This document shows positions 1 through 64,000 of a stretch of 64,000 bases of DNA, piece after piece. The DNA is from a bacterium. Lineage in GTDB: Bacteria; Elusimicrobiota; Elusimicrobia; Elusimicrobiales; UBA9959. The notes below the pieces were generated by a model, which was not told where the DNA came from, did not search any database, and was given only the letters and a program-made list of their open reading frames with translations. The stretch covers positions 1 through 64,000 of the forward strand of contig JAJZPF010000003.1 in the NCBI GenBank assembly GCA_021811315.1. The letters are read 5' to 3'. Each line of letters opens with the position of its first letter. Positions within the stretch are counted from its first letter, which is position 1. The translations under genes were made by a program, and so were the position numbers.

Positions 1-97
1 TTCGAACTTAATTATAGGCGGGAAAAAAATAAATTTAAAATTTAATTTTCCGGCGGAGAAACTGCGGGCGCTGGCCGGAGCAGCGGATTTAAATTGT

Positions 98-125
98 GCC
101 AAATTTTCCGAGAAGAAAATTTGGC
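98..125 (-). terminator. Hairpin at the 3' end of tRNA-Glu (possible terminator/processing hairpin)
   Basis: A perfect 10-bp inverted repeat (98-107 pairs with 116-125) encloses an 8-nt loop and overlaps the CCA end and discriminator base of tRNA-Glu. On the minus strand it is followed by an AT-rich stretch but not by a clean run of T, so it is not a textbook rho-independent terminator. Positions 1-97 are AT-rich and show no gene. Confidence 0.35.
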
Positions 126-197
126 GGCCCCTACGGGATTCGAACCCGTGATCTCCGCCTTGAGAGGGCGGCGTCCTAACCGCTAGACGAAGAGGCC
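122..197 (-). tRNA. tRNA-Glu (anticodon CUC)
   Basis: The reverse complement folds as a cloverleaf. The acceptor stem GGCCTCT pairs with AGGGGCC. The anticodon stem CCGCC/GGCGG closes the loop CTCTCAA, giving anticodon CTC. The T arm carries GTTCGAATC. The 3' CCA is encoded (122-124). The D-arm sequence TCGTCTAGCGG is typical of glutamate tRNAs. Confidence 0.95.
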
Positions 198-244
198 GTG
201 AAGTAATATTTTAGCAAATACCCGGCGCCGCGGGCAAAAATATA

Positions 245-316
245 AGCCGACTATCGGATTTGAACCGATGACCTACTGTTTACAAAACAGTTGCTCTACC
301 GCTGAGCTAAGTCGGC
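245..316 (-). tRNA. tRNA-Thr (anticodon UGU)
   Basis: The reverse complement has a GCCGACT/AGTCGGC acceptor stem, a D arm with AGCTCAGCGGTAGAGC, an ACTGT/ACAGT anticodon stem with loop TTTGTAA (anticodon TGT) and a T loop GTTCAAATC. The discriminator base is U and CCA is not encoded. It lies 47 nt upstream of tRNA-Glu on the same strand, so the two may be transcribed together. Confidence 0.95.
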
Positions 317-328
317 GACTTCATATAC

Positions 329-334
329 ATTATA
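329..334 (-). promoter_or_regulatory. Candidate -10 box for the tRNA-Thr/tRNA-Glu unit
   Basis: A perfect TATAAT on the minus strand lies 12 nt upstream of the tRNA-Thr 5' end. No good TTGACA-like -35 is visible at 16-18 nt, so this is a partial promoter match only. Confidence 0.4.
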
Positions 335-391
335 AGATTTTTGGAAGCCGCCCGGCTATCGCCAGGGCGCGTCGTCTGCCCGCTGCCCGGC

Positions 392-1327
392 CTAGGCCGC
401 GGCCAGGGCTTCGGCCAGGTTTGCCGGGATCACTACTATGGCCTCGCTGCGGGCGGTGTCTTCGCCGTACTTCAGGTCCAGCGTGATCGCGGCCACGGAG
501 TAGTGCTGCCCGCTGTCCAGCGTATCGCAAAGTGCTTCAAGCAGGAACCGGGGTTCTCCAACCAGGCATTTGGGCGCCGAGGGCAGGAAGCCGTGCTTCA
601 GCTTGTTCGATAAAGCGCTTATGACGGAGTTCAGGATGATGTTCGCTAGCTCCGAGAACAGGAGCTCCTGCGCCTGGTTGAGCCCCGGCAGCTGGGGCAG
701 GCCGAGGAAGCCGAGGGAAACGACGTTTATATCTTCCGGCTTGAAGATGATCATCGAGCTGAAGGGATATTTGCCGCCCACGCTGAAATACACGGCGAGG
801 CCGGAGGCCCCGGAGATAGTGTGGTCGCGGACTATTTCGGCCATGCTTCCGTGCGAGACGCGCACGCTGACCACGGTCCATTTCCCGGCGGAGATGCGGG
901 ACAGCCTTTCCGCGCACCGCTCCATGGCGGCGGCGGCGATCCCCTCGAGCGTGCCGGAGGGGTCCGCCGCCTTCGGGGCCAGCCCGTTCATCAGAACTTT
1001 GAAGTCGTCGAAAGAGAAGGGCTTGCGCAGGACGGCGTGCACGCCTTTATCGTAAAGGCGCTGGTCGATCTCGTCCTGGTCCACCGCGGTGATAACGACC
1101 ACGCGCGCCCGCGGGTCGATCCCCAGGATCTCTTCCAGGACTTCGAGGCCGGACTTTCCCGGCAGGATGATGTCCAGGAAGACCACTTCGGGCTTGAATT
1201 TTGTGAAATATTCCAGGGCGGTCTCGCCGTTCTCGGCTTCCGCCACGACTTCATGCCCCAGTTTGGCCAGCAGGGCCTTAATAGTGTGCCTGGTAAGCGC
1301 GTTATCTTCAACCAGAAGTACTTTCAT
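392..1327 (-). CDS. Response regulator with C-terminal CheX/CheC-like domain
   Basis: This 311-aa protein has an N-terminal receiver domain (about 1-115) with the acidic pair E7/D8, phospho-acceptor D52, T80 and K102 followed by proline. A linker leads to a region (about 130-305) resembling the CheX/CheC phosphatase-like fold, including SELANIILNSV at 225-235, which matches the E-x2-N signature. I chose ATG 1327 because GGAAGG sits 6-7 nt upstream; an in-frame TTG at 1345 is less likely. Receiver-CheX fusions are expected to act in chemotaxis-like or phospho-relay signalling, possibly as phosphatases. There is no chemotaxis operon next to it. The neighbours are tRNAs downstream and the divergent DJ-1 gene upstream. 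Confidence 0.8.
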   Translation of the reverse strand: MKVLLVEDNALTRHTIKALLAKLGHEVVAEAENGETALEYFTKFKPEVVFLDIILPGKSGLEVLEEILGIDPRARVVVITAVDQDEIDQRLYDKGVHAVLRKPFSFDDFKVLMNGLAPKAADPSGTLEGIAAAAMERCAERLSRISAGKWTVVSVRVSHGSMAEIVRDHTISGASGLAVYFSVGGKYPFSSMIIFKPEDINVVSLGFLGLPQLPGLNQAQELLFSELANIILNSVISALSNKLKHGFLPSAPKCLVGEPRFLLEALCDTLDSGQHYSVAAITLDLKYGEDTARSEAIVVIPANLAEALAAA

Positions 1328-1451
1328 GTATCCTTCCCCTTGCAATGGACTTCTGCCCCCTGGAACAGAGCGAACAATTATGAAGCTACTACGTATAATA
1401 CAATAACTTGAGCATTGCGACTATATAGCCGAAAGCGGGAGGGAGGCCATA

Positions 1452-1482
1452 TTGCGGCATACCTGCCGCGAATTGTTATAAT
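1452..1482 (+). promoter_or_regulatory. Candidate promoter of the DJ-1/PfpI gene
   Basis: TATAAT at 1477-1482 is preceded by TTGCGG at 1452-1457 with a 19-nt spacer, which is slightly long. The transcript would start near 1489, 10-12 nt before the ATG, and would carry the strong ribosome site GGGGAGG. The 173-nt gap upstream (1328-1500) separates two divergent genes and has no other clear content. Confidence 0.4.
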
Positions 1483-1500
1483 TGGCCTTGGGGAGGAACC

Positions 1501-2007
1501 ATGAAAAAAATAGCGATGTTCATAGCTTTCCAGGGCTTCCGTGACGAGGAATATACGGAGCCTAAAAAAATTCTCGAGGCCGCCGGGCATAAGGTGGTCA
1601 CCGTTTCCACGGCGAAGGGCGAGGCCAGGGGTAAGTTCAGGGCCGTAGCCCGGGTGGATAAGACCATAGGGGAGATAAACCCGGCCGAGTACGACGCGCT
1701 CGCGCTGGTGGGCGGGCCGGGGGCGCTGGAGCACCTGGATACGCCGGAGGTCCACGCCTTGTTCAAAAAAGGCATGGAGCTGGGCAAGGTGATAGGCTCG
1801 ATCTGCATCTCGCCGGTGGCGCTCGCTCACGCGGGGCTCCTGAAGGGCAGGAAAGTCACCTGCTGGCCCGAAGGCGCGGCGGAGGTCGTGAAGGGCGGCG
1901 GGGAATATACCGGCGCGGAGGTAGAGACGGACGGGAAGCTTGTAACCGCGAGCGGCCCCGTTCCGGCCAAAGAATACGGCAAAGCGCTTGTTGAAGCTCT
2001 GAAGTGA
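1501..2007 (+). CDS. DJ-1/PfpI family protein
   Basis: This 168-aa single-domain protein is of the DJ-1/PfpI class I amidotransferase-like family. The nucleophile elbow GSICISP places Cys at 102, and E16/E17 in RDEEY sits where the family has its conserved acidic residue near the thiol. The GGPGALEHL segment (71-79) is typical. The histidine that usually follows the cysteine in PfpI proteases is isoleucine here, so a stress chaperone, deglycase or glyoxalase-type role is more likely than protease, but activity cannot be told from sequence. It has a strong GGGGAGG ribosome site and is followed after 7 nt by the cytochrome-b5-like gene, suggesting cotranscription. Confidence 0.85.
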   Translation: MKKIAMFIAFQGFRDEEYTEPKKILEAAGHKVVTVSTAKGEARGKFRAVARVDKTIGEINPAEYDALALVGGPGALEHLDTPEVHALFKKGMELGKVIGSICISPVALAHAGLLKGRKVTCWPEGAAEVVKGGGEYTGAEVETDGKLVTASGPVPAKEYGKALVEALK

Positions 2008-2014
2008 GGAAAAA

Positions 2015-2734
2015 ATGAAAACATCGGCAATTTTATTGGCGCTCGCTCTTCTTTCGGGAAGGGCGGCGGCGCAGGAGCAGGGGAAAACGGCGTCCGAAGA
2101 CGCCTGGAAATCCCGCACGTTCACGGCCGCGGAGCTGCAAAAATATAACGGCAAGGACGGGACGCCCGCTTACGCGGCGGTGGACGGGATAGTTTACGAC
2201 CTTTCCAAAGCTAAATTCTGGAAGGACGGCCGGCATATGAAGCTGCATAGCGCCGGAACCGACCTGAGCTCCGCTATTCACAGCAAGGCCGCGAAGCTCA
2301 TGCACAAAGACAGGCCGGTGCTTGAAAAAGTCCCGAAGGTGGGCGTGATGGAGGGTTTAGGCGCGGCGAAGCCCGTAGCCGCCGCCCCGGCTGCCGAAAC
2401 AAAGCCGGCGGCAGTTCCGGCGCCCGCGGTGCAGAGGCCCGCGCCGCCCGCCGAACCGTCGCCTGCGAACACCGCGCCGGAGGCGGCCCCGCAGGAGGCC
2501 GCGAAAGCGCCGCTGGCCGCCCTGCACAAGGTTACGAAAGAGGAGCTGGGGCGGGAAACTTCCTGCCCGGTCACAGGGGAGAAAATAAAGGTTTCGGAGA
2601 AGACGCCGGCCCTGGATTTCAAGGGAAAAACTTACTATTTTTCAAGCCTGTCCAGCCTGCAGAAGTTCAGCAAGGACCCCGCGAAGCTGCTGAAAGACAG
2701 GGCCGGAGCGCTGTTCAAGAAAAAGAAAAGCTGA
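2015..2734 (+). CDS. Exported cytochrome-b5-like / YHS domain protein
   Basis: The 239-aa product starts with a signal peptide (about 1-20, cut near AAAQ). Residues about 33-112 resemble the cytochrome b5-like heme/steroid-binding fold: FTAAELQKYNGKDGTPAY, then VDGIVYDLSKAKFWKDGRH. A proline/alanine-rich linker (about 115-168) follows. The C-terminal part (about 174-230) looks like a YHS/TRASH-type domain, with CPVTGEKI and YYFSSLSSLQKFSKDPAKLL. I infer a periplasmic heme- or metal-handling protein; this domain pair is not one I can assign to a known system. It follows the DJ-1 gene by 7 nt, and its last 20 nt overlap the convergent aroA. Confidence 0.75.
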   Translation: MKTSAILLALALLSGRAAAQEQGKTASEDAWKSRTFTAAELQKYNGKDGTPAYAAVDGIVYDLSKAKFWKDGRHMKLHSAGTDLSSAIHSKAAKLMHKDRPVLEKVPKVGVMEGLGAAKPVAAAPAAETKPAAVPAPAVQRPAPPAEPSPANTAPEAAPQEAAKAPLAALHKVTKEELGRETSCPVTGEKIKVSEKTPALDFKGKTYYFSSLSSLQKFSKDPAKLLKDRAGALFKKKKS

Positions 2735-3959
2735 AGGTCTTTTTAAAGTCGTTCCAGAAACCCGGGTATGATTTGTTCACGCAGCCCGGGTTTTTTATTT
2801 CCAGCCCGGGGCAGACTAGCGCCGCGGCCGCCGCCGCCATGGCTATGCGGTGGTCGCCGAAGGTCTCCACCGGCCTGACCGCCGAAAAAGAAGGCCGGCC
2901 GGTTATCTTCATCGCGCCTTTGCCGTAGGAGGCTTTTACGCCCAGCGAGGCCAGGAGCGCCAGGGTGCTCTCTATCCGGTCGGATTCTTTCGCGCGCAGG
3001 CTCTCTATCCCGTTTATGACCGTTATCCCGCGCGCGCGGCCGGCGAGCAGGGCCAGGAGCGGGACTTCGTCTATCATCGCGGGTATTTCTTCCGGCCTTA
3101 CCGTCCTGGCTTTAAGGGCGGAGGGCAGGACTTCTATTCCGCCGTAAGGTTCGGGGAAAGAAGAGGCGATTTCCGGCTTCAGGACGGCTCCCATTTTTTG
3201 CAGGGCCTTTATAAAGCCGAGGCGCGCGGGGTTGAGCCCGCAGGAATCGATCCTGAGGGCCTCCCCGGAGAGGAGCGCGGCGGCTATGAACGGGGCGGCC
3301 GAAGAAATATCGCCGGGTATGGAGAAGGGGCGGGCTGTAAGCGGGCCCGGCGCGAGGTTTATCCTGGGGCCCTGCGTTCCGAGGGCGGCGCCCATCAGGG
3401 CGAGCAGCCGCTCGGTATGGTCCCGGGTCTGGACCTTCTCCGTTATTTCCAGCGGCTTGCCGGCGTAGAGCCCGGCCAGGAGCAGGGCGGATTTTATCTG
3501 CGCGCTTTTCACGCCGGAAATTTTCCCGCCTTTCAGCTTCGCGGGTTTTATGGAAAGAGGCAGCAGGCCGTTCTTTGTTTTGATCCCGGCGCCGAGATTG
3601 TTGAGGGCTCCGGCCAGCTCGCCCATCGGCCTTTTCAGCAGCGAGCCGCGGCCGGCGATCGTGGAGGGGAAATTCTGTCCGGCCAGGATCCCGGCAAGGA
3701 GGCGCGCGAGCGCTCCCGACTCTCCCGCGTCCAGCGCCCCGGCTGGCTTTTCAAGGCCGCGCAGGCCCCGGCCTTCCACTACAAGGGCGTTGCCTTCAGG
3801 GAGGATCTTTACGCCCAGGGCTTTCAGGCAGCGGACGGCGGCCTCGGTATCCTCGCAGGCCAGCGGGTTCTCTATGCGCGCGCTGCCGGACGCGATAGCT
3901 GAGAGCAGAAGCGCCCTTATGGTCATCGATTTATCCGGCGGCGGCGTGTAGCTCTTCAT
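2715..3959 (-). CDS. aroA: 3-phosphoshikimate 1-carboxyvinyltransferase (EPSP synthase)
   Basis: AroA transfers the enolpyruvyl group of PEP to shikimate-3-phosphate, the sixth shikimate-pathway step. The 414-aa protein shows PPDKSMTIRALLLS near the N-terminus (substrate lysine), GRGSLLKRPMGEL (PEP-binding arginine), MIDEVPLLALLA (catalytic aspartate), SLRAKESDRI and FGDHRIAMA. I start it at ATG 3959, whose ATG overlaps the TGA of aroQ (ATGA); a start 72 nt further upstream would add residues with no family counterpart. It is the last gene of the aromatic operon. Its final codons encode an odd FSFSFS tail that overlaps the convergent cytochrome-b5-like gene by 20 nt. Confidence 0.95.
   Translation of the reverse strand: MKSYTPPPDKSMTIRALLLSAIASGSARIENPLACEDTEAAVRCLKALGVKILPEGNALVVEGRGLRGLEKPAGALDAGESGALARLLAGILAGQNFPSTIAGRGSLLKRPMGELAGALNNLGAGIKTKNGLLPLSIKPAKLKGGKISGVKSAQIKSALLLAGLYAGKPLEITEKVQTRDHTERLLALMGAALGTQGPRINLAPGPLTARPFSIPGDISSAAPFIAAALLSGEALRIDSCGLNPARLGFIKALQKMGAVLKPEIASSFPEPYGGIEVLPSALKARTVRPEEIPAMIDEVPLLALLAGRARGITVINGIESLRAKESDRIESTLALLASLGVKASYGKGAMKITGRPSFSAVRPVETFGDHRIAMAAAAAALVCPGLEIKNPGCVNKSYPGFWNDFKKTFSFSFS
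2758..2796 (+). terminator. Candidate rho-independent terminator nested in the aroA 3' end
   Basis: AAACCCGGG (2758-2766) pairs perfectly with CCCGGGTTT (2785-2793) across an 18-nt loop and runs into TTTTTTATTT. It lies 24 nt past the stop of the plus-strand cytochrome-b5-like gene while also being aroA coding sequence on the other strand. The long loop lowers confidence. Confidence 0.5.
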
Positions 3960-4384
3960 TTTAATTCCGAGCAGAAATCCAGGGCTTTGAAATAAGAGAG
4001 CGGGCCCTGGCCCTTGAACTGGGCGCGGCATACGGGCTTGATGACCGAGATCCTGCGGAAGGGCTCGCGCTTTGAAATATCGCTCAGATGCACTTCCACG
4101 GCGGGGAGCCCGAGCGCCTCGATAGCGTCGCGGATGGCGTAGCTGTAATGCGTGTAAGCCGCCGGGTTGATCACCAGCGCTTCGGCCCAGCCGGCATTTG
4201 CGGTTAGCAGGTCTATTATCCCGCCTTCCGAATTGCTCTGGAAGGCCCTGATCTTCATCCCGAGCCCCGCCGCGTGCTTTTTTATGTCCAGGTCGAGCCG
4301 GGCAAGCGTGGCCGTGCCGTAAATTTCCGGATTGCGCCTTCCCAGCAAATGCATGTTCGGGCCGTGGATCACCAGGACGTTCAT
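3956..4384 (-). CDS. aroQ: 3-dehydroquinate dehydratase, type II
   Basis: This 142-aa enzyme, near the usual 140-150 aa, removes water from 3-dehydroquinate to give 3-dehydroshikimate. It has the N-terminal GPNMHLLGRRNPEIYG with the catalytic tyrosine, QSNSEGGIIDLL, INPAAYTHYS and EVHLSDISKREPFR with the catalytic histidine. It is the trans-acting type II enzyme, unrelated to the type I AroD. It sits between aroB and aroA with ATGA overlaps on both sides, so translation is probably coupled. Confidence 0.96.
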   Translation of the reverse strand: MNVLVIHGPNMHLLGRRNPEIYGTATLARLDLDIKKHAAGLGMKIRAFQSNSEGGIIDLLTANAGWAEALVINPAAYTHYSYAIRDAIEALGLPAVEVHLSDISKREPFRRISVIKPVCRAQFKGQGPLSYFKALDFCSELK

Positions 4385-5472
4385 TTTAAAGCTCCTTCGA
4401 AGGCTTTCTTCAGCAGCGCCGGCTTCAGGTTCTCAGCGGCGTGGAGGCGGCCGGGGGCTTTTATAAGCAGGAAGCGGTTCCCGGCCCCGCGCGCTTTTTT
4501 GTCCCTCGAGACCAGGCTAAGGAACCTGCGGAAGTCCCGGCGTACGGAAGCGGCGGGCGGCAGGCGGAGGGCGCCGAGCAGGGAGTCCAGCCCGGAGAAA
4601 GCTTCGCGCCCGAGCAGGCCGGCCTCGCGCGAGGCGATCAGGGCGAAGCGCAGGCCGCGCGCCACCGCCTCGCCGTGCGGCAGGCGGCCGCCGGACATCG
4701 CCTCGAAAGCGTGCCCGGCGGTATGGCCGAAATTGAGGGCCTCCCGGCTGCCGTTCTCGTCGCGCTCGTCCTTCGCCACCAGCTTGAGCTTATAGGCGGC
4801 GCAGGCGCTTACGCAGGCGGTCAGGGCGGACTTGTCCCCGGCGAGGGTTTTGGAAAGATGGCCTTCTATCGCGCGCCTCAAAGTTCCGGGGCCTATCATC
4901 GCGTATTTCACCAGCTCGCCGCCGCCGGAGCGCAGCTCGGCGTGGGGCAGGGAGTCGAGGAAAGCGGTGTCGCAGACGGCCAGGGCCGGCTGGTGGAAAG
5001 TCCCGGCGATGTTCTTCGCGCCGCCGAGGTTCACCGCCGTCTTGCCGCCCAGGCCGGCGTCGATCTGCGCCAGGAAAGTGGTCGGGACGCTGATCCAGTT
5101 TATGCCGCGCATATAGATGGAGGCGGCGAAACCGGCCAGGTCCGTGACGGCACCGCCGCCGCAGGCGATGATAAGGGAACTGCGCGAAAAGCCTTTCTCG
5201 AAAAGGAAAGAGCAGAGCTTCCCGGCCTGCTCGAGCGTCTTGGCCTTTTCGGAAGGCGGGAGCCAGAAATAGGAGTGCGGGACCCCGCCCTCCGGGAACA
5301 GAGCAAGGGCCCTGGCCCGCAGGCTGGGCGGCGCGTCGGTACCGGTGACCAGGCAGATCTTGTCCGCCGGTTTGAACAGGGCGGGGAAGTCCGACGGGAT
5401 GTCCGCAAGTTCGCGGCCCAGCGCGGCTTTTATGGTCTTTGAGCTCCGGATGGGGAAATTGAATGTTTTCAT
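4381..5472 (-). CDS. aroB: 3-dehydroquinate synthase
   Basis: AroB cyclises DAHP to 3-dehydroquinate using NAD and a divalent metal. The 363-aa protein carries the NAD-binding ACGGGAVTDLAGF, the long signature PTTFLAQIDAGLGGK, GELVKYAMI with a metal-ligand glutamate, and ALNFGHTAGHAFE with metal-ligand histidines. Start ATG 5472 overlaps the aroK stop (ATGA), and its own stop overlaps the aroQ start the same way. Second committed step of the pathway. Confidence 0.96.
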   Translation of the reverse strand: MKTFNFPIRSSKTIKAALGRELADIPSDFPALFKPADKICLVTGTDAPPSLRARALALFPEGGVPHSYFWLPPSEKAKTLEQAGKLCSFLFEKGFSRSSLIIACGGGAVTDLAGFAASIYMRGINWISVPTTFLAQIDAGLGGKTAVNLGGAKNIAGTFHQPALAVCDTAFLDSLPHAELRSGGGELVKYAMIGPGTLRRAIEGHLSKTLAGDKSALTACVSACAAYKLKLVAKDERDENGSREALNFGHTAGHAFEAMSGGRLPHGEAVARGLRFALIASREAGLLGREAFSGLDSLLGALRLPPAASVRRDFRRFLSLVSRDKKARGAGNRFLLIKAPGRLHAAENLKPALLKKAFEGALK

Positions 5473-6017
5473 AGTTTCAGCGCTCTTTTTATTTTTTTCG
5501 CGGCCTGCGCGGGGGTGGTCCCCCCGGTGGAGACCGTCAGGCCCGCGCGGCGGTAGAAATCCAGCCGCCTCTCGTAAAGTTTTTTAGCCCGCGCGGCGGC
5601 CCGCTCCCAGGTCCCGTCGAGCAGCGGCCTGCCGGGGCGTTCCGTCCTCAGCCTTTTCACCAGTTCTGGCCAGGGGCAGTGAAGAAAAACCGTCTCCCCG
5701 GTCCTTTTCAGCAGCCCTTCCCAGCGCCTGGAAGGATAAACGCCGCCGCCGAGCGCTATGACCTGCCCGCCCCGCGCCGAAAGCTCTTTTACCAGGGCCG
5801 CTTCCAGGCGCCTGAAAGCGCCCAGGCCGTCCCTCCTGATGATAACAGCCAGCCGCTCGCCTGTTTTTTTTCTCAACAGGGCGTCGCTGTCCCTGAAAGG
5901 CCGCCGCAGGGCGCGCGCGAGGAGGGCGCCGGCGGTGGTTTTCCCGGCGCACATGAAGCCCGTAAGATAAATGTTCCTTACAGCCGGGCCAGGATCCTTC
6001 CGGTTTTTTTGCGCCAT
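5469..6017 (-). CDS. aroK: Shikimate kinase
   Basis: This 182-aa P-loop kinase phosphorylates shikimate at the 3-hydroxyl. It shows the Walker A motif GFMCAGKTT near residue 20, FRDSDALLRKKTG with the shikimate-binding DxD, FRRLEAALVKEL, the ALGGGVY glycine motif and ERPGRPLL in the lid region. The ATG at 6017 lies inside the aroC 3' end, giving a 40-nt overlap; the extra N-terminal residues before the P-loop are basic and polar. Its TGA overlaps the aroB ATG. Confidence 0.94.
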   Translation of the reverse strand: MAQKNRKDPGPAVRNIYLTGFMCAGKTTAGALLARALRRPFRDSDALLRKKTGERLAVIIRRDGLGAFRRLEAALVKELSARGGQVIALGGGVYPSRRWEGLLKRTGETVFLHCPWPELVKRLRTERPGRPLLDGTWERAAARAKKLYERRLDFYRRAGLTVSTGGTTPAQAAKKIKRALKL

Positions 6018-7000
6018 TCTTTCACCCGCAGTTCCAGTTCCGAAAATGAATCCCCGCCGAATTTCTCCAGCAGGGCCCCGGCCAGCTCGAGCGCGGCCGC
6101 GTGTTCGCCCACCACGGCCGCGGCGAACACCGCCGTGGTGTCGGAGGTCTTAGAGATAGAAAGCTTTTTCCGGAAAGTCTTCAGGTCGGTGGAAAGCGTG
6201 CCGGCGGGCAGCCCAGGCACCGGCTTTACCGCGCAGCGCAGGACGAGCGCGCGGCCATTGGTCATGCCGCCGTCCAGCCCGCCTGAAAGCTCTGGGTTCT
6301 TCGAAGCCTGGATGCCTCCGGTCGAAGCCAGGCTGAAGCCGCCGCCGACTTCGAAGCCTTTAACGCCGTTGATCCCCATGAGCGCCGCCCCGAGGCGGGC
6401 GCCGAGGCGGTGGTCCCATTGCGCGAACCCGCCCAGCCCGGCCGGCAGGTTTTCCACCGTTACTTCGAAGGTACCGCCCAGCGTGTCGCCGGCACGGCGC
6501 GCCTGGAGAATTTTATCGGCGGCCGTTTGCGCGGTCAGGATATGCGTCCCGCCAAGGCTGATGACCCGCGAATTAATGTTTATATCCAGCAGCTCGTGCA
6601 GGCGCAGGGCGAAAGAGCCCAGGGCGGAGCGCATCGCGGTTTCGCGCGCGCTCGCGCGCTCGCGTATGAGCGAGGCGTTAAGCAGCCCGTACTTGAGCAT
6701 GCCGGGCAGGTCCGCGTGGCCGGGGCGCGGCAGGCTCGACGGGGCCGGCAGGCCGCGGCCGGTATTGCGGATGAGCAGGCTGATCGGAGCGCCGGTGGTG
6801 ATATTGCCGCTGAGACCGGAAATTATCTCGAATTCGTCCTTTTCCACGGCCTGGCGCGCGCTGCGCCCCGGGGCCTGCCGGCGGCGGCGGAGCTGGGCCG
6901 CGATATAGCCGGGCGCGATCTTTACCCCGGCCGGAAAGCCTTCGAGTATGCCTGATAGATATTCGCCGTGCGATTCGCCGGCGGTGAGATAGCGCAGCAT
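5978..7000 (-). CDS. aroC: Chorismate synthase
   Basis: AroC converts EPSP to chorismate with reduced FMN. The 340-aa product has the family signatures GESHGEYLSGILEGFP at the N-terminus, RPGHADLPGMLKYG, RASARETAMR and, toward the C-terminus, the GGMTNGRAL region with DLKTFRKKL. Length is close to the usual 350-390 aa. It begins 1 nt after the aroE stop and overlaps the start of aroK by 40 nt. Confidence 0.96.
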   Translation of the reverse strand: MLRYLTAGESHGEYLSGILEGFPAGVKIAPGYIAAQLRRRRQAPGRSARQAVEKDEFEIISGLSGNITTGAPISLLIRNTGRGLPAPSSLPRPGHADLPGMLKYGLLNASLIRERASARETAMRSALGSFALRLHELLDININSRVISLGGTHILTAQTAADKILQARRAGDTLGGTFEVTVENLPAGLGGFAQWDHRLGARLGAALMGINGVKGFEVGGGFSLASTGGIQASKNPELSGGLDGGMTNGRALVLRCAVKPVPGLPAGTLSTDLKTFRKKLSISKTSDTTAVFAAAVVGEHAAALELAGALLEKFGGDSFSELELRVKEWRKKTGRILARL

Positions 7001-7001
7001 T

Positions 7002-7850
7002 TTATTCCCCCTGCCCGAGTTTTTCCCTGAGAAGCTTCAGGGCCTCCCTGGTAAATTCTACAATATCGCCCCCCGGGAGGCCCGTCCAGAATTTAAGAGA
7101 AAGGGCCGCCTGTCCTACCAGGATCTCCAGGCCGTCTATGGTCGAGGCGCCGGCCGCCGCGGCGGTTTTTACGAACTCCGTGCCGCCCGGCGCGTAGGCC
7201 AGGTCGAGGAAGAGGTCCCCGGGTTTCGGTTTTACCGGCGGTTTTCCCGGCGCGTACATCCCGAGCGGGGTAGCGTTCACGAAAATTTCAGCCGGGCTTT
7301 CGGGCAGGGAGAAGGGGGCGGTTGAAAAAGAGGTCCCGGGGAAAGCTTCCGCCAGGTTCCCGGCCAGTCCGAGCGCCGCGGCGCGGTTCCTCGCGCGGAA
7401 GGTCACCGAGGCCGCCCTGGAGCGCCCGAGGGCCCAGCCCGCGGCGCCCGCCGCGCCGCCGGAGCCGAAGATTACGGCGTTCTTCCCGGCCGGCTTCGCT
7501 CCGCTTTCTTCCAGGGCGCGGACTATAGCGGCCGCGTCGGTATTGAGCCCCTCAAGGCCCAGCCTGCCGAAGCGCACCGCATTGACCGCCCTTATATCGC
7601 GCGAGGCCGGGTCGGGCGAATTAAGCATTTTGAAAACGGCCTGTTTGTGGGGTATGGTGACGTTAAAGCCGGACCAGCCTTCGGACCTGAGCGCCTTGAT
7701 GACAGAGGCCAGTTCGGCCGCGCCGCACTCCCGGGGCTCGTAGGTTATCTCTTCTCCGGTGAGGCGCGAAAAGATCCGGAAGATCTCCGGGGAAAGGGAC
7801 CTGGAAAGCGGGAGGCCCAGCAGGCCGGCTTTTATCTGCTTTTTTTGCAC
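7002..7850 (-). CDS. aroE: Shikimate 5-dehydrogenase
   Basis: AroE reduces 3-dehydroshikimate to shikimate with NADPH. The 282-aa protein shows LPLSRSLSPEIF (substrate site), GFNVTIPHKQ with the catalytic lysine, GLNTDA, the nucleotide-binding FGSGGAAGAAGW, FVNATPLGM and GLEILVGQAALSLKFWTG. The start is GTG at 7850, 1 nt past the stop of the DAHP synthase gene, with GGAAAA just upstream. Confidence 0.95.
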   Translation of the reverse strand: MQKKQIKAGLLGLPLSRSLSPEIFRIFSRLTGEEITYEPRECGAAELASVIKALRSEGWSGFNVTIPHKQAVFKMLNSPDPASRDIRAVNAVRFGRLGLEGLNTDAAAIVRALEESGAKPAGKNAVIFGSGGAAGAAGWALGRSRAASVTFRARNRAAALGLAGNLAEAFPGTSFSTAPFSLPESPAEIFVNATPLGMYAPGKPPVKPKPGDLFLDLAYAPGGTEFVKTAAAAGASTIDGLEILVGQAALSLKFWTGLPGGDIVEFTREALKLLREKLGQGE

Positions 7851-7851
7851 T

Positions 7852-8811
7852 TTATTTTCCGGTCAGGGCGCGGAAGGAATCCACGGTCATCGTCTGCCTG
7901 CCGTCCACCAGGGCGGTCTCCGGAGAGAGGCTGGCTTCGACGAGGAGGCCGTCGGCCCCGGAGCGCAGCGCCCTGAGCGCGAGCGCTTTGGCCACTTCCC
8001 GGTCCCTGGAAGCGTGGCTGGGGTCGGCCAGCACCGGGAGGCGCGTAAGTTTCTTCGCCTCGCGCATAAGCTTGAAGTCAAGGGCGGGGCAGCCCGGGGA
8101 AAAAACGGAGTCGCCGCGCTCGCAGAGGATAAGTTTCTTCGCGCCGTGCCTGAGCAGGTACTCGGCCGAAAGCAGCCATTCTCGCAGGGTGGCGCGCATC
8201 GCCCGTTTCAGAAGCACGGCGCGCCCGGACCGGCCGGCTTCTTTAAGGAGCTCGTAATTGCGCATGTTCCGCGCGCCTATCTGGAGCACGTCGCAGACGG
8301 AGGAGAGCCGTTCCACCTGGCGGGTGTCGGTGGCCTCGGTCACCAGCGGCAGCCCCGTTGATTTTTTCGCTTTGGCGATAATTTTCAGCCCCGCCCAGCC
8401 GATGCCCTGGAAAGCGTAAGGCGAGGAGCGCGGCTTGAAAATGGCCGCGCGCAGCGCGTGGGCGCCGGCCGCCTTGAGCGCGGCGGCGGCGGCCAGGTAG
8501 GATCCCTCGTCCTCCACGGCGCAGGGCCCGGCTATGAAAACCGGCCCCCGGCCGAAGTTCAGCGGCGCTGAAAAAGAGGCGTGCTTCCCGGAGCAGGCCA
8601 GCGGGCAGTGTTCGGCCTCGGTCAGGAAGACCCCGGCCACTCCGGGCAAATTCTCTATGAGCGGCACGGCGTCGGCGGCCGGTTCGGCCAGGACGGCGGC
8701 CAGGCCCGCGGCTTTGCGGCGCAGGACGCAGCCGGGCAGCAGGCGCGACAGGGCCGCTTCCAGGTCCCGGCGGTTCCCGGCGCTTAGGTTCTTTTGGAGG
8801 CTTATTATCAT
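7852..8811 (-). CDS. aroF: 3-deoxy-7-phosphoheptulonate synthase (DAHP synthase)
   Basis: This enzyme condenses PEP and erythrose-4-phosphate, the first committed step. The 319-aa protein has an N-terminal region of about 70 aa resembling the ferredoxin-like domain of the type I-beta (KDO8PS-like) subfamily, then the barrel with FIAGPCAVED, FKPRSSPYAFQGIG, LQIGARNMRNYELL, VLLKRAM and ADPSHASRDR. In relatives the N-terminal domain mediates feedback control by aromatic amino acids; that is likely but not provable here. ATG 8811 overlaps the chorismate mutase stop (ATGA). Confidence 0.94.
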   Translation of the reverse strand: MIISLQKNLSAGNRRDLEAALSRLLPGCVLRRKAAGLAAVLAEPAADAVPLIENLPGVAGVFLTEAEHCPLACSGKHASFSAPLNFGRGPVFIAGPCAVEDEGSYLAAAAALKAAGAHALRAAIFKPRSSPYAFQGIGWAGLKIIAKAKKSTGLPLVTEATDTRQVERLSSVCDVLQIGARNMRNYELLKEAGRSGRAVLLKRAMRATLREWLLSAEYLLRHGAKKLILCERGDSVFSPGCPALDFKLMREAKKLTRLPVLADPSHASRDREVAKALALRALRSGADGLLVEASLSPETALVDGRQTMTVDSFRALTGK

Positions 8812-9056
8812 TTTCCGCCTTGCAGTTTCTTGGATTGCCTTATTATCTCGGTAAAAACGGCCCTGGCGGCCGGCGCGTAAATTTTCCCGGCGGCCGAGGC
8901 CGCGTTGGCGAGCACCAGCTTCTCCCGCGCGCGGTCGGTAAGCCTCCTCTTAAGGCCCCTGAGCGGGACGGCCAGCGCTAAGCGCCGCGCCAGGAGGGCG
9001 GCTATGCGCCGGTCCAGGCTGTCTATTTTCGAACGCGCGGCGGAAAGTTGGTTCAT
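8808..9056 (-). CDS. Chorismate mutase (AroQ-type monofunctional)
   Basis: The short 82-aa, all-helical product matches the AroQ-class chorismate mutase fold: SKIDSLDRRIAALLARRLAL forms the first helix with active-site arginines, and RRLTDRAREKLVL supplies the lysine/arginine/glutamate set of the second helix. It turns chorismate into prephenate. It is the first gene of the operon, so this branch enzyme is made with the whole common pathway. No prephenate dehydratase or dehydrogenase is adjacent. Confidence 0.88.
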   Translation of the reverse strand: MNQLSAARSKIDSLDRRIAALLARRLALAVPLRGLKRRLTDRAREKLVLANAASAAGKIYAPAARAVFTEIIRQSKKLQGGK

Positions 9057-9127
9057 AATTACGGGGCGCCGTCCTACACGGTAGAATTCTATTCTATTAA
9101 AATACGCATAAAATTAAAATTGCTAAA
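9057..9127. promoter_or_regulatory. Divergent promoter region, aromatic operon / prfB
   Basis: This 71-nt AT-rich gap separates the start of the minus-strand aromatic operon from prfB on the plus strand and must hold both promoters unless they lie inside genes. TAAAAT (9124-9129) ends 7 nt before the second in-frame ATG of prfB (9137), which would suit a leaderless transcript. I see no convincing -35 boxes and no attenuator or leader peptide for the aromatic operon. Confidence 0.4.
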
Positions 9128-10273
9128 ATGATATCTATGGCAGAAACGCTGGAACTTAAGGATATAGCCAACAAGCTGGAGGAGCTCGAGGCGGCCCTCG
9201 CCGCCTCCGCCAAGCTTTACGGCCTGGACGCCAAGCGCGCCGTGCTGCGCGAGAAGGAGGCGGTCTCCGGCGCCGGCGATTTCTGGGACGACGCGCAGAA
9301 AGCGCAGAGCCATATGAAGGACCTCAACGACCTGAAGAAAGGCGTTGACCTGCTTGATTCCGTAAAGCGCGAGATAGAGGATTTTAAAGTGCATTTCGAC
9401 CTGGCGCGGGACGCCGGCGACACCGGGGAGCTGCCGGTGATCATGGAAGGCCTGCGCGCGGTAGAGAAAAAGCTTTCCGCGCTGGATTTCGAGCTGAAGC
9501 TGGCCGGCCCGATGGACAAGCTGGACGCCATCATAAGCATCCACGCCGGGGTCGGCGGAACCGAGGCCTGCGACTGGGCCCAGATGCTCCTGAGGATGTA
9601 CACCCGCTGGGCGGCGAGCAAAGGTTTCACTTTCTCGGTCACCGACATGCTCGCAGGCGAAGAGACCGGGGTGCGCGGCATGACCGCCATAGTGCGCGGG
9701 AAATACGCCTACGGCTACCTTAAGAGCGAGATAGGCGTGCACCGCCTGGTGCGCATCTCCCCTTTCGACGCCAATAAGCGGCGGCACACCTCTTTCGCCT
9801 CCCTGGACGTGCTGGCCGACATCAACGACGAGATAGAGATAAAGGTGGAGGACAAGGACGTCAAGCTGGACACTTTCCGCTCCGGCGGGGCCGGCGGCCA
9901 GAACGTGAACAAAGTGGAGACCGCGGTGCGCCTGACGCACATCCCGTCGGGGATAGTGGTGGCCTGCCAGATAGAGCGCAGCCAGCACCAGAACCGCGAG
10001 ACCGCTATGAAGATGCTGAAGGCCAGGCTTTACGAAGTGGAGATGGACAAGAAGCGCTCCGAGATGGAGCGCCACTACGACGCGAAGGGGGACATCGGCT
10101 GGGGCCACCAGATCCGCTCCTACACTTTCATGCCCTACCAGCTGGTGAAGGACGAGCGCACCGAATACAAGACCTCGCAGATAGACCTGGTCATGGACGG
10201 AGACCTGGACCCTTTCATGCATTCCTACCTCACCTGGGCCGCTAACAATAAAAAACCGGCCGGCAGCCAGTGA
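9128..10273 (+). CDS. prfB: Peptide chain release factor 2
   Basis: RF2 ends translation at UGA and UAA. The 381-aa protein has an N-terminal helical domain, the SPF anticodon-like motif ([14 protein letters not shown]) that marks RF2 rather than RF1, and the catalytic GGQ (residues 256-258) in [14 protein letters not shown]. The frame is continuous from the N-terminus: the programmed +1 frameshift with an early in-frame UGA that autoregulates many prfB genes is absent. The start could be ATG 9128 or ATG 9137; neither has a Shine-Dalgarno sequence, and TAAAAT just before 9137 suggests a leaderless start there. tatD follows after 19 nt. Confidence 0.96.
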
Positions 10274-10292
10274 CGGCGGCAAATAAATATAA

Positions 10293-11093
10293 ATGCTGAT
10301 CGAGACCCACGCGCATTTGAACGATAAAGCTTTCGACGCCGACCGCAAAGAAGTGATCGCGCGGGCCGCGGGGCTTGGCGTTTCGAAGATAGTGGAAATA
10401 GCCTGCGCTCCCGGCGAATGGGCGCAGGGAGAGGCCCTGGCCGCGGCCTTCCCCGATAAAGTCCGCTGCGCTTTCGGCGTTCACCCCGAATATACCAAGA
10501 CCCTTACCTCTTCGCTGATGGCGGAGCTCGACGGCTTCATGGCCAAGCCCTGCGCCGTAGCGCTTGGCGAGGTCGGCCTGGATTACTGGTGGGACGTAGG
10601 GACCAAGGAAGAACAATTGGCCCTGCTGGAAACCCAGCTGCCTCTCTGCGGGCGGTTCTCCAAGCCCGCCGTCTTCCACGCCAGGAACGGCAAAACCCCG
10701 GCGCAGAACGCTTACGCCGACCTGCTGGAAGCTCTTAAAAAGTGGTCCTACCGGCCCGCTAATAAATTCCGCGGCGTGCTTCACTGCTTTTCCGGCGGCT
10801 GGGCGGACGCCCGCGCCGGCCTGGACCTGGGTCTCCTACTCGGAGTGAACGGGACTTTTACCTATAAGAACAACCATGACCTGCGCGAGACCGTGAGGAA
10901 AGCCGGCCTGGACAATATCGTCCTTGAAACGGACTGCCCGTACCTGCCGCCGCAGAGCGCCCGCGGCAAAAGGAACGACCCGTCCTTCATCCCGGAAATA
11001 GCCGCAATGCTGGCGACGCATTTTGGGGTCGGCAATAGCGTCGTGGCCGACAGGACCGCCGCCAATGCCTTCGAACTTTTTGGAGTATTTTAA
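10293..11093 (+). CDS. TatD family metal-dependent hydrolase
   Basis: This 266-aa TIM-barrel hydrolase of the TatD family (metal-dependent deoxyribonuclease or peptide/nucleotide hydrolase) shows the N-terminal metal motif ETHAHLND, FGVHPEY, ALGEVGLDYW with the glutamate ligand, FHARNG, LHCFSGGWADA and LETDCPYLPP. The final ANAFELFGVF matches the usual C-terminal helix of the family. It lies between prfB and metH with short gaps, so it may be cotranscribed. Exact substrate unknown; a DNA 3'-processing role is known for some members. Confidence 0.9.
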   Translation: MLIETHAHLNDKAFDADRKEVIARAAGLGVSKIVEIACAPGEWAQGEALAAAFPDKVRCAFGVHPEYTKTLTSSLMAELDGFMAKPCAVALGEVGLDYWWDVGTKEEQLALLETQLPLCGRFSKPAVFHARNGKTPAQNAYADLLEALKKWSYRPANKFRGVLHCFSGGWADARAGLDLGLLLGVNGTFTYKNNHDLRETVRKAGLDNIVLETDCPYLPPQSARGKRNDPSFIPEIAAMLATHFGVGNSVVADRTAANAFELFGVF

Positions 11094-11107
11094 AGCCTGG
11101 AGCGACC

Positions 11108-14100
11108 ATGACTTCCGATGAACTGAAGAATTTCCTTGCGGAGCGGATCCCGGTTTTCGACGGGGCCATGGGGAGCTACCTGCAGACCTTCGGCCTCAAA
11201 GAGGCAGACTTCGCCGGGCATGAAGGCCTCAACGAGATCCTTTCCGTCTCTAAACCGGAAGTGATAACCAGGGTACATGAAGACTATCTCGCCGCCGGCG
11301 CCGACTTCATAGAGACCAATACTTTCGGCGCGAACGCCGCCGTCCTCGCCGAGTACGGCCTGGCCGCCCGCGCCAGGGAATTCAATTTGGCTTCCGCGCG
11401 CCTGGCCAGGGCCGCCGCCGATAAATTTTCAAAGGACGGGAAGCGGCGCTTCGTGGCCGGTTCCGTGGGCCCCACCAATAAAGCTCTCTTCGTGACCGGC
11501 GGGCTCAGCTTCGACGATCTCCGCTCTATCTACCTGGAGCAGCTCTCCGCGCTGATCGACGGGGGCGCCGACCTGCTCCTGCTCGAGACCGCCCACGATA
11601 TCCTGAACCTGAAGGCCGGCCTGGCCGCCGTGAAGCTGGCTTTCAAAAAAGCCGGCAGGGAGCTGCCCGTCATTGTCTCGGCCACCATGGACGCGCGCAA
11701 CAAGATGCTTTCCGGCCACGACGCCGAGTCCTTCTACGCCGCGATGGAGCACTTCCCCCTGGCGGCGCTCGGCTTCAACTGCTCCACCGGCCCCGAGGAC
11801 CTCGCCCTGCGCCTGGAGCGCCTCGCCGCCCGCGCCCAGTACCCGGTCTTCGCCATGCCGAACGCCGGCATGCCCGACGAGAACGGCCGCTACCTCCAGA
11901 CGCCGGAAACTTTTTCCTCCGTGATGGGCGCTTACGCCGGCAAAGGCCTGCTTAATGTTGTCGGCGGCTGCTGCGGAACCAGCCCGGCGCATATAAGATC
12001 TCTTGCGGGGGCGATGCGCGGGCTCAAGCCCCGCGCGCCCCGGGCCGCCGCGCCCTGGGTGGTTTCGGGCGTGGAAACCCTGTTTTACGACGAGGTGGAA
12101 CCGCCGCTCATGGTGGGGGAGCGCAATAATTCGATAGGCTCCAAAAAATTCCGCGACATGGTCGCCGCAGGGGACTGGGACGGCGCGGCGGCCCTCGCCA
12201 AAGCCCAGGCCGCCGCCGGGGCGCATATCCTCGACGTCTGCCTGGCCAACCCCGAGCGGAACGAGCTGGAGGACGTGAAAACCCTCATGCCCAAGCTTGC
12301 GCGCGCGGTGCGCCTGCCCATCATGACCGACACCACCGATATCGCCGTGATGGAGGAAGTCCTGAAGCTGGTTCCCGGCAAAGTCCTGCTGAACTCCGTG
12401 AATTTCGAGTTCGGCCCGGAGAAGCCGCGGGCCGCCGCCGAACTGGTGAAGACCTACGGCGCGAAGCTGGTGTTCGGCTGCATAGACGAGGACAAGAAGA
12501 ACGGCCTGCCGCTGGACGCGGAGCGCAAAGTGGCGATCGCCCGACGCGCTTACGCATTCCTGACCGGGGAATGCGGGCTTAAAGCCGGGGATATAATTTT
12601 CGACACCCTGGTTTTCCCGGTGGCCGTGGGCGGGGAGCACGCCAAAACCGCGCATGAGACCATAAAAGCCATAGAGACCATAAAGAAAGAGTTCCCAGGC
12701 GTGAAAACCGTTCTCGGCGTAAGCAATGTCTCCTTCGGCCTGCCGCCGGCCTCGCGCGAAGTCCTGAACTCCGTTTTCCTCCACCACGCCGTAAAGGCGG
12801 GGCTGGACCTGGCCATCGTAAATATAGAGAAGCTTAAGCGCTATACCTCCCTCTCCGCCGAGGAGCGCGTTCTGGCCGAGGACCTTATCTTCGCCAGGAA
12901 ACCGGACGCCGCCCAGGCTTTCGCCGCGCGCTACCGCGACGCGAAGAAAGCTTCCTCGGCCCCGGCCGCGCAGGACGCCCCGCCGGCCGAGAAGCTGCGC
13001 CTCGGCGTGCTCAACGGCGTGAAGGCCGGCATCGAAGAAGCCGTTGCAGCCCTGCTGCTTAAAGAGCCGCCGCTGGCCATCATAAACGGGCCGGTCATGC
13101 AGGCCATGGCCGAGGTGGGCAAACAGTTCGCCGCCGGGGACCTCATAGTAACGGAAGTCCTCCAGAGCGCCGAGGCCGCCAAGGCCGCCGTTACCGCGCT
13201 GGAAGCGGCGCTAAAGGCGCAGAAAGCCCCGAAGCGCGGCCGCGTCCTGCTGGCCACGGTAAAAGGCGACGTGCACGATATAGGCAAGAACCTTGTAGGC
13301 ATAATTTTCGAAAGCAATGGCTTCGAAGTGGAAGACCTCGGCGTGAAAGTTGCGCCCGAGGATATTGTCGCCGCGGCCGTAAGATCTAAGCCGGATTTCA
13401 TCGGCCTCTCCGGCCTGCTGGTGCGCTCCTGCGAGCAGATGACCATAACGGCGCGAGAGCTGGCCAAAGCCGGGGTGAAAGTCCCGCTTATGGTGGGCGG
13501 CGCGGCCCTGACGGAGAAATTCACCGACAACAGCATAGTCCCGAATTACGGCGGCCCGGTCTTCTACTCGAAGGACGCGATGGAGGGCCTGAACTACGCG
13601 CTGGCCCGCGTGAGCGGCCATCCTAAAGAGCAGAATCATAACGCTCCAGGCACGGGCCGGAAGCAGGAAAAACCCGCGGCCGAGGCGGCCCACCCGTCCT
13701 CATTTTTCTCGCCGCCAGATATCCCGGTCCCGGCCGACCTCCGGAGGCATTTTACCGGTGACCAGCCCCTCGAGGAGCTGTTCGAGAACCTCGACGACGG
13801 GCTTTTCAATCTGCGCTTCCTCAAGCTGAAGAAGTCGCAGGAGGAGAAGAGCCGCCAGGCCCATGAGCTGCTCGCCGGGATAAAGGAAGAGATAATCAAA
13901 AAGGGCCTGATCAAGGCGCGCGGCGTCTACAGGTTCTTCCCGGTGAACAGTTCCGGGAACGAAATGTATTTTTACGGCGAGGGCGGGGAAAAGCTGGCCT
14001 CCTTCGACTTCCCGCGCCAGGCTGGTGGGGAGCGGCTCTGCCTGTCCGACTTCGCCGCGCCCGCTTCGGAAGGAAGGAAGGATTACGCCGCGCTGCTGGC

Positions 14101-14485
14101 CGTCACCTGCGGCGAGGGCGTGCTGGACCTCGCGAAGCGCGAGCGGGAAGCGGGAAATTACGTCCGCTCTTATCTTGTGGAGGCGCTTGCGCTCACCCTG
14201 GCCGAGGCTTTCACCGACGTGCTGCACTACCGGATACGCAAAGAATGGGGCATAGCCGAAGCGAACCCGGCCAAGCCGCTTCTGCGGAGCAAATACAGGG
14301 GGAAAAGGTATTCTTTCGGCTACCCGGTCTGTCCCGACCTGGCCAATCAGAAGGTCCTTTTCGACCTGCTGAAGCCGGAGCCGGACGCCGGCCTGCGCCT
14401 GACCGACGGCTTCATGATGGACCCCGAAGCCTCGGTGTCCGCCATAGTCTTCCACAACCCGAAAGCGGTCTATTTCAATATCTGA
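11108..14485 (+). CDS. metH: Cobalamin-dependent methionine synthase
   Basis: MetH moves a methyl group from 5-methyltetrahydrofolate to homocysteine through B12. The 1125-aa protein (E. coli has 1227) has all modules in order. The homocysteine domain (about 1-310) has zinc cysteines C225 (FNCSTGP), C288 and C289 (GGCCGTSP). The pterin-binding domain (about 325-600) has GERNNSIGSKKF. The B12 cap and Rossmann domain (about 640-840) has KGDVHDIGKN with lower-ligand histidine H723. The C-terminal reactivation domain (about 865-1125) has RSKYRGKRYSFGYP and MMDPEASVSAIVFHNP. A full reactivation domain implies SAM- and flavodoxin-type repair. Start ATG 11108 has GGAG 8 nt upstream. The host must import or make cobalamin; no B12 riboswitch is visible upstream. 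Confidence 0.97.
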   Translation: MTSDELKNFLAERIPVFDGAMGSYLQTFGLKEADFAGHEGLNEILSVSKPEVITRVHEDYLAAGADFIETNTFGANAAVLAEYGLAARAREFNLASARLARAAADKFSKDGKRRFVAGSVGPTNKALFVTGGLSFDDLRSIYLEQLSALIDGGADLLLLETAHDILNLKAGLAAVKLAFKKAGRELPVIVSATMDARNKMLSGHDAESFYAAMEHFPLAALGFNCSTGPEDLALRLERLAARAQYPVFAMPNAGMPDENGRYLQTPETFSSVMGAYAGKGLLNVVGGCCGTSPAHIRSLAGAMRGLKPRAPRAAAPWVVSGVETLFYDEVEPPLMVGERNNSIGSKKFRDMVAAGDWDGAAALAKAQAAAGAHILDVCLANPERNELEDVKTLMPKLARAVRLPIMTDTTDIAVMEEVLKLVPGKVLLNSVNFEFGPEKPRAAAELVKTYGAKLVFGCIDEDKKNGLPLDAERKVAIARRAYAFLTGECGLKAGDIIFDTLVFPVAVGGEHAKTAHETIKAIETIKKEFPGVKTVLGVSNVSFGLPPASREVLNSVFLHHAVKAGLDLAIVNIEKLKRYTSLSAEERVLAEDLIFARKPDAAQAFAARYRDAKKASSAPAAQDAPPAEKLRLGVLNGVKAGIEEAVAALLLKEPPLAIINGPVMQAMAEVGKQFAAGDLIVTEVLQSAEAAKAAVTALEAALKAQKAPKRGRVLLATVKGDVHDIGKNLVGIIFESNGFEVEDLGVKVAPEDIVAAAVRSKPDFIGLSGLLVRSCEQMTITARELAKAGVKVPLMVGGAALTEKFTDNSIVPNYGGPVFYSKDAMEGLNYALARVSGHPKEQNHNAPGTGRKQEKPAAEAAHPSSFFSPPDIPVPADLRRHFTGDQPLEELFENLDDGLFNLRFLKLKKSQEEKSRQAHELLAGIKEEIIKKGLIKARGVYRFFPVNSSGNEMYFYGEGGEKLASFDFPRQAGGERLCLSDFAAPASEGRKDYAALLAVTCGEGVLDLAKREREAGNYVRSYLVEALALTLAEAFTDVLHYRIRKEWGIAEANPAKPLLRSKYRGKRYSFGYPVCPDLANQKVLFDLLKPEPDAGLRLTDGFMMDPEASVSAIVFHNPKAVYFNI

Positions 14486-14509
14486 ACTGTCGAGGCTTCG
14501 CCTCAGCAG

Positions 14510-14549
14510 AAAGAGTCCTATCGAGGCTCAACCTCGATAGGACTCTTTT
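14510..14549. terminator. Strong bidirectional terminator hairpin after metH
   Basis: A perfect 17-bp stem (14510-14526 with 14532-14548) with the 5-nt loop CTCAA starts in AAA and ends in TTTT, so it could stop transcription on either strand. It sits 24 nt past the metH stop and is built around one of the repeat units of the surrounding element. Confidence 0.75.
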
Positions 14550-14554
14550 AGGTC

Positions 14555-14630
14555 TTGACAATAGAAATACGTCTGCTAAACTATCAGTGAGTCCGCAGCC
14601 CTTATAAACGGGTGTTAGCGGACTCTTCCT
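14555..14630 (+). ncRNA. Possible short transcript inside the repeat element
   Basis: TTGACA (14555-14560) and TAAACT (14577-14582) are spaced by 16 nt, a near-consensus promoter. A transcript from about 14589 would immediately form the GAGTCCGC/GCGGACTC hairpin (to 14625) and end in TTCCTTTT. An RNA of only about 40 nt would result, so this may instead be a structural part of the repeat. Confidence 0.3.
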
Positions 14631-14686
14631 TTTGGCCCTATCGAGGCTCAACCTCAATAGCCCTGGCGAGGCGAAGCCTCGACAAG

Positions 14687-15646
14687 TTATTTGCGGTATT
14701 CGAAGCCTTTCTGGTCTATGTAGAAAACGCGGTCTTTGAGAGTGACTTTGGCGAGGCCGCCGCGGAAGCCGGAAGCCTGGTCGTATTTGAAATCTATAAC
14801 GGCCTTGCCGCCTTTGTCTATGTAGCCCCAGCCGCCCTTGAAGCTCTTGAGGACGGGGGCGAGGCCCTCTTCGAAAGAGGCGCACATGACGAAATTCGCC
14901 GGGATAATTTCTTTCCCTTCCTGGTCTATGAAGCCGCAGCGGCCTTCCTCTTCCAGCGTCTGCGCGTGCGCCAGGCCTTCGCTGTAAGGCCCTATGGAAA
15001 CATAAGGGCGCTCTTTGAAGGTGAGCGTGCCGCGGCCGATGAAGCCGTATTTGTCTCCCAGCCGGGCCGAGGCGAAGCCGCCGCTGAACGGGAAGGCCTC
15101 GGAGTAAACCGGCGGCAGGGCTTCTTTGCCTGAAATTTCTATATAGCCGTATTTGCCGTTCAGCCTGACGCGGGCCAGCCCTTCGCTGACGGGATAGATC
15201 TCTTCGTAAATTCCGCCGCGGAATTCTTTCGCGTTCTTCAGGAGCAGCCCCCAGCGCCCGTCTTTCTTCGCCGGGGCCGCGCCTTCCCTGAACTGCAGCA
15301 GCTCCTCATATTCAAAAGGGACGACGGTTTTCCCGGTTTTGCCCACGCAGCCCCAGAGGCCGCGGGCTTTTACCGGCGCGCAGCCCTCGCTGAAAGAGCC
15401 GGCGGACTGATATTTTGCGGGGATCGCTTTCTTGCCCGCTTTGTCTATGAAGCCGTAGCTCGCGCCCGAGCGTATGAGCGCCAGCCCCTCGCTGAAAGGC
15501 TCGGCGTAGTCGTACCGGGCCTGTATTTGCAGTTTGCCGCCCGGGGCCGCGAAGCCCCATTTGCCCCTGGAATTATAAGGGACCAGCTCCTGGGCCGAGG
15601 CCTGCGCGGAGAGGGTTAAAAGCAACAGTAAAGCGGCTTTCTTCAT
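14687..15646 (-). CDS. Exported WG-repeat protein
   Basis: The 319-aa product begins with a signal peptide (MKKAALLLLLTLSAQASA) and then consists of about eight or nine tandem WG (beta-propeller-like) repeats of 30-36 aa, each with a core like KYGFID-x-GK-x-x-IP followed by F-SEGLA. WG-repeat proteins are usually extracytoplasmic binding or scaffold proteins; no catalytic motif is seen. I chose ATG 15646 for the signal peptide; an ATG 12 nt upstream is possible. It is divergent from coaD, with 42 nt between the starts, and converges on metH across the repeat element. Confidence 0.8.
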   Translation of the reverse strand: MKKAALLLLLTLSAQASAQELVPYNSRGKWGFAAPGGKLQIQARYDYAEPFSEGLALIRSGASYGFIDKAGKKAIPAKYQSAGSFSEGCAPVKARGLWGCVGKTGKTVVPFEYEELLQFREGAAPAKKDGRWGLLLKNAKEFRGGIYEEIYPVSEGLARVRLNGKYGYIEISGKEALPPVYSEAFPFSGGFASARLGDKYGFIGRGTLTFKERPYVSIGPYSEGLAHAQTLEEEGRCGFIDQEGKEIIPANFVMCASFEEGLAPVLKSFKGGWGYIDKGGKAVIDFKYDQASGFRGGLAKVTLKDRVFYIDQKGFEYRK

Positions 15647-15673
15647 AGAGAAAATCATACCAAATATTATTTG

Positions 15674-15679
15674 TATAAT
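15674..15679 (+). promoter_or_regulatory. -10 box of coaD
   Basis: A perfect TATAAT ends 9 nt before the coaD ATG (15689), so transcription would begin at or within a few nt of the start codon. There is no Shine-Dalgarno sequence, consistent with a leaderless or near-leaderless mRNA. No clear -35 box is visible. Confidence 0.5.
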
Positions 15680-15688
15680 TGCCTTAAC

Positions 15689-16168
15689 ATGAAAAAGAGA
15701 ATCGCGGTTTACCCCGGCAGTTTCGACCCTGTGACTTTCGGCCACCTCGATATCATAGACAGGGCCGCCAAGATCTTCGACCACATCATAGTCAGCGTCT
15801 TCGTCCACAGCGCCAAGAAGCATATGTTCTCGCTCGAGGAGCGGGTGGGGATGCTCAAGGCCGTCCTTAAGGGCAAGAAGAACGTTTCGGTGGATTGCTT
15901 CGAAGGCCTGCTGGTGGATTACGTCAAGAAGAAAAAAACGGACGTGGTGATCAGGGGCCTGCGCGCTATTTCGGACCTGGAATACGAGTTCCAGATAGCC
16001 GCCACCAACCGCACCCTGTACCCCGGCATAGAGACGGTTTTCTTCATGCCGCGCCAGCGCTACACCTATCTCTCCTCCAGTATCGTGCGCGATATCGCCC
16101 ATTTCAAGGGCGACGTCTCGAAACTGGTCCCCCCGCACGTGGCTAAAGTCATCGCCGCGCGGAAATAG
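15689..16168 (+). CDS. coaD: Phosphopantetheine adenylyltransferase
   Basis: CoaD adenylylates 4'-phosphopantetheine to dephospho-CoA, the penultimate step of CoA synthesis. The 159-aa protein shows AVYPGSFDPVTFGHLDII with the T-x-G-H nucleotidyltransferase motif (T16-H19), VIRGLRAISDLEYEFQ, and RYTYLSSSIVRDIA, which corresponds to the ISSS-x-VR motif. Size is typical. An upstream in-frame TTG is less likely than ATG 15689. It converges on the DUF4130 gene, 1 nt between stops. Confidence 0.96.
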   Translation: MKKRIAVYPGSFDPVTFGHLDIIDRAAKIFDHIIVSVFVHSAKKHMFSLEERVGMLKAVLKGKKNVSVDCFEGLLVDYVKKKKTDVVIRGLRAISDLEYEFQIAATNRTLYPGIETVFFMPRQRYTYLSSSIVRDIAHFKGDVSKLVPPHVAKVIAARK

Positions 16169-16169
16169 C

Positions 16170-16901
16170 TCACTCGAACTCGGTTAGGTTCTTCCTGTAC
16201 TTCAGCGGCACGTTCTGGCGCTGGAGTTTGGAATTTATTCTTTCTTTGATCGCGACGGTCTTGAAGAAGTTCCTCCAGAGCTCGCGCACTTCCGCCTCTT
16301 TGGCGTCCTCGAGCAGCCGCGCGGAATCGAGCGGGGCGTAAACTAGCCGGCCTTCGAAATAAAGCGCGGCATTATTGCGCCGGGCGTCGTGGATGACCCA
16401 GTTGAAGGTCCCGAGCCGGGCGCGGAAATGCGGGACCAGCAGGGCGAGGATATTATGGTCAGGCTCTATTTTGGAATAAAGGGTCTTGTCCGCAAGTTCT
16501 TTGAACCTTACAAAGCCCATGAAACGGTGCGTTTCCCCTCCGACCTTTCCCGCGAGCGCGTGAACCTTTTTTACCCGGTCGTCGGCCAGCATATTCTCCG
16601 CCCCCGGGCCTTTGGCGGCAAGCAGCTTCACGTATTCCAATATCCCGGTTTCGGAGCCGGGGACTTCCGAGAGGAAGGCGTAGCGCACATTCTGCCAGGA
16701 TTCCGCCGAGCCGCGCCGCTCGACCAGGTCCCTCGCGGCGGCGGCGCGCAGCGGGTCCGTCCCGGAATTCACAAATTCCGAGAAAAGACCCGCTTCCTCC
16801 GCTCCCTCTTTTGCGATAGCGCAGGAGTCCGCGCTGTCCAGCGCAAGCGATAGCGCCGTCAGGAAGCCCTCAAAATTTCCGTCGTAGAGGTATGTCCTCA
16901 T
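16170..16901 (-). CDS. TIGR03915/DUF4130 family putative DNA metabolism protein
   Basis: The 243-aa protein resembles the TIGR03915/DUF4130 family: MRTYLYDGNFEGFLTAL at the start, THRFMGFVRF in the middle, IEPDHNILALLVPHF, NWVIHDARRNNAALY, and a basic C-terminus with ELWRNFF. The family is known to pair with a radical SAM protein and, in some genomes, with a uracil-DNA-glycosylase-like domain, so a DNA repair or modification role is inferred, not proven. Its ATG overlaps the TGA of the upstream radical SAM gene (ATGA), so the two are translationally coupled. Confidence 0.8.
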   Translation of the reverse strand: MRTYLYDGNFEGFLTALSLALDSADSCAIAKEGAEEAGLFSEFVNSGTDPLRAAAARDLVERRGSAESWQNVRYAFLSEVPGSETGILEYVKLLAAKGPGAENMLADDRVKKVHALAGKVGGETHRFMGFVRFKELADKTLYSKIEPDHNILALLVPHFRARLGTFNWVIHDARRNNAALYFEGRLVYAPLDSARLLEDAKEAEVRELWRNFFKTVAIKERINSKLQRQNVPLKYRKNLTEFE

Positions 16902-18178
16902 AGCTGGCCGCTTACCGTGCCGGCCAGGCCCTCCTTCATAAGCGCTTTTTCACCGAACAGGTCCAGCTGGCCGTTCGGGTTCTTATGCTCGAGCAGCTTT
17001 AGCTTTATGGCCTCCTCGCTTTCTTTTTTCAGCCCCGCGTATTTGCCGCCGGCCGTCACGAAGTAGACGGCGCGCTTCATCACCACGCCCAGCTTTTTAA
17101 GGTCGTCCAGGCTCAGGGGTCCGGCGCGCCGCGCCCGCAAAATCCGCTTGGCCGAGGTCACGCCTATCCCCGGCACGCGCAGGAGCTCTTCGTAAGGAGC
17201 TTTGTTAACCTCGAGGGGGAAAAGGTGGAGATTGTTTATCGCCCAGACGGTCTTCGGGTCGAAAGAGAGGTCCAGCGTGGGATGTTTTTCGTCCAGGAGT
17301 TCGTCGGCGGTGAAGCCGTAGAAGCGCAGCAGCCAGTCGGCCTGGTAAAGCCTGTGCTCGCGCAGCAGGGGCGGGTCGAGAAGGACAGGCAGGCGGCTGT
17401 CTTTCATTATCGGCACGAAGGCCGAATAATAAACGCGCTTAAGCCGCATCTTGTCGTAAAGGGCCTCGCTTAGTTTTATTATTTCCCGGTCGGTTTCGGG
17501 CGTGGCGCCTATGATAAGCTGGGTGCTCTGCCCGGCCGGCGCGTAGGCGGGGGAACTTTTTATCGAGCGGCGCTCGTCTTTAGAGGCGGAAATCCTGTCG
17601 GCAAGGCGGCTCATGGGCGTCAGGACGGTGGCTTTAGTCTTCCCGGGGGCGAGCAGGCGCAGGCTTTTATCCGAGGGCAGCTCTATATTCACGCTCACGC
17701 GGTCGGCCCAGAGCCCGGCCTGGTCGATAAGCGACTGGTCCGCGCCCGGGATGACCTTCATATGCACATAGCCGTTGAAGCGGAATTGCTCCCGCAGCTT
17801 GCGCACCGCTTCAAGCATCAGCTCCATGGTCCGGTCCGGAGAGACCGTTATTCCGGAGCTTAGGAACAGCCCTTCTATATAGTTCCTTTTATAGAATTCA
17901 AAAGTGAGGCCGGCTATTTCATCCGGGGTCAATATGGCTTTAGGGGAATCGTTGGAGCGGCGGTTTATGCAATAAGCGCAATCGTAGACGCATTCATTGG
18001 TCATCAGGATCTTCAAAAGCGAAATGCAGCGGCCGTCGGCCGCCCAGCTGTGGCAGACCCCGCTCATATGCGCGGCCCCGGTGCCGCCGGCGCCGCCGCG
18101 GTCGGAGCCGCTGGAGGCGCAGGAGGCGTCGTACTTGGCGGAATCGGCCAGTATTTCCAATTTTTTATCGAGGTCCAT
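16898..18178 (-). CDS. Radical SAM protein, putative DNA modification/repair (TIGR03916-like)
   Basis: This 426-aa radical SAM enzyme has the cluster motif C-x3-C-x2-C in NECVYDCAYCINRR near residue 65, and GLFLSSGITV nearby. The C-terminal region has a helix-hairpin-helix DNA-binding motif, LRVPGIGVTSAKRILRARR. This architecture matches the family found beside DUF4130 proteins and distantly recalls spore photoproduct lyase. The CVYDCAYC motif implies a 4Fe-4S cluster and SAM cleavage; the substrate is unknown. It is the first gene of a two-gene operon, and the region upstream (18179-18387) carries unusual repeats. Confidence 0.85.
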   Translation of the reverse strand: MDLDKKLEILADSAKYDASCASSGSDRGGAGGTGAAHMSGVCHSWAADGRCISLLKILMTNECVYDCAYCINRRSNDSPKAILTPDEIAGLTFEFYKRNYIEGLFLSSGITVSPDRTMELMLEAVRKLREQFRFNGYVHMKVIPGADQSLIDQAGLWADRVSVNIELPSDKSLRLLAPGKTKATVLTPMSRLADRISASKDERRSIKSSPAYAPAGQSTQLIIGATPETDREIIKLSEALYDKMRLKRVYYSAFVPIMKDSRLPVLLDPPLLREHRLYQADWLLRFYGFTADELLDEKHPTLDLSFDPKTVWAINNLHLFPLEVNKAPYEELLRVPGIGVTSAKRILRARRAGPLSLDDLKKLGVVMKRAVYFVTAGGKYAGLKKESEEAIKLKLLEHKNPNGQLDLFGEKALMKEGLAGTVSGQL

Positions 18179-18188
18179 ATAATAAGTC

Positions 18189-18304
18189 TAGCAGACGAAC
18201 CCGGGTGGACTACGCTATCCTGCGTAACTCATGGACACAATTCCAAGGGCGTAATTTCATAGCAATAGCGTAGCACACCAACCCGACAAGGGCGTGTCGG
18301 GTTG
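18189..18304. repeat. Composite intergenic repeat (direct and inverted)
   Basis: TAGCAGACGAACCCG (18189-18203) and TAGCACACCAACCCG (18271-18285) are a near-perfect direct repeat. Between them, CTACGCTAT (18210-18218) and ATAGCGTAG (18265-18273) form an inverted repeat that extends to 13 of 15 matches. A third hairpin, CAACCCGACA/TGTCGGGTTG (18279-18288, 18295-18304), follows. None has a T-run on the expected side, so these are not terminators. The rest of the 18179-18387 gap is AT-rich near 18345-18362 (TATATT, TATTAT) and may hold the promoter of the next gene. Confidence 0.5.
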
Positions 18305-18387
18305 AAAAAACATGTTTTCGCTTAGGGTTCAAGAAAGGCCGATTACTATTTTTATATTATAGCTGAGCAACCAGGAATCGGCAACCC

Positions 18388-19263
18388 ATGGAAAAAGTCT
18401 ATATTTACGCGCTTGCGGCCAATTTAAGCTTCGCTATAGGCGTGCAGTTCTTCACCCACTACGCGAAGCGAACCTCCAGCCTGTGGGTCAACGCTTTCAA
18501 GGCCGTGGTGGCCGCGGCGCTGTTCGGCCTTACCATAGTTCTGCACGGCGGCTTCCACAGCATAAGCCCCGGCTGCGCCGCTCTCTTTTTTATTTCCGGG
18601 GCTATCGGCCTGGGCGCGGCCGACGTCTTCCTGATAAAATCTTTCTCGCTGATGGGGCCGGGCCGCACCATGCTCCTTTTCGGCTTCCAGCCGCTTGTAA
18701 TAGGGGTGATAAGCTATTTCGCTTTCGGCCAGGCGGTGGACGCGCGGAAATTCCTGGCTATTTTGTTCTTCGTGGTCTGCCTCTTCATCTTCTCGCTCGA
18801 GTCCTTCAGGAAGCACGGCCACTGGAACATGAAAGCCACCCTGTTCGCCCTCTGCGGGATAATCCTGGACGGCCTGGGCGTGCTTCTGACCCGCTATGTC
18901 TTTAACAATTCTCCAGGTATAGGAACCACGGAGGGCAATTTCTACCGGGCCCTCGGCGCTTTGCTTCTGTTCGCTCTTCTTTCCCGGCTTAAGCCTTTCC
19001 AGTTCTTCGGGAAAATAAAAGAACTTTCCCGCCGGAGCCTCTTCTGGATAGCGCTCGGCTCCGTTGCCGGAACCTACCTGTCGCTGATGTTCTATCTGAG
19101 CGCGATAAGGTACTCCGCGGCGCTAGCCGCGGTCTCGGGGATAGCCATCACCGGAACCATCTTCGCCTCCGCTTTCGAATGCGCGGTGGAGAGAAAGCTT
19201 CCCTCCGCCTACCTGCTGGTCTCCTTCGTCTTTTTCCTGGGCGGGATGAGCTTCCTGTTTTAA
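18388..19263 (+). CDS. EamA/DMT family transporter
   Basis: The 291-aa, very hydrophobic protein has about ten transmembrane helices arranged as two five-helix repeats, the pattern of the EamA drug/metabolite transporter superfamily. Typical features are the early LSFAIGVQFF segment, GAIGLGAADVFLIKSFSLMGPGR in the first half and SAIRYSAALAAVSGIAIT in the second half. Substrate cannot be predicted. It stands alone on the plus strand, after a 208-nt intergenic region with repeats, and converges on the PRC-barrel gene. Confidence 0.85.
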   Translation: MEKVYIYALAANLSFAIGVQFFTHYAKRTSSLWVNAFKAVVAAALFGLTIVLHGGFHSISPGCAALFFISGAIGLGAADVFLIKSFSLMGPGRTMLLFGFQPLVIGVISYFAFGQAVDARKFLAILFFVVCLFIFSLESFRKHGHWNMKATLFALCGIILDGLGVLLTRYVFNNSPGIGTTEGNFYRALGALLLFALLSRLKPFQFFGKIKELSRRSLFWIALGSVAGTYLSLMFYLSAIRYSAALAAVSGIAITGTIFASAFECAVERKLPSAYLLVSFVFFLGGMSFLF

Positions 19264-19281
19264 ACCGTCGGGCCTATTCTT

Positions 19282-20058
19282 CTAATGCTTCCCCCTGTGC
19301 GGCAGGACAGGGTCGGCTTTCATGGCGTCCTCGAATTTCGGGCGGCCATAGTGGTCGTAAAGGTCGCTTTCATAGTCCCCGCTTACGGGTACCGAGGGGT
19401 CGAAGCCCGGGCTGGCCTGGATGGCCGCGCGCGTCAGGTCCACGAACACTTCGGAGGTTTCCCAATCCACCCGCTCTATCCAGTGCGGAGAGATCAGTAC
19501 TTTCCGGCCCGGCAGCCAGGCCCCGGTGTCGACCACCAGGTACCGTATCGCCCACTTTTCGTCGTCGACTATGTAATCCTCGATATGCCCGATAAGGCCG
19601 TCGGCCGCGTGCAGGCGGTAGCCCGTGACGGCGCGCGTGCTTTGCAGATGGGTCTCCTCCAGGGCTCTCCCCACGCTTTCTTCTTCCTGCTGGGCCGGCT
19701 GGAAAAGCATCCGGCCGGTATAGAAGCCCTCGCCCCAATAGACGGGCCAGGCGTAATGTTTATGCAGCTCAAGTTCATGCAGGCGGGTTACCGTCTTGTC
19801 GGTATCGATGTCCGGGCTGGTGCGCACCTGCTCCCGGTTCAGGTTGACCGGGAAGGTGCTCAGCCTGGGGTCCGGCGCTTTCTTCAGGGCCGCGGTCGCT
19901 ATAAGCACTTTGCGGCCGGAGAGCCAGGACCCGGTCTCCGCCACCATATAGCGGATATCGCAGGTCGTATCGTCAAAAAGGAACTCATCGACTTTCCCGA
20001 GCTCGCCGTCCGTGGCGCGTATCTCCTGGCCGACCAGGCTTTTTATGTTTCTGAGCAT
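19282..20058 (-). CDS. Tandem PRC-barrel domain protein
   Basis: The 258-aa protein holds two PRC-barrel domains: MLRNIKSLVGQEIRATDGELGKVDEFLFDD (about 1-80) and TGYRLHAADGLIGHIEDYIVDDEKWAIRYLVVDTG (about 130-205). Each contains the GRKVLI motif after WL-x-GRK. PRC-barrels bind RNA or proteins in contexts such as RimM, and stand-alone forms occur in stress-related proteins. The middle region, YAWPVYWGEGFY, also occurs in such stand-alone proteins. I use ATG 20058, preceded by AGGGGGA; a longer in-frame form to 20175 is basic and unlike the family. Confidence 0.8.
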   Translation of the reverse strand: MLRNIKSLVGQEIRATDGELGKVDEFLFDDTTCDIRYMVAETGSWLSGRKVLIATAALKKAPDPRLSTFPVNLNREQVRTSPDIDTDKTVTRLHELELHKHYAWPVYWGEGFYTGRMLFQPAQQEEESVGRALEETHLQSTRAVTGYRLHAADGLIGHIEDYIVDDEKWAIRYLVVDTGAWLPGRKVLISPHWIERVDWETSEVFVDLTRAAIQASPGFDPSVPVSGDYESDLYDHYGRPKFEDAMKADPVLPHRGKH

Positions 20059-20258
20059 TTTTCCCCCTATGTCTTTAGTCCGCCCGCGCGGAACCTTGAC
20101 CGACCGCTTCGTTAAGGCAGGAAAAGCCGGCCCGCTTCCCTGCAAAGGAAGAAACCGGGCGCGACGATCTATCAATAAGCTGCGGCTAACCCTACCCTTG
20201 GGGCTATTCTAATGCTTTATTCTAAAAAAAGCAAGATGGGCCAGGGCCCGGCGCCGTC

Positions 20259-20287
20259 TTGAAGCGGGGTTGTTTTTTTAGTATCGT
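20259..20287 (+). promoter_or_regulatory. Candidate promoter of the CheB-CheR gene
   Basis: TTGAAG (20259-20264), 17 nt, TATCGT (20282-20287) is a fair match, giving a leader of about 65 nt. It lies in the 302-nt gap 20059-20360, which otherwise contains an 8-bp stem CAAGATGG/CCGTCTTG (20232-20262) just before the promoter and no gene that I can support. Confidence 0.35.
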
Positions 20288-20360
20288 TTTCCTTGGGCGA
20301 GGGGCTTTGAGCGAATTTTATTTAAAACCGGCCGCGGCGCCGTGCCGCGCCCGCTGATAC

Positions 20361-23309
20361 ATGACGGCAAAAAACAAGAAAATAAAAAGAACCGGCCCCG
20401 CTCCAGCGGCGGAGCGCGCTGGAAACCCGGCGCGTTTTCCCATAGCGGGCTTAGGGGCTTCGGCGGGCGGCCTTGCGGCTTTCGAAGCTTTCTTTTCCGG
20501 CATGCCGGCCGGCGCCGATACCCGGATCGCCTTCCTGCTGGTGCAGCACCTGGCCCCGGACCATAAGAGCATTTTAGCCGAGCTGGTGGGGCGCTATACC
20601 CGCCTGAAGGTCTTGGAGGCCGGCGACGGGATGCGGGTGAAGCCAGGCTGCGTCTATGTAATACCGCCAAACCGCGACATGGCCCTGCTGAACGGCGCGC
20701 TTCAGCTGTTCGAGCCGGCGGCCGGAGGCGGCCCGCGCCTGCCCATAGATTTTCTCTTCCGCTCCCTGGCCGAAGATCAGGGCGAGGGCGCCATAGGCAT
20801 AGTGCTGTCCGGCACCGGGAGCGACGGGACCCTCGGCCTGCGGGAGATAAAGGGCGGGGGCGGCCTTACCCTGGCGCAGGCCCCGGAAACGGCCGAATAC
20901 GACGGGATGCCGCGCAGCGCCATAGCCGCCGGCCAGGCGGATTTTGTCCTGGCTCCCGCGGAGATGCCCGCCCGGCTTATCGCCTATGAGGGCCGCGCTT
21001 TCGGAAAAAAGCCACTCGCCGCCCCTGCCGAAGTCCCGCCGGAAGACCTGCTTAAAAAGATCTTCATCCTGCTGCGCGCCCGCGCCGGCAATGACTTTTC
21101 GCAGTACAAGCGGAACACGATCCTCCGCCGCATCGAGCGGCGCATGGCCATCCGCCAGCTGGAGAGCCTGGACGCCTATGTGAAATACCTGCAGAAAAAC
21201 CAGCCCGAGCAGGACGCGCTGTTCGCCGACCTGCTGATCGGCGTGACGAAGTTCTTCCGCGACCCGAAAGAATTCAAAGCCCTGGAAGACGCCCTGGCCG
21301 GGCAGGTTTTTGCCGGCAAGCCGGAGGGTTACCTGGTGCGGGTCTGGGTGCCCGGCTGCTCCACCGGCGAGGAGGCCTATTCCCTGGCCATTTTGATGGC
21401 CGAGCTCCAGGAGAGGCTGAAGCCGGGGCTGCAGGTGCAGATCTTCGCCACCGACATCGACCACCGGGCCATAGAAGCGGCGCGCGCCGGCGTCTACCCG
21501 GCCGGCATCGCCGAAGACCTGACGCCGGAGCGGCTCTCCCGCTTTTTTACCGCCGAGCCGGGCGGAATGGCCTACCGCGTAAACAAGAAGATCCGCGACA
21601 TGATGGTCTTTTCCGAGCAGAACGCGCTGAAAGACCCGCCTTTTTCCAAGCTCGACCTGGTAAGCTGCCGCAATTTGCTGATCTACCTCGGGAACGAGCT
21701 GCAGGAAAAGCTGCTGCCCCTGTTCCATTACGCGCTGAACCCGCGCGGCATCCTGTTCCTGGGGACCGCCGAAAGCGTGGGCGCCTGCGATAAATTCTTC
21801 GAGCCGCTCAGCTATAAAGCCAAGATCTACCGGCGCAAAGAGCCGGCCGGCGGCGGGCTTATCCCGGGCGCCGGCCGGTTCGCGCTGCCGCCTAGCGGCG
21901 GAGCTTTCAGCGCGCAGCGCGCCGGTCTTCAGCCCGTAACGCGCCGGTCGACTTTACGGGAGCTGGCCGAAAAGGCCATCCTGCAGCAGCGCGGGCTGGC
22001 CGCCGCCCTGACCGACGAGCGCGGCGAGATCCTTTACCTGCACGGGCGCAGCGGGCGCTACCTGGAGCCGTCCCCGGGCGAGGTCGGGATGAATATCCTG
22101 AAGATGGCCCGCGAAGGCTTGCGCGCGCCGCTGGCCGGGGCGCTGCAGGCGGCGGCGGCGAAAGAAGAGCCGGTGAGGCACCCCGGCCTGCGCGTAAAGA
22201 CCAACGGAGATTTTACCTGGGTCGATTTAACGGTGCAGCAGGTGAAGGATACGCCCGAGCCGGGGCAGCGGCTGTTCCTGGTGACGCTCGAGGCGGCGCC
22301 GGCGCCGGCGGAGGCGCCGCCGGCCGCGGGGGCTGGGGATACGACGGACCTGGACCGGCGCGTCGCGGCGCTGCAGGAAGAATTGCGGGCCAAGGAAGAG
22401 TCGCTTGAAACCGCCAATGCGGGGCTGGCGGACCTGAACGAAGAGCTGATGTCGGCCAACGAGGAGCTGCAGTCCGCCAATGAGGAGCTGCAGAGCACCA
22501 ACGAGGAACTGTCCACCTCCACCGAGGAGCTGCAGTCCATCAACGAGGAGCTTTCCACGGTGAACGCGGAGCAGCAGGCGAAGGTGGACAAGCTGGCCAG
22601 GGCCAATAACGACATGATAAACCTGATGGCCAGCACCGGCATAGGCACCATCTTCGTGGACGAGAAGCTGCGCGTGATGCGCTTCACGCCGGCCGCCGCC
22701 CGGATAGTAAACCTGATAGGGAGCGACGAAGGACGCCCGCTGGCGCACCTGGTCTCGAACCTCGTGGACTACACCACTTTGGTGGGGGATACCAGGGAGG
22801 TGCTGGAGACGCTGGTACCGAAAGATATCGAGGTGCGGGCCGGGACGGGGGAGTGGTTCCTGCTGCGCATCCGGCCCTACCGCACGGTAGAGAACGTCAT
22901 AGAAGGGGCGGCTATCACTTTTGTGGAGATCACGGAGCTAAAGAAAGCTCAGGAGAGCTCGGCCCGCCTGGCGGTAGTCCTGCGCGACTCGGGCGACGCG
23001 GTTACAGTGCACGATCTGGAGGGCCGCATCCTGGCCTGGAACCCCGCGGCTGAAAGGGCCTATGGCTGGAGCGAGGCGGAAGCGCTGGCCGTGAATATCC
23101 GCGACCTGGTCCCCGAAGACCAGCGCGAGACGGCCCTGGCGAGGATAAAACAGCTCAGCCGCGCGGAAGTTCTGAAACCTTATCGCGCTAAAAAGATCTG
23201 CAAGGACGGGCATAGTGTGGAGGCCTGGGTAGCCGCTACCGCCCTGAAGGACCAGGCAGGCAAGGTTTACGCGATCTCTACCACGGAAAGGATCATAGAG
23301 AAGGGTTAA
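20361..23309 (+). CDS. CheB-CheR-PAS fusion signalling protein
   Basis: The 982-aa protein joins a CheB methylesterase domain (about 25-212; catalytic S34 in GASAGG, H63, D155 in GTGSDGT), the CheR N-terminal helical domain and SAM methyltransferase (about 228-500; TKFFRD, VPGCSTGEEAYS at 330-341, SCRNLLIYL), a long coiled coil (about 663-748) made of repeated NEELQ and NEELS blocks, and two PAS domains (about 750-870 and 872-978). Such fusions lack the receiver domain of classical CheB and often end in a kinase. Here the kinase is instead encoded by the next gene, 28 nt downstream. No chemoreceptor or CheA/CheW gene is near, so the methylation target is unknown. Confidence 0.9.
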   Translation: MTAKNKKIKRTGPAPAAERAGNPARFPIAGLGASAGGLAAFEAFFSGMPAGADTRIAFLLVQHLAPDHKSILAELVGRYTRLKVLEAGDGMRVKPGCVYVIPPNRDMALLNGALQLFEPAAGGGPRLPIDFLFRSLAEDQGEGAIGIVLSGTGSDGTLGLREIKGGGGLTLAQAPETAEYDGMPRSAIAAGQADFVLAPAEMPARLIAYEGRAFGKKPLAAPAEVPPEDLLKKIFILLRARAGNDFSQYKRNTILRRIERRMAIRQLESLDAYVKYLQKNQPEQDALFADLLIGVTKFFRDPKEFKALEDALAGQVFAGKPEGYLVRVWVPGCSTGEEAYSLAILMAELQERLKPGLQVQIFATDIDHRAIEAARAGVYPAGIAEDLTPERLSRFFTAEPGGMAYRVNKKIRDMMVFSEQNALKDPPFSKLDLVSCRNLLIYLGNELQEKLLPLFHYALNPRGILFLGTAESVGACDKFFEPLSYKAKIYRRKEPAGGGLIPGAGRFALPPSGGAFSAQRAGLQPVTRRSTLRELAEKAILQQRGLAAALTDERGEILYLHGRSGRYLEPSPGEVGMNILKMAREGLRAPLAGALQAAAAKEEPVRHPGLRVKTNGDFTWVDLTVQQVKDTPEPGQRLFLVTLEAAPAPAEAPPAAGAGDTTDLDRRVAALQEELRAKEESLETANAGLADLNEELMSANEELQSANEELQSTNEELSTSTEELQSINEELSTVNAEQQAKVDKLARANNDMINLMASTGIGTIFVDEKLRVMRFTPAAARIVNLIGSDEGRPLAHLVSNLVDYTTLVGDTREVLETLVPKDIEVRAGTGEWFLLRIRPYRTVENVIEGAAITFVEITELKKAQESSARLAVVLRDSGDAVTVHDLEGRILAWNPAAERAYGWSEAEALAVNIRDLVPEDQRETALARIKQLSRAEVLKPYRAKKICKDGHSVEAWVAATALKDQAGKVYAISTTERIIEKG

Positions 23310-23337
23310 GGGCAGAGGGACAGGGGCAGGGGGGAAA

Positions 23338-24918
23338 ATGGAAAATAATGAAAGGGGCCCGGCTTCGCCGGCCACAGCCAAGGCTTTGCGCAGCCGGGCC
23401 GAAACGCAGTTCCTTGAAAAACAGGCGGAGCTGCCTGAGAATCTGCACGCCCTGACGCCGGAACAGTCGCGTAAACTGATGCATGAACTGCGGGTACACC
23501 AGATAGAGCTGGAACTGCAGAATGAAGAGCTTGTTAACGCTCAGGGGCAGCTGCAGGCCGCCAAGGCCCGCTATTTCGACCTCTACGACCAGGCGCCGGT
23601 GGGCTACCTTACGCTGGACGAGAACGGCGTCATCCTCACGGCTAACTCTACCGCGGTAAAACTGTTCGGCGCCGAAAGCAGGTCTTTCGCCGGCGAGCCG
23701 CTGACCAAGTTCATCCTGCCGGAGGACCAGGATATCTTTTACCTCCACCGCAGGCAGCTGGAAAAAGGCGCGGCTAAAGATTGCGAGCTTAGAATGGCGG
23801 GCGCCGCTCCCTTCTGGGCCCGGCTGTCTTCAACCGCGGGGCCGCGGGCCGAAGGCGCGCCTTTATGGCGCATAACGGTAACCGACATCAGCGAAGCCAA
23901 AAAAGCCCGCGACCTGGTGAAGCAGGTCGGAAATGATTGGCAGGAAACTTTCGACGTGCTGAGCGACGTCGTCTGGCTGGTGGACGCGGATTTCGTAGTG
24001 ACGCGCGCGAACAAAGCCACCGAAAAGGTCTTCGGCCGCCCCGTCAGCGAACTCCTGGGAATGCATTGTTATGAAATAACCCACGGGACGACAGGCCCTA
24101 TCGAAGGCTGCCCGATGCAAAGAGCAAGAACAAGCATGCGCCGGGAAACTATGGAGCTTAAGGCCGGCGAGAAAACTTTCGAGGTTACGGTGGACCCCAT
24201 AGCGGATAAAGACGGCCGGTTCGGCGGGGCCGTGCATGTGATAACCGATATCACCGGGCGCAAAAAAATAGAAGCCGATAAAGACCGCCTGGTCTACCGG
24301 CTCTCGGAGATAAAGAAGGAGATGGACAGCTTTCTCTATATAACCACCCACGACCTGCGCACGCCGCTGGTGAATATCCAGGGCTTCAGCGAGAACATAG
24401 CGAAGGATATCAGGGAGTTGCAGGAGATAATGGATCCGGCCGCGCTTCCGGAGGAAAAACGGGGCGCCTTCAGCGAGATTTCCGGCGACCGCCTTCCCGC
24501 CGCCTTAAAGTTCATCCAGGAAAGCGTGGGCAGGATAGACGAGGTTATAACCGCGATGCTCAAGCTCTCCCGCGCCGGCAAGGTGGAATTGCACCCGGCG
24601 ACGGTGGATGTGAACGAAGTTCTTAAAGGCATAATGGAAAATATGCGCTTCCAGCTAGAAGAGGCGGGGGCGGCGCTGAAAGCGGGCGCGCTCCCCTCCT
24701 GCACCGCGGACGCCGATTCCGTCAGCCATATCTTCTCCAATTTGCTGTCCAACGCCTTCAAGTACCGGGATAAAAACCGGAAGCTGGAAATAACGGTGAG
24801 CGGTGAAAAAAAGGAAATACGGTGGTTTACCGCGTGGCCGACAATGGCCTGGGTATCAAAGCGGCGGACCTGCCGAAGATCTGGCAGCTCTTCTTCTGCG
24901 GCGAGGTTCCGGGCGTAA
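23338..24918 (+). CDS. PAS-PAS sensor histidine kinase (zero frame, ATPase domain truncated)
   Basis: The 526-aa zero-frame product has two PAS domains (about 78-190 and 205-312), a HisKA domain with phospho-acceptor H338 in TTHDLRTPLVNIQGFSEN, and the start of the HATPase domain with the N box SNLLSNAFKYRD. After VSGEKKE the frame runs into unrelated residues (WPTMAWVSKRRT) and stops. The missing G boxes lie in the -1 frame immediately downstream (24813-25040). The junction is the heptamer A-AAA-AAG at 24807-24813, read in the zero frame. So it is either a programmed -1 frameshift gene, a recent one-base indel, or a sequencing error in an A7 run. Confidence 0.85.
   Translation: MENNERGPASPATAKALRSRAETQFLEKQAELPENLHALTPEQSRKLMHELRVHQIELELQNEELVNAQGQLQAAKARYFDLYDQAPVGYLTLDENGVILTANSTAVKLFGAESRSFAGEPLTKFILPEDQDIFYLHRRQLEKGAAKDCELRMAGAAPFWARLSSTAGPRAEGAPLWRITVTDISEAKKARDLVKQVGNDWQETFDVLSDVVWLVDADFVVTRANKATEKVFGRPVSELLGMHCYEITHGTTGPIEGCPMQRARTSMRRETMELKAGEKTFEVTVDPIADKDGRFGGAVHVITDITGRKKIEADKDRLVYRLSEIKKEMDSFLYITTHDLRTPLVNIQGFSENIAKDIRELQEIMDPAALPEEKRGAFSEISGDRLPAALKFIQESVGRIDEVITAMLKLSRAGKVELHPATVDVNEVLKGIMENMRFQLEEAGAALKAGALPSCTADADSVSHIFSNLLSNAFKYRDKNRKLEITVSGEKKEIRWFTAWPTMAWVSKRRTCRRSGSSSSAARFRA
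24795..24832 (+). promoter_or_regulatory. Putative -1 ribosomal frameshift site in the histidine kinase gene
   Basis: The zero-frame codons GAA AAA AAG contain the canonical slippery heptamer A-AAA-AAG (24807-24813), the dnaX type. A slip of -1 continues as GEKK-GNTVVYRVADNGLGI, exactly restoring the kinase. Upstream, GGTGAG (24795-24800) is Shine-Dalgarno-like, 6 nt before the heptamer, closer than in dnaX. Downstream, CGGT (24820-24823) can pair with ACCG (24829-24832), a weak hairpin 6 nt after the heptamer. Confidence 0.45.
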
Positions 24919-25040
24919 AAAAAGGCGAAGGCGTAGGTCTGCCGCTGGTGCGGCGCATAGTGGACAGGAACTCCGGCCGGATCTGGGCCGAGTCGAAAGA
25001 GGGGCAGGGGTCCGCCTTTTTCGTAGAGCTGCCGGAATAG
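24807..25040 (+). CDS. C-terminal HATPase part of the histidine kinase (-1 frame)
   Basis: This open stretch of the -1 frame encodes the rest of the kinase ATP-binding domain: VVYRVADNGLGIKAADLPKIW (G1 box), GEGVGLPLVRRIVDRNSGRI (G2 box) and GQGSAFFVELPE at the end, with a TAG stop at 25038-25040. There is no ribosome-binding site and it could not function alone, so it must be read as an extension of the upstream frame, or else the gene is broken. Full product would be about 567 aa. Confidence 0.75.
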   Translation, partial: KKGNTVVYRVADNGLGIKAADLPKIWQLFFCGEVPGVKKGEGVGLPLVRRIVDRNSGRIWAESKEGQGSAFFVELPE

Positions 25041-25057
25041 GGGCGCCGGGTCCTGGT

Positions 25058-25486
25058 ATGGAAGAAAAAGATAAAGTTGTTATTTTTCTGGTCGAAGATA
25101 ATGAAGGCCATGCCTTGCTTACGAAAGACCTTTTCAGGCGGGCCGGGATAAAGAACGAGGTGGTCCATCTCAAGGACGGGCAGGAGGCCTGGGAGCATAT
25201 ATCGGGCGAAGCCCGGCCGGCCGCGGCCTGCCTGATGCTTTTGGACCTTCGCCTGCCGCGGCTGGACGGTTTCGGGCTGCTGCGGCGGATAAAGGCGGAC
25301 GCGGCGCTTAAGGCCATGACGGTAATGATCCTTACAAGCAGCGACGATCCGAAGGAAATGGCGCTTTGCTCGGAACTGGGCTGCGCCGCTTACCTGAATA
25401 AGCCGCTTCAATTCGAGAAATTCACGCAGGCGATAGATAAGCAGGGCCTGGCCCTGGTGATATTGGACAAACATAGCGCCGGCTGA
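25058..25486 (+). CDS. Single-domain response regulator (Rcp1-like)
   Basis: The 142-aa protein is a lone receiver domain: E13/D14 acid pair, D63 phospho-acceptor in LLDLRLPRLDGF, T93 and K115 in NKPLQFEKF. The long VVIFLVEDNEGHALLTKDLF and PRLDGFGLLRRIK features match the Rcp1 subfamily that partners PAS or phytochrome kinases. It starts 17 nt after the kinase stop and is the likely phospho-acceptor of that kinase. I use ATG 25058; an upstream extension in the same frame is highly basic shadow sequence overlapping the kinase. Confidence 0.9.
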   Translation: MEEKDKVVIFLVEDNEGHALLTKDLFRRAGIKNEVVHLKDGQEAWEHISGEARPAAACLMLLDLRLPRLDGFGLLRRIKADAALKAMTVMILTSSDDPKEMALCSELGCAAYLNKPLQFEKFTQAIDKQGLALVILDKHSAG

Positions 25487-25520
25487 AAGGCCGGCCGCGT
25501 TTCCGGTCGGGGACTTGATC

Positions 25521-26528
25521 ATGACAAAAACCGCTTCAGCGTTATTTTTATTTTTCGCGGCCGCTTCGCCGGCTTTTGCCGTGGAGCCGGAGGCGCTTGC
25601 GCCCTCCTATCTCCCCGTCTCCCGCCCGGCGCAGGAAGAGCTTACGGCAGGGCTGCGGGAGAAGGTCAGGACGCTGGGTCTTAACGGCCTGCCGGGGCCG
25701 GAGGGCGGGAAGGTGTCGAAAGCGCTGCTCCTGCTGCCGAACGACCGCGCGCGGGCCGGCGTGATAAATTTCGAGCTCGAAGCCGGCAGCCGGGCGGGGG
25801 TCTACCAGTGCGAAGCGCTGGGCCGGGGGATCACCTCCACCGCGCCCGCGGACGGCTGGCAATGGGGCTTTATAGGCGGGACTAAAATATTTTACGCGCC
25901 GGAGGATGTGGCCGACGGCGCGACGGTGCCGGGTGTCTATGACCTGAGGAATATCTCTCCGGACCGCTACGAACTTGCCTTCCTGGGCAAGCCGGGCACG
26001 CCGGAAGAGGACGCCGGCGTTCCGGTAGTTAAAGCCGGCGGGAAAAAGAAAAAATTATTTTCGGCGGTCTGGCGGAACTGGTACCCGGCGGCCGGCGGCA
26101 TCATGCCGGTGGACCTGGTCTGGGCGGAGGATTCACAGGCCGGCACGCAGGGCGAGGGAGTTCCTTTCTTCGAGCGCCGGCCCGCGCCTTCGGGCGCGGC
26201 GTCGAAGGCCAGGCAGGCGGCGCAGCTGGCCCATAACCCGAAATATTATTTCGGACCGCACGGACGTTCCGGTTTCGCGGTGCACACCGACCGCTGGGAG
26301 GACGAACTGAAAAAGGCGGACCCCCGGAATGCCTGGCGGCCCGAGCTCGCGGACTTCCGCTGGCGCGACACCAACGGCTGCGTAAAGCTGCGGCCCGGCT
26401 GCCTGGCCCTGTTGAATAAATTTATCGAGGAGCAGTCGGCGCTCGGCCGCCGCGTCCAGCTTGAGATAAAAGGCACGGAGCTGCTGGATGAAATTCCTGT
26501 CAGTCCGCCGGCGGTAAGAGGTCAGTAG
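25521..26528 (+). CDS. Exported L,D-transpeptidase-like protein
   Basis: The 335-aa protein has a signal peptide (about 1-21, AFA cleavage). The C-terminal third carries GFAVHTDRW and then RDTNGCVKLRPGCLALL, resembling the YkuD histidine and (S/T)-x-GC-x-(R/K) cysteine signature, so a peptidoglycan-modifying L,D-transpeptidase or a related exported enzyme is the best guess. The N-terminal half (about 25-200) has no clear family. ATG 25521 follows GGGGA at a spacing of about 6 nt; the TTG two codons upstream is less likely. It converges with the ABC permease gene with a 7-nt overlap. Confidence 0.6.
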   Translation: MTKTASALFLFFAAASPAFAVEPEALAPSYLPVSRPAQEELTAGLREKVRTLGLNGLPGPEGGKVSKALLLLPNDRARAGVINFELEAGSRAGVYQCEALGRGITSTAPADGWQWGFIGGTKIFYAPEDVADGATVPGVYDLRNISPDRYELAFLGKPGTPEEDAGVPVVKAGGKKKKLFSAVWRNWYPAAGGIMPVDLVWAEDSQAGTQGEGVPFFERRPAPSGAASKARQAAQLAHNPKYYFGPHGRSGFAVHTDRWEDELKKADPRNAWRPELADFRWRDTNGCVKLRPGCLALLNKFIEEQSALGRRVQLEIKGTELLDEIPVSPPAVRGQ

Positions 26529-28450
26529 ATCTTTTTGCCTTTCCCCTCCCAGTCCATGAAATAAACTCCGTCCGTCGCCGCTACGAAAATTCCGTCGGGA
26601 GAGGGCGAGACCGCGCCTACCCTGGCGTAATAATAGTCCCTTTTCCTGGGGACAGCCGGCAGCCGCCAGATCCTCAGTTCTTCCATGTTTTTTATTCCCG
26701 CGCGCACCAGATACCGGTTATCCGCGTTGAACCAGAGATAGCCGCCTCCCGCCTTAAGAAGCCGGATCTCGCCGTTGGTAACGCCGGTTCTTTCCATTAT
26801 TCCGCGAGTGTTTACGGCCGACAGCGGCGTCCCTTCCGCGGTAAGTATGTAAAACTCCGGGCTGATCATTTTAACCGCCGGAGACCCGTACGATCGCAGT
26901 GATTTTATCCCTATTCCCCATACCGCCCCGTCGGGGGTAAGCGACAGGTTCTGCGTAAGGCGGAAATATTCCGGCCAGATCGGTTCGGCCTTCCCGTTCG
27001 GGCGGCAGAGGTAAGTGACGGCTTTTTTATTGATCTCGGCGGGCACTATGAAGTTCATGCCGTCGGCCAGTTCTATCCCAGGGACCGGTATGCGCGAAGC
27101 CATCGCGCCGGGTATGGTCCAGGTCCTGCCGCGGTACTCCAGTGTTTTCCTGTCCTTACGGAAAACAGCGGCGGCGCCTTCGCGTGAATATTTATCACCG
27201 AGAAAAGACAGGTAACCGTCCTTGAGCGTGCCGATCTGTTTCCAGTTAAGGGCGCCGTTCCGCGGCACGGAGGAATAGTAATAGCCGTCATCCCTGCGGT
27301 CTATTATGCCGGGCTCTTTGCCGCCAAGCAGGTCCATCCTCCAGCCGTGCTTCACCTCCGCGCGGGCGGCGAAGCCGGTCTTCATGTTCCCGGTCATCAG
27401 CCTGCCCCCGCCCTGCGGCATGTAAAGGACCCATCTGTCTCCGGAAGGAAGGGTGACGCTTTCGGCGCTCGCGAAAGTCAGGCCCGGGAAAAGATAGCTC
27501 AGGCCGGGTTCCGGTGTTTTCCTGCCGGCGTCTATCATCGAGCGGTTCCCCTCTTTATCTATGAAAAACGCGTCCCCGTAGAACGGCCGCTGGACCAGAA
27601 GCAGGCGCGAGGCTTCTTTTATGTCCCTGGAAGCGTAAAGGTGCTTATCCACGGCATATGGAGACGCGAACATGCTGGTAACGGGAAGCGTTACGCTCCT
27701 GGCCTTTAGAATGAGCCAGGCCAGCGAGGAGAAAGATGCAAGCGGCGCGGCGGCCAGGAGGATGACTACCGCGGCCAGTTTCGAGGCCGTCCACGCCGCT
27801 TTCCTGTCGGTTACCCCTGAAAGCAGTTTCAGGGCCAGCGCGCCGCCGGCCAGCGCCGCCGCGGACACGGCCGGCTTGATGAACCACATCGGGACCAGTT
27901 CGAAAGCAAGCTGCTGGAAAACCGACAGTGTGACGAACGGGTACAGGGTGAAAGCCACGGCGGCCGCCCCCGTCATCGCCCCGGCTATACCGTTGCCGAA
28001 AGCGTAAGAGAGGACGAAACTATAGAAGGAGAGATAGACCATTGAGAAAATATAAAGGCGCAGGATCTCTTCCTGTATTTTGCTCAGCGTCTCTAGCGGG
28101 AGGTTGAAGCCCAAAATAGCGTAGACCGCCAGGATAAGGACGCCGAGCTCCAGCAGGACGGCCGCTAGCGAGGACAGGAGCAGTCCGTATTGGGAGACGG
28201 GCAGCGGCTGCTCGGTAGTCCTCGCCTGTTCCCTGGCGGCCTCGGCGCCTGCTATGCCGGAAAGGATAAGCGCGGTAAGCGGTATGCCGGCGGCGGCCCA
28301 GTAAAGCATGGCCAGGTTTATGGCTTCCCTCGGCGTCATTGCGGCGGCTTTGACCCACAGCGCCAGCGGTACCGAGGCGAATATGGCCCCGAGTATTACG
28401 GCGAAGCTTAAAAAACTCTTTTTGAGCTGAAGCTTTATGAGGTTTTTCAT
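26522..28450 (-). CDS. ABC transporter permease with large C-terminal extracytoplasmic-type domain
   Basis: The 642-aa product has six to seven transmembrane helices in the first 260 residues, in the style of ABC-2 permeases, with EQARTTEQPLPVSQYGLL resembling the permease region that contacts the ATPase. The remaining 380 residues are soluble and rich in beta-strand-like repeats with tyrosine and tryptophan (DGYYYSSVPRNG, DGVYFMDWEGKGKKIY), possibly a beta-propeller sensor. It lies 1 nt downstream of the ATPase gene in an operon led by a GntR regulator, so it is probably the partner permease. Substrate unknown. Confidence 0.75.
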   Translation of the reverse strand: MKNLIKLQLKKSFLSFAVILGAIFASVPLALWVKAAAMTPREAINLAMLYWAAAGIPLTALILSGIAGAEAAREQARTTEQPLPVSQYGLLLSSLAAVLLELGVLILAVYAILGFNLPLETLSKIQEEILRLYIFSMVYLSFYSFVLSYAFGNGIAGAMTGAAAVAFTLYPFVTLSVFQQLAFELVPMWFIKPAVSAAALAGGALALKLLSGVTDRKAAWTASKLAAVVILLAAAPLASFSSLAWLILKARSVTLPVTSMFASPYAVDKHLYASRDIKEASRLLLVQRPFYGDAFFIDKEGNRSMIDAGRKTPEPGLSYLFPGLTFASAESVTLPSGDRWVLYMPQGGGRLMTGNMKTGFAARAEVKHGWRMDLLGGKEPGIIDRRDDGYYYSSVPRNGALNWKQIGTLKDGYLSFLGDKYSREGAAAVFRKDRKTLEYRGRTWTIPGAMASRIPVPGIELADGMNFIVPAEINKKAVTYLCRPNGKAEPIWPEYFRLTQNLSLTPDGAVWGIGIKSLRSYGSPAVKMISPEFYILTAEGTPLSAVNTRGIMERTGVTNGEIRLLKAGGGYLWFNADNRYLVRAGIKNMEELRIWRLPAVPRKRDYYYARVGAVSPSPDGIFVAATDGVYFMDWEGKGKKIY

Positions 28451-28451
28451 A

Positions 28452-29324
28452 TTATTCTCCCAGCAGCGCTTTGAAAGCCGAATCCAGGTCCAGGACGGAG
28501 ATCTCCGCCCCGCTTATTTTTCCGGAGTTCTTCAGCTCCTGCAGCTTCTCCCTGCCGAAAACCGCAAGTTCTGAAACGCTGCCCGCCCGGCTTATCGCTT
28601 TTACTCCGGGCTCCTCCGGCAGCGGCGCTTCTTCGCGGACGGTTACCTTATAAGTCTCTGTTTTAATGAAGTCTGCTTTATGGTCGGAGGAGATCTTCCC
28701 GTCTTTCAGCACGCAGACCCTGTCGAGCAGCCCGCCCATCTCGCCCATCCGGTGGTTGGAGATGATTATCGTCCTGCCGCCTTCGGCCAGCTCGCTTATC
28801 AGGCCGTTCAGGATATGGTCGCGCACCAGGTAGTCCAGGCCGGAGGTGGGCTCGTCCAGGAGAAGGAGTTTCGGGTTATGAGCGGCGGCGCAGACCCAGG
28901 CCAGCTTGGCCGCGGTTCCTTTGCTCAGGTCGCCGGCTTTGGCGCTGGCGTCCAGCCCTAGGGTTTTGCATAGCTCCGCGGCTTTGGCTTTGTCCCAGCC
29001 GGAGAAGAAAGAGGCGCGGAAAGCCAGGACTTCTTCCACGGTCATAAAGCCGTGGAAAGAGGGCTTCTCCGGCACATAGCCGATAAGCCCGCGCAGCTTT
29101 CCGCTTCCGTCGGGGGTGAGGCCCAGGGCGGAAACGCTCCCCGAGTCCGGGGCGATAAGGTCCAGTACGACTTTGAAGAGCGTGCTCTTGCCGGAGCCGT
29201 TGCGGCCGAGTATCCCTATCACCTCTCCGGGGGCGGCTTTAAAGTCCAGGCCGTCCAGGACTTTTTTTGAGCCGAAGTTCTTAACAAGGCCTTTGCAGGT
29301 TATAACCGGATCATTCTCTTTCAT
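28452..29324 (-). CDS. ABC transporter ATP-binding protein
   Basis: The 290-aa protein has Walker A GRNGSGKST (about 37-45), the Q-loop region YVPEKPSFHGFMTVEEV, a signature motif LSKGTAAKLAW, Walker B LLLLDEPTSGLD and switch histidine ISNHRMGE. The C-terminal 80 residues form an extra domain as in YtrB/CcmA-like exporters. Its ATG overlaps the stop of the GntR-like gene by 4 nt. With the following permease it forms an ABC-2-type exporter or sensor system. Confidence 0.93.
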   Translation of the reverse strand: MKENDPVITCKGLVKNFGSKKVLDGLDFKAAPGEVIGILGRNGSGKSTLFKVVLDLIAPDSGSVSALGLTPDGSGKLRGLIGYVPEKPSFHGFMTVEEVLAFRASFFSGWDKAKAAELCKTLGLDASAKAGDLSKGTAAKLAWVCAAAHNPKLLLLDEPTSGLDYLVRDHILNGLISELAEGGRTIIISNHRMGEMGGLLDRVCVLKDGKISSDHKADFIKTETYKVTVREEAPLPEEPGVKAISRAGSVSELAVFGREKLQELKNSGKISGAEISVLDLDSAFKALLGE

Positions 29325-29692
29325 ACAGTATCCCTTTTAACCTTATTTATTATTTCCTCTATATCGCGGAGGGAAAGCCCGTTCTTCAGCCCGTCCGCTA
29401 CGGCGTCAGCTATTTTCGCTTTAAGAGTTTTAGTATCGGACTCCGCCAGGCGGGCGGCTTTGGGAGAGACTATATTCTCTTCCCCGCGTTTCGATTCGAA
29501 GAAGCCCTCGGCGGTCAGCTCCCGGTAGGCCCGGGCCACCGTATTTGGATTCAGCTTAAGCTGGGCGGCGAGCGTCCTGATGGAGGGCGCGGCGTCGCCC
29601 GGCAGCATCAGCGCTTTGCGGACCAGGCCTTTGAAGCCGGTCTTGATCTGCTCGTAGATCGGCGTCGGCGAGTGCATGTCGATTTTTATCAT
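29321..29692 (-). CDS. GntR family regulator, YtrA-like
   Basis: The 123-aa protein has an N-terminal winged helix typical of GntR (PIYEQIKTGFKGLVRKALMLPGD, then PSIRTLAAQLKLNPNTVARAYRELTAEGFFESKRGEE) and only a short helical C-terminus, the YtrA subfamily layout. YtrA regulators usually repress their own ABC transporter operon. Here that operon follows directly, with overlapping stop and start codons, and a palindromic operator covers the transcription start. Confidence 0.92.
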   Translation of the reverse strand: MIKIDMHSPTPIYEQIKTGFKGLVRKALMLPGDAAPSIRTLAAQLKLNPNTVARAYRELTAEGFFESKRGEENIVSPKAARLAESDTKTLKAKIADAVADGLKNGLSLRDIEEIINKVKRDTV

Positions 29693-29718
29693 AACTGTAT
29701 TACCTTACTAGTACAGTA
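29693..29718. promoter_or_regulatory. Operator of the GntR/ABC operon
   Basis: ACTGTA (29694-29699) and TACAGT (29712-29717) form a perfect inverted repeat with a 12-nt spacer between the promoter and the GntR start codon. Its place over the expected transcription start fits autorepression by the YtrA-like regulator, as in known relatives. Confidence 0.65.
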
Positions 29719-29720
29719 AT

Positions 29721-29749
29721 GTTATAGCAGTCAGGATGGCTTTTGTCAA
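29721..29749 (-). promoter_or_regulatory. Sigma-70-type promoter of the GntR/ABC operon
   Basis: On the minus strand, perfect TTGACA (29744-29749) is followed after exactly 17 nt by TATAAC (29721-29726). Transcription would start near 29714, inside the palindromic operator. This is the best-looking promoter in the window. Confidence 0.8.
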
Positions 29750-29784
29750 GGGGGGGAAGAAAGGGCGGCCGGGCGCTGCCGGCC

Positions 29785-31227
29785 TTATATAAGGTAAACG
29801 GCGTAAGCCCCGGGGGCCAGGCGCGCCGTCAGTTTAGCGCCGGAGGATAGCAGCGTTACGCCGCTGTTCAGCGCGACTCTTGCTTTTTTCACGGGGAGGC
29901 CGGGCGCCAGGGCGAGTTCCGCCGCGGAGGCGCCGGCGTTCATCAGGCAGACCAGGGAACCGCCCGGGGCGAAGCGCCTGAAGGCCAGGACTTCCCCGTC
30001 GCAATGCTCTTTGATGAATTCGAATTTCCCGTTTTTTATCGCCGGGCTTGCTTCGCGCAAAGCGGCCAGGCGTTTATAGAGGGCCAACAGGTCTTTGTTC
30101 CAGGATCTTTTATCGTTCCAGGGCATCCCTCTCCGCGTTCCGGCATTGAAAGCGCCCTCCAGCCCCAGCTCCTCGCCGTAATAAATATTTATCGCGCCGG
30201 GGAAGAGGAAAGAGAAAACCACTGCCAGCCTCATTCTTGTTTCGTCGCCGCCGTAGGTGCTGAGCATCCGGTCCGTGTCGTGGCTGGACATCATGTTCAT
30301 CTGCCTCAGCGTGGTTTCCGGTTTGTATTGGCCCAGCAGGCTTTCGATGCCGCGGATGAAAGCGGCCTGCCCGCAATGCTTGAGCTTTTTCCCGGCGTAA
30401 GAATGGGTGAGCTTCAGTTTCCTGCCGCCGAAATAAGAGATGCAGGCCGCGCTCAGCTGGTAGTTCATCACGGCGTCGAACTGGTCGCCTTTCAGCCAGC
30501 GCTTCGCCTCGCCCCAGATCTCGCCGGTGATATAGCAGTCCGGGTTGACGGCTTTGCAGACCCGCCGGAACTCCCGCCAGAAAGAGTCGTCGTCAATTTC
30601 GTACGGCACGTCCAGCCGCCAGCCGTCTATTCCCTGCTCCAGCCAGTACTTTGCGACGCCGAGGATAAAATTTCTGACCTCGGGATTTTTAGTGTTGAAC
30701 TTCGGGAGGGCGGGCAGGCCCCACCAGCAGGCGTAGTTCGGCTTCTCGCCTTTCTTCAGATTGTAAGCCTTCAGCGGGTACCCGTGCGGGTGGAACCAGC
30801 CTTTATAAGGCGAGGCCGCGCCGTTCTCGAGCACATGATTGAACTGGAAGAAACCGCGGCTGGCGTGGTTGAACACCCCGTCGAGAATAACCTTGATGCC
30901 GCGCTTATGCGCCGCTTTAAGGAAAGACTTTAAGGCCGCGTTCCCTCCAAGCACAGGGTCCACCGAGTAGTAATCGAAAGTGTGGTACCTGTGGTTGGCG
31001 GCGGAGGCGAAGATGGGGGTGAAATATACCGCGTTCACGCCGAGGCCGCGGAGGTAGTCCAGCTTTTCTTCGGCCCCTTTAAGATTGCCGCCCTTGAACC
31101 CGTCGCGCGTTTCGGGCGAGTCCCACTTCTCGAAAACCCCGTCGACCCTGGCCGCTTTCGATCTGGCGAACCGGTCCGGGAAGACCTGGTAGATAACCGC
31201 GCCCTTCACCCAGTCGAGATGTTTCAT
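29785..31227 (-). CDS. Alpha-amylase family glycoside hydrolase (GH13, neopullulanase-like)
   Basis: The 480-aa enzyme has the four conserved GH13 regions: DGVFNH (116-121), GWRLDVPYE with nucleophile D206, ITGEIWGEA with acid/base E236, and MSSHDTDR with D317. VIYQVFPDRF near the start is typical of cyclomaltodextrinase/neopullulanase-type enzymes. There is no signal peptide, so it probably acts on maltodextrin or glycogen fragments in the cytoplasm. A C-terminal beta domain (about 410-480) is present. ATG 31227 has AGAGGAT upstream. It follows the S1 gene on the same strand but is separated from it by a terminator, so a separate promoter is likely. Confidence 0.92.
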   Translation of the reverse strand: MKHLDWVKGAVIYQVFPDRFARSKAARVDGVFEKWDSPETRDGFKGGNLKGAEEKLDYLRGLGVNAVYFTPIFASAANHRYHTFDYYSVDPVLGGNAALKSFLKAAHKRGIKVILDGVFNHASRGFFQFNHVLENGAASPYKGWFHPHGYPLKAYNLKKGEKPNYACWWGLPALPKFNTKNPEVRNFILGVAKYWLEQGIDGWRLDVPYEIDDDSFWREFRRVCKAVNPDCYITGEIWGEAKRWLKGDQFDAVMNYQLSAACISYFGGRKLKLTHSYAGKKLKHCGQAAFIRGIESLLGQYKPETTLRQMNMMSSHDTDRMLSTYGGDETRMRLAVVFSFLFPGAINIYYGEELGLEGAFNAGTRRGMPWNDKRSWNKDLLALYKRLAALREASPAIKNGKFEFIKEHCDGEVLAFRRFAPGGSLVCLMNAGASAAELALAPGLPVKKARVALNSGVTLLSSGAKLTARLAPGAYAVYLI

Positions 31228-31243
31228 TGTAGATCCTCTTATG

Positions 31244-31271
31244 AAAAAATCCCCCCGGCTTGCCGGAGGGA
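31244..31271. terminator. Terminator after the S1 gene
   Basis: TCCCCCCGG (31250-31258) and CCGGAGGGA (31263-31271) form a 9-bp stem with one G-T pair and a 4-nt loop. On the minus strand it ends in TTTTTT (31249-31244), 26 nt past the S1 stop. A T-run on the other side makes it potentially bidirectional. Confidence 0.75.
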
Positions 31272-31296
31272 CTTTTTACCAGCTGCCTGCTCCGGT

Positions 31297-32496
31297 TTAT
31301 TTGTCTATCTTGTTCTTCTGTTCCATCTGGCGCTTGAGCTGTTCGCCCATGGAGCCCATCGCGGGTTCGTCGGAAGATTTCGCTTCCTGCTTCTGGTATT
31401 TCTGCATCGTGGCCGTAGTCTCGTCTTCCTCGCGGCTGATGTCGGCGGGCACCAGGGAGATGCGCTTGTTGGCAGCGTCCACGGCCTCCACGCGCACTTC
31501 GATGTCCTGCCCGGCCTTTAAAACGTCTTCGGGGTGGTTGATCCGCTTGTCGCCGCCAAGGCGGGAGACGTGGATAAGCCCGTCGACGCCGTCGCCAAGC
31601 GTTATGAAAGCGCCGAACGGGGCGAGGCGGGACACCCTGCCGGTGTGGTAGGAGCCGGCCGGCCATTTCTGCGCCGCGGTGTCCCAGGGATTGGGCAGCG
31701 TGTCTTTCAGGCTCAGGGAGATCCTGCGGTTGTCCCAGTCCAAAGTCTTTATTATCACTTCCACCGGCTGGCCGGCGGTGAGCAGGTCGCTCACTTTCTC
31801 GGTGCGGCCCCAGGCCATCTCGGAAACGGGCAGCAGGCCTTCCACGCCGCCGATGTCGACGAAAGCGCCGAACTTCTGGATGGAGGTCACCACGCCGCGG
31901 ATCTTGTGGCCTTCCTGCAGGGTCGCTTTAAGCTCGACTATTTTCTCCTGCCTTTCTTTCTCCACTATCTCCCGGCGGGAGAGCACGACGTCGCGGCGGT
32001 CGCATTCGATGATGAAGAAGATCATCGAGGCGCCGATATAGGCCTCTTTGTTCTCGTCGCGGCGGATGCCCATCTGCGAGTAGGGGCAGAAAGCGCGCAT
32101 GCCGCCGGAGATGATGATCTCGAAGCCGCCTTTCAGCTCCTTGGAAACTTTGCCTTCCATCGGGATATGGTTCTTGAAAGCGTCCATCAGCTGGGCGCGG
32201 GCCGCGGGGCCGGTGCCTATCTTGGTGGTGAAGCGCATCTCGCCTTCTTCGGTATGGAGGAAGTAGGCGCGCACTTTGTCGCCGGTTTTAACCTGAATAT
32301 TGCCTTCGGCGTCCTTCAGCTCATTGATGTCTATGTAGCCCTCGCCTTTGCCGCCCACTTCGATCAGGGCCCACTCGGGGGTGATGTTTACGATAGGGGC
32401 CTCCACTTTCTGGCCGGGCTCCATTCTCGACGGCTCTTTGTAGGTCTGTTCGAACATTTTCGCGAAATCTTCTTCGTTTTCCATTACATTCTCCAT
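31297..32496 (-). CDS. S1 RNA-binding domain protein (ribosomal protein S1-like)
   Basis: The 399-aa protein has four S1 domains: about 25-90, 105-175, 195-265 and 282-350, the last two closest to consensus (GVVTSIQKFGAFVDIGGVEGLLPVSE; GRVSRLAPFGAFITLGDGVDGLIHVS). A charged C-terminal tail follows. It is shorter than the six-domain E. coli S1 but close to the four-domain forms of other phyla, so it is either the ribosomal S1 or an S1-like translation factor. I chose ATG 32496 because GGAG lies 7 nt upstream; ATGs at 32535 and 32484 are alternatives. Confidence 0.88.
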   Translation of the reverse strand: MENVMENEEDFAKMFEQTYKEPSRMEPGQKVEAPIVNITPEWALIEVGGKGEGYIDINELKDAEGNIQVKTGDKVRAYFLHTEEGEMRFTTKIGTGPAARAQLMDAFKNHIPMEGKVSKELKGGFEIIISGGMRAFCPYSQMGIRRDENKEAYIGASMIFFIIECDRRDVVLSRREIVEKERQEKIVELKATLQEGHKIRGVVTSIQKFGAFVDIGGVEGLLPVSEMAWGRTEKVSDLLTAGQPVEVIIKTLDWDNRRISLSLKDTLPNPWDTAAQKWPAGSYHTGRVSRLAPFGAFITLGDGVDGLIHVSRLGGDKRINHPEDVLKAGQDIEVRVEAVDAANKRISLVPADISREEDETTATMQKYQKQEAKSSDEPAMGSMGEQLKRQMEQKNKIDK

Positions 32497-32544
32497 TGTT
32501 TTCTCCAGGGTGTATAACGCGCGTGTATATGACATTTTACCAAA

Positions 32545-34308
32545 TTACAGGCCCGGGAGGGCGTAAAGAGTGAAATCCCGGTTGGAATAGAGCGGCTTGA
32601 AGGCCAGGGGGGCGTCGCTCCTGCGGACCGCGTAAGCGGCGCCGTATTTTCGCCCAAGGGCCAGGAAGCCGCTCCGCGGGATGCGGGAATAGCCCTGGTC
32701 CGGCCCGTCGGGCGCGGGGCTCGCGGCGCGCAGGTCGGCGAGCCTTTGTTCCCAGTCTTTTTCGAAGCCGGGGGCCCAGTGCATAGCGCCGGCGTCCAGC
32801 CATTCCGTGACCGGCGAGCGCAGCGAAAAGACCCTGAAACCATAGGTGTCCGGCGGAACCAGGAAAACCGCCGTGACCGGAGTATTATCCCGCGCCCATT
32901 TTTGAAGAGCGATCCAGGAAGCGGTCTCCTCGCCGTAATTGCTCCAGGCCCGGGAGGCCAGGCGGTAATTTATAAGCGGCAGGTAAGGGATGAGCGCGGC
33001 GGCCAGGGCGAGGCCAGCGGCGCGGCCAGGGCTTATCGCGCTTTTGTAGGACCTGCCCGCAAGGGCCGCAAGCCCGAAGAAGAGCAGCGCTACCGTGTAT
33101 TTTTTATGCTCCGGAGAAACGCCGGGCAGGAAGAAGAGTTCTTTGGCGCAGAAAGCCGCGCCGGCAAGAGCCGCCGCCCTGAAGAGCCAGGCCGGGCCAT
33201 AGCGCCACGCCGCCAGCAGGGCGAGGGCGAAAAGCGGGTAGACGGCCTGTCCTGTTTCCATGAAGGACAGGAGGAGGAGCGCGCCAAGCGCCCAGCCGCC
33301 GGGCTCCTCTTTTTCGTAAAGGCCGCGCAGGAGATCGGCGGCGAAGACCAGCCCGAAGAGGCAGAAGAAAGCGTCGCTGCGGAAAAACTGGAGGTTCACC
33401 AGCTGCGGCAGGGGCAGAAGCTCGCCGAAGACGAAAGCGGCCGCCCAGAGAAAATAAAAGGCGCGCAGGAAAGCCGACAGGTTCCGCTTTTCAGCGGAGC
33501 TTCCCAGCCCGCCGTAAATAGCGAGCAGATTGAGCGGCAGGAAGACGGCTATCCTGAACCATTTCGCGGCGCTCCAGCCCGAGGGGAAATAATGGCCCGG
33601 ATACCAGCTCTTCAGGATGGCCGAGTAGCGCGGGCCCGGCCCGCCGAACTGGTTGTGCAGCGTGCCCAGCCAGCCCAGCCAGGCCACGGCTATAATACCG
33701 AGCGCCGCCCAGCCGCGCCGCATGGCCGCGGCGTCCGGCGCGCCGCGCAGGGCGGAGGCGTAGAGGGCCGCGAGGAAAATGGCCAGCAGGCCGTTAACGA
33801 AGAGCATCCCGCCGAGCGCCGCGAAGGCCGGGATATATTTCTTTCTAAGGAACAGCAGGAGCGAGAGCGTCCCCGCCAGGCCGGCGAGAGTGCTCTGGAA
33901 AAGCGAGGTTTTCAGGAGCGGGTCCTCGCCCATCAGGGTGAGGACGTTCGCCTGCGCGCTTACGGCCGCGAGGAGGACGGCGGCGAAAGCGGTCTTCCTG
34001 TTCCCCGTCAGGGTCTCGGCCAGCCCGAAGACCAGAGCCAGGAAAAAAAAGCGCGCGGCCAGGTAGGCCGCCAGGTGGAGGGTCTCCAGCGGAGCGAAGC
34101 GGCCCAGGAAGGCGGCGGCCGCCGGGTAAAGCGAGGGGAAGGAGGAGAAAGACTTCAGGAAAATATCGCCGGGGTAAAGCGCGGGGTCGGCCAGGCGGTG
34201 GATGTAAGGCAGGATCTGCGCCAGGTTCGGGTCCACCCCGAAATCATAGCCGAACAAAAGGACGGACAGTCCCGTCATCAGCGCCGCCCAGAGGTATTTG
34301 TATTTCAC
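32545..34308 (-). CDS. Polytopic membrane protein, glycosyltransferase C-like
   Basis: The 587-aa protein has about 11-13 transmembrane helices over residues 8-450, then a soluble C-terminal domain of about 120 residues with WARDNTPVTAVFLVPPDTYGFR and SLRSPVTEWLDAG. The early loop with the DPNLAQILPYIHRLADPALYPGD segment resembles membrane glycosyltransferases and related uncharacterised proteins (DUF6798-like), but no catalytic motif can be assigned. The start appears to be GTG 34308. It lies 48 nt upstream of the S1 gene on the same strand. Confidence 0.6.
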   Translation of the reverse strand: MKYKYLWAALMTGLSVLLFGYDFGVDPNLAQILPYIHRLADPALYPGDIFLKSFSSFPSLYPAAAAFLGRFAPLETLHLAAYLAARFFFLALVFGLAETLTGNRKTAFAAVLLAAVSAQANVLTLMGEDPLLKTSLFQSTLAGLAGTLSLLLFLRKKYIPAFAALGGMLFVNGLLAIFLAALYASALRGAPDAAAMRRGWAALGIIAVAWLGWLGTLHNQFGGPGPRYSAILKSWYPGHYFPSGWSAAKWFRIAVFLPLNLLAIYGGLGSSAEKRNLSAFLRAFYFLWAAAFVFGELLPLPQLVNLQFFRSDAFFCLFGLVFAADLLRGLYEKEEPGGWALGALLLLSFMETGQAVYPLFALALLAAWRYGPAWLFRAAALAGAAFCAKELFFLPGVSPEHKKYTVALLFFGLAALAGRSYKSAISPGRAAGLALAAALIPYLPLINYRLASRAWSNYGEETASWIALQKWARDNTPVTAVFLVPPDTYGFRVFSLRSPVTEWLDAGAMHWAPGFEKDWEQRLADLRAASPAPDGPDQGYSRIPRSGFLALGRKYGAAYAVRRSDAPLAFKPLYSNRDFTLYALPGL

Positions 34309-34448
34309 CGGCTATATCTTATAAAAAAACCTTGCATCGTTATTCGTGGGCGCCGCCGCGCCGCGGGGATATCGCCCGGCTCGAAAAAGTGAAGACTCTT
34401 TTTTTATTTTGTATCATAGACTAATACTTTTCCGGCGGCGGGACTAAT

Positions 34449-35090
34449 ATGGACAACACCAAGAAATCGCGCTTCATCCTCGGCATAGCCGGCGGCTCCG
34501 GCTCCGGCAAGACCACGCTGGCCGGCAAGCTTATCGACCAGTGCGGGAAGATAGGCATCGACGGCCAGCTTTTTTCTCTGGATAATTATTACCAGCCGCT
34601 CGACCACCTCGATTTCGAAGACAGGAAGACCTACAACTTCGACCATCCCGACGCGATAGATTCCGTCCTGGCCGTAAAACATCTGAACGACCTCTGCGCC
34701 GGCAAGGTCATCCAGCAGCCGGTCTACGACTTCAAGCAGCATACCCGCGAAAAAGAAACCGTCCCGTGCAAGCCCACGCAGCTGATAGTGGTGGAGGGGC
34801 TCTACACCCTGCATTTCCCGAAGCTGCTGGCGCTCTGCGATTATAAAATTTTCGTCTCTACCGGCATGGTGACCGCCGTGCTGCGCCGCGTTCAGCGCGA
34901 CATCAGCGAGCGCGGCCGCGACATAGAGGGCATCAAGCACCAGATCCTCTCCACCGTGCTTCCGATGTACGAGAATTTCGTGAAGCCCACGCAGAAGAAC
35001 GCCCATTTCTCCATAAACTGGGAGGGCGAGGAGATCCCCGGCAAAGCCACCGAAGGCCTGGTCCGCATGATGCGCGACCACTTCCGCTAA
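34449..35090 (+). CDS. udk: Uridine kinase
   Basis: The 213-aa P-loop kinase phosphorylates uridine and cytidine. It has Walker A GIAGGSGSGKTT (12-23), SLDNYYQPLD with the catalytic aspartate, TYNFDHPDAID, QPVYDFKQHTR, and VVEGLYTLHFPKL; RRVQRDISERGRDI forms the lid. All match the Udk family. The upstream 140-nt gap is AT-rich with TAATAC-like and TATCAT-like boxes but no definite promoter. It is followed by palindromic repeats and a strong terminator. Confidence 0.93.
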   Translation: MDNTKKSRFILGIAGGSGSGKTTLAGKLIDQCGKIGIDGQLFSLDNYYQPLDHLDFEDRKTYNFDHPDAIDSVLAVKHLNDLCAGKVIQQPVYDFKQHTREKETVPCKPTQLIVVEGLYTLHFPKLLALCDYKIFVSTGMVTAVLRRVQRDISERGRDIEGIKHQILSTVLPMYENFVKPTQKNAHFSINWEGEEIPGKATEGLVRMMRDHFR

Positions 35091-35093
35091 GTC

Positions 35094-35145
35094 CCTGCCG
35101 AGGCTTCGCCTCGACAGGAAATACTATCGAGGTTGAGCCTCGATA
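35094..35145. repeat. Second copy of the palindromic repeat units
   Basis: Right after the udk stop, CGAGGC-ttc-GCCTCG (35099-35113), extended by CCTG/CAGG to 35094-35118, is followed by TATCGAGG-ttgag-CCTCGATA (35125-35145). These are the same two hairpin units as in the 14488-14684 element, the second in reverse orientation. Both loci lie directly after a stop codon. Confidence 0.6.
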
Positions 35146-35146
35146 T

Positions 35147-35184
35147 AAAAAGAAACCCGGGGAGCTTCCCCGGGTTTCTTTTTT
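35147..35184. terminator. Bidirectional terminator between udk and the clostripain-like gene
   Basis: A perfect 15-bp stem (35149-35163 with 35167-35181), AAAGAAACCCGGGGA with loop GCT, extends by two A-T pairs. It is followed by TTTTTT on the plus strand and by A residues that read as T on the minus strand, serving both convergent genes. Confidence 0.9.
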
Positions 35185-35200
35185 GGCGGGCGGAAGGAGG

Positions 35201-36622
35201 TTACTTGCGCCAGACTCCGTCCGACCAGGTCACGAACTCGTCCCACTGGGAGGCTTTCGAGAGGGAGAGGTCTCCGTACTTGGTCTCGAAGATGGCGGCC
35301 AGCTGCGGGGGCACGGTCTTGATCTTCATGGTGGTGTTGATGGCCAGGCCGCCGACGTTCTCGTAGTTGTAGCCGTTCTCGGCGTCCTTGTGGAGGCCGA
35401 CCGAGCGCATCACCAGGGTGTTCTTTATGAAGCCCATCAGGTTCCTGGCGGCCAGGCGGGTCTCCTGCGACTTGGCGTTGGCGTCGAAGAGGGCGGCGAA
35501 GTCGTAGAGGTCCGCGTAGGCGGATATCAGTTTTTTCTTGTCGTTCTTCGGATCGAGGCTGGTGAAGCGGATGACGTTGCCCACGGCGGCTTTAACGGCC
35601 GCTTCCTCGTTGTTGCGCATGGCGGCGCCGGCGAAAGCGTCCAGGTAGCCGGGCAGGTCGTTAAGGGCGGCGGGGCGCACCGTCGAGAGCGTTCCGGTCA
35701 TGTCGGTCAGCGGCACCGTCAGGGGGCCTACGCTCATCCCGGCGGCGTAGAATTCTTTGTACCAGTTCATCAGCCAGTCGCTGAACTGCTCGTTGGTGAA
35801 AGCGGTATTGGCGTTCATGAAGGTCAGGAGCTTTTCGTAGTCGAAGCCCTGCGCCAGCATGGTCTCCTCGGAGCCCACGAACAGGCCGGTATAATCTTTC
35901 ATCTCGTAGAGCACTTCGGCCATCTGCTGCAGGCAGGCGTTCTGCATCAGCACGTCCACGTAGCCGGCCTCTTTCATCATCTCGCCCAGCTGGCGGGTGC
36001 GCACGTAGTTCTTGGTCTCGTCGTCGAAAAGGATGCCCTTGTTGGCGGTCCCGGTGCCGGAGGGGGCCTGCTGCATATTGGGGTCTATCCAGCCCAGGCC
36101 GTGGTTCCAGAGGACCAGCATATATTTCTTGGCGGGGAAGGTCTTTTTGGACCACCGCACGAACTCAACCACGCGCTTATAGTCGCCCATATCGGCGTCG
36201 GGGAATTCGCCGTAAACTTTCTCGCCGGAGGAGAGGAAGCCGCCTTTCTCTATCAGCAGGCGGCGGGAGCCCTTGCCGGTGGCGCCGTGCTCTACCACGA
36301 TATTGATCTTGGAGGTGGTTCCCACCTTCTTCATTTCGGCCATGTCTTTTACGGCCCACTTGCCGGACAGCCCCAGCAGCTGGCTTTCGCTGAGGTTGTT
36401 CTTTGCGTTCATGAAGACCATGACGGTCCATTCCTTCACGGGCATGGGGGCTTCGGGCTTGGCGGGGCTGAAAATGTCCAGGATGCCTTTGTCGGCCTGC
36501 GCGGCTTTGATGTCGGCGGCGCTTATCCCGTTCAAATTGAAATCCTGGGCTCTTAAGGCGGAGGAGCCGAGGACGATAAGCGAAAGGGCCGCTGACAGGA
36601 GCTTAAGGTTCTTTTTTGTCAT
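35201..36622 (-). CDS. Exported clostripain-family (C11) cysteine protease
   Basis: The 473-aa protein has a signal peptide (about 1-25, LRAQ). The C11 core is present: EWTVMVFMNAKNNL (64-77), the catalytic histidine H174 in VLWNHGLGW and catalytic cysteine C230 in LMQNACLQQMAEVLYE. Clostripain-like enzymes cut after basic residues, often after self-processing. The usual aspartate before the Ala-Cys pair is asparagine here. Upstream on the minus strand, TAAACT lies 6 nt before the ATG, suggesting a leaderless transcript. Confidence 0.88.
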   Translation of the reverse strand: MTKKNLKLLSAALSLIVLGSSALRAQDFNLNGISAADIKAAQADKGILDIFSPAKPEAPMPVKEWTVMVFMNAKNNLSESQLLGLSGKWAVKDMAEMKKVGTTSKINIVVEHGATGKGSRRLLIEKGGFLSSGEKVYGEFPDADMGDYKRVVEFVRWSKKTFPAKKYMLVLWNHGLGWIDPNMQQAPSGTGTANKGILFDDETKNYVRTRQLGEMMKEAGYVDVLMQNACLQQMAEVLYEMKDYTGLFVGSEETMLAQGFDYEKLLTFMNANTAFTNEQFSDWLMNWYKEFYAAGMSVGPLTVPLTDMTGTLSTVRPAALNDLPGYLDAFAGAAMRNNEEAAVKAAVGNVIRFTSLDPKNDKKKLISAYADLYDFAALFDANAKSQETRLAARNLMGFIKNTLVMRSVGLHKDAENGYNYENVGGLAINTTMKIKTVPPQLAAIFETKYGDLSLSKASQWDEFVTWSDGVWRK

Positions 36623-36703
36623 GAATATAGTTTATCGCGGGGCCGGCCCCGCGGCCAGGGGCGTAGGGCCCAGTGAGGGGTAGGCCCTTTGAACTTCCCG
36701 GGG

Positions 36704-36744
36704 TTAAAGCGCGGCCCGACTTATTGATATAATAATTATATTAT
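36704..36744 (+). promoter_or_regulatory. Promoter region of the M3 peptidase gene
   Basis: TATAAT (36728-36733) with TTAAAG (36704-36709) 18 nt upstream is a plausible promoter; overlapping TATATT/TATTAT boxes at 36737-36744 are alternatives. A good GGAGG ribosome site precedes ATG 36761. Confidence 0.45.
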
Positions 36745-36760
36745 CGCGATTGGAGGCACC

Positions 36761-38707
36761 ATGTCGAAAGCGCCCGATTTTTCTTATACCCCGGAGCAGG
36801 TGAAAACACTTTCGGAGGCCGTGATAAAGGAGCTTGAGGAAAAACTCAAAGTTCTTGTGAATATCCCCGGCTCCCAGCGCAATTTCAAGAATACCATGCT
36901 CGCTTTCGAGAGCGCCGTCAGCGATTTCAGCGAAGCGGTGCAGGTCCCTATCATGCTGGCCTATGTGTCGGACAATGAGCATTTGCGGACCGCGGGCCAG
37001 GAGCTGGAGCTGAAGATCAGCCAGTACTCGGTGGACCTGTTCACGCGCGAGGACGTGTTCGGCGCGCTGAACGAATACGCCGGCAAGGGCGAAAGGCTGG
37101 ACGAGGTGGACGCCCGGCTGCTGGAAAAGACTTTGCGGGATTTCAAGCGCAACGGTCTGGGGCTGGAGCCTCGCAAAAAGAACAAAGTGAAAAAGCTGAT
37201 GAAAGAGATCATCGGCCTGGAACTGCAGTTCTCCAAGAATCTGCGCGAAGTGAACGATACGCTGGAAGTAACAGCGGCCGAGCTTAAAGGGCTGCCGGAG
37301 GATTACAAGGCCCGGCTCAAGCAGACGGAGAAAGGCGGCTATCTGGTGACCATGAATACCCCGGACTATGTCCCTTTCATGGACAGCGCCGAGGACGGCG
37401 ACGCCCGCCGGCGGCTCGAGCACAAGGTCAATAACCGCTGCGTGCCGGTCAATATCGAGCTGATGGAAAAAGCCATCGCCCTCCGCCGCAATCTGGGGAA
37501 ACTCCTCGGCTATCAGAGCTTCGCCGACTATATGCTTGCGGACCGGATGGCGAAGAACAGCGAAACCGTTTTCAAGTTCATGGAGCGCACCCAGGCGAAG
37601 CTGAAGAAAAAAGGCCGCAAAGAGCTGCGCGCCCGGCTTAAACTGAAGGGCGGGGAAGACAAGGTCCTGCGCGCCTGGGAATGGCGCTATTACAACAACC
37701 TGCTCAAGAAGAGCAAATATTCCATCGACCACGAAAAGATAAAAGAATATTTCCCCCTGGAAACCGTGGTGAAGGGGATGTTCGAAGTGTTCGGCGAGGT
37801 TTTCGGCGCCAGCTTCGTCCCGGCGCAGCTGCCCGTCTGGCATAAGGACGTCCGCGCCTACGAGGTGAAGAACGCCGACGGCTCCGTGGCCGCCTATTTC
37901 TATTTCGACCTGTTCCCGCGCGAAGGGAAATACAAGCACGCGGCCTGCTTCGGCATCAGGCACGGGCGCGAGCTGGCGGACGGTTCTTACGAATTGCCCG
38001 CCGCGGCCATCGTTTCCAATTTCCCGCCGCCCTCCGGCGAAGCCCAGCCGCTCCTGAAGTTCGACGACGTGGTGACCCTGTTCCACGAGTTCGGCCACGT
38101 CACGCACAATATTTTCACGAAAGCGAAGTACGGCAAGTTCTCCGGGACCAGCGTGTCCCGGGATTTCGTCGAGGTCCCGTCCAAGATGCTGGAGAACTGG
38201 GCCTACGACCCGGCCGTGCTGCGCCGCATCTCCGGCCATTTTAAAGATCCGGCCGAAAAACTGCCGGAGGCGCTGATAAAGAAGCTGATCGACGCGAAGA
38301 ACATGGACTCAGGGCTGGTCTATTTGCGCCAGATCTTCTTCAGCCTGCTGGACCTGCGCTACCACACCGCTCGCGGCAAAGTGGACACCACCAAGGTCTA
38401 CGATAAAATGATGAAGAAGATCTCCCTCATCCCGCTCAGCCCGGACTGCCACCCGCAGGCCAATTTCGGCCATTTGATGGGCGGCTACGAAGCCGGCTAC
38501 TACAGCTATCTCTGGTCCGAGGTGATAGCCCAGGACCTGTTCGGCGCTTTCGAAACTGCCGGGGTAATGAACCCGGAGACGGGCGCGAAATACCGCGAGC
38601 TTATCCTGGCCCCGGGCGGCAGCTACGACGAGGCGGCGCAGGTGGCGAAGTTCCTGGGCCGGCCCGCCGGCGAGGACGCCTTCCTGAAGAGCATAGACGC
38701 GGCTTGA
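36761..38707 (+). CDS. M3 family oligopeptidase
   Basis: The 648-aa metallopeptidase carries the zinc motif HEFGH at 442-446 in VVTLFHEFGHVTHN, with the third ligand glutamate in DFVEVPSKMLENW, and GLVYLRQIFFSLLDL plus MGGYEAGYYSYLWSEVIAQDLF near the C-terminus, all typical of thimet oligopeptidase/Dcp-type M3 enzymes. No signal peptide, so it likely degrades cytoplasmic peptides. Start ATG 36761 has GGAGG 7 nt upstream. Confidence 0.95.
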   Translation: MSKAPDFSYTPEQVKTLSEAVIKELEEKLKVLVNIPGSQRNFKNTMLAFESAVSDFSEAVQVPIMLAYVSDNEHLRTAGQELELKISQYSVDLFTREDVFGALNEYAGKGERLDEVDARLLEKTLRDFKRNGLGLEPRKKNKVKKLMKEIIGLELQFSKNLREVNDTLEVTAAELKGLPEDYKARLKQTEKGGYLVTMNTPDYVPFMDSAEDGDARRRLEHKVNNRCVPVNIELMEKAIALRRNLGKLLGYQSFADYMLADRMAKNSETVFKFMERTQAKLKKKGRKELRARLKLKGGEDKVLRAWEWRYYNNLLKKSKYSIDHEKIKEYFPLETVVKGMFEVFGEVFGASFVPAQLPVWHKDVRAYEVKNADGSVAAYFYFDLFPREGKYKHAACFGIRHGRELADGSYELPAAAIVSNFPPPSGEAQPLLKFDDVVTLFHEFGHVTHNIFTKAKYGKFSGTSVSRDFVEVPSKMLENWAYDPAVLRRISGHFKDPAEKLPEALIKKLIDAKNMDSGLVYLRQIFFSLLDLRYHTARGKVDTTKVYDKMMKKISLIPLSPDCHPQANFGHLMGGYEAGYYSYLWSEVIAQDLFGAFETAGVMNPETGAKYRELILAPGGSYDEAAQVAKFLGRPAGEDAFLKSIDAA

Positions 38708-38772
38708 GGGCGCGGTAAAGGGACGGCGGGCCTGAAAGCCCCCACTGTTTCCACTTTGCGGTTCAGGGACTT

Positions 38773-39768
38773 ATGAAAGCAAAACTTTCAATCATCGCGG
38801 GTTTCCTCGTCGGCTGCGTGCTGCTCTATTTCTCCCTCAGGAATATAGAGTTCTCGAAGCTGGCAGACATCTATTCCAGGGTGAACACTATTTACCTGGT
38901 GCCCGTGATCATCGTGGTCGTCCTCGAGCTGGTTTTCCGCGGGGCGCGCTGGCGCCTGCTTCTGACCCCTTCCAACCCTGCGGTCAGCGTGACGGACGCT
39001 TTCAAGCTGGAAGCCGCCGGGCTGGCGCTGAACAATATCCTGCCGATGCGGCTGGGCGAGCTGGCCCGCGCCACTTTCGCGGCCAGGATGTTCAAGATCC
39101 CGCTGATAACGGTGCTGGCCACCATCCTGGTCGAGCGCCTGCTCGACGTTATCGTCCTGTTCGTCATGTTCGCGGTGGCGGCGCGGTTCGGCGGGATAAC
39201 GGGCGGGCTCATGAACTACGGCGGGCTCCTTTGGGGCCTGGTGGCGGGGCTGGTCGTCGGCATAGCCGCGCTGATCTTCGCAGACGAGCTGGTGGCGCAC
39301 GCCTGGTTCTCGGGGCTTTTCGCCCGCTTCCCGAAGGTCAGGCTGCTTTTCGAGCGCGTGGCCATGGGCGTGAAGGGCTTCCACTCCTTCAAGAGCGGGG
39401 CGCTTATTTTCCTTTTCGCCGGGCTGCAGTGGTTGATGGACGCTCTGAATTTCTACATTTTCGCCCTGGCTTTCGGGCTCGGGGATATCGTGAACATCTT
39501 CAGGGGCGTGGCGCTGGTGTTCACCGGCGCGGTCGCGGCCTCGGTGCCCGGCATGCCCGGCTATTTCGGGAATTACGAGCTGGTGATGACGAAGGTGCTG
39601 GCGGCCTGGGGCGTGCCGGAGAACTCCGGTTTCGCCTATGTCTTCTTCGCGCACGTGCTTGGCTATATCGTAATGACGCTTCTTGGCGTGTTCTTCATTT
39701 ACCAGATGGGGCATTCGGTGGGCAAAGTCTGGGGCGATTTTAAGTCCGGCGGGGAAAAAACCGAATGA
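38773..39768 (+). CDS. Lysylphosphatidylglycerol synthase-type membrane protein (UPF0104)
   Basis: The 331-aa protein has about eight transmembrane helices and the features of the LPG-synthase transmembrane/UPF0104 family: FRGARWRLLL, ALNNILPMRLGELARA, VERLLDVIVLFVMF and GTAVAASVPGMPGYFG-like text near the end. In MprF this module flips lipids; stand-alone forms next to glycosyltransferases are thought to move lipid-linked sugars. It opens the polysaccharide region and overlaps the following glycosyltransferase by 4 nt, so a role in the same pathway is likely. Confidence 0.85.
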   Translation: MKAKLSIIAGFLVGCVLLYFSLRNIEFSKLADIYSRVNTIYLVPVIIVVVLELVFRGARWRLLLTPSNPAVSVTDAFKLEAAGLALNNILPMRLGELARATFAARMFKIPLITVLATILVERLLDVIVLFVMFAVAARFGGITGGLMNYGGLLWGLVAGLVVGIAALIFADELVAHAWFSGLFARFPKVRLLFERVAMGVKGFHSFKSGALIFLFAGLQWLMDALNFYIFALAFGLGDIVNIFRGVALVFTGAVAASVPGMPGYFGNYELVMTKVLAAWGVPENSGFAYVFFAHVLGYIVMTLLGVFFIYQMGHSVGKVWGDFKSGGEKTE

Positions 39769-40925
39769 GCCATCCCGTGAGCTCCGTGCTGATGCTCAGC
39801 CAGACTTTCTACCCCGACATAGGCGGGGCGGAAAAGCAGGCCCTCGAAATTTCCAGGGCGCTGGCCGGGCGCGGCGTAAAAGTGACCGTGCTTACCAGGC
39901 AGCCGGGCGGCCTGCCGGCTGAGGAGGACCTCGGCGGCGTGCTGGTAAAGCGCCTCCCGGTCTTCGGGCCGCGCGCGGTTGATTCCGCTGTCTTCATGAT
40001 AAAAAGTTTTTTCTGGCTCCTGCTGCACTCCGGGGAATACGAGGCCGTGCACGTTCACCTGGCCTCCTCCCCGGCGGTAGCCGCGGTTCTGGCCGGCCGC
40101 TTTACCGGGCGGAAGACGCTGGTGAAGCTGGGCGGCGGCCGCGGCGTGGACGAGATCACGCGCTCTATGCACAGCCTGCTCGGCCGGCTAAAGCTGGCCT
40201 TCTTCAGGCTCGCCAGGCCGGAGCTGCTGGTGATGAACGACGACGTTTTCAACTGGCTTAAAACTTCGAAAGAATTTTCCGGCCTCAGGCTGCGCCAGTT
40301 CCGCAACGGGGTGGACACAGGCCGCTACACGCCGCTGCTCTATAATGAAAAGATCAACGCAAAAACCGCCCTGGGGCTGGATAATTCCGCGCTTTTCCTG
40401 TTCGTCGGGCGTTTGTCGCCTGAAAAGCGCCTGAAAGAATTCCTGGAAGCCTGGGCGGAGATCTTCAGCGAGGAAAACCCCGCGCCGAAGATCCGCCTGG
40501 TCATAGTCGGGGGCGGGCCCGAGGAGGCCGCGCTTAAGCGGGCGGTCGCCGACCTGGGTTTGGCGGGCAGCGTCACTCTCGCCGGCCCGAAGGACGACCT
40601 GCTGCCCTACTACCGGGCCGCCGACGTCTTCGTCCTGCCCTCTATTTCCGAGGGACTTTCGAATTCTATGCTCGAGGCGATGGCCTGCGGCGTGGCGGTG
40701 ATGGCCAGCCGCGTGGGCGGCGCCATGCAGGCCGTAACTCCGGGGCTGAGCGGCTGCCTCTTCGACCCGCTTAACAGGGTAGAGCTTAAGACCTGCCTGC
40801 GCGGTTTCCTCGCGGACCGGAGCGTCGCCCTCAAGATGGGCGAGCAGGCCCGCAAGACCGCCGTGGAAAAATATTCCATGGCGCGCGTGACCGACGAACT
40901 TATGGCGATCTACGGGGAAGACTGA
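39765..40925 (+). CDS. Glycosyltransferase family 4
   Basis: The 386-aa GT-B enzyme has the N-terminal acceptor domain FYPDIGGAEKQALEISRALA, and the donor domain with FVGRLSPEKRLKEFLEAW, VIVGGGPEEAALK and SEGLSNSMLEAMACGV, the E-x7-E motif of GT4. It probably adds a sugar to a lipid-linked acceptor at the cytoplasmic membrane. Its ATG overlaps the stop of the UPF0104 gene and asnB starts 1 nt after its stop. Confidence 0.92.
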   Translation: MSHPVSSVLMLSQTFYPDIGGAEKQALEISRALAGRGVKVTVLTRQPGGLPAEEDLGGVLVKRLPVFGPRAVDSAVFMIKSFFWLLLHSGEYEAVHVHLASSPAVAAVLAGRFTGRKTLVKLGGGRGVDEITRSMHSLLGRLKLAFFRLARPELLVMNDDVFNWLKTSKEFSGLRLRQFRNGVDTGRYTPLLYNEKINAKTALGLDNSALFLFVGRLSPEKRLKEFLEAWAEIFSEENPAPKIRLVIVGGGPEEAALKRAVADLGLAGSVTLAGPKDDLLPYYRAADVFVLPSISEGLSNSMLEAMACGVAVMASRVGGAMQAVTPGLSGCLFDPLNRVELKTCLRGFLADRSVALKMGEQARKTAVEKYSMARVTDELMAIYGED

Positions 40926-40926
40926 T

Positions 40927-42834
40927 ATGTGCGGAATCTGCGGAATATATAATTACGGCTCGGGCCTTCCTGTAAAGCGGGAAGACCTGAAGGCCATGAA
41001 CGACCTGATCGTCCACCGCGGCCCGGACGACGAGGGCTATTACGAGCATGAGAACCTGGGCCTGGCCATGCGCCGCCTGTCCATCATAGACCTGTCCACG
41101 GGGCACCAGCCTATTACGAACGAGGACGGCTCGCTCTGGATAGTTTTTAACGGGGAGATCTACAATTTCCAGGAGCTGCGCGAAAAGCTGCTGGCCAAGG
41201 GCCATGTTTTCAAGACAAAGAGCGATACCGAGGTCATTCTCCATCTCTACGAGGAGAAAGGGACCGATTTCCCGAAAGAGCTGCGCGGGATGTTCGCCAT
41301 CGCGATCTGGGACAACAGGCGCAAAAGGCTGGTGCTCGCGCGCGACCGCATCGGCAAGAAGCCGCTTTTTTACGCGGTGACGAAGTCTTCGCTGGCCTTT
41401 GCCTCGGAGCTGCGCTCGCTCCTGACCATAAAAGACCTGCCGCGCGAGATAAACCCCGCCGCTATCGACGCTTTCCTGACGCTGCAGTATATACCGAGCC
41501 CGATCAGTATTTTCAAGGCCGTGAAAAAGCTTGAGCCGGCTTCCGTGCTGGTTTTCGAGGACGGCCGCGAGACGGTGGAAAAATACTGGGACCTGCCGGT
41601 CGGCGAGGAGAAGCAGGGCCATATACCGCTGCCCGAGCTGAAAGAGCGGCTGAAAGCCGAGCTGTCGGAGGCCGTGAAAATAAGGCTGATGTCCGAAGTC
41701 CCGCTGGGCGCTTTCCTTTCCGGCGGCATAGATTCTTCCATCGTCACGGCCCTGATGGCCAGACATTCCGACCAGCCGGTGAAGACTTTCGCGATCGGCT
41801 TCAAAGAAGAAAAATTCTCGGAGCTGGGCTACGCGCGCCAGGTGGCGAAGATGTACGGGACCAAGCATACCGAGTTCACGGTGGAAGCCCGCATGGTGGA
41901 CGTGCTGGAGAAGCTGGCCTGGCATTACGGCGAGCCCTACGCGGACTGCAGCGCGCTGCCTTCGTATTTCGTTTCGCGCGAGACGCGCCGCGACGTTACG
42001 GTGGCGCTTAACGGCGACGGCGGCGACGAAGCTTTCGGCGGCTATCTGCGCTACGCCGGAATGAAGGCGGAGAGTCTTATGGCCGTGGTCCCGGTCTGGG
42101 CCAGGCGGGCCGCGCTCAAGGCCGTGGGGGTGTTCCCGAAGACGGCGCCGCTGAATTTTTTCTGGCGGGTGGAGAAGTTCCTTAAATTCTCGGTGATGGA
42201 CACGCTTGAAAAGCGTTATCTTTCGACGGTCTCTTTTTTCGGCCCGGGCGAGGCGGACGGTCTTTACAGCGTGAAGTTCGCCAATTTGCTTGGGAAGGAA
42301 AATAATTACGGGGAGCGCTATCTTTCCAAATTCTTCGCGCTGAATCCTGACGAGGACCTGCTTAACCGGATGAGTTATGTGGACATGCGCTCCTATCTGC
42401 CTGAATGTCTGATGACTAAGATGGATATAGCGTCTATGGCGAATTCGCTGGAGACGCGCTCGCCTTTTCTTGACCACAAGGTCCTGGAGTTTGCTTTTAG
42501 TCTGCCGGGGGATATTAAGCTGAAGGGGCTGACTGGGACGAAGTGGATCCTTAAGGAGACTTTCAGGGATATGCTGCCGCCGGAGATCTACAGCCGGGGG
42601 AAGATGGGGTTCGGGATACCGGTGGGGCTCTGGTTCCGCGGGGAGCTGAAGGATTACTGGGCGGGGGCCTGTCTTTCTAAGAAGTCTTTGGACCGCGGCT
42701 ACTTTAAGCCCGAGGAAGTTTTCAGGTTGTGGGACGAGCACCAGGCGGGGCGCCGCGATCACGGTTACAAGCTCTGGGCGCTTTTGATGCTTGAGTTGTG
42801 GCATAGGCAGTACGCGGATGGGTTTAAAATATGA
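40927..42834 (+). CDS. asnB: Asparagine synthetase (glutamine-hydrolysing)
   Basis: The 635-aa protein has the N-terminal class II glutaminase (nucleophile Cys2 in MCGICGIYN, LSIIDLSTGHQP, FNGEIYNF) and the synthetase domain with the PP-loop AFLSGGIDSSIVTALMA and GDGGDEAFGGYLRY. Members of this family inside polysaccharide clusters may amidate sugar acids rather than make asparagine; sequence alone does not decide. It starts 1 nt past the glycosyltransferase stop. Codon use shifts to fewer C-ending codons in the last 500 nt. Confidence 0.93.
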   Translation: MCGICGIYNYGSGLPVKREDLKAMNDLIVHRGPDDEGYYEHENLGLAMRRLSIIDLSTGHQPITNEDGSLWIVFNGEIYNFQELREKLLAKGHVFKTKSDTEVILHLYEEKGTDFPKELRGMFAIAIWDNRRKRLVLARDRIGKKPLFYAVTKSSLAFASELRSLLTIKDLPREINPAAIDAFLTLQYIPSPISIFKAVKKLEPASVLVFEDGRETVEKYWDLPVGEEKQGHIPLPELKERLKAELSEAVKIRLMSEVPLGAFLSGGIDSSIVTALMARHSDQPVKTFAIGFKEEKFSELGYARQVAKMYGTKHTEFTVEARMVDVLEKLAWHYGEPYADCSALPSYFVSRETRRDVTVALNGDGGDEAFGGYLRYAGMKAESLMAVVPVWARRAALKAVGVFPKTAPLNFFWRVEKFLKFSVMDTLEKRYLSTVSFFGPGEADGLYSVKFANLLGKENNYGERYLSKFFALNPDEDLLNRMSYVDMRSYLPECLMTKMDIASMANSLETRSPFLDHKVLEFAFSLPGDIKLKGLTGTKWILKETFRDMLPPEIYSRGKMGFGIPVGLWFRGELKDYWAGACLSKKSLDRGYFKPEEVFRLWDEHQAGRRDHGYKLWALLMLELWHRQYADGFKI

Positions 42835-42858
42835 GCGCGTGTCGGACTGCCGCACCGG

Positions 42859-42909
42859 CCGGAACGCAAAACGCGGGGGCCGTCATGACGACCGGAACGC
42901 AAAACGCGG
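42859..42909. repeat. Direct repeat in the asnB-trmL gap
   Basis: CCGGAACGCAAAACGCGG occurs at 42859-42876 and again at 42892-42909 (33-nt period). Similar but weaker blocks containing GTCATG and CCGG occur at 42880-42896 and 43014-43029. The 217-nt gap 42835-43051 shows no gene or promoter that I can support and looks like repeat-derived sequence. Confidence 0.5.
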
Positions 42910-43051
42910 TCGGCCACACCGTGGCCTCCCTCCTCCTCCGGGCAAGAAAGTGGCGGTGCGCCACGCGGCGCTATGCAAGCCTCGGCCTCAAGAAGGTTTT
43001 GCTAACCCGGTCGTCATGCCGTCCCGGTCGCTTGGATTTTGAAGAGAATTT

Positions 43052-43513
43052 ATGAAGATAGTTTTGATCAATCCGGACATACCTTGGAATGCGGGGAATA
43101 TCGGGAGGTCCTGCGTGGCGACGGGGACGGAGCTGGCTTTTGTGGGGAAGATGGGGTTCGAGCTTAGCGCCAAGGAAATAAGGCGGTCGGGGCTGGATTA
43201 CTGGCAGTTTTTGAAGTATTCGGTGCATGCTGATTTCGAGGCTTTTTTGAAGACGCTGCCGGCGGACCCTTCGCTGCTGTTTTTCTCTACGCGCGGGGGG
43301 GAGAGCTACTGGGAGGCGCCTTACAGGGAAGATTCCTGTCTTATTTTCGGGGCGGAGACGGCGGGTTTTCCTGACTGGATGTATGAGAAGTACAAGGACC
43401 GCTTGTATAAACTCCCGATGTGGTCGGACAGGGTGCGGTCGCTTAATCTTTCGACCGCGGCGGGGGTGGCGCTTTACGAGGGTTTGAGGCGCTTCGCTCC
43501 GGCGGCGCGCTGA
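43052..43513 (+). CDS. trmL: tRNA (cytidine/uridine-2'-O)-methyltransferase, TrmL-type
   Basis: The 153-aa SPOUT methyltransferase shows NPDIPWNAGNIGRSCVATG at the start, LIFGAETAGFP and RSLNLSTAAGVALYE, the three knot motifs of TrmL, which methylates the wobble ribose of tRNA-Leu. Length is typical. It seems unrelated in function to the sugar genes around it; its sequence and the preceding repeats suggest an insertion or rearrangement junction in the cluster. Confidence 0.9.
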   Translation: MKIVLINPDIPWNAGNIGRSCVATGTELAFVGKMGFELSAKEIRRSGLDYWQFLKYSVHADFEAFLKTLPADPSLLFFSTRGGESYWEAPYREDSCLIFGAETAGFPDWMYEKYKDRLYKLPMWSDRVRSLNLSTAAGVALYEGLRRFAPAAR

Positions 43514-43542
43514 TTGCTTTGTGGCCGTCAGTTAGATAAAAT
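43514..43542 (+). promoter_or_regulatory. Promoter of the sugar-modification gene run
   Basis: TTGCTT (43514-43519), 17 nt, TAAAAT (43537-43542) directly follows the trmL stop. Transcription would start near 43549, and the next gene has GCAGGAG 8 nt before its ATG. This likely drives the long operon that starts at 43576. Confidence 0.55.
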
Positions 43543-43575
43543 TGCGTTTATCAGTCTATCAGGCAGGAGTGAAAA

Positions 43576-44793
43576 ATGAAGAAATGCTTAATTTGTTCGG
43601 CTGAGATAAAACCTTTCATGTCTTTCGGCAAAATGCCGATCGCCAACGGGTTCCTGACGGAGGAACAGTTCAAGGACGAGCCGTTCTTCAAGCTGGACGT
43701 GGCTTTCTGCGAGAGCTGCAAGATGACGCAGCTTACCGAACTGGTGGACCGCGAGAAGATGTTCCACGAGAACTACGCTTTCTTTTCTTCCACCTCGGCC
43801 AGGATGGGCGAGCATTTCAAGGGGTTCGCCGGTTTCGTGAAGGAGAAGTACCTTCCGGCCAAGGACCCTTTCGTGGTGGAGATCGGGAGCAATGACGGCA
43901 TCATGCTGCGCAATTTCGCCGAAGCCGGGATAAAACACCTGGGGATAGAGCCCTCGGCCAATGTGGCCCAGGTGGCCAGGGAAAAAGGGATCAATACCGT
44001 CTGCGAGTTCTTCGACGAGGCGGCCGCGAAGCGGATAGTCGCGGCCAACGGGCAGGCGGACGCTTTCATGGGCGCGAACGTGATGTGCCATATCCCGTAC
44101 ATGCATTCGGTGCTGGCCGGGATAGAGGCCCTGCTTAAGCCGCAGGGCGTGGTGGTTTTCGAGGACCCGTATCTCGGGGATATTCTCGAGAAGACTTCCT
44201 ACGACCAGATCTACGACGAGCACGCTTTTTATTTCTCGGCCGTTTCGGTGAGCGCCATGTTCGAGCGGCACGGCTTCGAGCTTATCGACGCCCTGCCGCA
44301 GGACGTGCACGGCGGCTCGATGCGCTACGTCCTGGCGCGCAAAGGCGCCAGGAAAGTTTCGGCGGCCGTAGCGGCCATCCTGAAAAAAGAAGAGGCGCTG
44401 GGGGTAGGGAGGCCGGAAACTTACGAGCGCTTCCGCCTTAACGTGGAAGCCTCCAAGGCCGCGCTGGTGAAAATGCTCAAAGAGCTGAAGATGGCGAGAA
44501 AGAGCGTGGTCGGCTACGCCGCCACCTCCAAGAGCACTACCGTGTTCAACTACTGCGGCATCGGCCCCGACCTGGTGGAGTATATCAGCGACACCACGCC
44601 CATAAAGCAGGGGAAGTTCAGCCCCGGCGTGCACATCCCCGTGCGCCCTTACTCCGAGTTCAAGGCGAAATACCCGGACTACGCCCTGCTCCTGGGCTGG
44701 AACCACGCCCGGGAAATAATGGCTAACGAGAAAGATTTCAAGAAAGCCGGCGGGAAATGGCTGGTCTATGTCCCCAAGGTGGAGATCCTCTGA
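43576..44793 (+). CDS. Sugar C-methyltransferase (TylC3/NovU/EvaC-like)
   Basis: The 405-aa protein has an N-terminal zinc-binding part with C4, C7, C45 and C48 (two CxxC pairs), a SAM-binding core (VVEIGSNDGIMLRNF, about 95-110; MGANVMCHIP) and a C-terminal domain with VVGYAATSKSTTVFNYCGIG. This three-part layout is that of C-methyltransferases acting on 4-keto-deoxy nucleotide sugars to create branched sugars. The neighbouring aminotransferase and epimerase genes fit this. It overlaps the aminotransferase start by 1 nt (TGATG). Confidence 0.88.
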   Translation: MKKCLICSAEIKPFMSFGKMPIANGFLTEEQFKDEPFFKLDVAFCESCKMTQLTELVDREKMFHENYAFFSSTSARMGEHFKGFAGFVKEKYLPAKDPFVVEIGSNDGIMLRNFAEAGIKHLGIEPSANVAQVAREKGINTVCEFFDEAAAKRIVAANGQADAFMGANVMCHIPYMHSVLAGIEALLKPQGVVVFEDPYLGDILEKTSYDQIYDEHAFYFSAVSVSAMFERHGFELIDALPQDVHGGSMRYVLARKGARKVSAAVAAILKKEEALGVGRPETYERFRLNVEASKAALVKMLKELKMARKSVVGYAATSKSTTVFNYCGIGPDLVEYISDTTPIKQGKFSPGVHIPVRPYSEFKAKYPDYALLLGWNHAREIMANEKDFKKAGGKWLVYVPKVEIL

Positions 44794-45884
44794 TGATACA
44801 GTGCAGCAACCCCCACGCGCAGTACGCCGCCCATAAAGCCGAGATCGACGAGGCCGTCCTCGGCGTCATGGCCCGCGGCCGGTATATACTCGGCCCGGAA
44901 GTGGAAGCCTTCGAGAAAGAATTCGCGGCTTATATCGGGGTGAAGCACGCTATCGGCGTGGGCAGCGGAACCGACGCTTTGAACGTCGCCCTGAGGGCCT
45001 GCAAAATCGGCCCCGGCGACGAGGTCATCACCGTTTCCCATACCGCGGTGGCCACTGTTTCCGCCATAGAGATGGCCGGGGCCGCGCCGGTGCTGGTCGA
45101 TATCGACCCCGCCCGCTATACTATCGATACGGCCAGGATAGAAGCCGCCATAACTCCGCGCACGAAAGCGATAATCCCGGTGCATATTTACGGCCAGCCG
45201 GCCGACCTGACCCCGATACTGGCCATAGCCAAAAAGCACGGCCTGAAAGTTATAGAGGACTGCGCGCAGTGCGCAGGCGCTATGTATAAAGGCCGGCGCG
45301 CCGGTTCTTACGGCGACATCTCCTGCTTCAGTTTTTATCCCACCAAGAACCTCGGGGCTATCGGCGACGGCGGCATGGTGCTTTCGAATAACGACGAGCT
45401 GGCCGCCCGCGCGGGGCTGGTGCGCCAGTACGGCTGGGCGCGGCGCTATATCAGCGATATCCCCGGCGTGAATACCCGGCTGGACGAGATGCAGGCGGCG
45501 ATACTCCGCGTGAAGCTCCGCTACCTGGACGCGGACAATGCCGTCCGGAGCAAGCTGGCCGCGGCTTACGGCGCCGGCCTGGCGGGAGCCCCCGGCCTGA
45601 CCCTGCCTGTGACGGACGAAGGGCATGTTTACCATCTTTATGTAGCGCGCCACCCGAACCGCGACCGGCTGGCCGAACATCTTAAATCAAAGGGCATAGG
45701 CTCGATGATCCATTATCCCGTGCCGGTCCACCTGCAGCCCGCCTACAGCAAGCGGCTGGCCTCGGGGAAGCTGGGAGAAACTGAACGCGCGGCGCGGGAA
45801 GTTATTTCCCTGCCGATGTACCCGGAGCTTTCCGAAAGCGAACTGAAGCAGGTGGTGAGCGCGCTGCTGGAGTTTAAACCATAA
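44793..45884 (+). CDS. DegT/DnrJ/EryC1 sugar aminotransferase (first copy)
   Basis: The 363-aa PLP enzyme has the lysine K185 in CFSFYPTKNLGAIGDGG, GVGSGTDALNVAL for cofactor phosphate binding, and VIEDCAQCAGA with the aspartate that contacts the pyridine nitrogen. The family transfers an amino group from glutamate to a keto sugar nucleotide. I use ATG 44793, which overlaps the previous stop; a longer form from 44757 would sit inside the previous gene. Regiochemistry (C3 or C4) is not known. Confidence 0.93.
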   Translation: MIQCSNPHAQYAAHKAEIDEAVLGVMARGRYILGPEVEAFEKEFAAYIGVKHAIGVGSGTDALNVALRACKIGPGDEVITVSHTAVATVSAIEMAGAAPVLVDIDPARYTIDTARIEAAITPRTKAIIPVHIYGQPADLTPILAIAKKHGLKVIEDCAQCAGAMYKGRRAGSYGDISCFSFYPTKNLGAIGDGGMVLSNNDELAARAGLVRQYGWARRYISDIPGVNTRLDEMQAAILRVKLRYLDADNAVRSKLAAAYGAGLAGAPGLTLPVTDEGHVYHLYVARHPNRDRLAEHLKSKGIGSMIHYPVPVHLQPAYSKRLASGKLGETERAAREVISLPMYPELSESELKQVVSALLEFKP

Positions 45885-46366
45885 TGACCGGGAAGACCGC
45901 CATCGAAGGCGTAAAAATAATCGGCCTGGCCACGCATTCCGACGAGCGCGGCTTCTTCCGCGAGCTTATGCGCGCCGGCGACGGCTCCCTGCCCGCCGGT
46001 TTCGGCCAATTGAGCCACTCCCTGGTGAACAAGGGCGTCCTTAAGGGCTGGCACGCCCATAAAAAGCAGGAGCAGTGGAATTATCCCGCTTGCGGCCTTC
46101 TCAAAGTCGCGCTGCACGACAACAGGCCGGAGTCGTCCACCCGCGGCAAGACCATGGAGTTCCTGGCCGGCGAGGGCCAGCCCGCGCAGGCGTACTTTTT
46201 CCCGCCGGGCGTCCTCCACGGCTATATCTGTCTTGAAGGCCCGGTGCACATGTTTTATATAACCTCCGGAACTTACGACCCGGACGGCGACGAAGTCCGC
46301 ATTCCCCACGACGATCCCGCGATAGGCTATGACTGGCAGGACGGCGGAAGGAAAAAGGGTTTATGA
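45884..46366 (+). CDS. RmlC-like dTDP-sugar epimerase
   Basis: The 160-aa cupin resembles dTDP-4-dehydrorhamnose 3,5-epimerase: SDERGFFRELMR, SHSLVNKGVLKGWHAHKKQEQ with the active-site histidine, KVALHDNRPES, and PPGVLHGYICLEGP. It is shorter than most RmlC (about 180 aa), and GWHAHK replaces the usual GLH-x-Q, so it may be a 3- or 5-epimerase or an isomerase of a modified sugar. TAATG overlap with the aminotransferase. Confidence 0.82.
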   Translation: MTGKTAIEGVKIIGLATHSDERGFFRELMRAGDGSLPAGFGQLSHSLVNKGVLKGWHAHKKQEQWNYPACGLLKVALHDNRPESSTRGKTMEFLAGEGQPAQAYFFPPGVLHGYICLEGPVHMFYITSGTYDPDGDEVRIPHDDPAIGYDWQDGGRKKGL

Positions 46367-47391
46367 ACGCTAAAGAGACGACAGAGCGGTCCCCAATAGT
46401 ATTGGTCAATGTGCCCTGTCCTCGCTGCGGCGGGAAGGAGAGCGTTGCGGTAGCGCGCGGAAAAGACCGGCTCTGCGGGATCCCGGGGGATTACTTTGCG
46501 GCGGAATGCCTCGGCTGCGGGCTGTGGTTTCAGAATCCGCGACCGCCTCTTGAACGCCTTGGGGACCTTTATCCGGACGACTATTTGCCGCATGTCCGGC
46601 CTGAACCGGTGGTGATACGCCCGGGAGCGGCTGAATATTTGCGCCTGCATATGGGTTATGCGGAACTGAAACCCGACGCGGGAATCCGGGACGGCTGGAC
46701 CTCCCTTCCGATATTTTCGCCCGTGAGGAAATGGCTTGCCGGAGCGGCTCTCACGCCGGAGTATGTTCCTGGGGGGAAACTCCTGGAGATAGGCTGCGCT
46801 TCCGGGGCGCGCCTGCTTTACCTGCGCCGCCTGGGCTGGGAGCACCTGTACGGTATAGAGCTCATGCCGGCGGCGGCCGCCCAGGCCCGCGAGGCCGGCT
46901 TTGATGTGGTCAGCGGGCAGATAGAGAGTAATCTCTCCGCTTACCCGGACGGATTTTTCGACGTGGTGGTCTCCAGTATGGTGTTTGAACATCTTGCGGA
47001 CCCGTTCGCCGTAGTCGCCGAGGCCGCGAAAAAGTTGAAGCCGGGAGGGGAATTCCTCTTTTCCACTATCGTCAGGGACTCGCTGGACTTCAAGCTGTTC
47101 GGGGATTACTGGGGAGGGTTCGATTTCCCCCGGCACATGGTCCATTTCTCCCTTGCCGACATACTGGGAATGCTGAAGGACAGGTTCGAGGAGCCGGAAT
47201 GGTTCTACCAGGGCGCCCCGGCCGATTTTTCCCGGCCGAGCTCCTGGCGCCTGGCGGAGGGGAAGGGCGGGCTGCTTGACCGCGCCGCGCTCGCGCTCGC
47301 GTCCTCGCGCCTGGGCGGGGCGCTCGCGTCCGCCGCGGCGCTGGCCGGCCTTACCTGCCGCGTTTCGTTCCGCTGCCGGAAGAAAGCCTGA
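46363..47391 (+). CDS. Class I SAM-dependent methyltransferase with zinc ribbon
   Basis: The 342-aa protein has an N-terminal CxxC...CxxC ribbon (C19, C22, C49, C52), a SAM-binding core starting LLEIGCASGARLLYLR, and the downstream acidic VVVSSMVFEHLADP. It resembles methyltransferases in polysaccharide clusters that cap or modify glycans (Methyltransf_23 type), but target is unknown. ATG 46363 overlaps the epimerase stop (ATGA). Confidence 0.85.
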   Translation: MNAKETTERSPIVLVNVPCPRCGGKESVAVARGKDRLCGIPGDYFAAECLGCGLWFQNPRPPLERLGDLYPDDYLPHVRPEPVVIRPGAAEYLRLHMGYAELKPDAGIRDGWTSLPIFSPVRKWLAGAALTPEYVPGGKLLEIGCASGARLLYLRRLGWEHLYGIELMPAAAAQAREAGFDVVSGQIESNLSAYPDGFFDVVVSSMVFEHLADPFAVVAEAAKKLKPGGEFLFSTIVRDSLDFKLFGDYWGGFDFPRHMVHFSLADILGMLKDRFEEPEWFYQGAPADFSRPSSWRLAEGKGGLLDRAALALASSRLGGALASAAALAGLTCRVSFRCRKKA

Positions 47392-47425
47392 AATTACGGG
47401 CCGGGGCCCGGTGAAGAGAATAACT

Positions 47426-48103
47426 ATGTCGAATGAACACTTGAACAAACTGCCTCCCGAAGTCATTATCTGGGGGGGCACGGGCCAGGCGAAGGTCGTT
47501 CGCCCCATTCTCGAGCATTACGGCGCGAAGGTCGTGGCGGTCTTCGACGACACGCCCGGCCTGCCGGCCCCGTTCGGCGATATCCCGCTGTACACGGGCT
47601 GGGAAGGTTTTCAGAAATGGCTGCGGGGCCGCGCCGGGGGGAGTGAAATTGGCTTCTGTGTCGCTATCGGCAATCCCCATGGCCGCGTCCGTCTAAGCCT
47701 TAGCGAGCGGCTGGCGGGAGCCGGGCTTAAGGCTGTGACGATCGCCCATCCGACCGCCTGGATCGCCGATAACGCCATAATAGGCGAAGGCGCGCAGATC
47801 CTGGCCGGGGCTATTATCATGAACGAAACGCGCCTTGGCCGGCAATGCATCATCAACACCAAAGCCAGCGTCGATCATGAAAATATCCTGGAGGACGGGG
47901 TGGAGATCGCGCCAGGGGCGACGCTTTGCGGCTGTATCCGCGTACGGACCGCCGCCTGGGTTTGCGCCGGCGCCACGGTTCTGCCGAGGCTTACGATAGG
48001 GCCGGACGCTATCGTCGGGGCCGGGGCGGTCGTCACGAAGGACGTCCCGGCGGGCGCCACCGTGGTCGGCGTGCCCGCAAAACGGGTCATAGAACGAAAA
48101 TGA
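47426..48103 (+). CDS. NeuD/PglD-like sugar O/N-acyltransferase
   Basis: The 225-aa protein has an N-terminal Rossmann-like half (VIIWGGTGQAKVVRPILEHYG) and a C-terminal left-handed beta-helix of hexapeptide repeats (HPTAWIADNAIIGEGAQILAG, GCIRVRTAAWVCAGATVLP, GPDAIVGAGAVVTKDVPAG), ending GVPAKRVIERK. This is the layout of NeuD and PglD acetyltransferases, which acylate amino sugars such as those made by DegT enzymes. Start may be ATG 47426 or GTG 47411. Confidence 0.9.
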   Translation: MSNEHLNKLPPEVIIWGGTGQAKVVRPILEHYGAKVVAVFDDTPGLPAPFGDIPLYTGWEGFQKWLRGRAGGSEIGFCVAIGNPHGRVRLSLSERLAGAGLKAVTIAHPTAWIADNAIIGEGAQILAGAIIMNETRLGRQCIINTKASVDHENILEDGVEIAPGATLCGCIRVRTAAWVCAGATVLPRLTIGPDAIVGAGAVVTKDVPAGATVVGVPAKRVIERK

Positions 48104-48142
48104 TTTCCGGGTAACAGTTACGCGAATAATGAGGAGAAAAAT

Positions 48143-49255
48143 ATGAAACCAATATATATGGCGGGCCCCTGGATCACGGAGCATGAAATAAAGACCGTTG
48201 AGGACTGCATGCGCAACGGCTGGTACGACTACAAATACGTAGAGAAATTCCAGAAAGAATTCGCGGCTTACCATGACCGCAAGTACGCCGTCATGACGCC
48301 CAATTGCACCACCTCCATCCACCTGCTCCTGACCGCCATGGGGATCAAGGAAGGCGACGAGGTCATAGTGCCGGAGAACACCTGGATCGCCACCGTGGCG
48401 CCCGTGACTTATCTGAAAGCTACTCCCGTTTTCTGCGATATCGACCCCGTCAACTGGTGCCTTGACCCGGCGTCCGTGGAAAAGAGCATTACCCCCCGCA
48501 CCAAGGCGATCATAGTGGTCGACGTTTTCGGGAATATGCCCCTGATGGACGAACTGCTCGCCATCTCCAAGAAGCACGGCATCCCCCTGGTCGAGGACTC
48601 CGCCGAGGCCCTGGGCTCCACCTATAAGGGGATCCGCGCCGGGAAATTCGGCGTGGGTTCCGTTTTCAGCTTTCACCGGACCAAGACGGTGGCCACCGGG
48701 GAAGGCGGGATGCTGCTGCTCGACGACGATAAATTGTACGAGCGGTGCATGTTCCTGCGGGACCACGGCCGCAAGCCCGGCGGGCGCGCTTACTATAACT
48801 ACGAGGTCACGTATAAATACATGCCGTTCAACCTGCAGGCGGCTATGGGTTACGCCCAGTTCCAGCGCATAGACGAATTGATCGGGAAAAAAAGATGGAT
48901 CTTCGAGGAATACAAGAAACGCCTCGCGGGGATACCCGACATCGAACTTAACGCCGAGCCGGAAGGGGTGTTCAACAGCGTGTGGATAACGGGCCTCCTG
49001 CCCGGCAAGAGCTACAACATGGACAAATTGCAGTTCATGGAAAAGCTGGAGAAGCTCGGCATGCCGACCCGGCCGTTCTTCTACCCCCTGACCTCGCTGC
49101 CGGCGTTCGAGGGGATGGAGAAGATCTATAAACCCAGGAATCCCGTCGCCTACGATATCTGTTCCCGCGGCATAAACCTGCCCGGGGCGCTGATCCTGAC
49201 CGAGGACCAGATAGAGTTCATCTGCGACTGCGTGACGAAAGTCCTGAAGCCTTAA
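48143..49255 (+). CDS. DegT/DnrJ/EryC1 sugar aminotransferase (second copy)
   Basis: The 370-aa PLP enzyme has K181 in SFHRTKTVATGEGG, NCTTSIHLLLTAMG for phosphate binding and LVEDSAEALGSTYKG. FSFHRTKT differs from the FYPTKN of the first copy, so the two probably act on different keto sugars (this one is closer to perosamine-synthase-like enzymes). It follows the acyltransferase by 39 nt, with AGGAG before the ATG; the pair suggests an N-acylated amino sugar. Confidence 0.92.
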   Translation: MKPIYMAGPWITEHEIKTVEDCMRNGWYDYKYVEKFQKEFAAYHDRKYAVMTPNCTTSIHLLLTAMGIKEGDEVIVPENTWIATVAPVTYLKATPVFCDIDPVNWCLDPASVEKSITPRTKAIIVVDVFGNMPLMDELLAISKKHGIPLVEDSAEALGSTYKGIRAGKFGVGSVFSFHRTKTVATGEGGMLLLDDDKLYERCMFLRDHGRKPGGRAYYNYEVTYKYMPFNLQAAMGYAQFQRIDELIGKKRWIFEEYKKRLAGIPDIELNAEPEGVFNSVWITGLLPGKSYNMDKLQFMEKLEKLGMPTRPFFYPLTSLPAFEGMEKIYKPRNPVAYDICSRGINLPGALILTEDQIEFICDCVTKVLKP

Positions 49256-49258
49256 CTT

Positions 49259-50230
49259 ATGAAAGGAAAAAAGGTCCTGATCACCGGCGGGCTGGGGTTT
49301 ATCGGCAGCAATCTCGCGCACCGCTGCCTGGAGCTGGGGGCCGAGGTGACGGTGTACGACTGCCTGGACCCCCTGTCCGGCGGCAACATGTACAACCTGC
49401 ACGGCATAGAGAATTCGCTGCGCCTGGTGGTCAACGATATCAGGAGCATGGAGGGGATCAGCTCCTGCATCAGGGGGCAGGAGCTCCTGTTCAACTGCGC
49501 CGCGTACACTTCGCATCCGAATTCGATGCGGGAGCCGCTCATAGACATAGACGTGAACTGCAAGGGCACGATAAACATCCTCGAATCCGCCCGCCGCTTC
49601 AACCCGGAGATAAAGCTGGTCCATATCGGGACCAGCACGCAGACCGGGAAAATGTGCTACAGCCCGGTGGACGAGAAGCACCCCGAGTTCCCGCTGGATA
49701 TCTACTCCGCCAACAAGACCGCTTCGGAAAAATACGTCCTGGTCTACGCCAGCGCCTACAAGATGCGGACCACGGTGGTGCGGCTGGCCAATGTCTTCGG
49801 CCCCCGGTCGAACATAAAGACGCCCGACCTCGGTTTCATGAACTATTTCATCGGCCTCGCCCTCCAGGGCAAGGCGATGACCGTGTACGGGGAAGGCGCG
49901 CAGCTCAGGAACGTGACCTGCGTGCACGACTGCGTGGAGGCGCTCGTCGCCGCTTCCGCGAGCCCGGTCTCCGACGGGGAAGTTTTTTTCGCCGTGGGCG
50001 ACCGGCAGTTCAGCGTGGCCGAGATCGCGCGCGGCATCGCCGAGCACGTGGGCGGGGAGGTCCGGTTCGTGGACTGGCCCAAAGAGCGCCAGGTCATCGA
50101 CATCGGCGACGCGGTCATCAGCAACGAAAAGATACGGAAGGCGCTCGGCTGGGAGCCGAAGCTGACCCTGGCGGGGGGACTGGCGAAAACGCGGGAATAC
50201 TTCGCCCCGGTCCTGGGTAAATATCTCTAA
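49259..50230 (+). CDS. NAD-dependent epimerase/dehydratase (SDR)
   Basis: The 323-aa extended SDR has the nucleotide motif TGGLGFIGSN (9-18), LFNCAAYTSHP, GTSTQTGK and the active-site YSANK. Related to UDP/dTDP-sugar epimerases or dehydratases, for example UDP-glucose 4-epimerase-like enzymes; the threonine-serine-threonine stretch before Y is as expected. Starts 3 nt after the aminotransferase stop. Exact substrate unknown. Confidence 0.9.
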   Translation: MKGKKVLITGGLGFIGSNLAHRCLELGAEVTVYDCLDPLSGGNMYNLHGIENSLRLVVNDIRSMEGISSCIRGQELLFNCAAYTSHPNSMREPLIDIDVNCKGTINILESARRFNPEIKLVHIGTSTQTGKMCYSPVDEKHPEFPLDIYSANKTASEKYVLVYASAYKMRTTVVRLANVFGPRSNIKTPDLGFMNYFIGLALQGKAMTVYGEGAQLRNVTCVHDCVEALVAASASPVSDGEVFFAVGDRQFSVAEIARGIAEHVGGEVRFVDWPKERQVIDIGDAVISNEKIRKALGWEPKLTLAGGLAKTREYFAPVLGKYL

Positions 50231-50246
50231 GGCGCGCGATAAAAAA

Positions 50247-51314
50247 ATGGGAACCGAGAAACAAAAAAAACCGCTCCGCGTGCTGGTCATCCTGGAAATG
50301 GGGCTCCAGTTCCCCAGCGGTTTTCTGCGCGCCTGGATCTACAGGGACCATTTCGCGCGGGCCGGCTGGACGGCGAAATTCGTCAGCCATAATTTCACCG
50401 GGCCGCTGCTCTGGCATCTCAAACCGCTGTTCAGGCTGTACCGGTACCTCAATGAGCTCCGGCTGGTCCGCCTCGCCGGCTCATACGACGTCGTGTATAT
50501 GTCCAAGGTGCAGTCCCTGCGCCTGGTAACGATGCTGCGGCGCGGGACCAAGGCGCGGCTGGTGCTGGATTTCGGCGACGCGGTCTGGATGCCGCGCTAC
50601 GAGAACCCCGAATTCAGCAGCCTCCTGCCGCTGGTGGACGCGGTAACTACGGATAACGAACTTACGGCGGCATATGTGAGGCGGTTCAACGCTAATTGCA
50701 CGATCGTGCCCGATTCGCCGCAGATAGAAATGTTCGACGAGATGCGCGGCAAGGTCCGGAAAAGCGCCGAAGGCCCGGTGACCCTTGGCTGGGTCGGCTC
50801 GCAAAGCACCGCTTATAACCTTTTTGTGATCTGGGAGGCCCTGGAACGCCTGTTCATCAAGCATCCCGATATCCATTTGCGCCTGCTCGGGACCGGCAGG
50901 GACCCCGGCGTGCTCCCGCCTTTTGAGAAAGTGAGGTATTCCTGCCTGGAGTCCTACACGCAGGCGGAGATGATCCGCGAAGTCCTGAAAATGGACATAG
51001 GCCTGTTCCCGCTCCAGGACGTGGAGGCTTCGCGCGTGCGCGGCGTCCTGAAAGCCAGCGTCTACATGAGCGGGGAGGCAGCGGTGGTTTCCTCGCCGGT
51101 GGGGCAATGCGCCGAGTTTATAAAGGACGGGGTCAACGGCCTGCTGGCCGGTTCCGTGGACGAGTGGGAGCGGAAGCTGGACCTGCTTATAAAAGATAAA
51201 AAACTCAGGCTCGCGCTTGCGAAAGGCGGCCTGGAAACAGTGCGCGGAAACCTCACCCTCGACCGCGCTTTCGCCACCCTGCGCCCGGTAATAGAAGGAG
51301 AAAATCATGTCTGA
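50247..51314 (+). CDS. Glycosyltransferase (GT4-like)
   Basis: The 355-aa protein has a GT-B-type C-terminal half: LGWVGSQSTAYNL, HLRLLGTG, DIGLFPLQDVEASRVRGVLKASVYMSGEAAVVSSPVG, where the last stretch replaces the usual E-x7-E with a divergent form. The N-terminal domain contains QFPSGFLRAWIYRDHFA. It probably adds one sugar of the repeat unit. It overlaps the following SDR gene by 8 nt. Confidence 0.85.
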   Translation: MGTEKQKKPLRVLVILEMGLQFPSGFLRAWIYRDHFARAGWTAKFVSHNFTGPLLWHLKPLFRLYRYLNELRLVRLAGSYDVVYMSKVQSLRLVTMLRRGTKARLVLDFGDAVWMPRYENPEFSSLLPLVDAVTTDNELTAAYVRRFNANCTIVPDSPQIEMFDEMRGKVRKSAEGPVTLGWVGSQSTAYNLFVIWEALERLFIKHPDIHLRLLGTGRDPGVLPPFEKVRYSCLESYTQAEMIREVLKMDIGLFPLQDVEASRVRGVLKASVYMSGEAAVVSSPVGQCAEFIKDGVNGLLAGSVDEWERKLDLLIKDKKLRLALAKGGLETVRGNLTLDRAFATLRPVIEGENHV

Positions 51315-52269
51315 AGCGCCACGCGGCAAGGTCGGCAAACTGGTGATCACCGGTGCGCTCGGGCATATAGGCTCGCGCTTTATCCACGGCATACGCCCCG
51401 GCGACTACAAAGAAGTGCTGCTGATAGACAATCTCCTGACCCAGCGGTATTGCTCTTTATTCAATTTGCCCGAAGGCGTGCCTTTCAAATTCATTGAAGC
51501 CGATATCTGTTCCTGCGACCTGAAGGCCCTGCTGAAAGGCGCGGACGCCGTGCTTCACCTTGCGGCTATCACCAACGCGGAAGGCAGCTTCGATAAACAA
51601 AAACAGGTGGAAGAAGTGAACTTCGAAGGCACGAAGCGGGTGGCCGAAGCCTGCGTGGCCAATGGCTGCGGGCTTATCTTTCTTTCGACCACCAGCGTAT
51701 ACGGAACCCAGAGCGACGTCGTGGACGAGGGCTGCGCAATAGACTCGCTGAAGCCGCAGAGCCCTTACGCCGATAGCAAGCTGAAGGCGGAGCGGCTGCT
51801 GGCGGAGCTCGGCAAAAGCGCGGGCCTCAAATTTATCACCTGCCGGTTCGGAACTATCTACGGGGCTTCGATAGGAATGAGGTTCCACACCGCCGTCAAT
51901 AAATTCGTCTGGCAGGCCTGCATGGGAATTCCAGTGACCGTCTGGCGGACGGCGATGGACCAGCAGCGGCCGTACCTGGACCTGGGCGACGCCGTGCGCG
52001 CCATAAACTTCATCCTTGCCGGCGGCAGGTTCGATAACGGGCTTTATAACGTGCTCACGGACAACGCTTCCGTGGCCGACATCCTGGCCGCTATAAAGAA
52101 GTATATCCCCGACCTCGGGGTAAAGCTCGTGGACTCTCCCATCATGAACCAGCTTTCCTACCGGGTGGCCTGTGAGAAGTTCCGCGCCCTGGGTTTTGAA
52201 TTCGAGGGCGACCTCGACGCGGCCGTTAAAAACACCATCGGCCTGCTGCGGCAGGCGCAGGGAAGATGA
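51307..52269 (+). CDS. NAD-dependent epimerase/dehydratase (SDR), second copy
   Basis: The 320-aa extended SDR shows TGALGHIGSRF (about 15-25), VLHLAAITNAEGSF, LSTTSVYGTQ and the catalytic SPYADSK (Tyr-x3-Lys). It is probably a sugar-nucleotide epimerase or dehydrogenase. Its ATG has GGAG 7 nt upstream inside the previous gene, and its stop overlaps the flippase start by 4 nt. Confidence 0.9.
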   Translation: MSEAPRGKVGKLVITGALGHIGSRFIHGIRPGDYKEVLLIDNLLTQRYCSLFNLPEGVPFKFIEADICSCDLKALLKGADAVLHLAAITNAEGSFDKQKQVEEVNFEGTKRVAEACVANGCGLIFLSTTSVYGTQSDVVDEGCAIDSLKPQSPYADSKLKAERLLAELGKSAGLKFITCRFGTIYGASIGMRFHTAVNKFVWQACMGIPVTVWRTAMDQQRPYLDLGDAVRAINFILAGGRFDNGLYNVLTDNASVADILAAIKKYIPDLGVKLVDSPIMNQLSYRVACEKFRALGFEFEGDLDAAVKNTIGLLRQAQGR

Positions 52270-53813
52270 ATTCCGAAAAGCCTGCCACGGGCGGCGCTCA
52301 CGGCAAAGGCCTGGCCGGGAATATCCTGTCCATAACCGTTTTCAGCGTAGCCTCCCCGTTCATCACTTTCTTTATACAGGTAGTTATCGCCGCCTATTTC
52401 GGCGCCACGGCGCTGATGGATGCCTTCCTGGCGGGCGTAACCCTTCCTTTATATGTGGTCGCGGTGCTCCTAGGCTCGGCAGTGCCGGTCTTTATCCCTA
52501 TCTTTGTCGGAAAGCTAGCACTGAATCAGGAGAAAGCCGCCTGGCAGCTGGGGGCTTCTGTCCTGGGTTTTACCCTGCTGGGCACTTCCGCGCTGGCCAT
52601 GGCGGGTATAGTTTTTGCCGAGCCCCTGTTGCGCATAACCACCCCCGGGATTTCCGGCGAGTCCATGCGCGCGGCCGTTCTGGTCGCCCGGATCACCTGG
52701 GTTTCCATCCCCGCCTCCGCGCTGACGGCTTTTCTGACCGGGATCTACCAGGCCCGCGGGCGCTTTATCTGGTCATCTGCCGTTCCGGTGATAGGCACTG
52801 TCGTAAACCTCGCTCTGCTGTTTTTTTTAATACCGATATTCGGTATTTCCGGGGTAGCGGCTTCGGCAACCATATCGCTGGTCCTCCAGTTGATGCTTCT
52901 TCTCCCGGTGCTTAAAGACCGAGGAGTCAGTTCTTACTTTAACCTTCGCGGTCCGGGACTGGGCGAAATCGGCCGCCTGGCCTTCCCGATGATATTGTTC
53001 GGCATCCTGACAAAATGCACGCCTATCGTGGAGCGCAACCTGGCGTCGGGGATGGGGCAGGGCAGCATTTCACACCTCGGTTACGCGTTCAGGCTGATGA
53101 CGATCTGTTCGTTCATTATCTCTACCGGAATCGCGACGGTCGCTTTTCCCAGAATGGCGCTGGAAAGCGCGCTGGCTGATGTCAAAAGTCTGTGGAAAAC
53201 GATCTCGGTCAGTTTCCGGATGCTGTTCCTGGTAGTAGCGCCTGCTATAACCTTGGGCGCCGCTCTGGCGCTCCCGCTGGTGTCCGCGCTGTTCGAGCGC
53301 GGTAAATTCACCGCGGCGGATTCCCTCGCCGTCTGCGGACTTCTGCGGATCTACCTGCTGGCTTTAGTGGCGGCCTCTCTGGGAAATATAAGCGGCCGGG
53401 CTTTTTTCGCTATTAAAGACACCCGCACCCTCGCGATCTTCGGCACGCTGGAAACAGTCGCATATGTGATCTATACCTCGGTCCTCGCTTCCCGCTTCGG
53501 GGTGAAGGGGATAGCGTGGGGCTATGTCATCTACTTCTGCATCTCTTTCTCCTGGCACTTCTTCCTGCTGAAGTACCGGTTCGGCAGAGAAGATTCCGGA
53601 ATCTACAGGTCTTTTGGCCTGACCATAGCCTGCGCCTGCGCCGCCGGCCTGGCGGCTTGGTTCGCTAAAGGTCTGCTGCCTGGAGCCTGGCTACAGCTAG
53701 GTGGCGGGATAGCTGCTGGTGCAATGGTTTATCTGGCGGGCCTCAAGCTTTTGGAGTCAGATGAATTAGACCTGTTCCTGAAACACACGCTGAGGCGTAG
53801 CCGGGAAATATAA
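52266..53813 (+). CDS. MurJ/MviN-like lipid flippase
   Basis: The 515-aa protein has about 14 transmembrane helices and MviN/MurJ-family features: AYFGATALMDAFLAGVTLP at the start, GIYQARGRFIWSS, and LASGMGQGSISHLGYAFRLM. MurJ flips lipid II, but relatives inside polysaccharide clusters act on other lipid-linked oligosaccharides; the position as last gene of this cluster supports export of its glycan. No Wzy polymerase or Wzz chain-length protein is seen. Confidence 0.85.
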   Translation: MNSEKPATGGAHGKGLAGNILSITVFSVASPFITFFIQVVIAAYFGATALMDAFLAGVTLPLYVVAVLLGSAVPVFIPIFVGKLALNQEKAAWQLGASVLGFTLLGTSALAMAGIVFAEPLLRITTPGISGESMRAAVLVARITWVSIPASALTAFLTGIYQARGRFIWSSAVPVIGTVVNLALLFFLIPIFGISGVAASATISLVLQLMLLLPVLKDRGVSSYFNLRGPGLGEIGRLAFPMILFGILTKCTPIVERNLASGMGQGSISHLGYAFRLMTICSFIISTGIATVAFPRMALESALADVKSLWKTISVSFRMLFLVVAPAITLGAALALPLVSALFERGKFTAADSLAVCGLLRIYLLALVAASLGNISGRAFFAIKDTRTLAIFGTLETVAYVIYTSVLASRFGVKGIAWGYVIYFCISFSWHFFLLKYRFGREDSGIYRSFGLTIACACAAGLAAWFAKGLLPGAWLQLGGGIAAGAMVYLAGLKLLESDELDLFLKHTLRRSREI

Positions 53814-53977
53814 AGAGATACCTGTGAGGAAAGGCCTTGCGCGGAATTTCAGATCGAAACAAAGATTCCGGATACTAAGGGCTTGATTAACAATAAAAGG
53901 GGCCCTCAAGGTTTATAAAACTCATTTGAAATATGTTTGTAGTCATTAACCCTGAATACCATGAAAAGGGTATTTAA
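53814..53977. other. AT-rich intergenic stretch after the polysaccharide cluster
   Basis: First half of the 353-nt gap 53814-54166. Base composition drops sharply compared with the preceding genes. I see no gene, no clear terminator for the flippase gene and no repeat here; the second half holds the candidate RNA listed next. Confidence 0.5.
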
Positions 53978-54006
53978 TTAGAGAAAATTCTGAGGTATGC
54001 TATCAT
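53978..54006 (+). promoter_or_regulatory. Candidate promoter upstream of a short structured RNA
   Basis: TTAGAG (53978-53983), 17 nt, TATCAT (54001-54006) matches four of six bases at each box, with optimal spacing. Start would be near 54013. Confidence 0.4.
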
Positions 54007-54012
54007 GGGAGA

Positions 54013-54088
54013 TAGGTTGCATTAGGTTTTATCAGGGCAAAAGAGGCTTAATGTGGAAGCGGGCACAGGATTGGTAACCCGCTTTTTT
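54013..54088 (+). ncRNA. Candidate small RNA or attenuated 5' leader
   Basis: A transcript of about 75 nt would fold into an 8-bp helix, GCATTAGG with CTTAATGT (54019-54026, 54047-54054, two G-U pairs, 20-nt loop containing GGGCAAAAG), and then a strong terminator. The ending in TTTTTT lies 79 nt before the ATG of the exported CsgG-like protein gene, so it is either a free small RNA or a premature-termination leader. I cannot match it to a known riboswitch. Confidence 0.4.
54057..54088 (+). terminator. Rho-independent terminator upstream of the CsgG-like gene
   Basis: AAGCGGG (54057-54063) pairs with CCCGCTT (54078-54084) across a 14-nt loop and runs into TTTTTT. No coding gene ends just before it, which is why an RNA or attenuator is proposed. 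Confidence 0.75.
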
Positions 54089-54166
54089 AATTTATTCCAC
54101 TGGAACAGCTAGCGCTTAAAGCTAAGCGAATTCTCAGCGGCAGATTGTCTCCATCTTCTAGACCAT

Positions 54167-55297
54167 ATGACAATAAGATATTGGATGTTAGCGTTCGCGC
54201 TCATAATTGTGCCAGGTATTTCTGCCAATTCATCAGCTAAAGATATTCCGGGGAATGGTACGGAGAAGGTGCAGGATTTGATCAGCTCAAAATCGCCTGT
54301 AGAAGCGCAAACCCCGGCAAATCCGGCCGAACCGGCGAATCCAGGGCAGAATCCTGTAAAACCGGCGGAGCCTGGCAATCTTGGTAAGAATGAAACACCG
54401 TCAAAGTCAGAAACACCAACTGAGCCCTCAAAACCCGCGGATTCACTGAATAAAGGAAATCCGACTGAAGAAACGCCTTCCGGTACCAAGCCGGCCGATC
54501 CCGGAGAAAATCCCGCCGAACCGGGCAATAAAGGAGAGCCTAACGGGGATAAAGAGCTTAAAGATAGCGCTAAGTCTGACGACTCCGGGAAAAACGCTAA
54601 AGATAAGAAAGACAAAAACGATAAAGATTCAAAGGGTAAAAAGGATAAGTCCGGAAAAGGCGGAGACTCCGGAGGCGGAAAGGGCGTCCCTGCCCCAAAG
54701 GGCGGCGCCTCAAGGCTGGGTCCGGCCGCGGGCGCAGCAGGCGGTGGGCTTATCGGCGGAATGCTGCCCGGGGGGAAAAAGGAAGCGAAGAAAGAAGAAA
54801 AACCGGGAAAGCCGGCTAAATCAGCTCTTAAAGAAGTCGCTGCTTCCAGTGAAACCGTAAGAAAGGCGGAGCCTGTCCAGGCCTCAACCCAGGCAACAGT
54901 CGCCGGGTCGCTTTACTCTGCCGGGAAGGGAGAAAGGATAGCTGTGATAGATTTCGAAGGAGAGTCGGGGGCCGAATTTGCCGCGCTCCTGTCTTCGGCT
55001 TTAAGCTCGGATTTGAAAGTTTATGATCCTAAAAAGCTGGCGGCTAAAAAGTATACTGCCGCAGCAATAAATGGAATTTCAGTCAGAAAAATAGCTTCGG
55101 AGATCGGTGTTGAATATTTAGTAACCGGCAAGGTAAGTAAAAAAACCTCCACGCTTTCCATAATCTCCATATTCCTGCGCGACGGCCAAACCGGCGATAC
55201 AAAAATGACCGATAATCAAAATATAAGGTCCTCCGGAGATCTTGAAACTGCCGTGAGAAACGCCGCAGGAAAGATAAAAGAAAATATAAATCCATAA
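54167..55297 (+). CDS. Exported low-complexity protein with C-terminal CsgG/FlgO-like domain
   Basis: The 376-aa protein has a signal peptide (about 1-25), then about 190 residues of low complexity: PAEP/PANPGQNP-type proline, glutamate and asparagine repeats, then lysine/aspartate-rich KDKKDKNDKD and glycine-rich GGG blocks. The C-terminal 130 residues (IAVIDFEGESGAEFAALLSSAL, then ISVRKIASEIGVEYLVTGKVS) resemble the CsgG/FlgO/LpoB-like fold of outer-membrane-associated proteins. The linker could span the periplasm or cell wall. Start could be ATG 54167 or 54185; neither has a strong ribosome site. Leads the five-gene exported-protein cluster. Confidence 0.7.
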   Translation: MTIRYWMLAFALIIVPGISANSSAKDIPGNGTEKVQDLISSKSPVEAQTPANPAEPANPGQNPVKPAEPGNLGKNETPSKSETPTEPSKPADSLNKGNPTEETPSGTKPADPGENPAEPGNKGEPNGDKELKDSAKSDDSGKNAKDKKDKNDKDSKGKKDKSGKGGDSGGGKGVPAPKGGASRLGPAAGAAGGGLIGGMLPGGKKEAKKEEKPGKPAKSALKEVAASSETVRKAEPVQASTQATVAGSLYSAGKGERIAVIDFEGESGAEFAALLSSALSSDLKVYDPKKLAAKKYTAAAINGISVRKIASEIGVEYLVTGKVSKKTSTLSIISIFLRDGQTGDTKMTDNQNIRSSGDLETAVRNAAGKIKENINP

Positions 55298-55336
55298 GCG
55301 CGTATTAAAGTTGTGTTCAGCTGGATAAGGATAAAA

Positions 55337-58300
55337 ATGAAAGCCAATTTAATAAAGAACGGAATCTGCTTTAAAAAATGCGCTTTAATGTCTGTTCTTT
55401 GCTTCTTGCCTCAACAAAGAGCCGAAACAACAGCGAACCAAGTTTTGCCTGCGCAGGTACGACTTGCACCCGCTCCGTATTTAGTTAAGTATATCCAGGA
55501 AAAATTCGATGCCCCGCAAGTTGCGGAGGCATTTAGGTATTCCGAGGGGGTGAAGCTGGAGAGAACTGTCGATGGAATAAAGCTTAAAACAGGTAATCTC
55601 GGTTTGTCCGAGTCACAGGCCGCGCTCAAACCGGAAGAAGCAAAAGCCCTTGAAGCTATTGCGTTCAGGGACAATTCTAAGGAGAACGGCCTTCCGGTAT
55701 TTACGCTTGGGAATACCATAGGCTCAGGCAACGTCATCAGCTATAAAGGCAATGTTTTAAGAGTAAGGCATATTGCGAAAGGCGGGAAGCTTTCCAGGGC
55801 CGCTGTTGACGGCGGCGTGGTGGAGTATTCTGAGGCTTATCCTGACACAAATATCCTCTACGTGCTGTCCACCGGCCGCTGCCAGGAAATGCTTCTCTTG
55901 AAATCTGAAAAAGCGCCGAAACAGTTTGAATATGAGTACTCCAAAGAAATAGCCCTCAATAAGATGGGGGAGATAGTTGTGGACGGACTTAGTCTGTCTC
56001 GCCCGGTTATCTTTGATGCGGCGGGCAAGCGGGTTGACGGATACTACCGAAAAACTGGGAAAAAGAGGGTTTTGCTCTCGTTCAATAGAGCGGGGCTGCA
56101 ATACCCGCTATTAATCGATCCGACCTGGCAGGCTTCGACTGGCTCAATGGGCGCAACAAGGTATCTTCATACCGCAACATTATTACCCAATGGCAAAGTG
56201 TTGATAGTCGGTGGTACGAATGGCTCAAGTTCCCTTTTATCGGCTGAGTTGTATGACCCGGTAACCGGCACATTTTCCGCCACCGGTTCAATGAGCACAG
56301 GAAGGAAGTTCCACACCGCGACACTGCTGCCCAATGGGAAGGTGTTGGTGGCTGGCGGGAGCGGCGTCTCAGACCTAACCTCGGCGGAATTATACGATCC
56401 CGCCGTGGGAACATTTTCCGCCACCGGTTCGATGAGCGGCGCCCGGTCCGGGCATATCGCTATATTACTGCCGAATGGAAAAATATTAGTAGCCGGCGGA
56501 TATAGCGGAAGCATATATAATTCCTCGGCTGAATTGTATGATCCTGCCGCAGGGACATTCGCGGTCACCGGTTCAATGAGCGTGGGGCGTGGGCAGTATT
56601 CCGCTACATTGCTGCCGAACGGGAAGGTGTTAGTGGTCGGTGGAGACAGCACAGGCGCAGCCATAGTCGCCTCAGCTGACTTGTACGACCCCGCCGTCGG
56701 GACATTTTCCGCCACCGGTTCAATGAGCGCGGCGAGATTCAGGCATTCCGCTACATTGTTGCCGAGCGGCAAGGTATTAATCGTCGGAGGCGCCAACAGC
56801 TCAACCCTTTCCTCGGCCGAGTTGTACGACCCCGCCGCCGGAACATTTTCAGCCACAGGTTCAATGAGCGGGATAAGGCAGGGCCCCATGGCAATGCTGT
56901 TGCCGAATGGGAAAGTGCTTGTGACCGGGGGCGCTGACGCTAGTACCGCCCTTTCTTCGGCGGAGTTATACGATCCCGCAGCCGGGACATTTTCTGCCAC
57001 CGGTTCAATGAGTGAATTCAGGTCTTCCCCTACTGCGACATTGTTGCCGAACGGAAAAGTCTTGATTGCCGGTGGACATAATGGCAGCGCAGCTGTCTCA
57101 TCCGCTGATTTGTACATTCTTTCCGGAGGAAGCGGAACGTTTTCCACTACAGGCCCTATGAGCGCGGCTAGGCAGCAGCATAAGGCAATATTGCTGCCAA
57201 ATGATAAGGTTTTGGTTGCGGGAGGATACAACGGGGCATTTCTTTCCTCAGCCGAGTTGTACGATTCGGTTTCTGGTCTATTCTCTGGTACGGGGTCTAT
57301 GAATGAGGCAAGGTGGGATCAGACCTTGACTTTGTTGCCTAACGGCAAAGTCCTGGTCGCTGCCGGAAATAATAATGGTTCAACCTGCACCGCCGATCTA
57401 TATGACCCGGCCATAGGGATATTTTCTCCCACAGGCTCGATGATAGTCTGCGGTATAAGAAACAGGCATACTGCGACATTGCTAAAGAATGGGAAGGTGT
57501 TGATCGCTGGGGGATATGATAATTCAGCGTCTCTTTCCACCGCTGAGCTCTATGACTACTCTGCCGGAACATTTTCAGTCACGGGTCCATTAGGTGCAGC
57601 AAGGCGGTATCATACAGCGACCCTACTGCCAAATGGTAAAGTTTTGGTCGCGGGCGGGAGTTCTGATGGGAGCTCAGGTCTTTCCTCAGCTGAACTGTAC
57701 GATCCTTCCACGGGAATATTTTCTGCTACCGGATCAATGGGCGGCGTAAGGTTGCACCATACTGCGACTTTATTGCCAAATGGCAAAGTTCTGATAGCTG
57801 GCGGCGGCCTTTCCTCAGCTGAGTTGTACGACACCTCTACGGGAATATTTTCAGCCACGGGATCAATGAATGAGCCAAGAAGCCTTCACTCCGCCACTCT
57901 CCTCCCCAACGGAGCGGTTCTTATTGCGGGAGGGACCGGAACTTCCACTTCAGAGTTATATGACCCCTCGTCGGGAGTGTTTTCGCCTGCGGGATCAATG
58001 GCTGTTGCGAGAGGGTATCATGCGGCAGTGCTTTTGTCGAACGGCAAGGTGTTGCTGGTTGGTGGAAGCGGTAGCGGATATCTTTCTTCGGCTGAGCTAT
58101 ATGACACCTTGTTTGGGCAAGTGTTAACGGGCAAAGTGACAAAATCTGACGGGGTTACGGGAATTTATGGGGCAACGGTTGAAGTGCTGCAAGGCGGCAG
58201 TCTTCTTGCGCAGACAACCGCCTCTTCATCAGGTAATTATTCAATAACTCTCGCAGCCGGAGTCTACGATGTTCGGGCAAGCACAGCTGGATACCAATCT

Positions 58301-58675
58301 TTGTTAAAAGCTGGAATTTTAGTCGCCGCCGGACAGGCAACAATAGCAAATTTCACTTTGCTCGAATCCTCGGAGCAAAAACCACAGGTGGAGTATAAAA
58401 CAACGCTTGGTGATAATTTGTTCAATCCAAGGACTGGCGGGACTTCTAAAATAAAGTTAAGCGTTCCCTCTTCTGGCAGAGTGTCGCTTAAGATATACAA
58501 CCTGGCAGGGAAGCCTATACGCACGCTTTTTGAAGGCGAACTCGCCGCTGGTGAGGCTCAGAAAGACTGGGACGGGAAAGATGACAGCGGGCGGTACGTG
58601 GTCCCAAGCGTTTACTTCCTATACTATGTGTATCCAGGCGGCAAAGAAGTCAGGAAGATAGGGGTTAAAAGATGA
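55337..58675 (+). CDS. Large exported kelch-repeat protein with FlgD/T9SS-like C-terminus
   Basis: The 1112-aa protein has an N-terminal export signal (about 1-37), a leading domain (about 40-260) with YSEAYPDTNILYVL-type sequence, then 14 tandem kelch-like repeats of about 47 aa (DNA 56143-58125), each built on GSM-x-x-x-R-x-x-HTATLLPNGKVLIAGG followed by SSAELYDPxxGTFSxT. Next come a carboxypeptidase-regulatory-like beta domain (GKVTKSDGVTGIYGATVEV...) and a C-terminal FlgD/T9SS-like segment (NPRTGGTSKIKLSVPSSG, WDGKDDSGRYVVPSVYFLYY, ending KIGVKR). The two propellers implied by 14 repeats suggest a surface binding or scaffold protein. ATG 55337 has AGG upstream. It overlaps the next gene by 4 nt. 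Confidence 0.85.
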   Translation: MKANLIKNGICFKKCALMSVLCFLPQQRAETTANQVLPAQVRLAPAPYLVKYIQEKFDAPQVAEAFRYSEGVKLERTVDGIKLKTGNLGLSESQAALKPEEAKALEAIAFRDNSKENGLPVFTLGNTIGSGNVISYKGNVLRVRHIAKGGKLSRAAVDGGVVEYSEAYPDTNILYVLSTGRCQEMLLLKSEKAPKQFEYEYSKEIALNKMGEIVVDGLSLSRPVIFDAAGKRVDGYYRKTGKKRVLLSFNRAGLQYPLLIDPTWQASTGSMGATRYLHTATLLPNGKVLIVGGTNGSSSLLSAELYDPVTGTFSATGSMSTGRKFHTATLLPNGKVLVAGGSGVSDLTSAELYDPAVGTFSATGSMSGARSGHIAILLPNGKILVAGGYSGSIYNSSAELYDPAAGTFAVTGSMSVGRGQYSATLLPNGKVLVVGGDSTGAAIVASADLYDPAVGTFSATGSMSAARFRHSATLLPSGKVLIVGGANSSTLSSAELYDPAAGTFSATGSMSGIRQGPMAMLLPNGKVLVTGGADASTALSSAELYDPAAGTFSATGSMSEFRSSPTATLLPNGKVLIAGGHNGSAAVSSADLYILSGGSGTFSTTGPMSAARQQHKAILLPNDKVLVAGGYNGAFLSSAELYDSVSGLFSGTGSMNEARWDQTLTLLPNGKVLVAAGNNNGSTCTADLYDPAIGIFSPTGSMIVCGIRNRHTATLLKNGKVLIAGGYDNSASLSTAELYDYSAGTFSVTGPLGAARRYHTATLLPNGKVLVAGGSSDGSSGLSSAELYDPSTGIFSATGSMGGVRLHHTATLLPNGKVLIAGGGLSSAELYDTSTGIFSATGSMNEPRSLHSATLLPNGAVLIAGGTGTSTSELYDPSSGVFSPAGSMAVARGYHAAVLLSNGKVLLVGGSGSGYLSSAELYDTLFGQVLTGKVTKSDGVTGIYGATVEVLQGGSLLAQTTASSSGNYSITLAAGVYDVRASTAGYQSLLKAGILVAAGQATIANFTLLESSEQKPQVEYKTTLGDNLFNPRTGGTSKIKLSVPSSGRVSLKIYNLAGKPIRTLFEGELAAGEAQKDWDGKDDSGRYVVPSVYFLYYVYPGGKEVRKIGVKR
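56143..58125 (+). repeat. 14 tandem kelch-coding repeats (about 141 bp each)
   Basis: Each unit encodes a GSM...LLPNGKVL..GG...SSAELYDP...TGTFS module. The units are diverged at DNA level but share blocks such as TTGCCGAATGG-like cores, so slippage or recombination could change copy number. Confidence 0.85.
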
Positions 58676-60024
58676 AAAAAACTCTTTTCTCCTTCTTTTT
58701 CCTGTTCTCTTCCATGGTCGCTTCCGCGCAGGAGAGCGGAGTTTTCCTGACTCTGCCGCTGTCTCCGCGGGCCGGCGGCATGGGCGACGCTTTCGTCGCT
58801 CTGGCTGACGATCCTCTCGGGCTGTACTACAATCCGGCCGGGATGGTTTTCGCGAAACGGCCGGCTATCTCCCTGGTTTACCACAAATACCTGCAGGATA
58901 TAAACGGAAATTCTTTTGCTTTCGTATACCCGTTCAGGCATTGGGCGATAGGTTTTGCGCCGACCATCTATGCAATGAAAGAAGAGCCGATCTATGACTC
59001 GCTGGGGGCCGATACAGGGGGAAAGTTCGGCTATGAATCCAAGCTAATGGACGTCGCCCTGGCGGGGAGAATAGGCGGCCTGGGGCTGGGCGTCGCGGGC
59101 AAATCATACAGCGAGGATATCGGCGGGCAAAAATCCGCCACTACCGCTTATGACGTCGGTGCTATTTATAAATTGGGCAGGTTAAGTTTTGGGGCGGCAA
59201 TCCAGAATCTTGGCGGAAAGATATTTGAGTATAAGGTGGCTAAAATCCAGCGGCTTGGCGCCGCTTATACCGGAACTAAGTATTCCGCCGCGGTAGATCT
59301 GAAGAAAGAAGGGGAGGATAAAGGTTACCTGGGTTTTGGCGGAGCCTATAATCTTTCCAGGGCGCTGAAATTGCGCGGCGGCTGGCAGCTTAAAGATGAA
59401 TTCGGCGGTATTACTTTCGGGCTGGGCTTTGAACTCGGCGGACTTAGTTTTGATTATGCATTTCTAAGTTATGGCGATCTTGGCGCAACTCATAAAGCGG
59501 GAGTTTCTCTGGCTTTCGGGGCCAGTGCGGATAGGACAAAAGTAACTGAAGTTGAAAAAGACGATATAGAAGTTAAAGGCGGCTTTCAAGCTTCGACAAA
59601 TACCGCGCCTGGTATTGTGAAAATAGCCGGCGGGACGAATATCGCCGTGGCGGAATTCGTCGGCAAAAATGTTTCGCAGGCCGACGCCTCTATCGTTACC
59701 GATTTCTTGCGCACAGAGCTGGTGAGCAGCGGTCTGTTCAATGTAATGGACAGGAATAACATGGATACCGTTCTGGCAGAACAGAAATTCCAGAACAGCG
59801 GTTGCACCGAGCAGGAATGCGCGGTGGAGATGGGGAAGCTGCTGAATATTAAGCAGGTTCTTGTCGGCTCCCTTTCAAAACTTCTGGACAGCTACTATGT
59901 TACGGTGAACGTGGTGGACGTCGAAACAGGAAAGATATCCGTGTCATACAATAGCGACGCGGTTTCTTCGAAAGAACTTAAAGAAGTATGCAGAAAAATA
60001 GTAAAAAATCTCTCCCGGAAATAA
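58672..60024 (+). CDS. PorV/PorQ-like outer-membrane protein fused to a CsgG-like domain
   Basis: The 450-aa protein has a signal peptide (1-19). Residues about 20-300 match PorV/PorQ (UPF0164)-type beta-barrels: PLSPRAGGMGDAFVALADDPLGLYYNPAGM, followed by alternating barrel strands. Residues about 325-450 form a CsgG-like domain: NIAVAEFVGKNVSQADASIV, MDRNNMDTVLAEQKFQNSGC, EQECAVEMGKLL, VGSLSKLLDSYYVTVNVVD. PorV is the type IX secretion shuttle that carries substrates with conserved C-terminal signals; such a signal-like end is encoded by the overlapping upstream gene. A fusion of this kind is unusual. The stop overlaps the next gene's 5' end by 37 nt. Confidence 0.8.
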   Translation: MKKTLFSFFFLFSSMVASAQESGVFLTLPLSPRAGGMGDAFVALADDPLGLYYNPAGMVFAKRPAISLVYHKYLQDINGNSFAFVYPFRHWAIGFAPTIYAMKEEPIYDSLGADTGGKFGYESKLMDVALAGRIGGLGLGVAGKSYSEDIGGQKSATTAYDVGAIYKLGRLSFGAAIQNLGGKIFEYKVAKIQRLGAAYTGTKYSAAVDLKKEGEDKGYLGFGGAYNLSRALKLRGGWQLKDEFGGITFGLGFELGGLSFDYAFLSYGDLGATHKAGVSLAFGASADRTKVTEVEKDDIEVKGGFQASTNTAPGIVKIAGGTNIAVAEFVGKNVSQADASIVTDFLRTELVSSGLFNVMDRNNMDTVLAEQKFQNSGCTEQECAVEMGKLLNIKQVLVGSLSKLLDSYYVTVNVVDVETGKISVSYNSDAVSSKELKEVCRKIVKNLSRK

Positions 60025-61322
60025 TTGTTGCCGGGCTGCTTCTACTGCCTGTTTGCGTTTTCGCCGGGTTATCGCCCGGGGACAGGGCTCCGGATTTCGA
60101 ATTGACTGACATGACGGGGAGAAGCGTTTCCCTCGCCGATATCACCAAAGATAATAAACCGGTAGTTCTTTCTTTTTTCGGCACCTGGTGCGAAAGTTGC
60201 CTTAAGGAGATGGGCGACTTGGCTGTAATGGTTAAGCAGTATGACGCCGCTGTCTACATGGTGGGCGTAGACGGGGACAAAGACCTTCTATCCAAGTTCG
60301 TTGCAAAGCATAATATCCCTTTCCCGGTGCTTTGGGACCCCAAGGCCAAAATAATGAGCAGGAAGTACGACTTGATGCGCGGGGCCTACCTTGTCGTCCC
60401 TAAAACCTATATTATCTCACCTGACGGAAATATAGAGTATGCCGCCGAATCCTACGATGAGGCGAGGAAAGCTGCCCTGACCGCGAAGCTCGCGGCTTTA
60501 AGCGGTAAAAAATGGGAAAAGCCTTCGGAGGTCGCTGTCTACTTTACAGGTTCTGCCAACGGCTACCTTGAATCCTGTAACTGTTTCAAGCATCCGTACG
60601 GCGGCTTTATAAAACTGCTTTCTTTCCTTAAGCAGCAGGCCGGCAAATATTCCAGCCGTATCCTGCTTGATTCCGGAGATTTTCTTCCTTATGGCGTAAC
60701 CCCGGCTCAGGCCGGCCCTGTTTTTAAGGCGATGGCCCTGGCTGATTATGATGCGGTGGCTGTGGGTGATCAGGATCTGGCTTATAAAGGATTTATTGCG
60801 GAGGTTAAAAGGAATAAGGAAACCTTCCTGGCTTCAAATATAAGTTTTAAGGACGGGAGCCCGGGGGCGGCTGATAAAACATTAATGGCCGGCGGCATTA
60901 AAGTGCGTATCGTGTCTTTTGCTGATCCGGAGACTTTTTCTCTCTATCCCGAAGAATTTACCTCCAGGCTGGCTTTTAAAAATATAAAGGAAGTGTTGAA
61001 AGGCGGTAAGAACGCCGACTACCTGATACTTCTTTCCCATGCCGGGGTGGATGAGAATAGGAGAATTGCGGCGGAGTTCGGGCAGATAGACCTGATAATC
61101 GCGGGGCACTCTCAGGGACTTCTTAACAAACCGGTAAAAGCAGGCAACGCCATTATCGTCCAGTCTGGCGGCAATATCCAGAACCTTGGAAGGCTCGTGC
61201 TGCGCTTTGACAGCAAAGGTAAATTGCTGGGTTATTCACATGACATTTTTCCTTTGACGAACGATATCCCTGATTTTCCGCAGATAGCGGCAATTCTTAA
61301 GGATGCAAAAAATATAAAATAG
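59988..61322 (+). CDS. Exported thioredoxin-like / metallophosphatase-like fusion
   Basis: The 444-aa protein has a signal peptide (about 1-26), then a TlpA/AhpC-like thioredoxin domain (about 28-165) with the redox pair C68/C71 in GTWCESCLKE. The rest (about 178-440) resembles the 5'-nucleotidase/UshA metallophosphatase fold: RILLDSGDFLPYG, AVAVGDQDLAYK, LILLSHAGVDENRR and DLIIAGHSQG. The usual D-x-H start motif is replaced by a cysteine-rich LESCNCFKHPYGG, and GHxH by GHSQ, so metal binding is altered. It may transfer electrons or sense redox state rather than hydrolyse nucleotides. Overlaps the barrel gene by 37 nt. Confidence 0.75.
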   Translation: MQKNSKKSLPEIIVAGLLLLPVCVFAGLSPGDRAPDFELTDMTGRSVSLADITKDNKPVVLSFFGTWCESCLKEMGDLAVMVKQYDAAVYMVGVDGDKDLLSKFVAKHNIPFPVLWDPKAKIMSRKYDLMRGAYLVVPKTYIISPDGNIEYAAESYDEARKAALTAKLAALSGKKWEKPSEVAVYFTGSANGYLESCNCFKHPYGGFIKLLSFLKQQAGKYSSRILLDSGDFLPYGVTPAQAGPVFKAMALADYDAVAVGDQDLAYKGFIAEVKRNKETFLASNISFKDGSPGAADKTLMAGGIKVRIVSFADPETFSLYPEEFTSRLAFKNIKEVLKGGKNADYLILLSHAGVDENRRIAAEFGQIDLIIAGHSQGLLNKPVKAGNAIIVQSGGNIQNLGRLVLRFDSKGKLLGYSHDIFPLTNDIPDFPQIAAILKDAKNIK

Positions 61323-61389
61323 TAGCGGCGCTTTCAGCGGCGGATCGTCATGAGAGGCCTGGGCGTGAAAACAATTTATTGAAGGTTAC

Positions 61390-63039
61390 ATGAACTGCAC
61401 CATGAAAAGAACAAGGATATTCCTTAAAACCTGCGGGTTGTTCGCGCTCCTTTGCCTGTTCCAGCAGCGGTGGGCGGAAACGGCTTTTTCTGAGCAACCG
61501 CAGGCCTGGTGGGTCACAGCCGGCTCGATGAACGCGGCTAGATATACCCATACCGCGACATTATTGCCTGGCGGCAATGTGCTGATTACCGGCGGGTATG
61601 ATGCCAATACCACTTCTCTTTCTTCGGCCGAGCTGTACGACCATAGAACCAAAAAATTTGTTCCCACGGGCTCAATGTGTGAGGCGAGATCATTCCATAC
61701 AGCTACTTTGCTGCCTAACGGCAAGGTCCTGATCGTCGGTGGAAACAGGGGCAGGGCTGCGCTTTCCTCCGCCGAAATATACGATCCCGCCGCCGGAACC
61801 TTTTTGCCTACCGGCTCGATGATCACCCCAAGAAATAATCACATCGCAATTTTGCTGAAGAATGGCAAGGTTCTTGTCGCCGGCGGATACGAGGGGCGCG
61901 TATATGTTTCCTCGGCCGAGCTGTATGATCCCGCCACCGGGAGATTTTCCGCCACCGGCTCTATGGGCGCTGCGAGGAATCAGTTTACCGCTACTTTGCT
62001 GCCCAAAGGAAAAGTTCTGGTGACGGGGGGGCAGGGCAACAAGCGGCAGGCCCAGGGTATCATTTCCTCGGCGGAATTGTATGACCCCGCCTCCGGAACA
62101 TTTTCACCCGTCGGGTCGCTGACCATCGCGAGGTTCAGGCATAGCGCTACCCTGCTGCCGGGCGGCAAGATACTGTTGGTCGGAGGATTCGACGGCATGG
62201 AGACGCTTTCTTCTGCTGAATTGTACGACCCGGCCCGCGGCACATTTACCCCCACCGGTTCGATGAGCGGGATAAGACAAGCCCATGTGGCGATATTACT
62301 TCCGAACGGAAAAGTGTTGGTGACCGGCGGCGCCGACAGTAGTGCGCCCCTCTCCCTGGCGGAGCTATACGACCCCGCCTCTGGGATGTTTTCCCCGAAT
62401 GGTTCAATGAGCACTGCGAGAAGTTCTCACTCCGCGACTTTGCTGCCGGGGGGCAAAGTCCTGGCGACCGGAGGACATGGTGGCGTTTCGGCCGTCTCTT
62501 CGGCCGAGTTGTATGCTTTTTCCACCAGGATCGCCGATTCTCCCGCTGCGGTTTCAGCGAGTGCGGCGAAGCAGGAACATAGCGAGGCTTTGTCGCCGGC
62601 TATACCCCAGGAGCCTGCCCGCGTAAGAGTTGTGAAAATGCCGGACGCTAATAATGTGGCGGTGGCGGATTTTATCGGCAAGAACGTTTCGCAGGCGGAC
62701 GCTTCTATAGTGGCGGGATTTTTAAGGACCGAACTGGTGAACACCAGGCAGTACAAAGTGATGGACCGCAGTAATATGGACACCGTACTGGCCGAGCAGA
62801 AATTCCAGAACAGCGGCTGCACCGAGCAGGAATGCGCGGTTGAAATGGGGAAGCTGCTTAATGTCAGGCGGATGTACGTGGGCTCGCTCTCAAAGCTTCT
62901 GGACAGCTATTATATAACGGTCAACGAGGTGGATGTGGCGACCGGTGAAATAACGGCGTCCTATGACAGCGACGCCGTATCCGCAAAGAAATTGAAAGAT
63001 GCCTGTAAAAAGATAGTGGTAAAGATATCCGGGAAGTGA
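61390..63039 (+). CDS. Exported kelch-repeat protein with C-terminal CsgG-like domain
   Basis: The 549-aa protein has an export signal (about 1-32), seven kelch repeats of about 47 aa (DNA 61521-62520) of the same type as the larger protein, a short linker and a C-terminal CsgG-like domain (about 418-549) that is very close to that of the barrel fusion: NVAVADFIGKNVSQADASIV, then KFQNSGCTEQECAVEMGKLL. Ribosome site GAAGG lies 5-7 nt before ATG 61390. It likely works with the barrel fusion and the larger kelch protein at the cell surface. Confidence 0.82.
   Translation: MNCTMKRTRIFLKTCGLFALLCLFQQRWAETAFSEQPQAWWVTAGSMNAARYTHTATLLPGGNVLITGGYDANTTSLSSAELYDHRTKKFVPTGSMCEARSFHTATLLPNGKVLIVGGNRGRAALSSAEIYDPAAGTFLPTGSMITPRNNHIAILLKNGKVLVAGGYEGRVYVSSAELYDPATGRFSATGSMGAARNQFTATLLPKGKVLVTGGQGNKRQAQGIISSAELYDPASGTFSPVGSLTIARFRHSATLLPGGKILLVGGFDGMETLSSAELYDPARGTFTPTGSMSGIRQAHVAILLPNGKVLVTGGADSSAPLSLAELYDPASGMFSPNGSMSTARSSHSATLLPGGKVLATGGHGGVSAVSSAELYAFSTRIADSPAAVSASAAKQEHSEALSPAIPQEPARVRVVKMPDANNVAVADFIGKNVSQADASIVAGFLRTELVNTRQYKVMDRSNMDTVLAEQKFQNSGCTEQECAVEMGKLLNVRRMYVGSLSKLLDSYYITVNEVDVATGEITASYDSDAVSAKKLKDACKKIVVKISGK
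61521..62520 (+). repeat. Seven tandem kelch-coding repeats
   Basis: Seven units with the GSM...LLPxGKVL..GG...SSAELYDP pattern, one propeller's worth. The units are homologous to the 14-unit array at 56143-58125. Confidence 0.8.
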
Positions 63040-63090
63040 CGGTTTCTAACTGGCCGCGAAAATGAGCCCGCGATCGCTTAGCAGAGTTCG

Positions 63091-63981
63091 CTATCTAAAA
63101 TTGTATTTGGCCGAGAGGCCGAGGGCGGGCCCGCCGCGGAGGCGGGTTTTCGCTTTGTAGTCGTCGTAGCGCGCGCCGGTGTAGTACAGGCCGCTGAACT
63201 GCCAGCCGAGGGCGGGGGTCAGCTCGAAGGCGCGGGATAGAGACAGGGAGGGCTTAAGCGAAATATAGGAGGCCTCGTAATAGAGCGCCCGGCTTTTATC
63301 TTTCCGCCCGGCGGGGAGGAACTGCTCAAGAGCCGTGCCGCCCTCGAGCTCCGCGCGGAAGAAGGGCAGGGGGCGCCAGTTGAGGCCGGCTTTGAAATAT
63401 TTCACGGGCTGGTAGGAGGCCGAGAGCGCGATCGTTTTAGAGGCCTGCCAGCGGACCATGAAAGGCAGGACGACCAGAAGCGTTTTAGAGGTGTAGCGGT
63501 AGGTCAGGAAAGGGAGCGGCAGGCCGCGCAGGAAAGGGCGCCTGCTTGAATAGTTGAGGCCCCAGAGCCAGGCGCTGCCGTTTTTCTCCGACAGAAGGGC
63601 CATGAAGGTCAGGCCCAGGTCGGTTTCTGAGGGGGAGTTGAAGGGGCGGTCTGAATTCGAATTCAGGTTCAGCGCCAGGCGGGTGTCGCCTTTTTCCGCC
63701 GTCAGCTTAAGGCCGGCTTTGTAAAGCTCGCCGGGGAAATAGCCGGGGCCGAGGTTCCGCAAATGCTCCAGGTCCGCCGCGGCGCGCAAGCCGAAGCCGG
63801 CGGTCTTTCCCAGCGCCGTTTCCCCGGAAATCCCGGTCCGCCTGGAGATGAGTCCTTCGGGGGCGGAGTAAGAGAGGGAGGCCCCGAGCGAAGCGGCAGG
63901 CTTCGGGGGGCCTGTCTGAGCCGCGGCCGCCGCCGGGAATAACAGGCACAGGGCGCTGATGAATTTCATCGCGGCCCTCAT
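63091..63981 (-). CDS. Outer-membrane beta-barrel-like protein
   Basis: The 296-aa product has a signal peptide (cut near AAAAAQ) and alternating hydrophobic/polar strands typical of a beta-barrel, ending in ALGLSAKYNFR with an aromatic near the C-terminus as in outer-membrane barrels. It resembles DUF6268-type barrels of unknown role. ATG 63981 and ATG 63969 both have plausible ribosome sites (GGGGA and GAGG). It converges on the kelch-CsgG gene with a 51-nt gap. The last 19 nt of the window show nothing. Confidence 0.7.
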   Translation of the reverse strand: MRAAMKFISALCLLFPAAAAAQTGPPKPAASLGASLSYSAPEGLISRRTGISGETALGKTAGFGLRAAADLEHLRNLGPGYFPGELYKAGLKLTAEKGDTRLALNLNSNSDRPFNSPSETDLGLTFMALLSEKNGSAWLWGLNYSSRRPFLRGLPLPFLTYRYTSKTLLVVLPFMVRWQASKTIALSASYQPVKYFKAGLNWRPLPFFRAELEGGTALEQFLPAGRKDKSRALYYEASYISLKPSLSLSRAFELTPALGWQFSGLYYTGARYDDYKAKTRLRGGPALGLSAKYNFR

Positions 63982-64000
63982 CCGGTTTTCCCCAGCTCTA

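Follow-up and report, generated by a model that had tools for sequence, protein, structure and literature searches.

Candidate cargo-carrier gene pairs of a T9SS-type export route in Elusimicrobiota

The type IX secretion system (T9SS) is described as powered by a proton motor, and in Bacteroidales the genes of two of its components stand in the order porU-porV. To our knowledge, SprA (Sov), which together with PorV makes up the translocon, has no role besides T9SS. In the type A C-terminal domains (CTDs) of its cargo, a lysine near the C-terminus is almost invariant, and it has been deduced that energy is needed for release of the carrier-cargo complex (PMC10994853). Type B CTD proteins have cognate PorP/SprF partners, as in the F. 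johnsoniae SprB-SprF and P. gingivalis PG1035-PorP-PorE sets (PMC12618676, PMC9143113). Two articles describe T9SS as confined to Bacteroidota or to the FCB group (PMC12618676, PMC11285876), and the accessible text of the open literature searched does not describe T9SS or PorV/SprA parts in Elusimicrobiota.

The locus analyzed here lies in a 64,000-nt stretch of DNA from an Elusimicrobiota MAG (hereafter, the window). As in the Bacteroidota system with its SprA/Sov-PorV translocon, Elusimicrobiota encode a SprA/Sov homologue, carriers of the PorV family, and cargo with a type-A-like CTD bearing a near-terminal lysine. In contrast to Bacteroidota, where one PorV serves type A cargo, many PorV paralogues occur in Elusimicrobiota, the host stands outside the FCB group, and the GldL, GldM, and GldN profiles as well as the catalytic part of PorU are left unmatched. 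Type B CTD-PorP/SprF pairs are similar in that the carrier gene lies directly downstream of the cargo gene, the barrel is of the FadL family, and the carrier is proposed as a surface anchor; however, the Elusimicrobiota carriers belong to the PorV family and their CTDs are type-A/FlgD-like. LpoB-like and, in sister PorV genes, OmpA, TPR, or carboxypeptidase-like domains are fused to the C-terminus of some Elusimicrobiota barrels, whereas P. gingivalis has PorE as a protein of its own. As for type B features, CHU_C scored 20.6 bits in one cargo (cut-off 27) and PorP_SprF 19.4 bits in one carrier (cut-off 22.3), and TIGR04131 was absent from the matches in NCBIfam scans of the window and PorV proteins.

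The window locus and its gene products

The initial annotation described five consecutive genes for exported proteins; all five ORFs were found at or very near the positions it gave, on the forward strand (Table 1), and a signal-peptide-like stretch, judged by eye, opens each of them. The likely start of the cargo is the in-frame ATG at 55337, the start used in that annotation. Kelch repeats in two of the proteins (PF13418, 239.7 and 158.2 bits) and the 4-nt overlap (ATGA) between the kelch and barrel genes were confirmed, and the gene order is conserved in relatives; the ORF at 54167-55297 is conserved in L011, with related ORFs in L012 and L018. Shared parts, claimed for all five proteins, are found in all but the product of 59988-61322, a TlpA-like thioredoxin joined to a metallophosphatase, which has none in common with the others.

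Table 1. Coordinates of the features of the locus within the window
Feature	Position	Strand	Evidence
Exported-looking protein with weak DUF3280/TolB_N-like (CsgG superfamily) C-terminal domain	54167..55297	+	Pfam scan and region comparison
Cargo: signal-peptide-like start, kelch repeats, carboxypeptidase-regulatory-like domain, C-terminal sorting-type domain; 1120 aa	55313..58675	+	TIGR04183, FlgD_ig
CTD, last 90 aa of cargo: type A/FlgD-like beta-sandwich	58403..58672	+	Profiles, alignment, fold comparison
PorV-family barrel fused to CsgG/LpoB-superfamily domain; 450 aa	58672..60024	+	Pfam, NCBIfam, structure model
LpoB/PelC/CsgG-superfamily domain, residues 322-450, presumed periplasmic	59635..60021	+	PF03783, fold match
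TlpA/AhpC-TSA thioredoxin domain (WCxxC) fused to UshA/SoxB-like metallophosphatase	59988..61322	+	Pfam and NCBIfam scans
Kelch domain fused to LpoB/CsgG-superfamily domain; no barrel, no CTD	61390..63039	+	Pfam scan, comparison

The PorV-like barrel proposed for 58672 was upheld, as it scored 102.5 bits against a cut-off of 90 with the PorV/PorQ family profile of NCBIfam (NF033709), which was exceeded in 4/4 PorV proteins scanned; the cut-off of 250 of the PorV equivalog NF033710 was not reached. The structure model contains a barrel of about 14 strands and, among solved structures, comes closest to the PorV of T9SS translocons (best match F. johnsoniae PorV, 8gl6_F, E 3.7e-12), with FadL and TodX next.

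CsgG-like domains had been noted in three of the proteins, one of them fused to the barrel. The domain is clear in 58672 (PF03783, 42.6 bits, over cut-off) and 61390 (35.6 bits) and weak in 54167 (DUF3280, 21.2 bits, below cut-off). By fold and partial sequence match, the copies on the barrel and on 61390 resemble the LpoB/PelC/CsgG superfamily; unlike in CsgG itself, about 70 of 210 positions (32-100) are matched in 58672 and the domain stands behind a barrel, with no curli-type channel implied. LpoB (4q6z, E 2.5e-5) and also PelC were matched by fold, and no entry described as CsgG appeared among the 50 fold matches listed for the model. The fusion and its superfamily thus stand, but the fold resembles that of LpoB/PelC, a complete CsgG channel domain was not found in 58672, and curli-type secretion was rejected. 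The cysteine pair C378/C383 of the LpoB-like domain is invariant in 8/8 aligned sequences.

The FlgD/T9SS-like C-terminus reported for the large kelch protein did match sorting-domain profiles, although marginally: TIGR04183 (T9SS type A sorting domain) gave 23.8 bits by hmmscan of the whole protein (cut-off 23) and 20.4 bits, below cut-off, in the genome scan, FlgD_ig fits equally well (30.7 bits, cut-off 27), and Foldseek ranked FlgD above the RgpB CTD. Fourteen TIGR04183 matches were found in this genome, 12 of them over the cut-off (7 alone and 5 only with neighbours in frame). Since TIGR04183 also matches in 3/14 control genomes, over the cut-off in 1, it is by itself no proof of T9SS. 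The lysine near the CTD end is kept in 56/58 paired CTDs, and the CTD usually forms the end of the protein.

Cargo-PorV pairs in this and related genomes

A CTD gene lies directly upstream of 15 of the 17 PorV ORFs inspected in this genome (14 by the script rule and that of L033 by inspection); in L031, PorV stands directly ahead of the CTD gene, and in L036 it has no CTD neighbour. Thirteen of the 14 TIGR04183 matches adjoin a PorV gene, and in L035 a CTD gene stands without PorV beside it. The regions of this genome were chosen partly by CTD matches; among the 12 PorV genes retrieved by a PorV-only query, the CTD gene is upstream in 10, PorV is directly ahead in 1, and 1 is without. In 10 other genomes, whose regions scored high with a profile made largely from PorVs that are paired, the script rule placed a CTD gene upstream of 33/40 targeted PorV genes (33/43 PorV ORFs there), and of the seven targeted genes that failed it, one (L089) did so by start choice. 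The cargo-PorV arrangement recurs far above chance; binomial p-values, which used assumed null rates of 1-2%, were set aside. A TPR extension is carried by four of the PorV genes (L031, L036, L093, and L095), none of which has a CTD gene upstream.

The kelch substrate with its own PorV, as put forward in the initial annotation, is therefore well supported, but the compact secretion and display unit envisaged there is not self-contained: 16 such pairs were seen in this genome, the one at the locus included, and the translocon homologue, which all 16 presumably share, is encoded on another contig. The earlier reading of the locus as a whole is thus partly supported.

In mirror-tree comparisons, CTD divergence follows PorV divergence with r 0.88 over 58 pairs (reached by 0/5000 permutations), with r 0.71 in the 12 own-genome pairs left after removing three close copies (0/5000), and with r 0.45 under the strictest thinning (11/5000). 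Linked inheritance alone could produce such mirror trees, and the pairing might reflect only the joint duplication of a two-gene unit, in which any PorV serves any CTD and the carriers are redundant, not private. Four PorV copies, 87-96% identical and located behind large CTD genes, would fit this explanation, as would an old unit, which is suggested by a Bacteroidales locus (L025) where a 1272-aa CTD ORF also precedes PorV, like the porU-porV order. However, the cargo ORFs of L012, L013, L014, and L019 share 77-85% CTD identity with the window cargo and have no passenger match; as judged from these alignments, passengers have been exchanged while the CTD and PorV-LpoB remain together at high identity, which would require recombination respecting the CTD-PorV unit. 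The small genomes of family f2, which have low counts of PorV as well as of CTD, also argue against redundant carriers, and we regard joint duplication alone as a doubtful account of the pairing.

Translocon, motor, and sortase homologues

A Sov/SprA homologue is encoded in the genome at L026:7586-13027; its only NCBIfam match is TIGR04189 (E 6e-34), at 116.5 bits, below the equivalog cut-off of 200. Searched against the PDB, a 19-sequence profile matched SprA with E 5e-31, and no other entry fell below E 0.5. On profile evidence, the homology is clear though divergent, and the Elusimicrobiota SprA has about 1800 aa compared with 2403 in T9SS SprA (6h3i). The homologue was found in 129/149 Elusimicrobiota genomes, and all 9 genomes without a PorV match are also without SprA. 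SprA and CTD co-occur (Fisher p 8e-13, with losses clustered in one family and related genomes counted as independent), and G017 contains SprA remnants with stop codons. PorV and CTD are kept in G117 and G143, where no SprA was found, and in 7 SprA-positive genomes no CTD was seen. Across the genomes compared, loss of the SprA homologue thus tends to go with loss of PorV and CTD.

As to the T9SS link drawn in the initial annotation, the core component Sov/SprA has a homologue in this genome, but none of the GldL, GldM, and GldN profiles exceeded its cut-off in the 22 Elusimicrobiota genomes searched or in the L011 genome, with the Bacteroidales control positive. Weak GldL matches in 5/22 Elusimicrobiota genomes and the L011 genome (apparently G110 again; best E 2e-4, 21.2 bits, cut-off 68.3) were not credited as real GldL, as five control genomes also match below cut-off at E 0.1; one Elusimicrobiota genome had a weak GldN match (E 0.045). 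The same profiles also miss Calditrichota and Zixibacteria genomes in which SprA scores above its cut-off, and the models may therefore not reach distant motors. All PorU matches listed for the 22 Elusimicrobiota genomes fall at position 863 or beyond in the 1095-position model, within the CTD region, whereas the catalytic part (C25 sortase) was found with the same model in Bacteroidales, Zixibacteria, and Calditrichota. Given these motor, GldN, and sortase results, membership of the canonical T9SS is not assigned.

A canonical T9SS with a divergent, undetected motor, ring, and sortase, in which the pairs are ordinary cargo with extra PorV copies and the cargo is processed and released as in Bacteroidota, would be consistent with the joint presence of SprA, the PorV family, and CTDs, with the limited reach of the Gld models, and with the weak GldL matches. 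We consider it unlikely, since only the CTD part of PorU appears among the matches listed for Elusimicrobiota, and a shared PorV explains neither the PorV gene that follows almost every cargo gene nor the co-divergence. It is very improbable that the PorV-family proteins serve as FadL-like channels for uptake or as structural barrels, with periplasmic, non-exported CTD partners whose FlgD-like domain serves Ig-type docking, because the FadL and TodX fold matches, the equal fit of FlgD_ig, the TIGR04183 matches in control genomes, and the extra domains on several PorV, all of which agree with such a role, are set against a widespread SprA homologue that tends to co-loss with PorV and CTD, the conserved near-terminal lysine, and the usual position of the CTD at the protein end.

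Candidate export route and adjacent genes

On our best reading, most cargo would have a private PorV as its carrier and membrane anchor at a T9SS-type translocon, and 55313/58672 probably belongs to a large set of cargo-carrier pairs that serve an outer-membrane export route of the T9SS type in Elusimicrobiota. Cargo and PorV, their genes overlapping by 4 nt, would be made together and exported by Sec, after which PorV would fold into the outer membrane and the cargo would enter the SprA/Sov-like translocon, whose gene lies on another contig. The cognate PorV would dock at the translocon and bind the cargo CTD, and the complex would exit sideways. The cargo would then be held on the surface by its own PorV, because no PorU sortase that could cleave the CTD and hand the cargo over to LPS was found. 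Through the extra domains at the end of the barrel protein (LpoB-like in 58672; OmpA, TPR, or carboxypeptidase-like in the sisters), the complex would be linked to the periplasm or the cell wall. Export, one-to-one recognition, and anchoring are thus what we infer from the comparisons above.

More tentatively, the route might possibly be motorless and sortase-less with single-use carriers for most cargo, each such PorV pulling its cargo from the SprA-like translocon and, never recycled, staying as its membrane anchor, which fused OmpA, TPR, or LpoB-like domains would sometimes connect with the cell wall. The rotary motor and PorU would then be unnecessary, since the carriers need neither recycling nor hand-over, and such a route, if true, would be an ancestral form or an early simplification of T9SS. 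A SprA-PorV-CTD set across a phylum outside the FCB group, with a carrier adjoining most type-A-like cargo and no motor found in the genomes searched, bears on T9SS origin, the role of the motor, and carrier specificity. The natural CTD-PorV pairs, 16 in this genome, provide a data set for a recognition code, and the route offers a hypothesis for how the poorly cultivated phylum Elusimicrobiota may display very large surface proteins.

For the second kelch protein, 61390, similarity was seen to the N-terminal region of 55313 and to the C-terminal region of 58672, and it appears to be a paralogue that combines the kelch portion of the former with the LpoB-like portion of the latter. It was rejected as a second cargo, as no CTD was found in Pfam or NCBIfam scans, and it is probably not exported by the CTD/PorV route. 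In the regions scanned, the TlpA/UshA fusion of the 59988 type occurs only beside PorV-LpoB genes, with two such genes in this genome, and its WCxxC motif is kept in 9/9 copies examined. As a correlative lead, the TlpA/UshA protein may handle a disulfide of the cysteine pair in the LpoB-like domain.

Composition and predicted structures of the window module

The assembly containing the window comprises 2.67 Mb and is 63% complete; the window lies on its contig 8, and GC content, 0.59-0.65 over the remainder of the window, drops over the module (52000-64000), from about 0.60 to 0.52-0.55. The initial annotation described five consecutive exported proteins with shared parts, which holds for kelch repeats (55313 and 61390) and CsgG-superfamily domains (58672 and 61390; the third, in 54167-55297, reduced to a weak match), but not for 59988-61322, which has nothing in common with its neighbours. 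The FlgD/T9SS-like C-terminus of the large kelch protein was recovered as a sorting-type domain (CTD, the rest of the cargo being its passenger), and the PorV-like barrel encoded by the overlapping gene was confirmed by its family model, the overlap being ATGA. The nearest named relative is the Elusimicrobiales MAG STB_10 (93% identity in the barrel protein), which places the genome in Elusimicrobiota.

Coordinates of the genes discussed (L handles denote loci read around matches)
Feature	Location	Coordinates	Strand	Content
Exported-looking gene	window	54167-55297	+	DUF3280/TolB_N match only, weak
Cargo	window	55313-58675	+	kelch repeats, carboxypeptidase-regulatory-like domain, C-terminal FlgD_ig/TIGR04183 domain
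Barrel gene	window	58672-60024	+	PorV-family barrel (102.5 bits, cut-off 90) and CsgG/LpoB-superfamily domain
TlpA/UshA gene	window	59988-61322	+	TlpA/AhpC-TSA thioredoxin fused to UshA-like metallophosphatase
Second kelch gene	window	61390-63039	+	kelch and CsgG-superfamily domain
Counterpart of second kelch gene	L011	12712-14358		
Flanks of SprA-like gene	L026 (own genome)	5347-7555 and 13077-13844		two LptF/LptG genes and zinc-ribbon/phosphoribosyltransferase gene
TPR-type PorV gene	L031	6210-8108		
TPR-type PorV gene	L036	7348-9081		
TPR-type PorV gene	L093	3607-5391		
TPR-type PorV gene	L095	4138-5898		
PorV copy	L038	6704-7705		
PorV copy	L039	9341-10315		
PorV copy	L040	6753-7727		
PorV copy	L041	7148-8122		

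Structure prediction, run for 58672 and the window CTD, placed the barrel nearest to PorV. The AlphaFold2 model of 58672 (15 aligned sequences; mean pLDDT 74, block means of the C-terminal domain about 51-74) begins with a helical part, continues with a barrel of about 14 strands (DSSP assignment, counted by eye) and ends in an alpha/beta domain. Its two highest-ranking Foldseek matches are PorV of the F. johnsoniae translocon (8gl6_F, E 3.7e-12, TM 0.51 by query length; 6h3i_F), followed by FadL and TodX, and its C-terminal domain matches LpoB (4q6z, E 2.5e-5) and PelC, with no entry described as CsgG among the 50 matches listed. The model of the CTD with its preceding domain (pLDDT 88 in the best of five, three of five below 70; pTM 0.50) matches FlgD (3osv, E 1.1e-4), the RgpB CTD (5ag8, E 9e-4) and PorU (6za2, E 1e-3), ranking behind many proteins, among them carboxypeptidases that match the other domain.

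In the second kelch gene, the counterpart of which is kept in L011, the kelch domain is joined straight to the LpoB/CsgG-superfamily domain, as if it were a cargo-PorV duplicate minus all between the kelch part and the C-terminal domain of the barrel. The TlpA/UshA fusion (NF041198, 90.7 bits, under its cut-off of 275) was found only beside PorV-LpoB genes among the regions scanned; the LpoB-like domain of those PorV-LpoB proteins carries an invariant Cys pair, and the fusion protein is a possible dedicated redox partner.

Pairing and co-divergence of CTD cargo and PorV

The proposed compact unit of a kelch substrate with its own PorV stands as a pair, but it is one of many in the genome, with the translocon homologue on contig 21. 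The first searches of the own genome gave 14 TIGR04183 matches, 13 of them adjoining a PorV gene (exception, L035), and 12 distinct PorV-like genes; TIGR04183 also matches in three of 14 control genomes. Eighteen stretches around these matches, read together with the window, contain 17 PorV ORFs by profiles built from the first finds, 14 of which pass the script rule (CTD ORF ending <=250 bp upstream of PorV, same strand). L033 is a 15th pair by inspection, missed by the script since, with the start taken for it, the overlap with the cargo exceeds the rule's limit, the L031 PorV lies directly ahead of an ORF carrying a CTD (C26:48658-48936), and the L036 PorV has no CTD neighbour gene. Since the stretches were chosen by both PorV and CTD matches, the unbiased figure is that for the 12 first-found PorV genes: ten directly follow a CTD gene, one directly precedes one and one has no CTD neighbour.

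The CTD-then-PorV order recurs in related genomes: in ten others (G012, G020, G028, G037, G053, G061, G077, G110, G134, G144), the script found a CTD ORF directly upstream of the target PorV gene in 33 of 40 regions, picked among high-scoring PorV profile matches. These regions contain 43 PorV ORFs altogether, two with a CTD ORF directly downstream, and L089 is one further upstream pair by inspection. About 1-2% would be expected by chance, a rate assumed on the basis of the own genome's 19 CTD matches. The CTD extends to the last residue of the cargo in most pairs. One genome carries four PorV copies, 87-96% identical (L038-L041), all of which follow large CTD genes with frames of 2846 to 5528 codons and represent an apparent recent expansion. 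Among the matches listed, some of CTD type fall in open frames 13,000 to 17,600 codons long (G028:C11, G037:C6, G086:C54, G030:C6), possible candidates for giant surface proteins.

The correlation between PorV and CTD distances was computed across 58 pairs: 15 of the own genome, 34 of the ten others and nine of named relatives, to which Calditrichota and Bacteroidales contribute one pair each. It amounts to r 0.88, with no permutation of 5000 as high; the same holds for the own-genome pairs (15 pairs, r 0.95; 12 pairs without three close copies, r 0.71) and after thinning PorV to <40% identity (19 pairs, r 0.57), while thinning at 35% (12 pairs) leaves r 0.45, with 11 of 5000 permutations as high. 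Nearest neighbours are concordant in 32 of the 58 pairs, and part of the correlation is explained by joint inheritance of linked genes.

PorV-LpoB loci provide a sharper test. The CTDs of L012, L013, L014 and L019 are 77-85% identical to that of the window, and the remaining cargo does not match the window cargo at E 1e-3 (contig ends cut off the cargo ORFs of L013 and L014; the L019 cargo ORF has only 222 aa, and a single frame covers just part of the L019 barrel). Passenger parts are common to L013, L014, L019 and L011, L012 sharing none with any of these; the L011 passenger matches that of the window (62%), and L017 has only the domain before the CTD in common with the window (CTD, 62%). 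L028 of the own genome, whose PorV-LpoB is more distant, keeps the window's order, CTD cargo (NHL/fn3), PorV-LpoB and TlpA/UshA, with a CTD 31% identical to that of the window. The distance to the CTD gene in L012, L013 and L014 is 249 to 819 bp. The CTD thus goes with the PorV type rather than with the passenger.

The SprA homologue and searches for other T9SS components

A Sov homologue elsewhere in the genome, raised as a check in the initial annotation, was found on contig 21: one 1833-aa frame matched by TIGR04189 in collinear pieces (116.5 bits, E 6e-34, cut-off of 200 not reached), its sole NCBIfam match at E 0.01, with no Pfam match at that threshold. A profile of 19 SprA-like proteins, all ending in Phe, retrieved SprA from the PDB (6h3i, 6h3j) at E 5e-31, with no other entry scoring below E 0.5. 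Next to the SprA-like gene lie two LPS transport genes of the LptF/LptG type (Pfam 217 and 208 bits) and a ComF-like gene with a zinc ribbon and a phosphoribosyltransferase domain; in 18 other SprA loci (L056-L073), both LptF/LptG homologues recur in 16 and the phosphoribosyltransferase-gene homologue in 15.

Of 149 Elusimicrobiota genomes, 129 contain an SprA homologue, as do 113 of the 122 that are of high quality. At E 0.001 the 14 control genomes all remained negative (at E 1 one, Thermus composti, matches); the Bacteroidales positive control scored 2650 bits, and Calditrichota and Zixibacteria were likewise over the cut-off. PorV was found in 140 of the 149 genomes (as a rule no more than 15 candidates per genome were scored, so high counts are lower bounds) and the CTD in 126. 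All nine PorV-free genomes lack SprA. SprA and CTD occur together in 122 genomes, SprA alone in seven, CTD alone in four and neither in 16 (three of them inferred), with a Fisher p of 8e-13 that overstates independence, as the genomes concerned all belong to a single family and are mostly small. G117 and G143, both fragmented assemblies, keep PorV and CTD with SprA not detected. A more sensitive profile applied to the 20 SprA-negative genomes found a contig-end piece in G048, stop-containing decayed remnants in G017 and a weak one in G139; the other 17 gave no match. SprA gene fragments with in-frame stops in the small genomes G017, G101 and G139 are consistent with decay of the export route.

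PorL/M/N homologues, likewise raised by the initial annotation, did not materialize: in 22 Elusimicrobiota genomes and the L011 genome (apparently G110), no GldL, GldM or GldN match exceeded its cut-off. GldM had no match at E 0.1, GldN one weak match (G108, E 0.045), and GldL weak ones (best E 2e-4) in the L011 genome and five of the 22. A Bacteroidales genome served as control and was clearly positive, but Calditrichota and Zixibacteria were also negative, so the reach of these models may be limited. Among the matches listed, the model of the PorU sortase matched in Elusimicrobiota by its own CTD part only.

Proposed working and distribution

In F. johnsoniae, as set out in one study (PMC10994853), PorV loops hold the CTD inside the SprA pore, an almost invariant Lys near the CTD C-terminus contacts PorV, and the energy-requiring step deduced by the authors is release of the carrier-cargo complex. 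A Lys lies near the C-terminus in 56 of 58 paired CTDs and an Arg in the other two, equivalent by position, not superposition. In Bacteroidota, type A cargo is served by PorV and attached to LPS by PorU, and type B cargo often has an adjacent PorP/SprF carrier, thought to be its anchor, PorE forming the bridge to the cell wall (PMC12618676; PMC9143113). In Elusimicrobiota, this type B logic of a carrier beside its cargo seems to be applied to the type A carrier, PorV lying beside most cargo. Cargo and PorV of the window would be translationally coupled, and PorV would probably be retained as the anchor, because no sortase was found. If carriers are single-use, we conjecture that a motor for their recycling may be dispensable.

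Among the 58 PorV ORFs that score above 100 bits, 16 have a C-terminal extension of >60 aa; six of the extensions are OmpA, four are TPR, two resemble LpoB/CsgG and one a carboxypeptidase, and three have no match. The PorE parts described in PMC12204202 are CpoB (TPR), TolB, carboxypeptidase and Pal, so most of the parts are common to the two sets. The four TPR-type PorV genes all lack an upstream CTD gene and may encode shared carriers for orphan cargo.

T9SS is stated to be exclusive to Bacteroidota in one source (PMC12618676) and is stated for the FCB superphylum in another (PMC11205867); our literature search found no description of such a system in Elusimicrobiota. We do not class the arrangement reported here as a canonical T9SS. 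The CTD-then-PorV order also occurs in a Calditrichota locus (L021) and in two HGW-Elusimicrobia-2 loci (L022, L023), and the arrangement may therefore extend beyond Elusimicrobiota.
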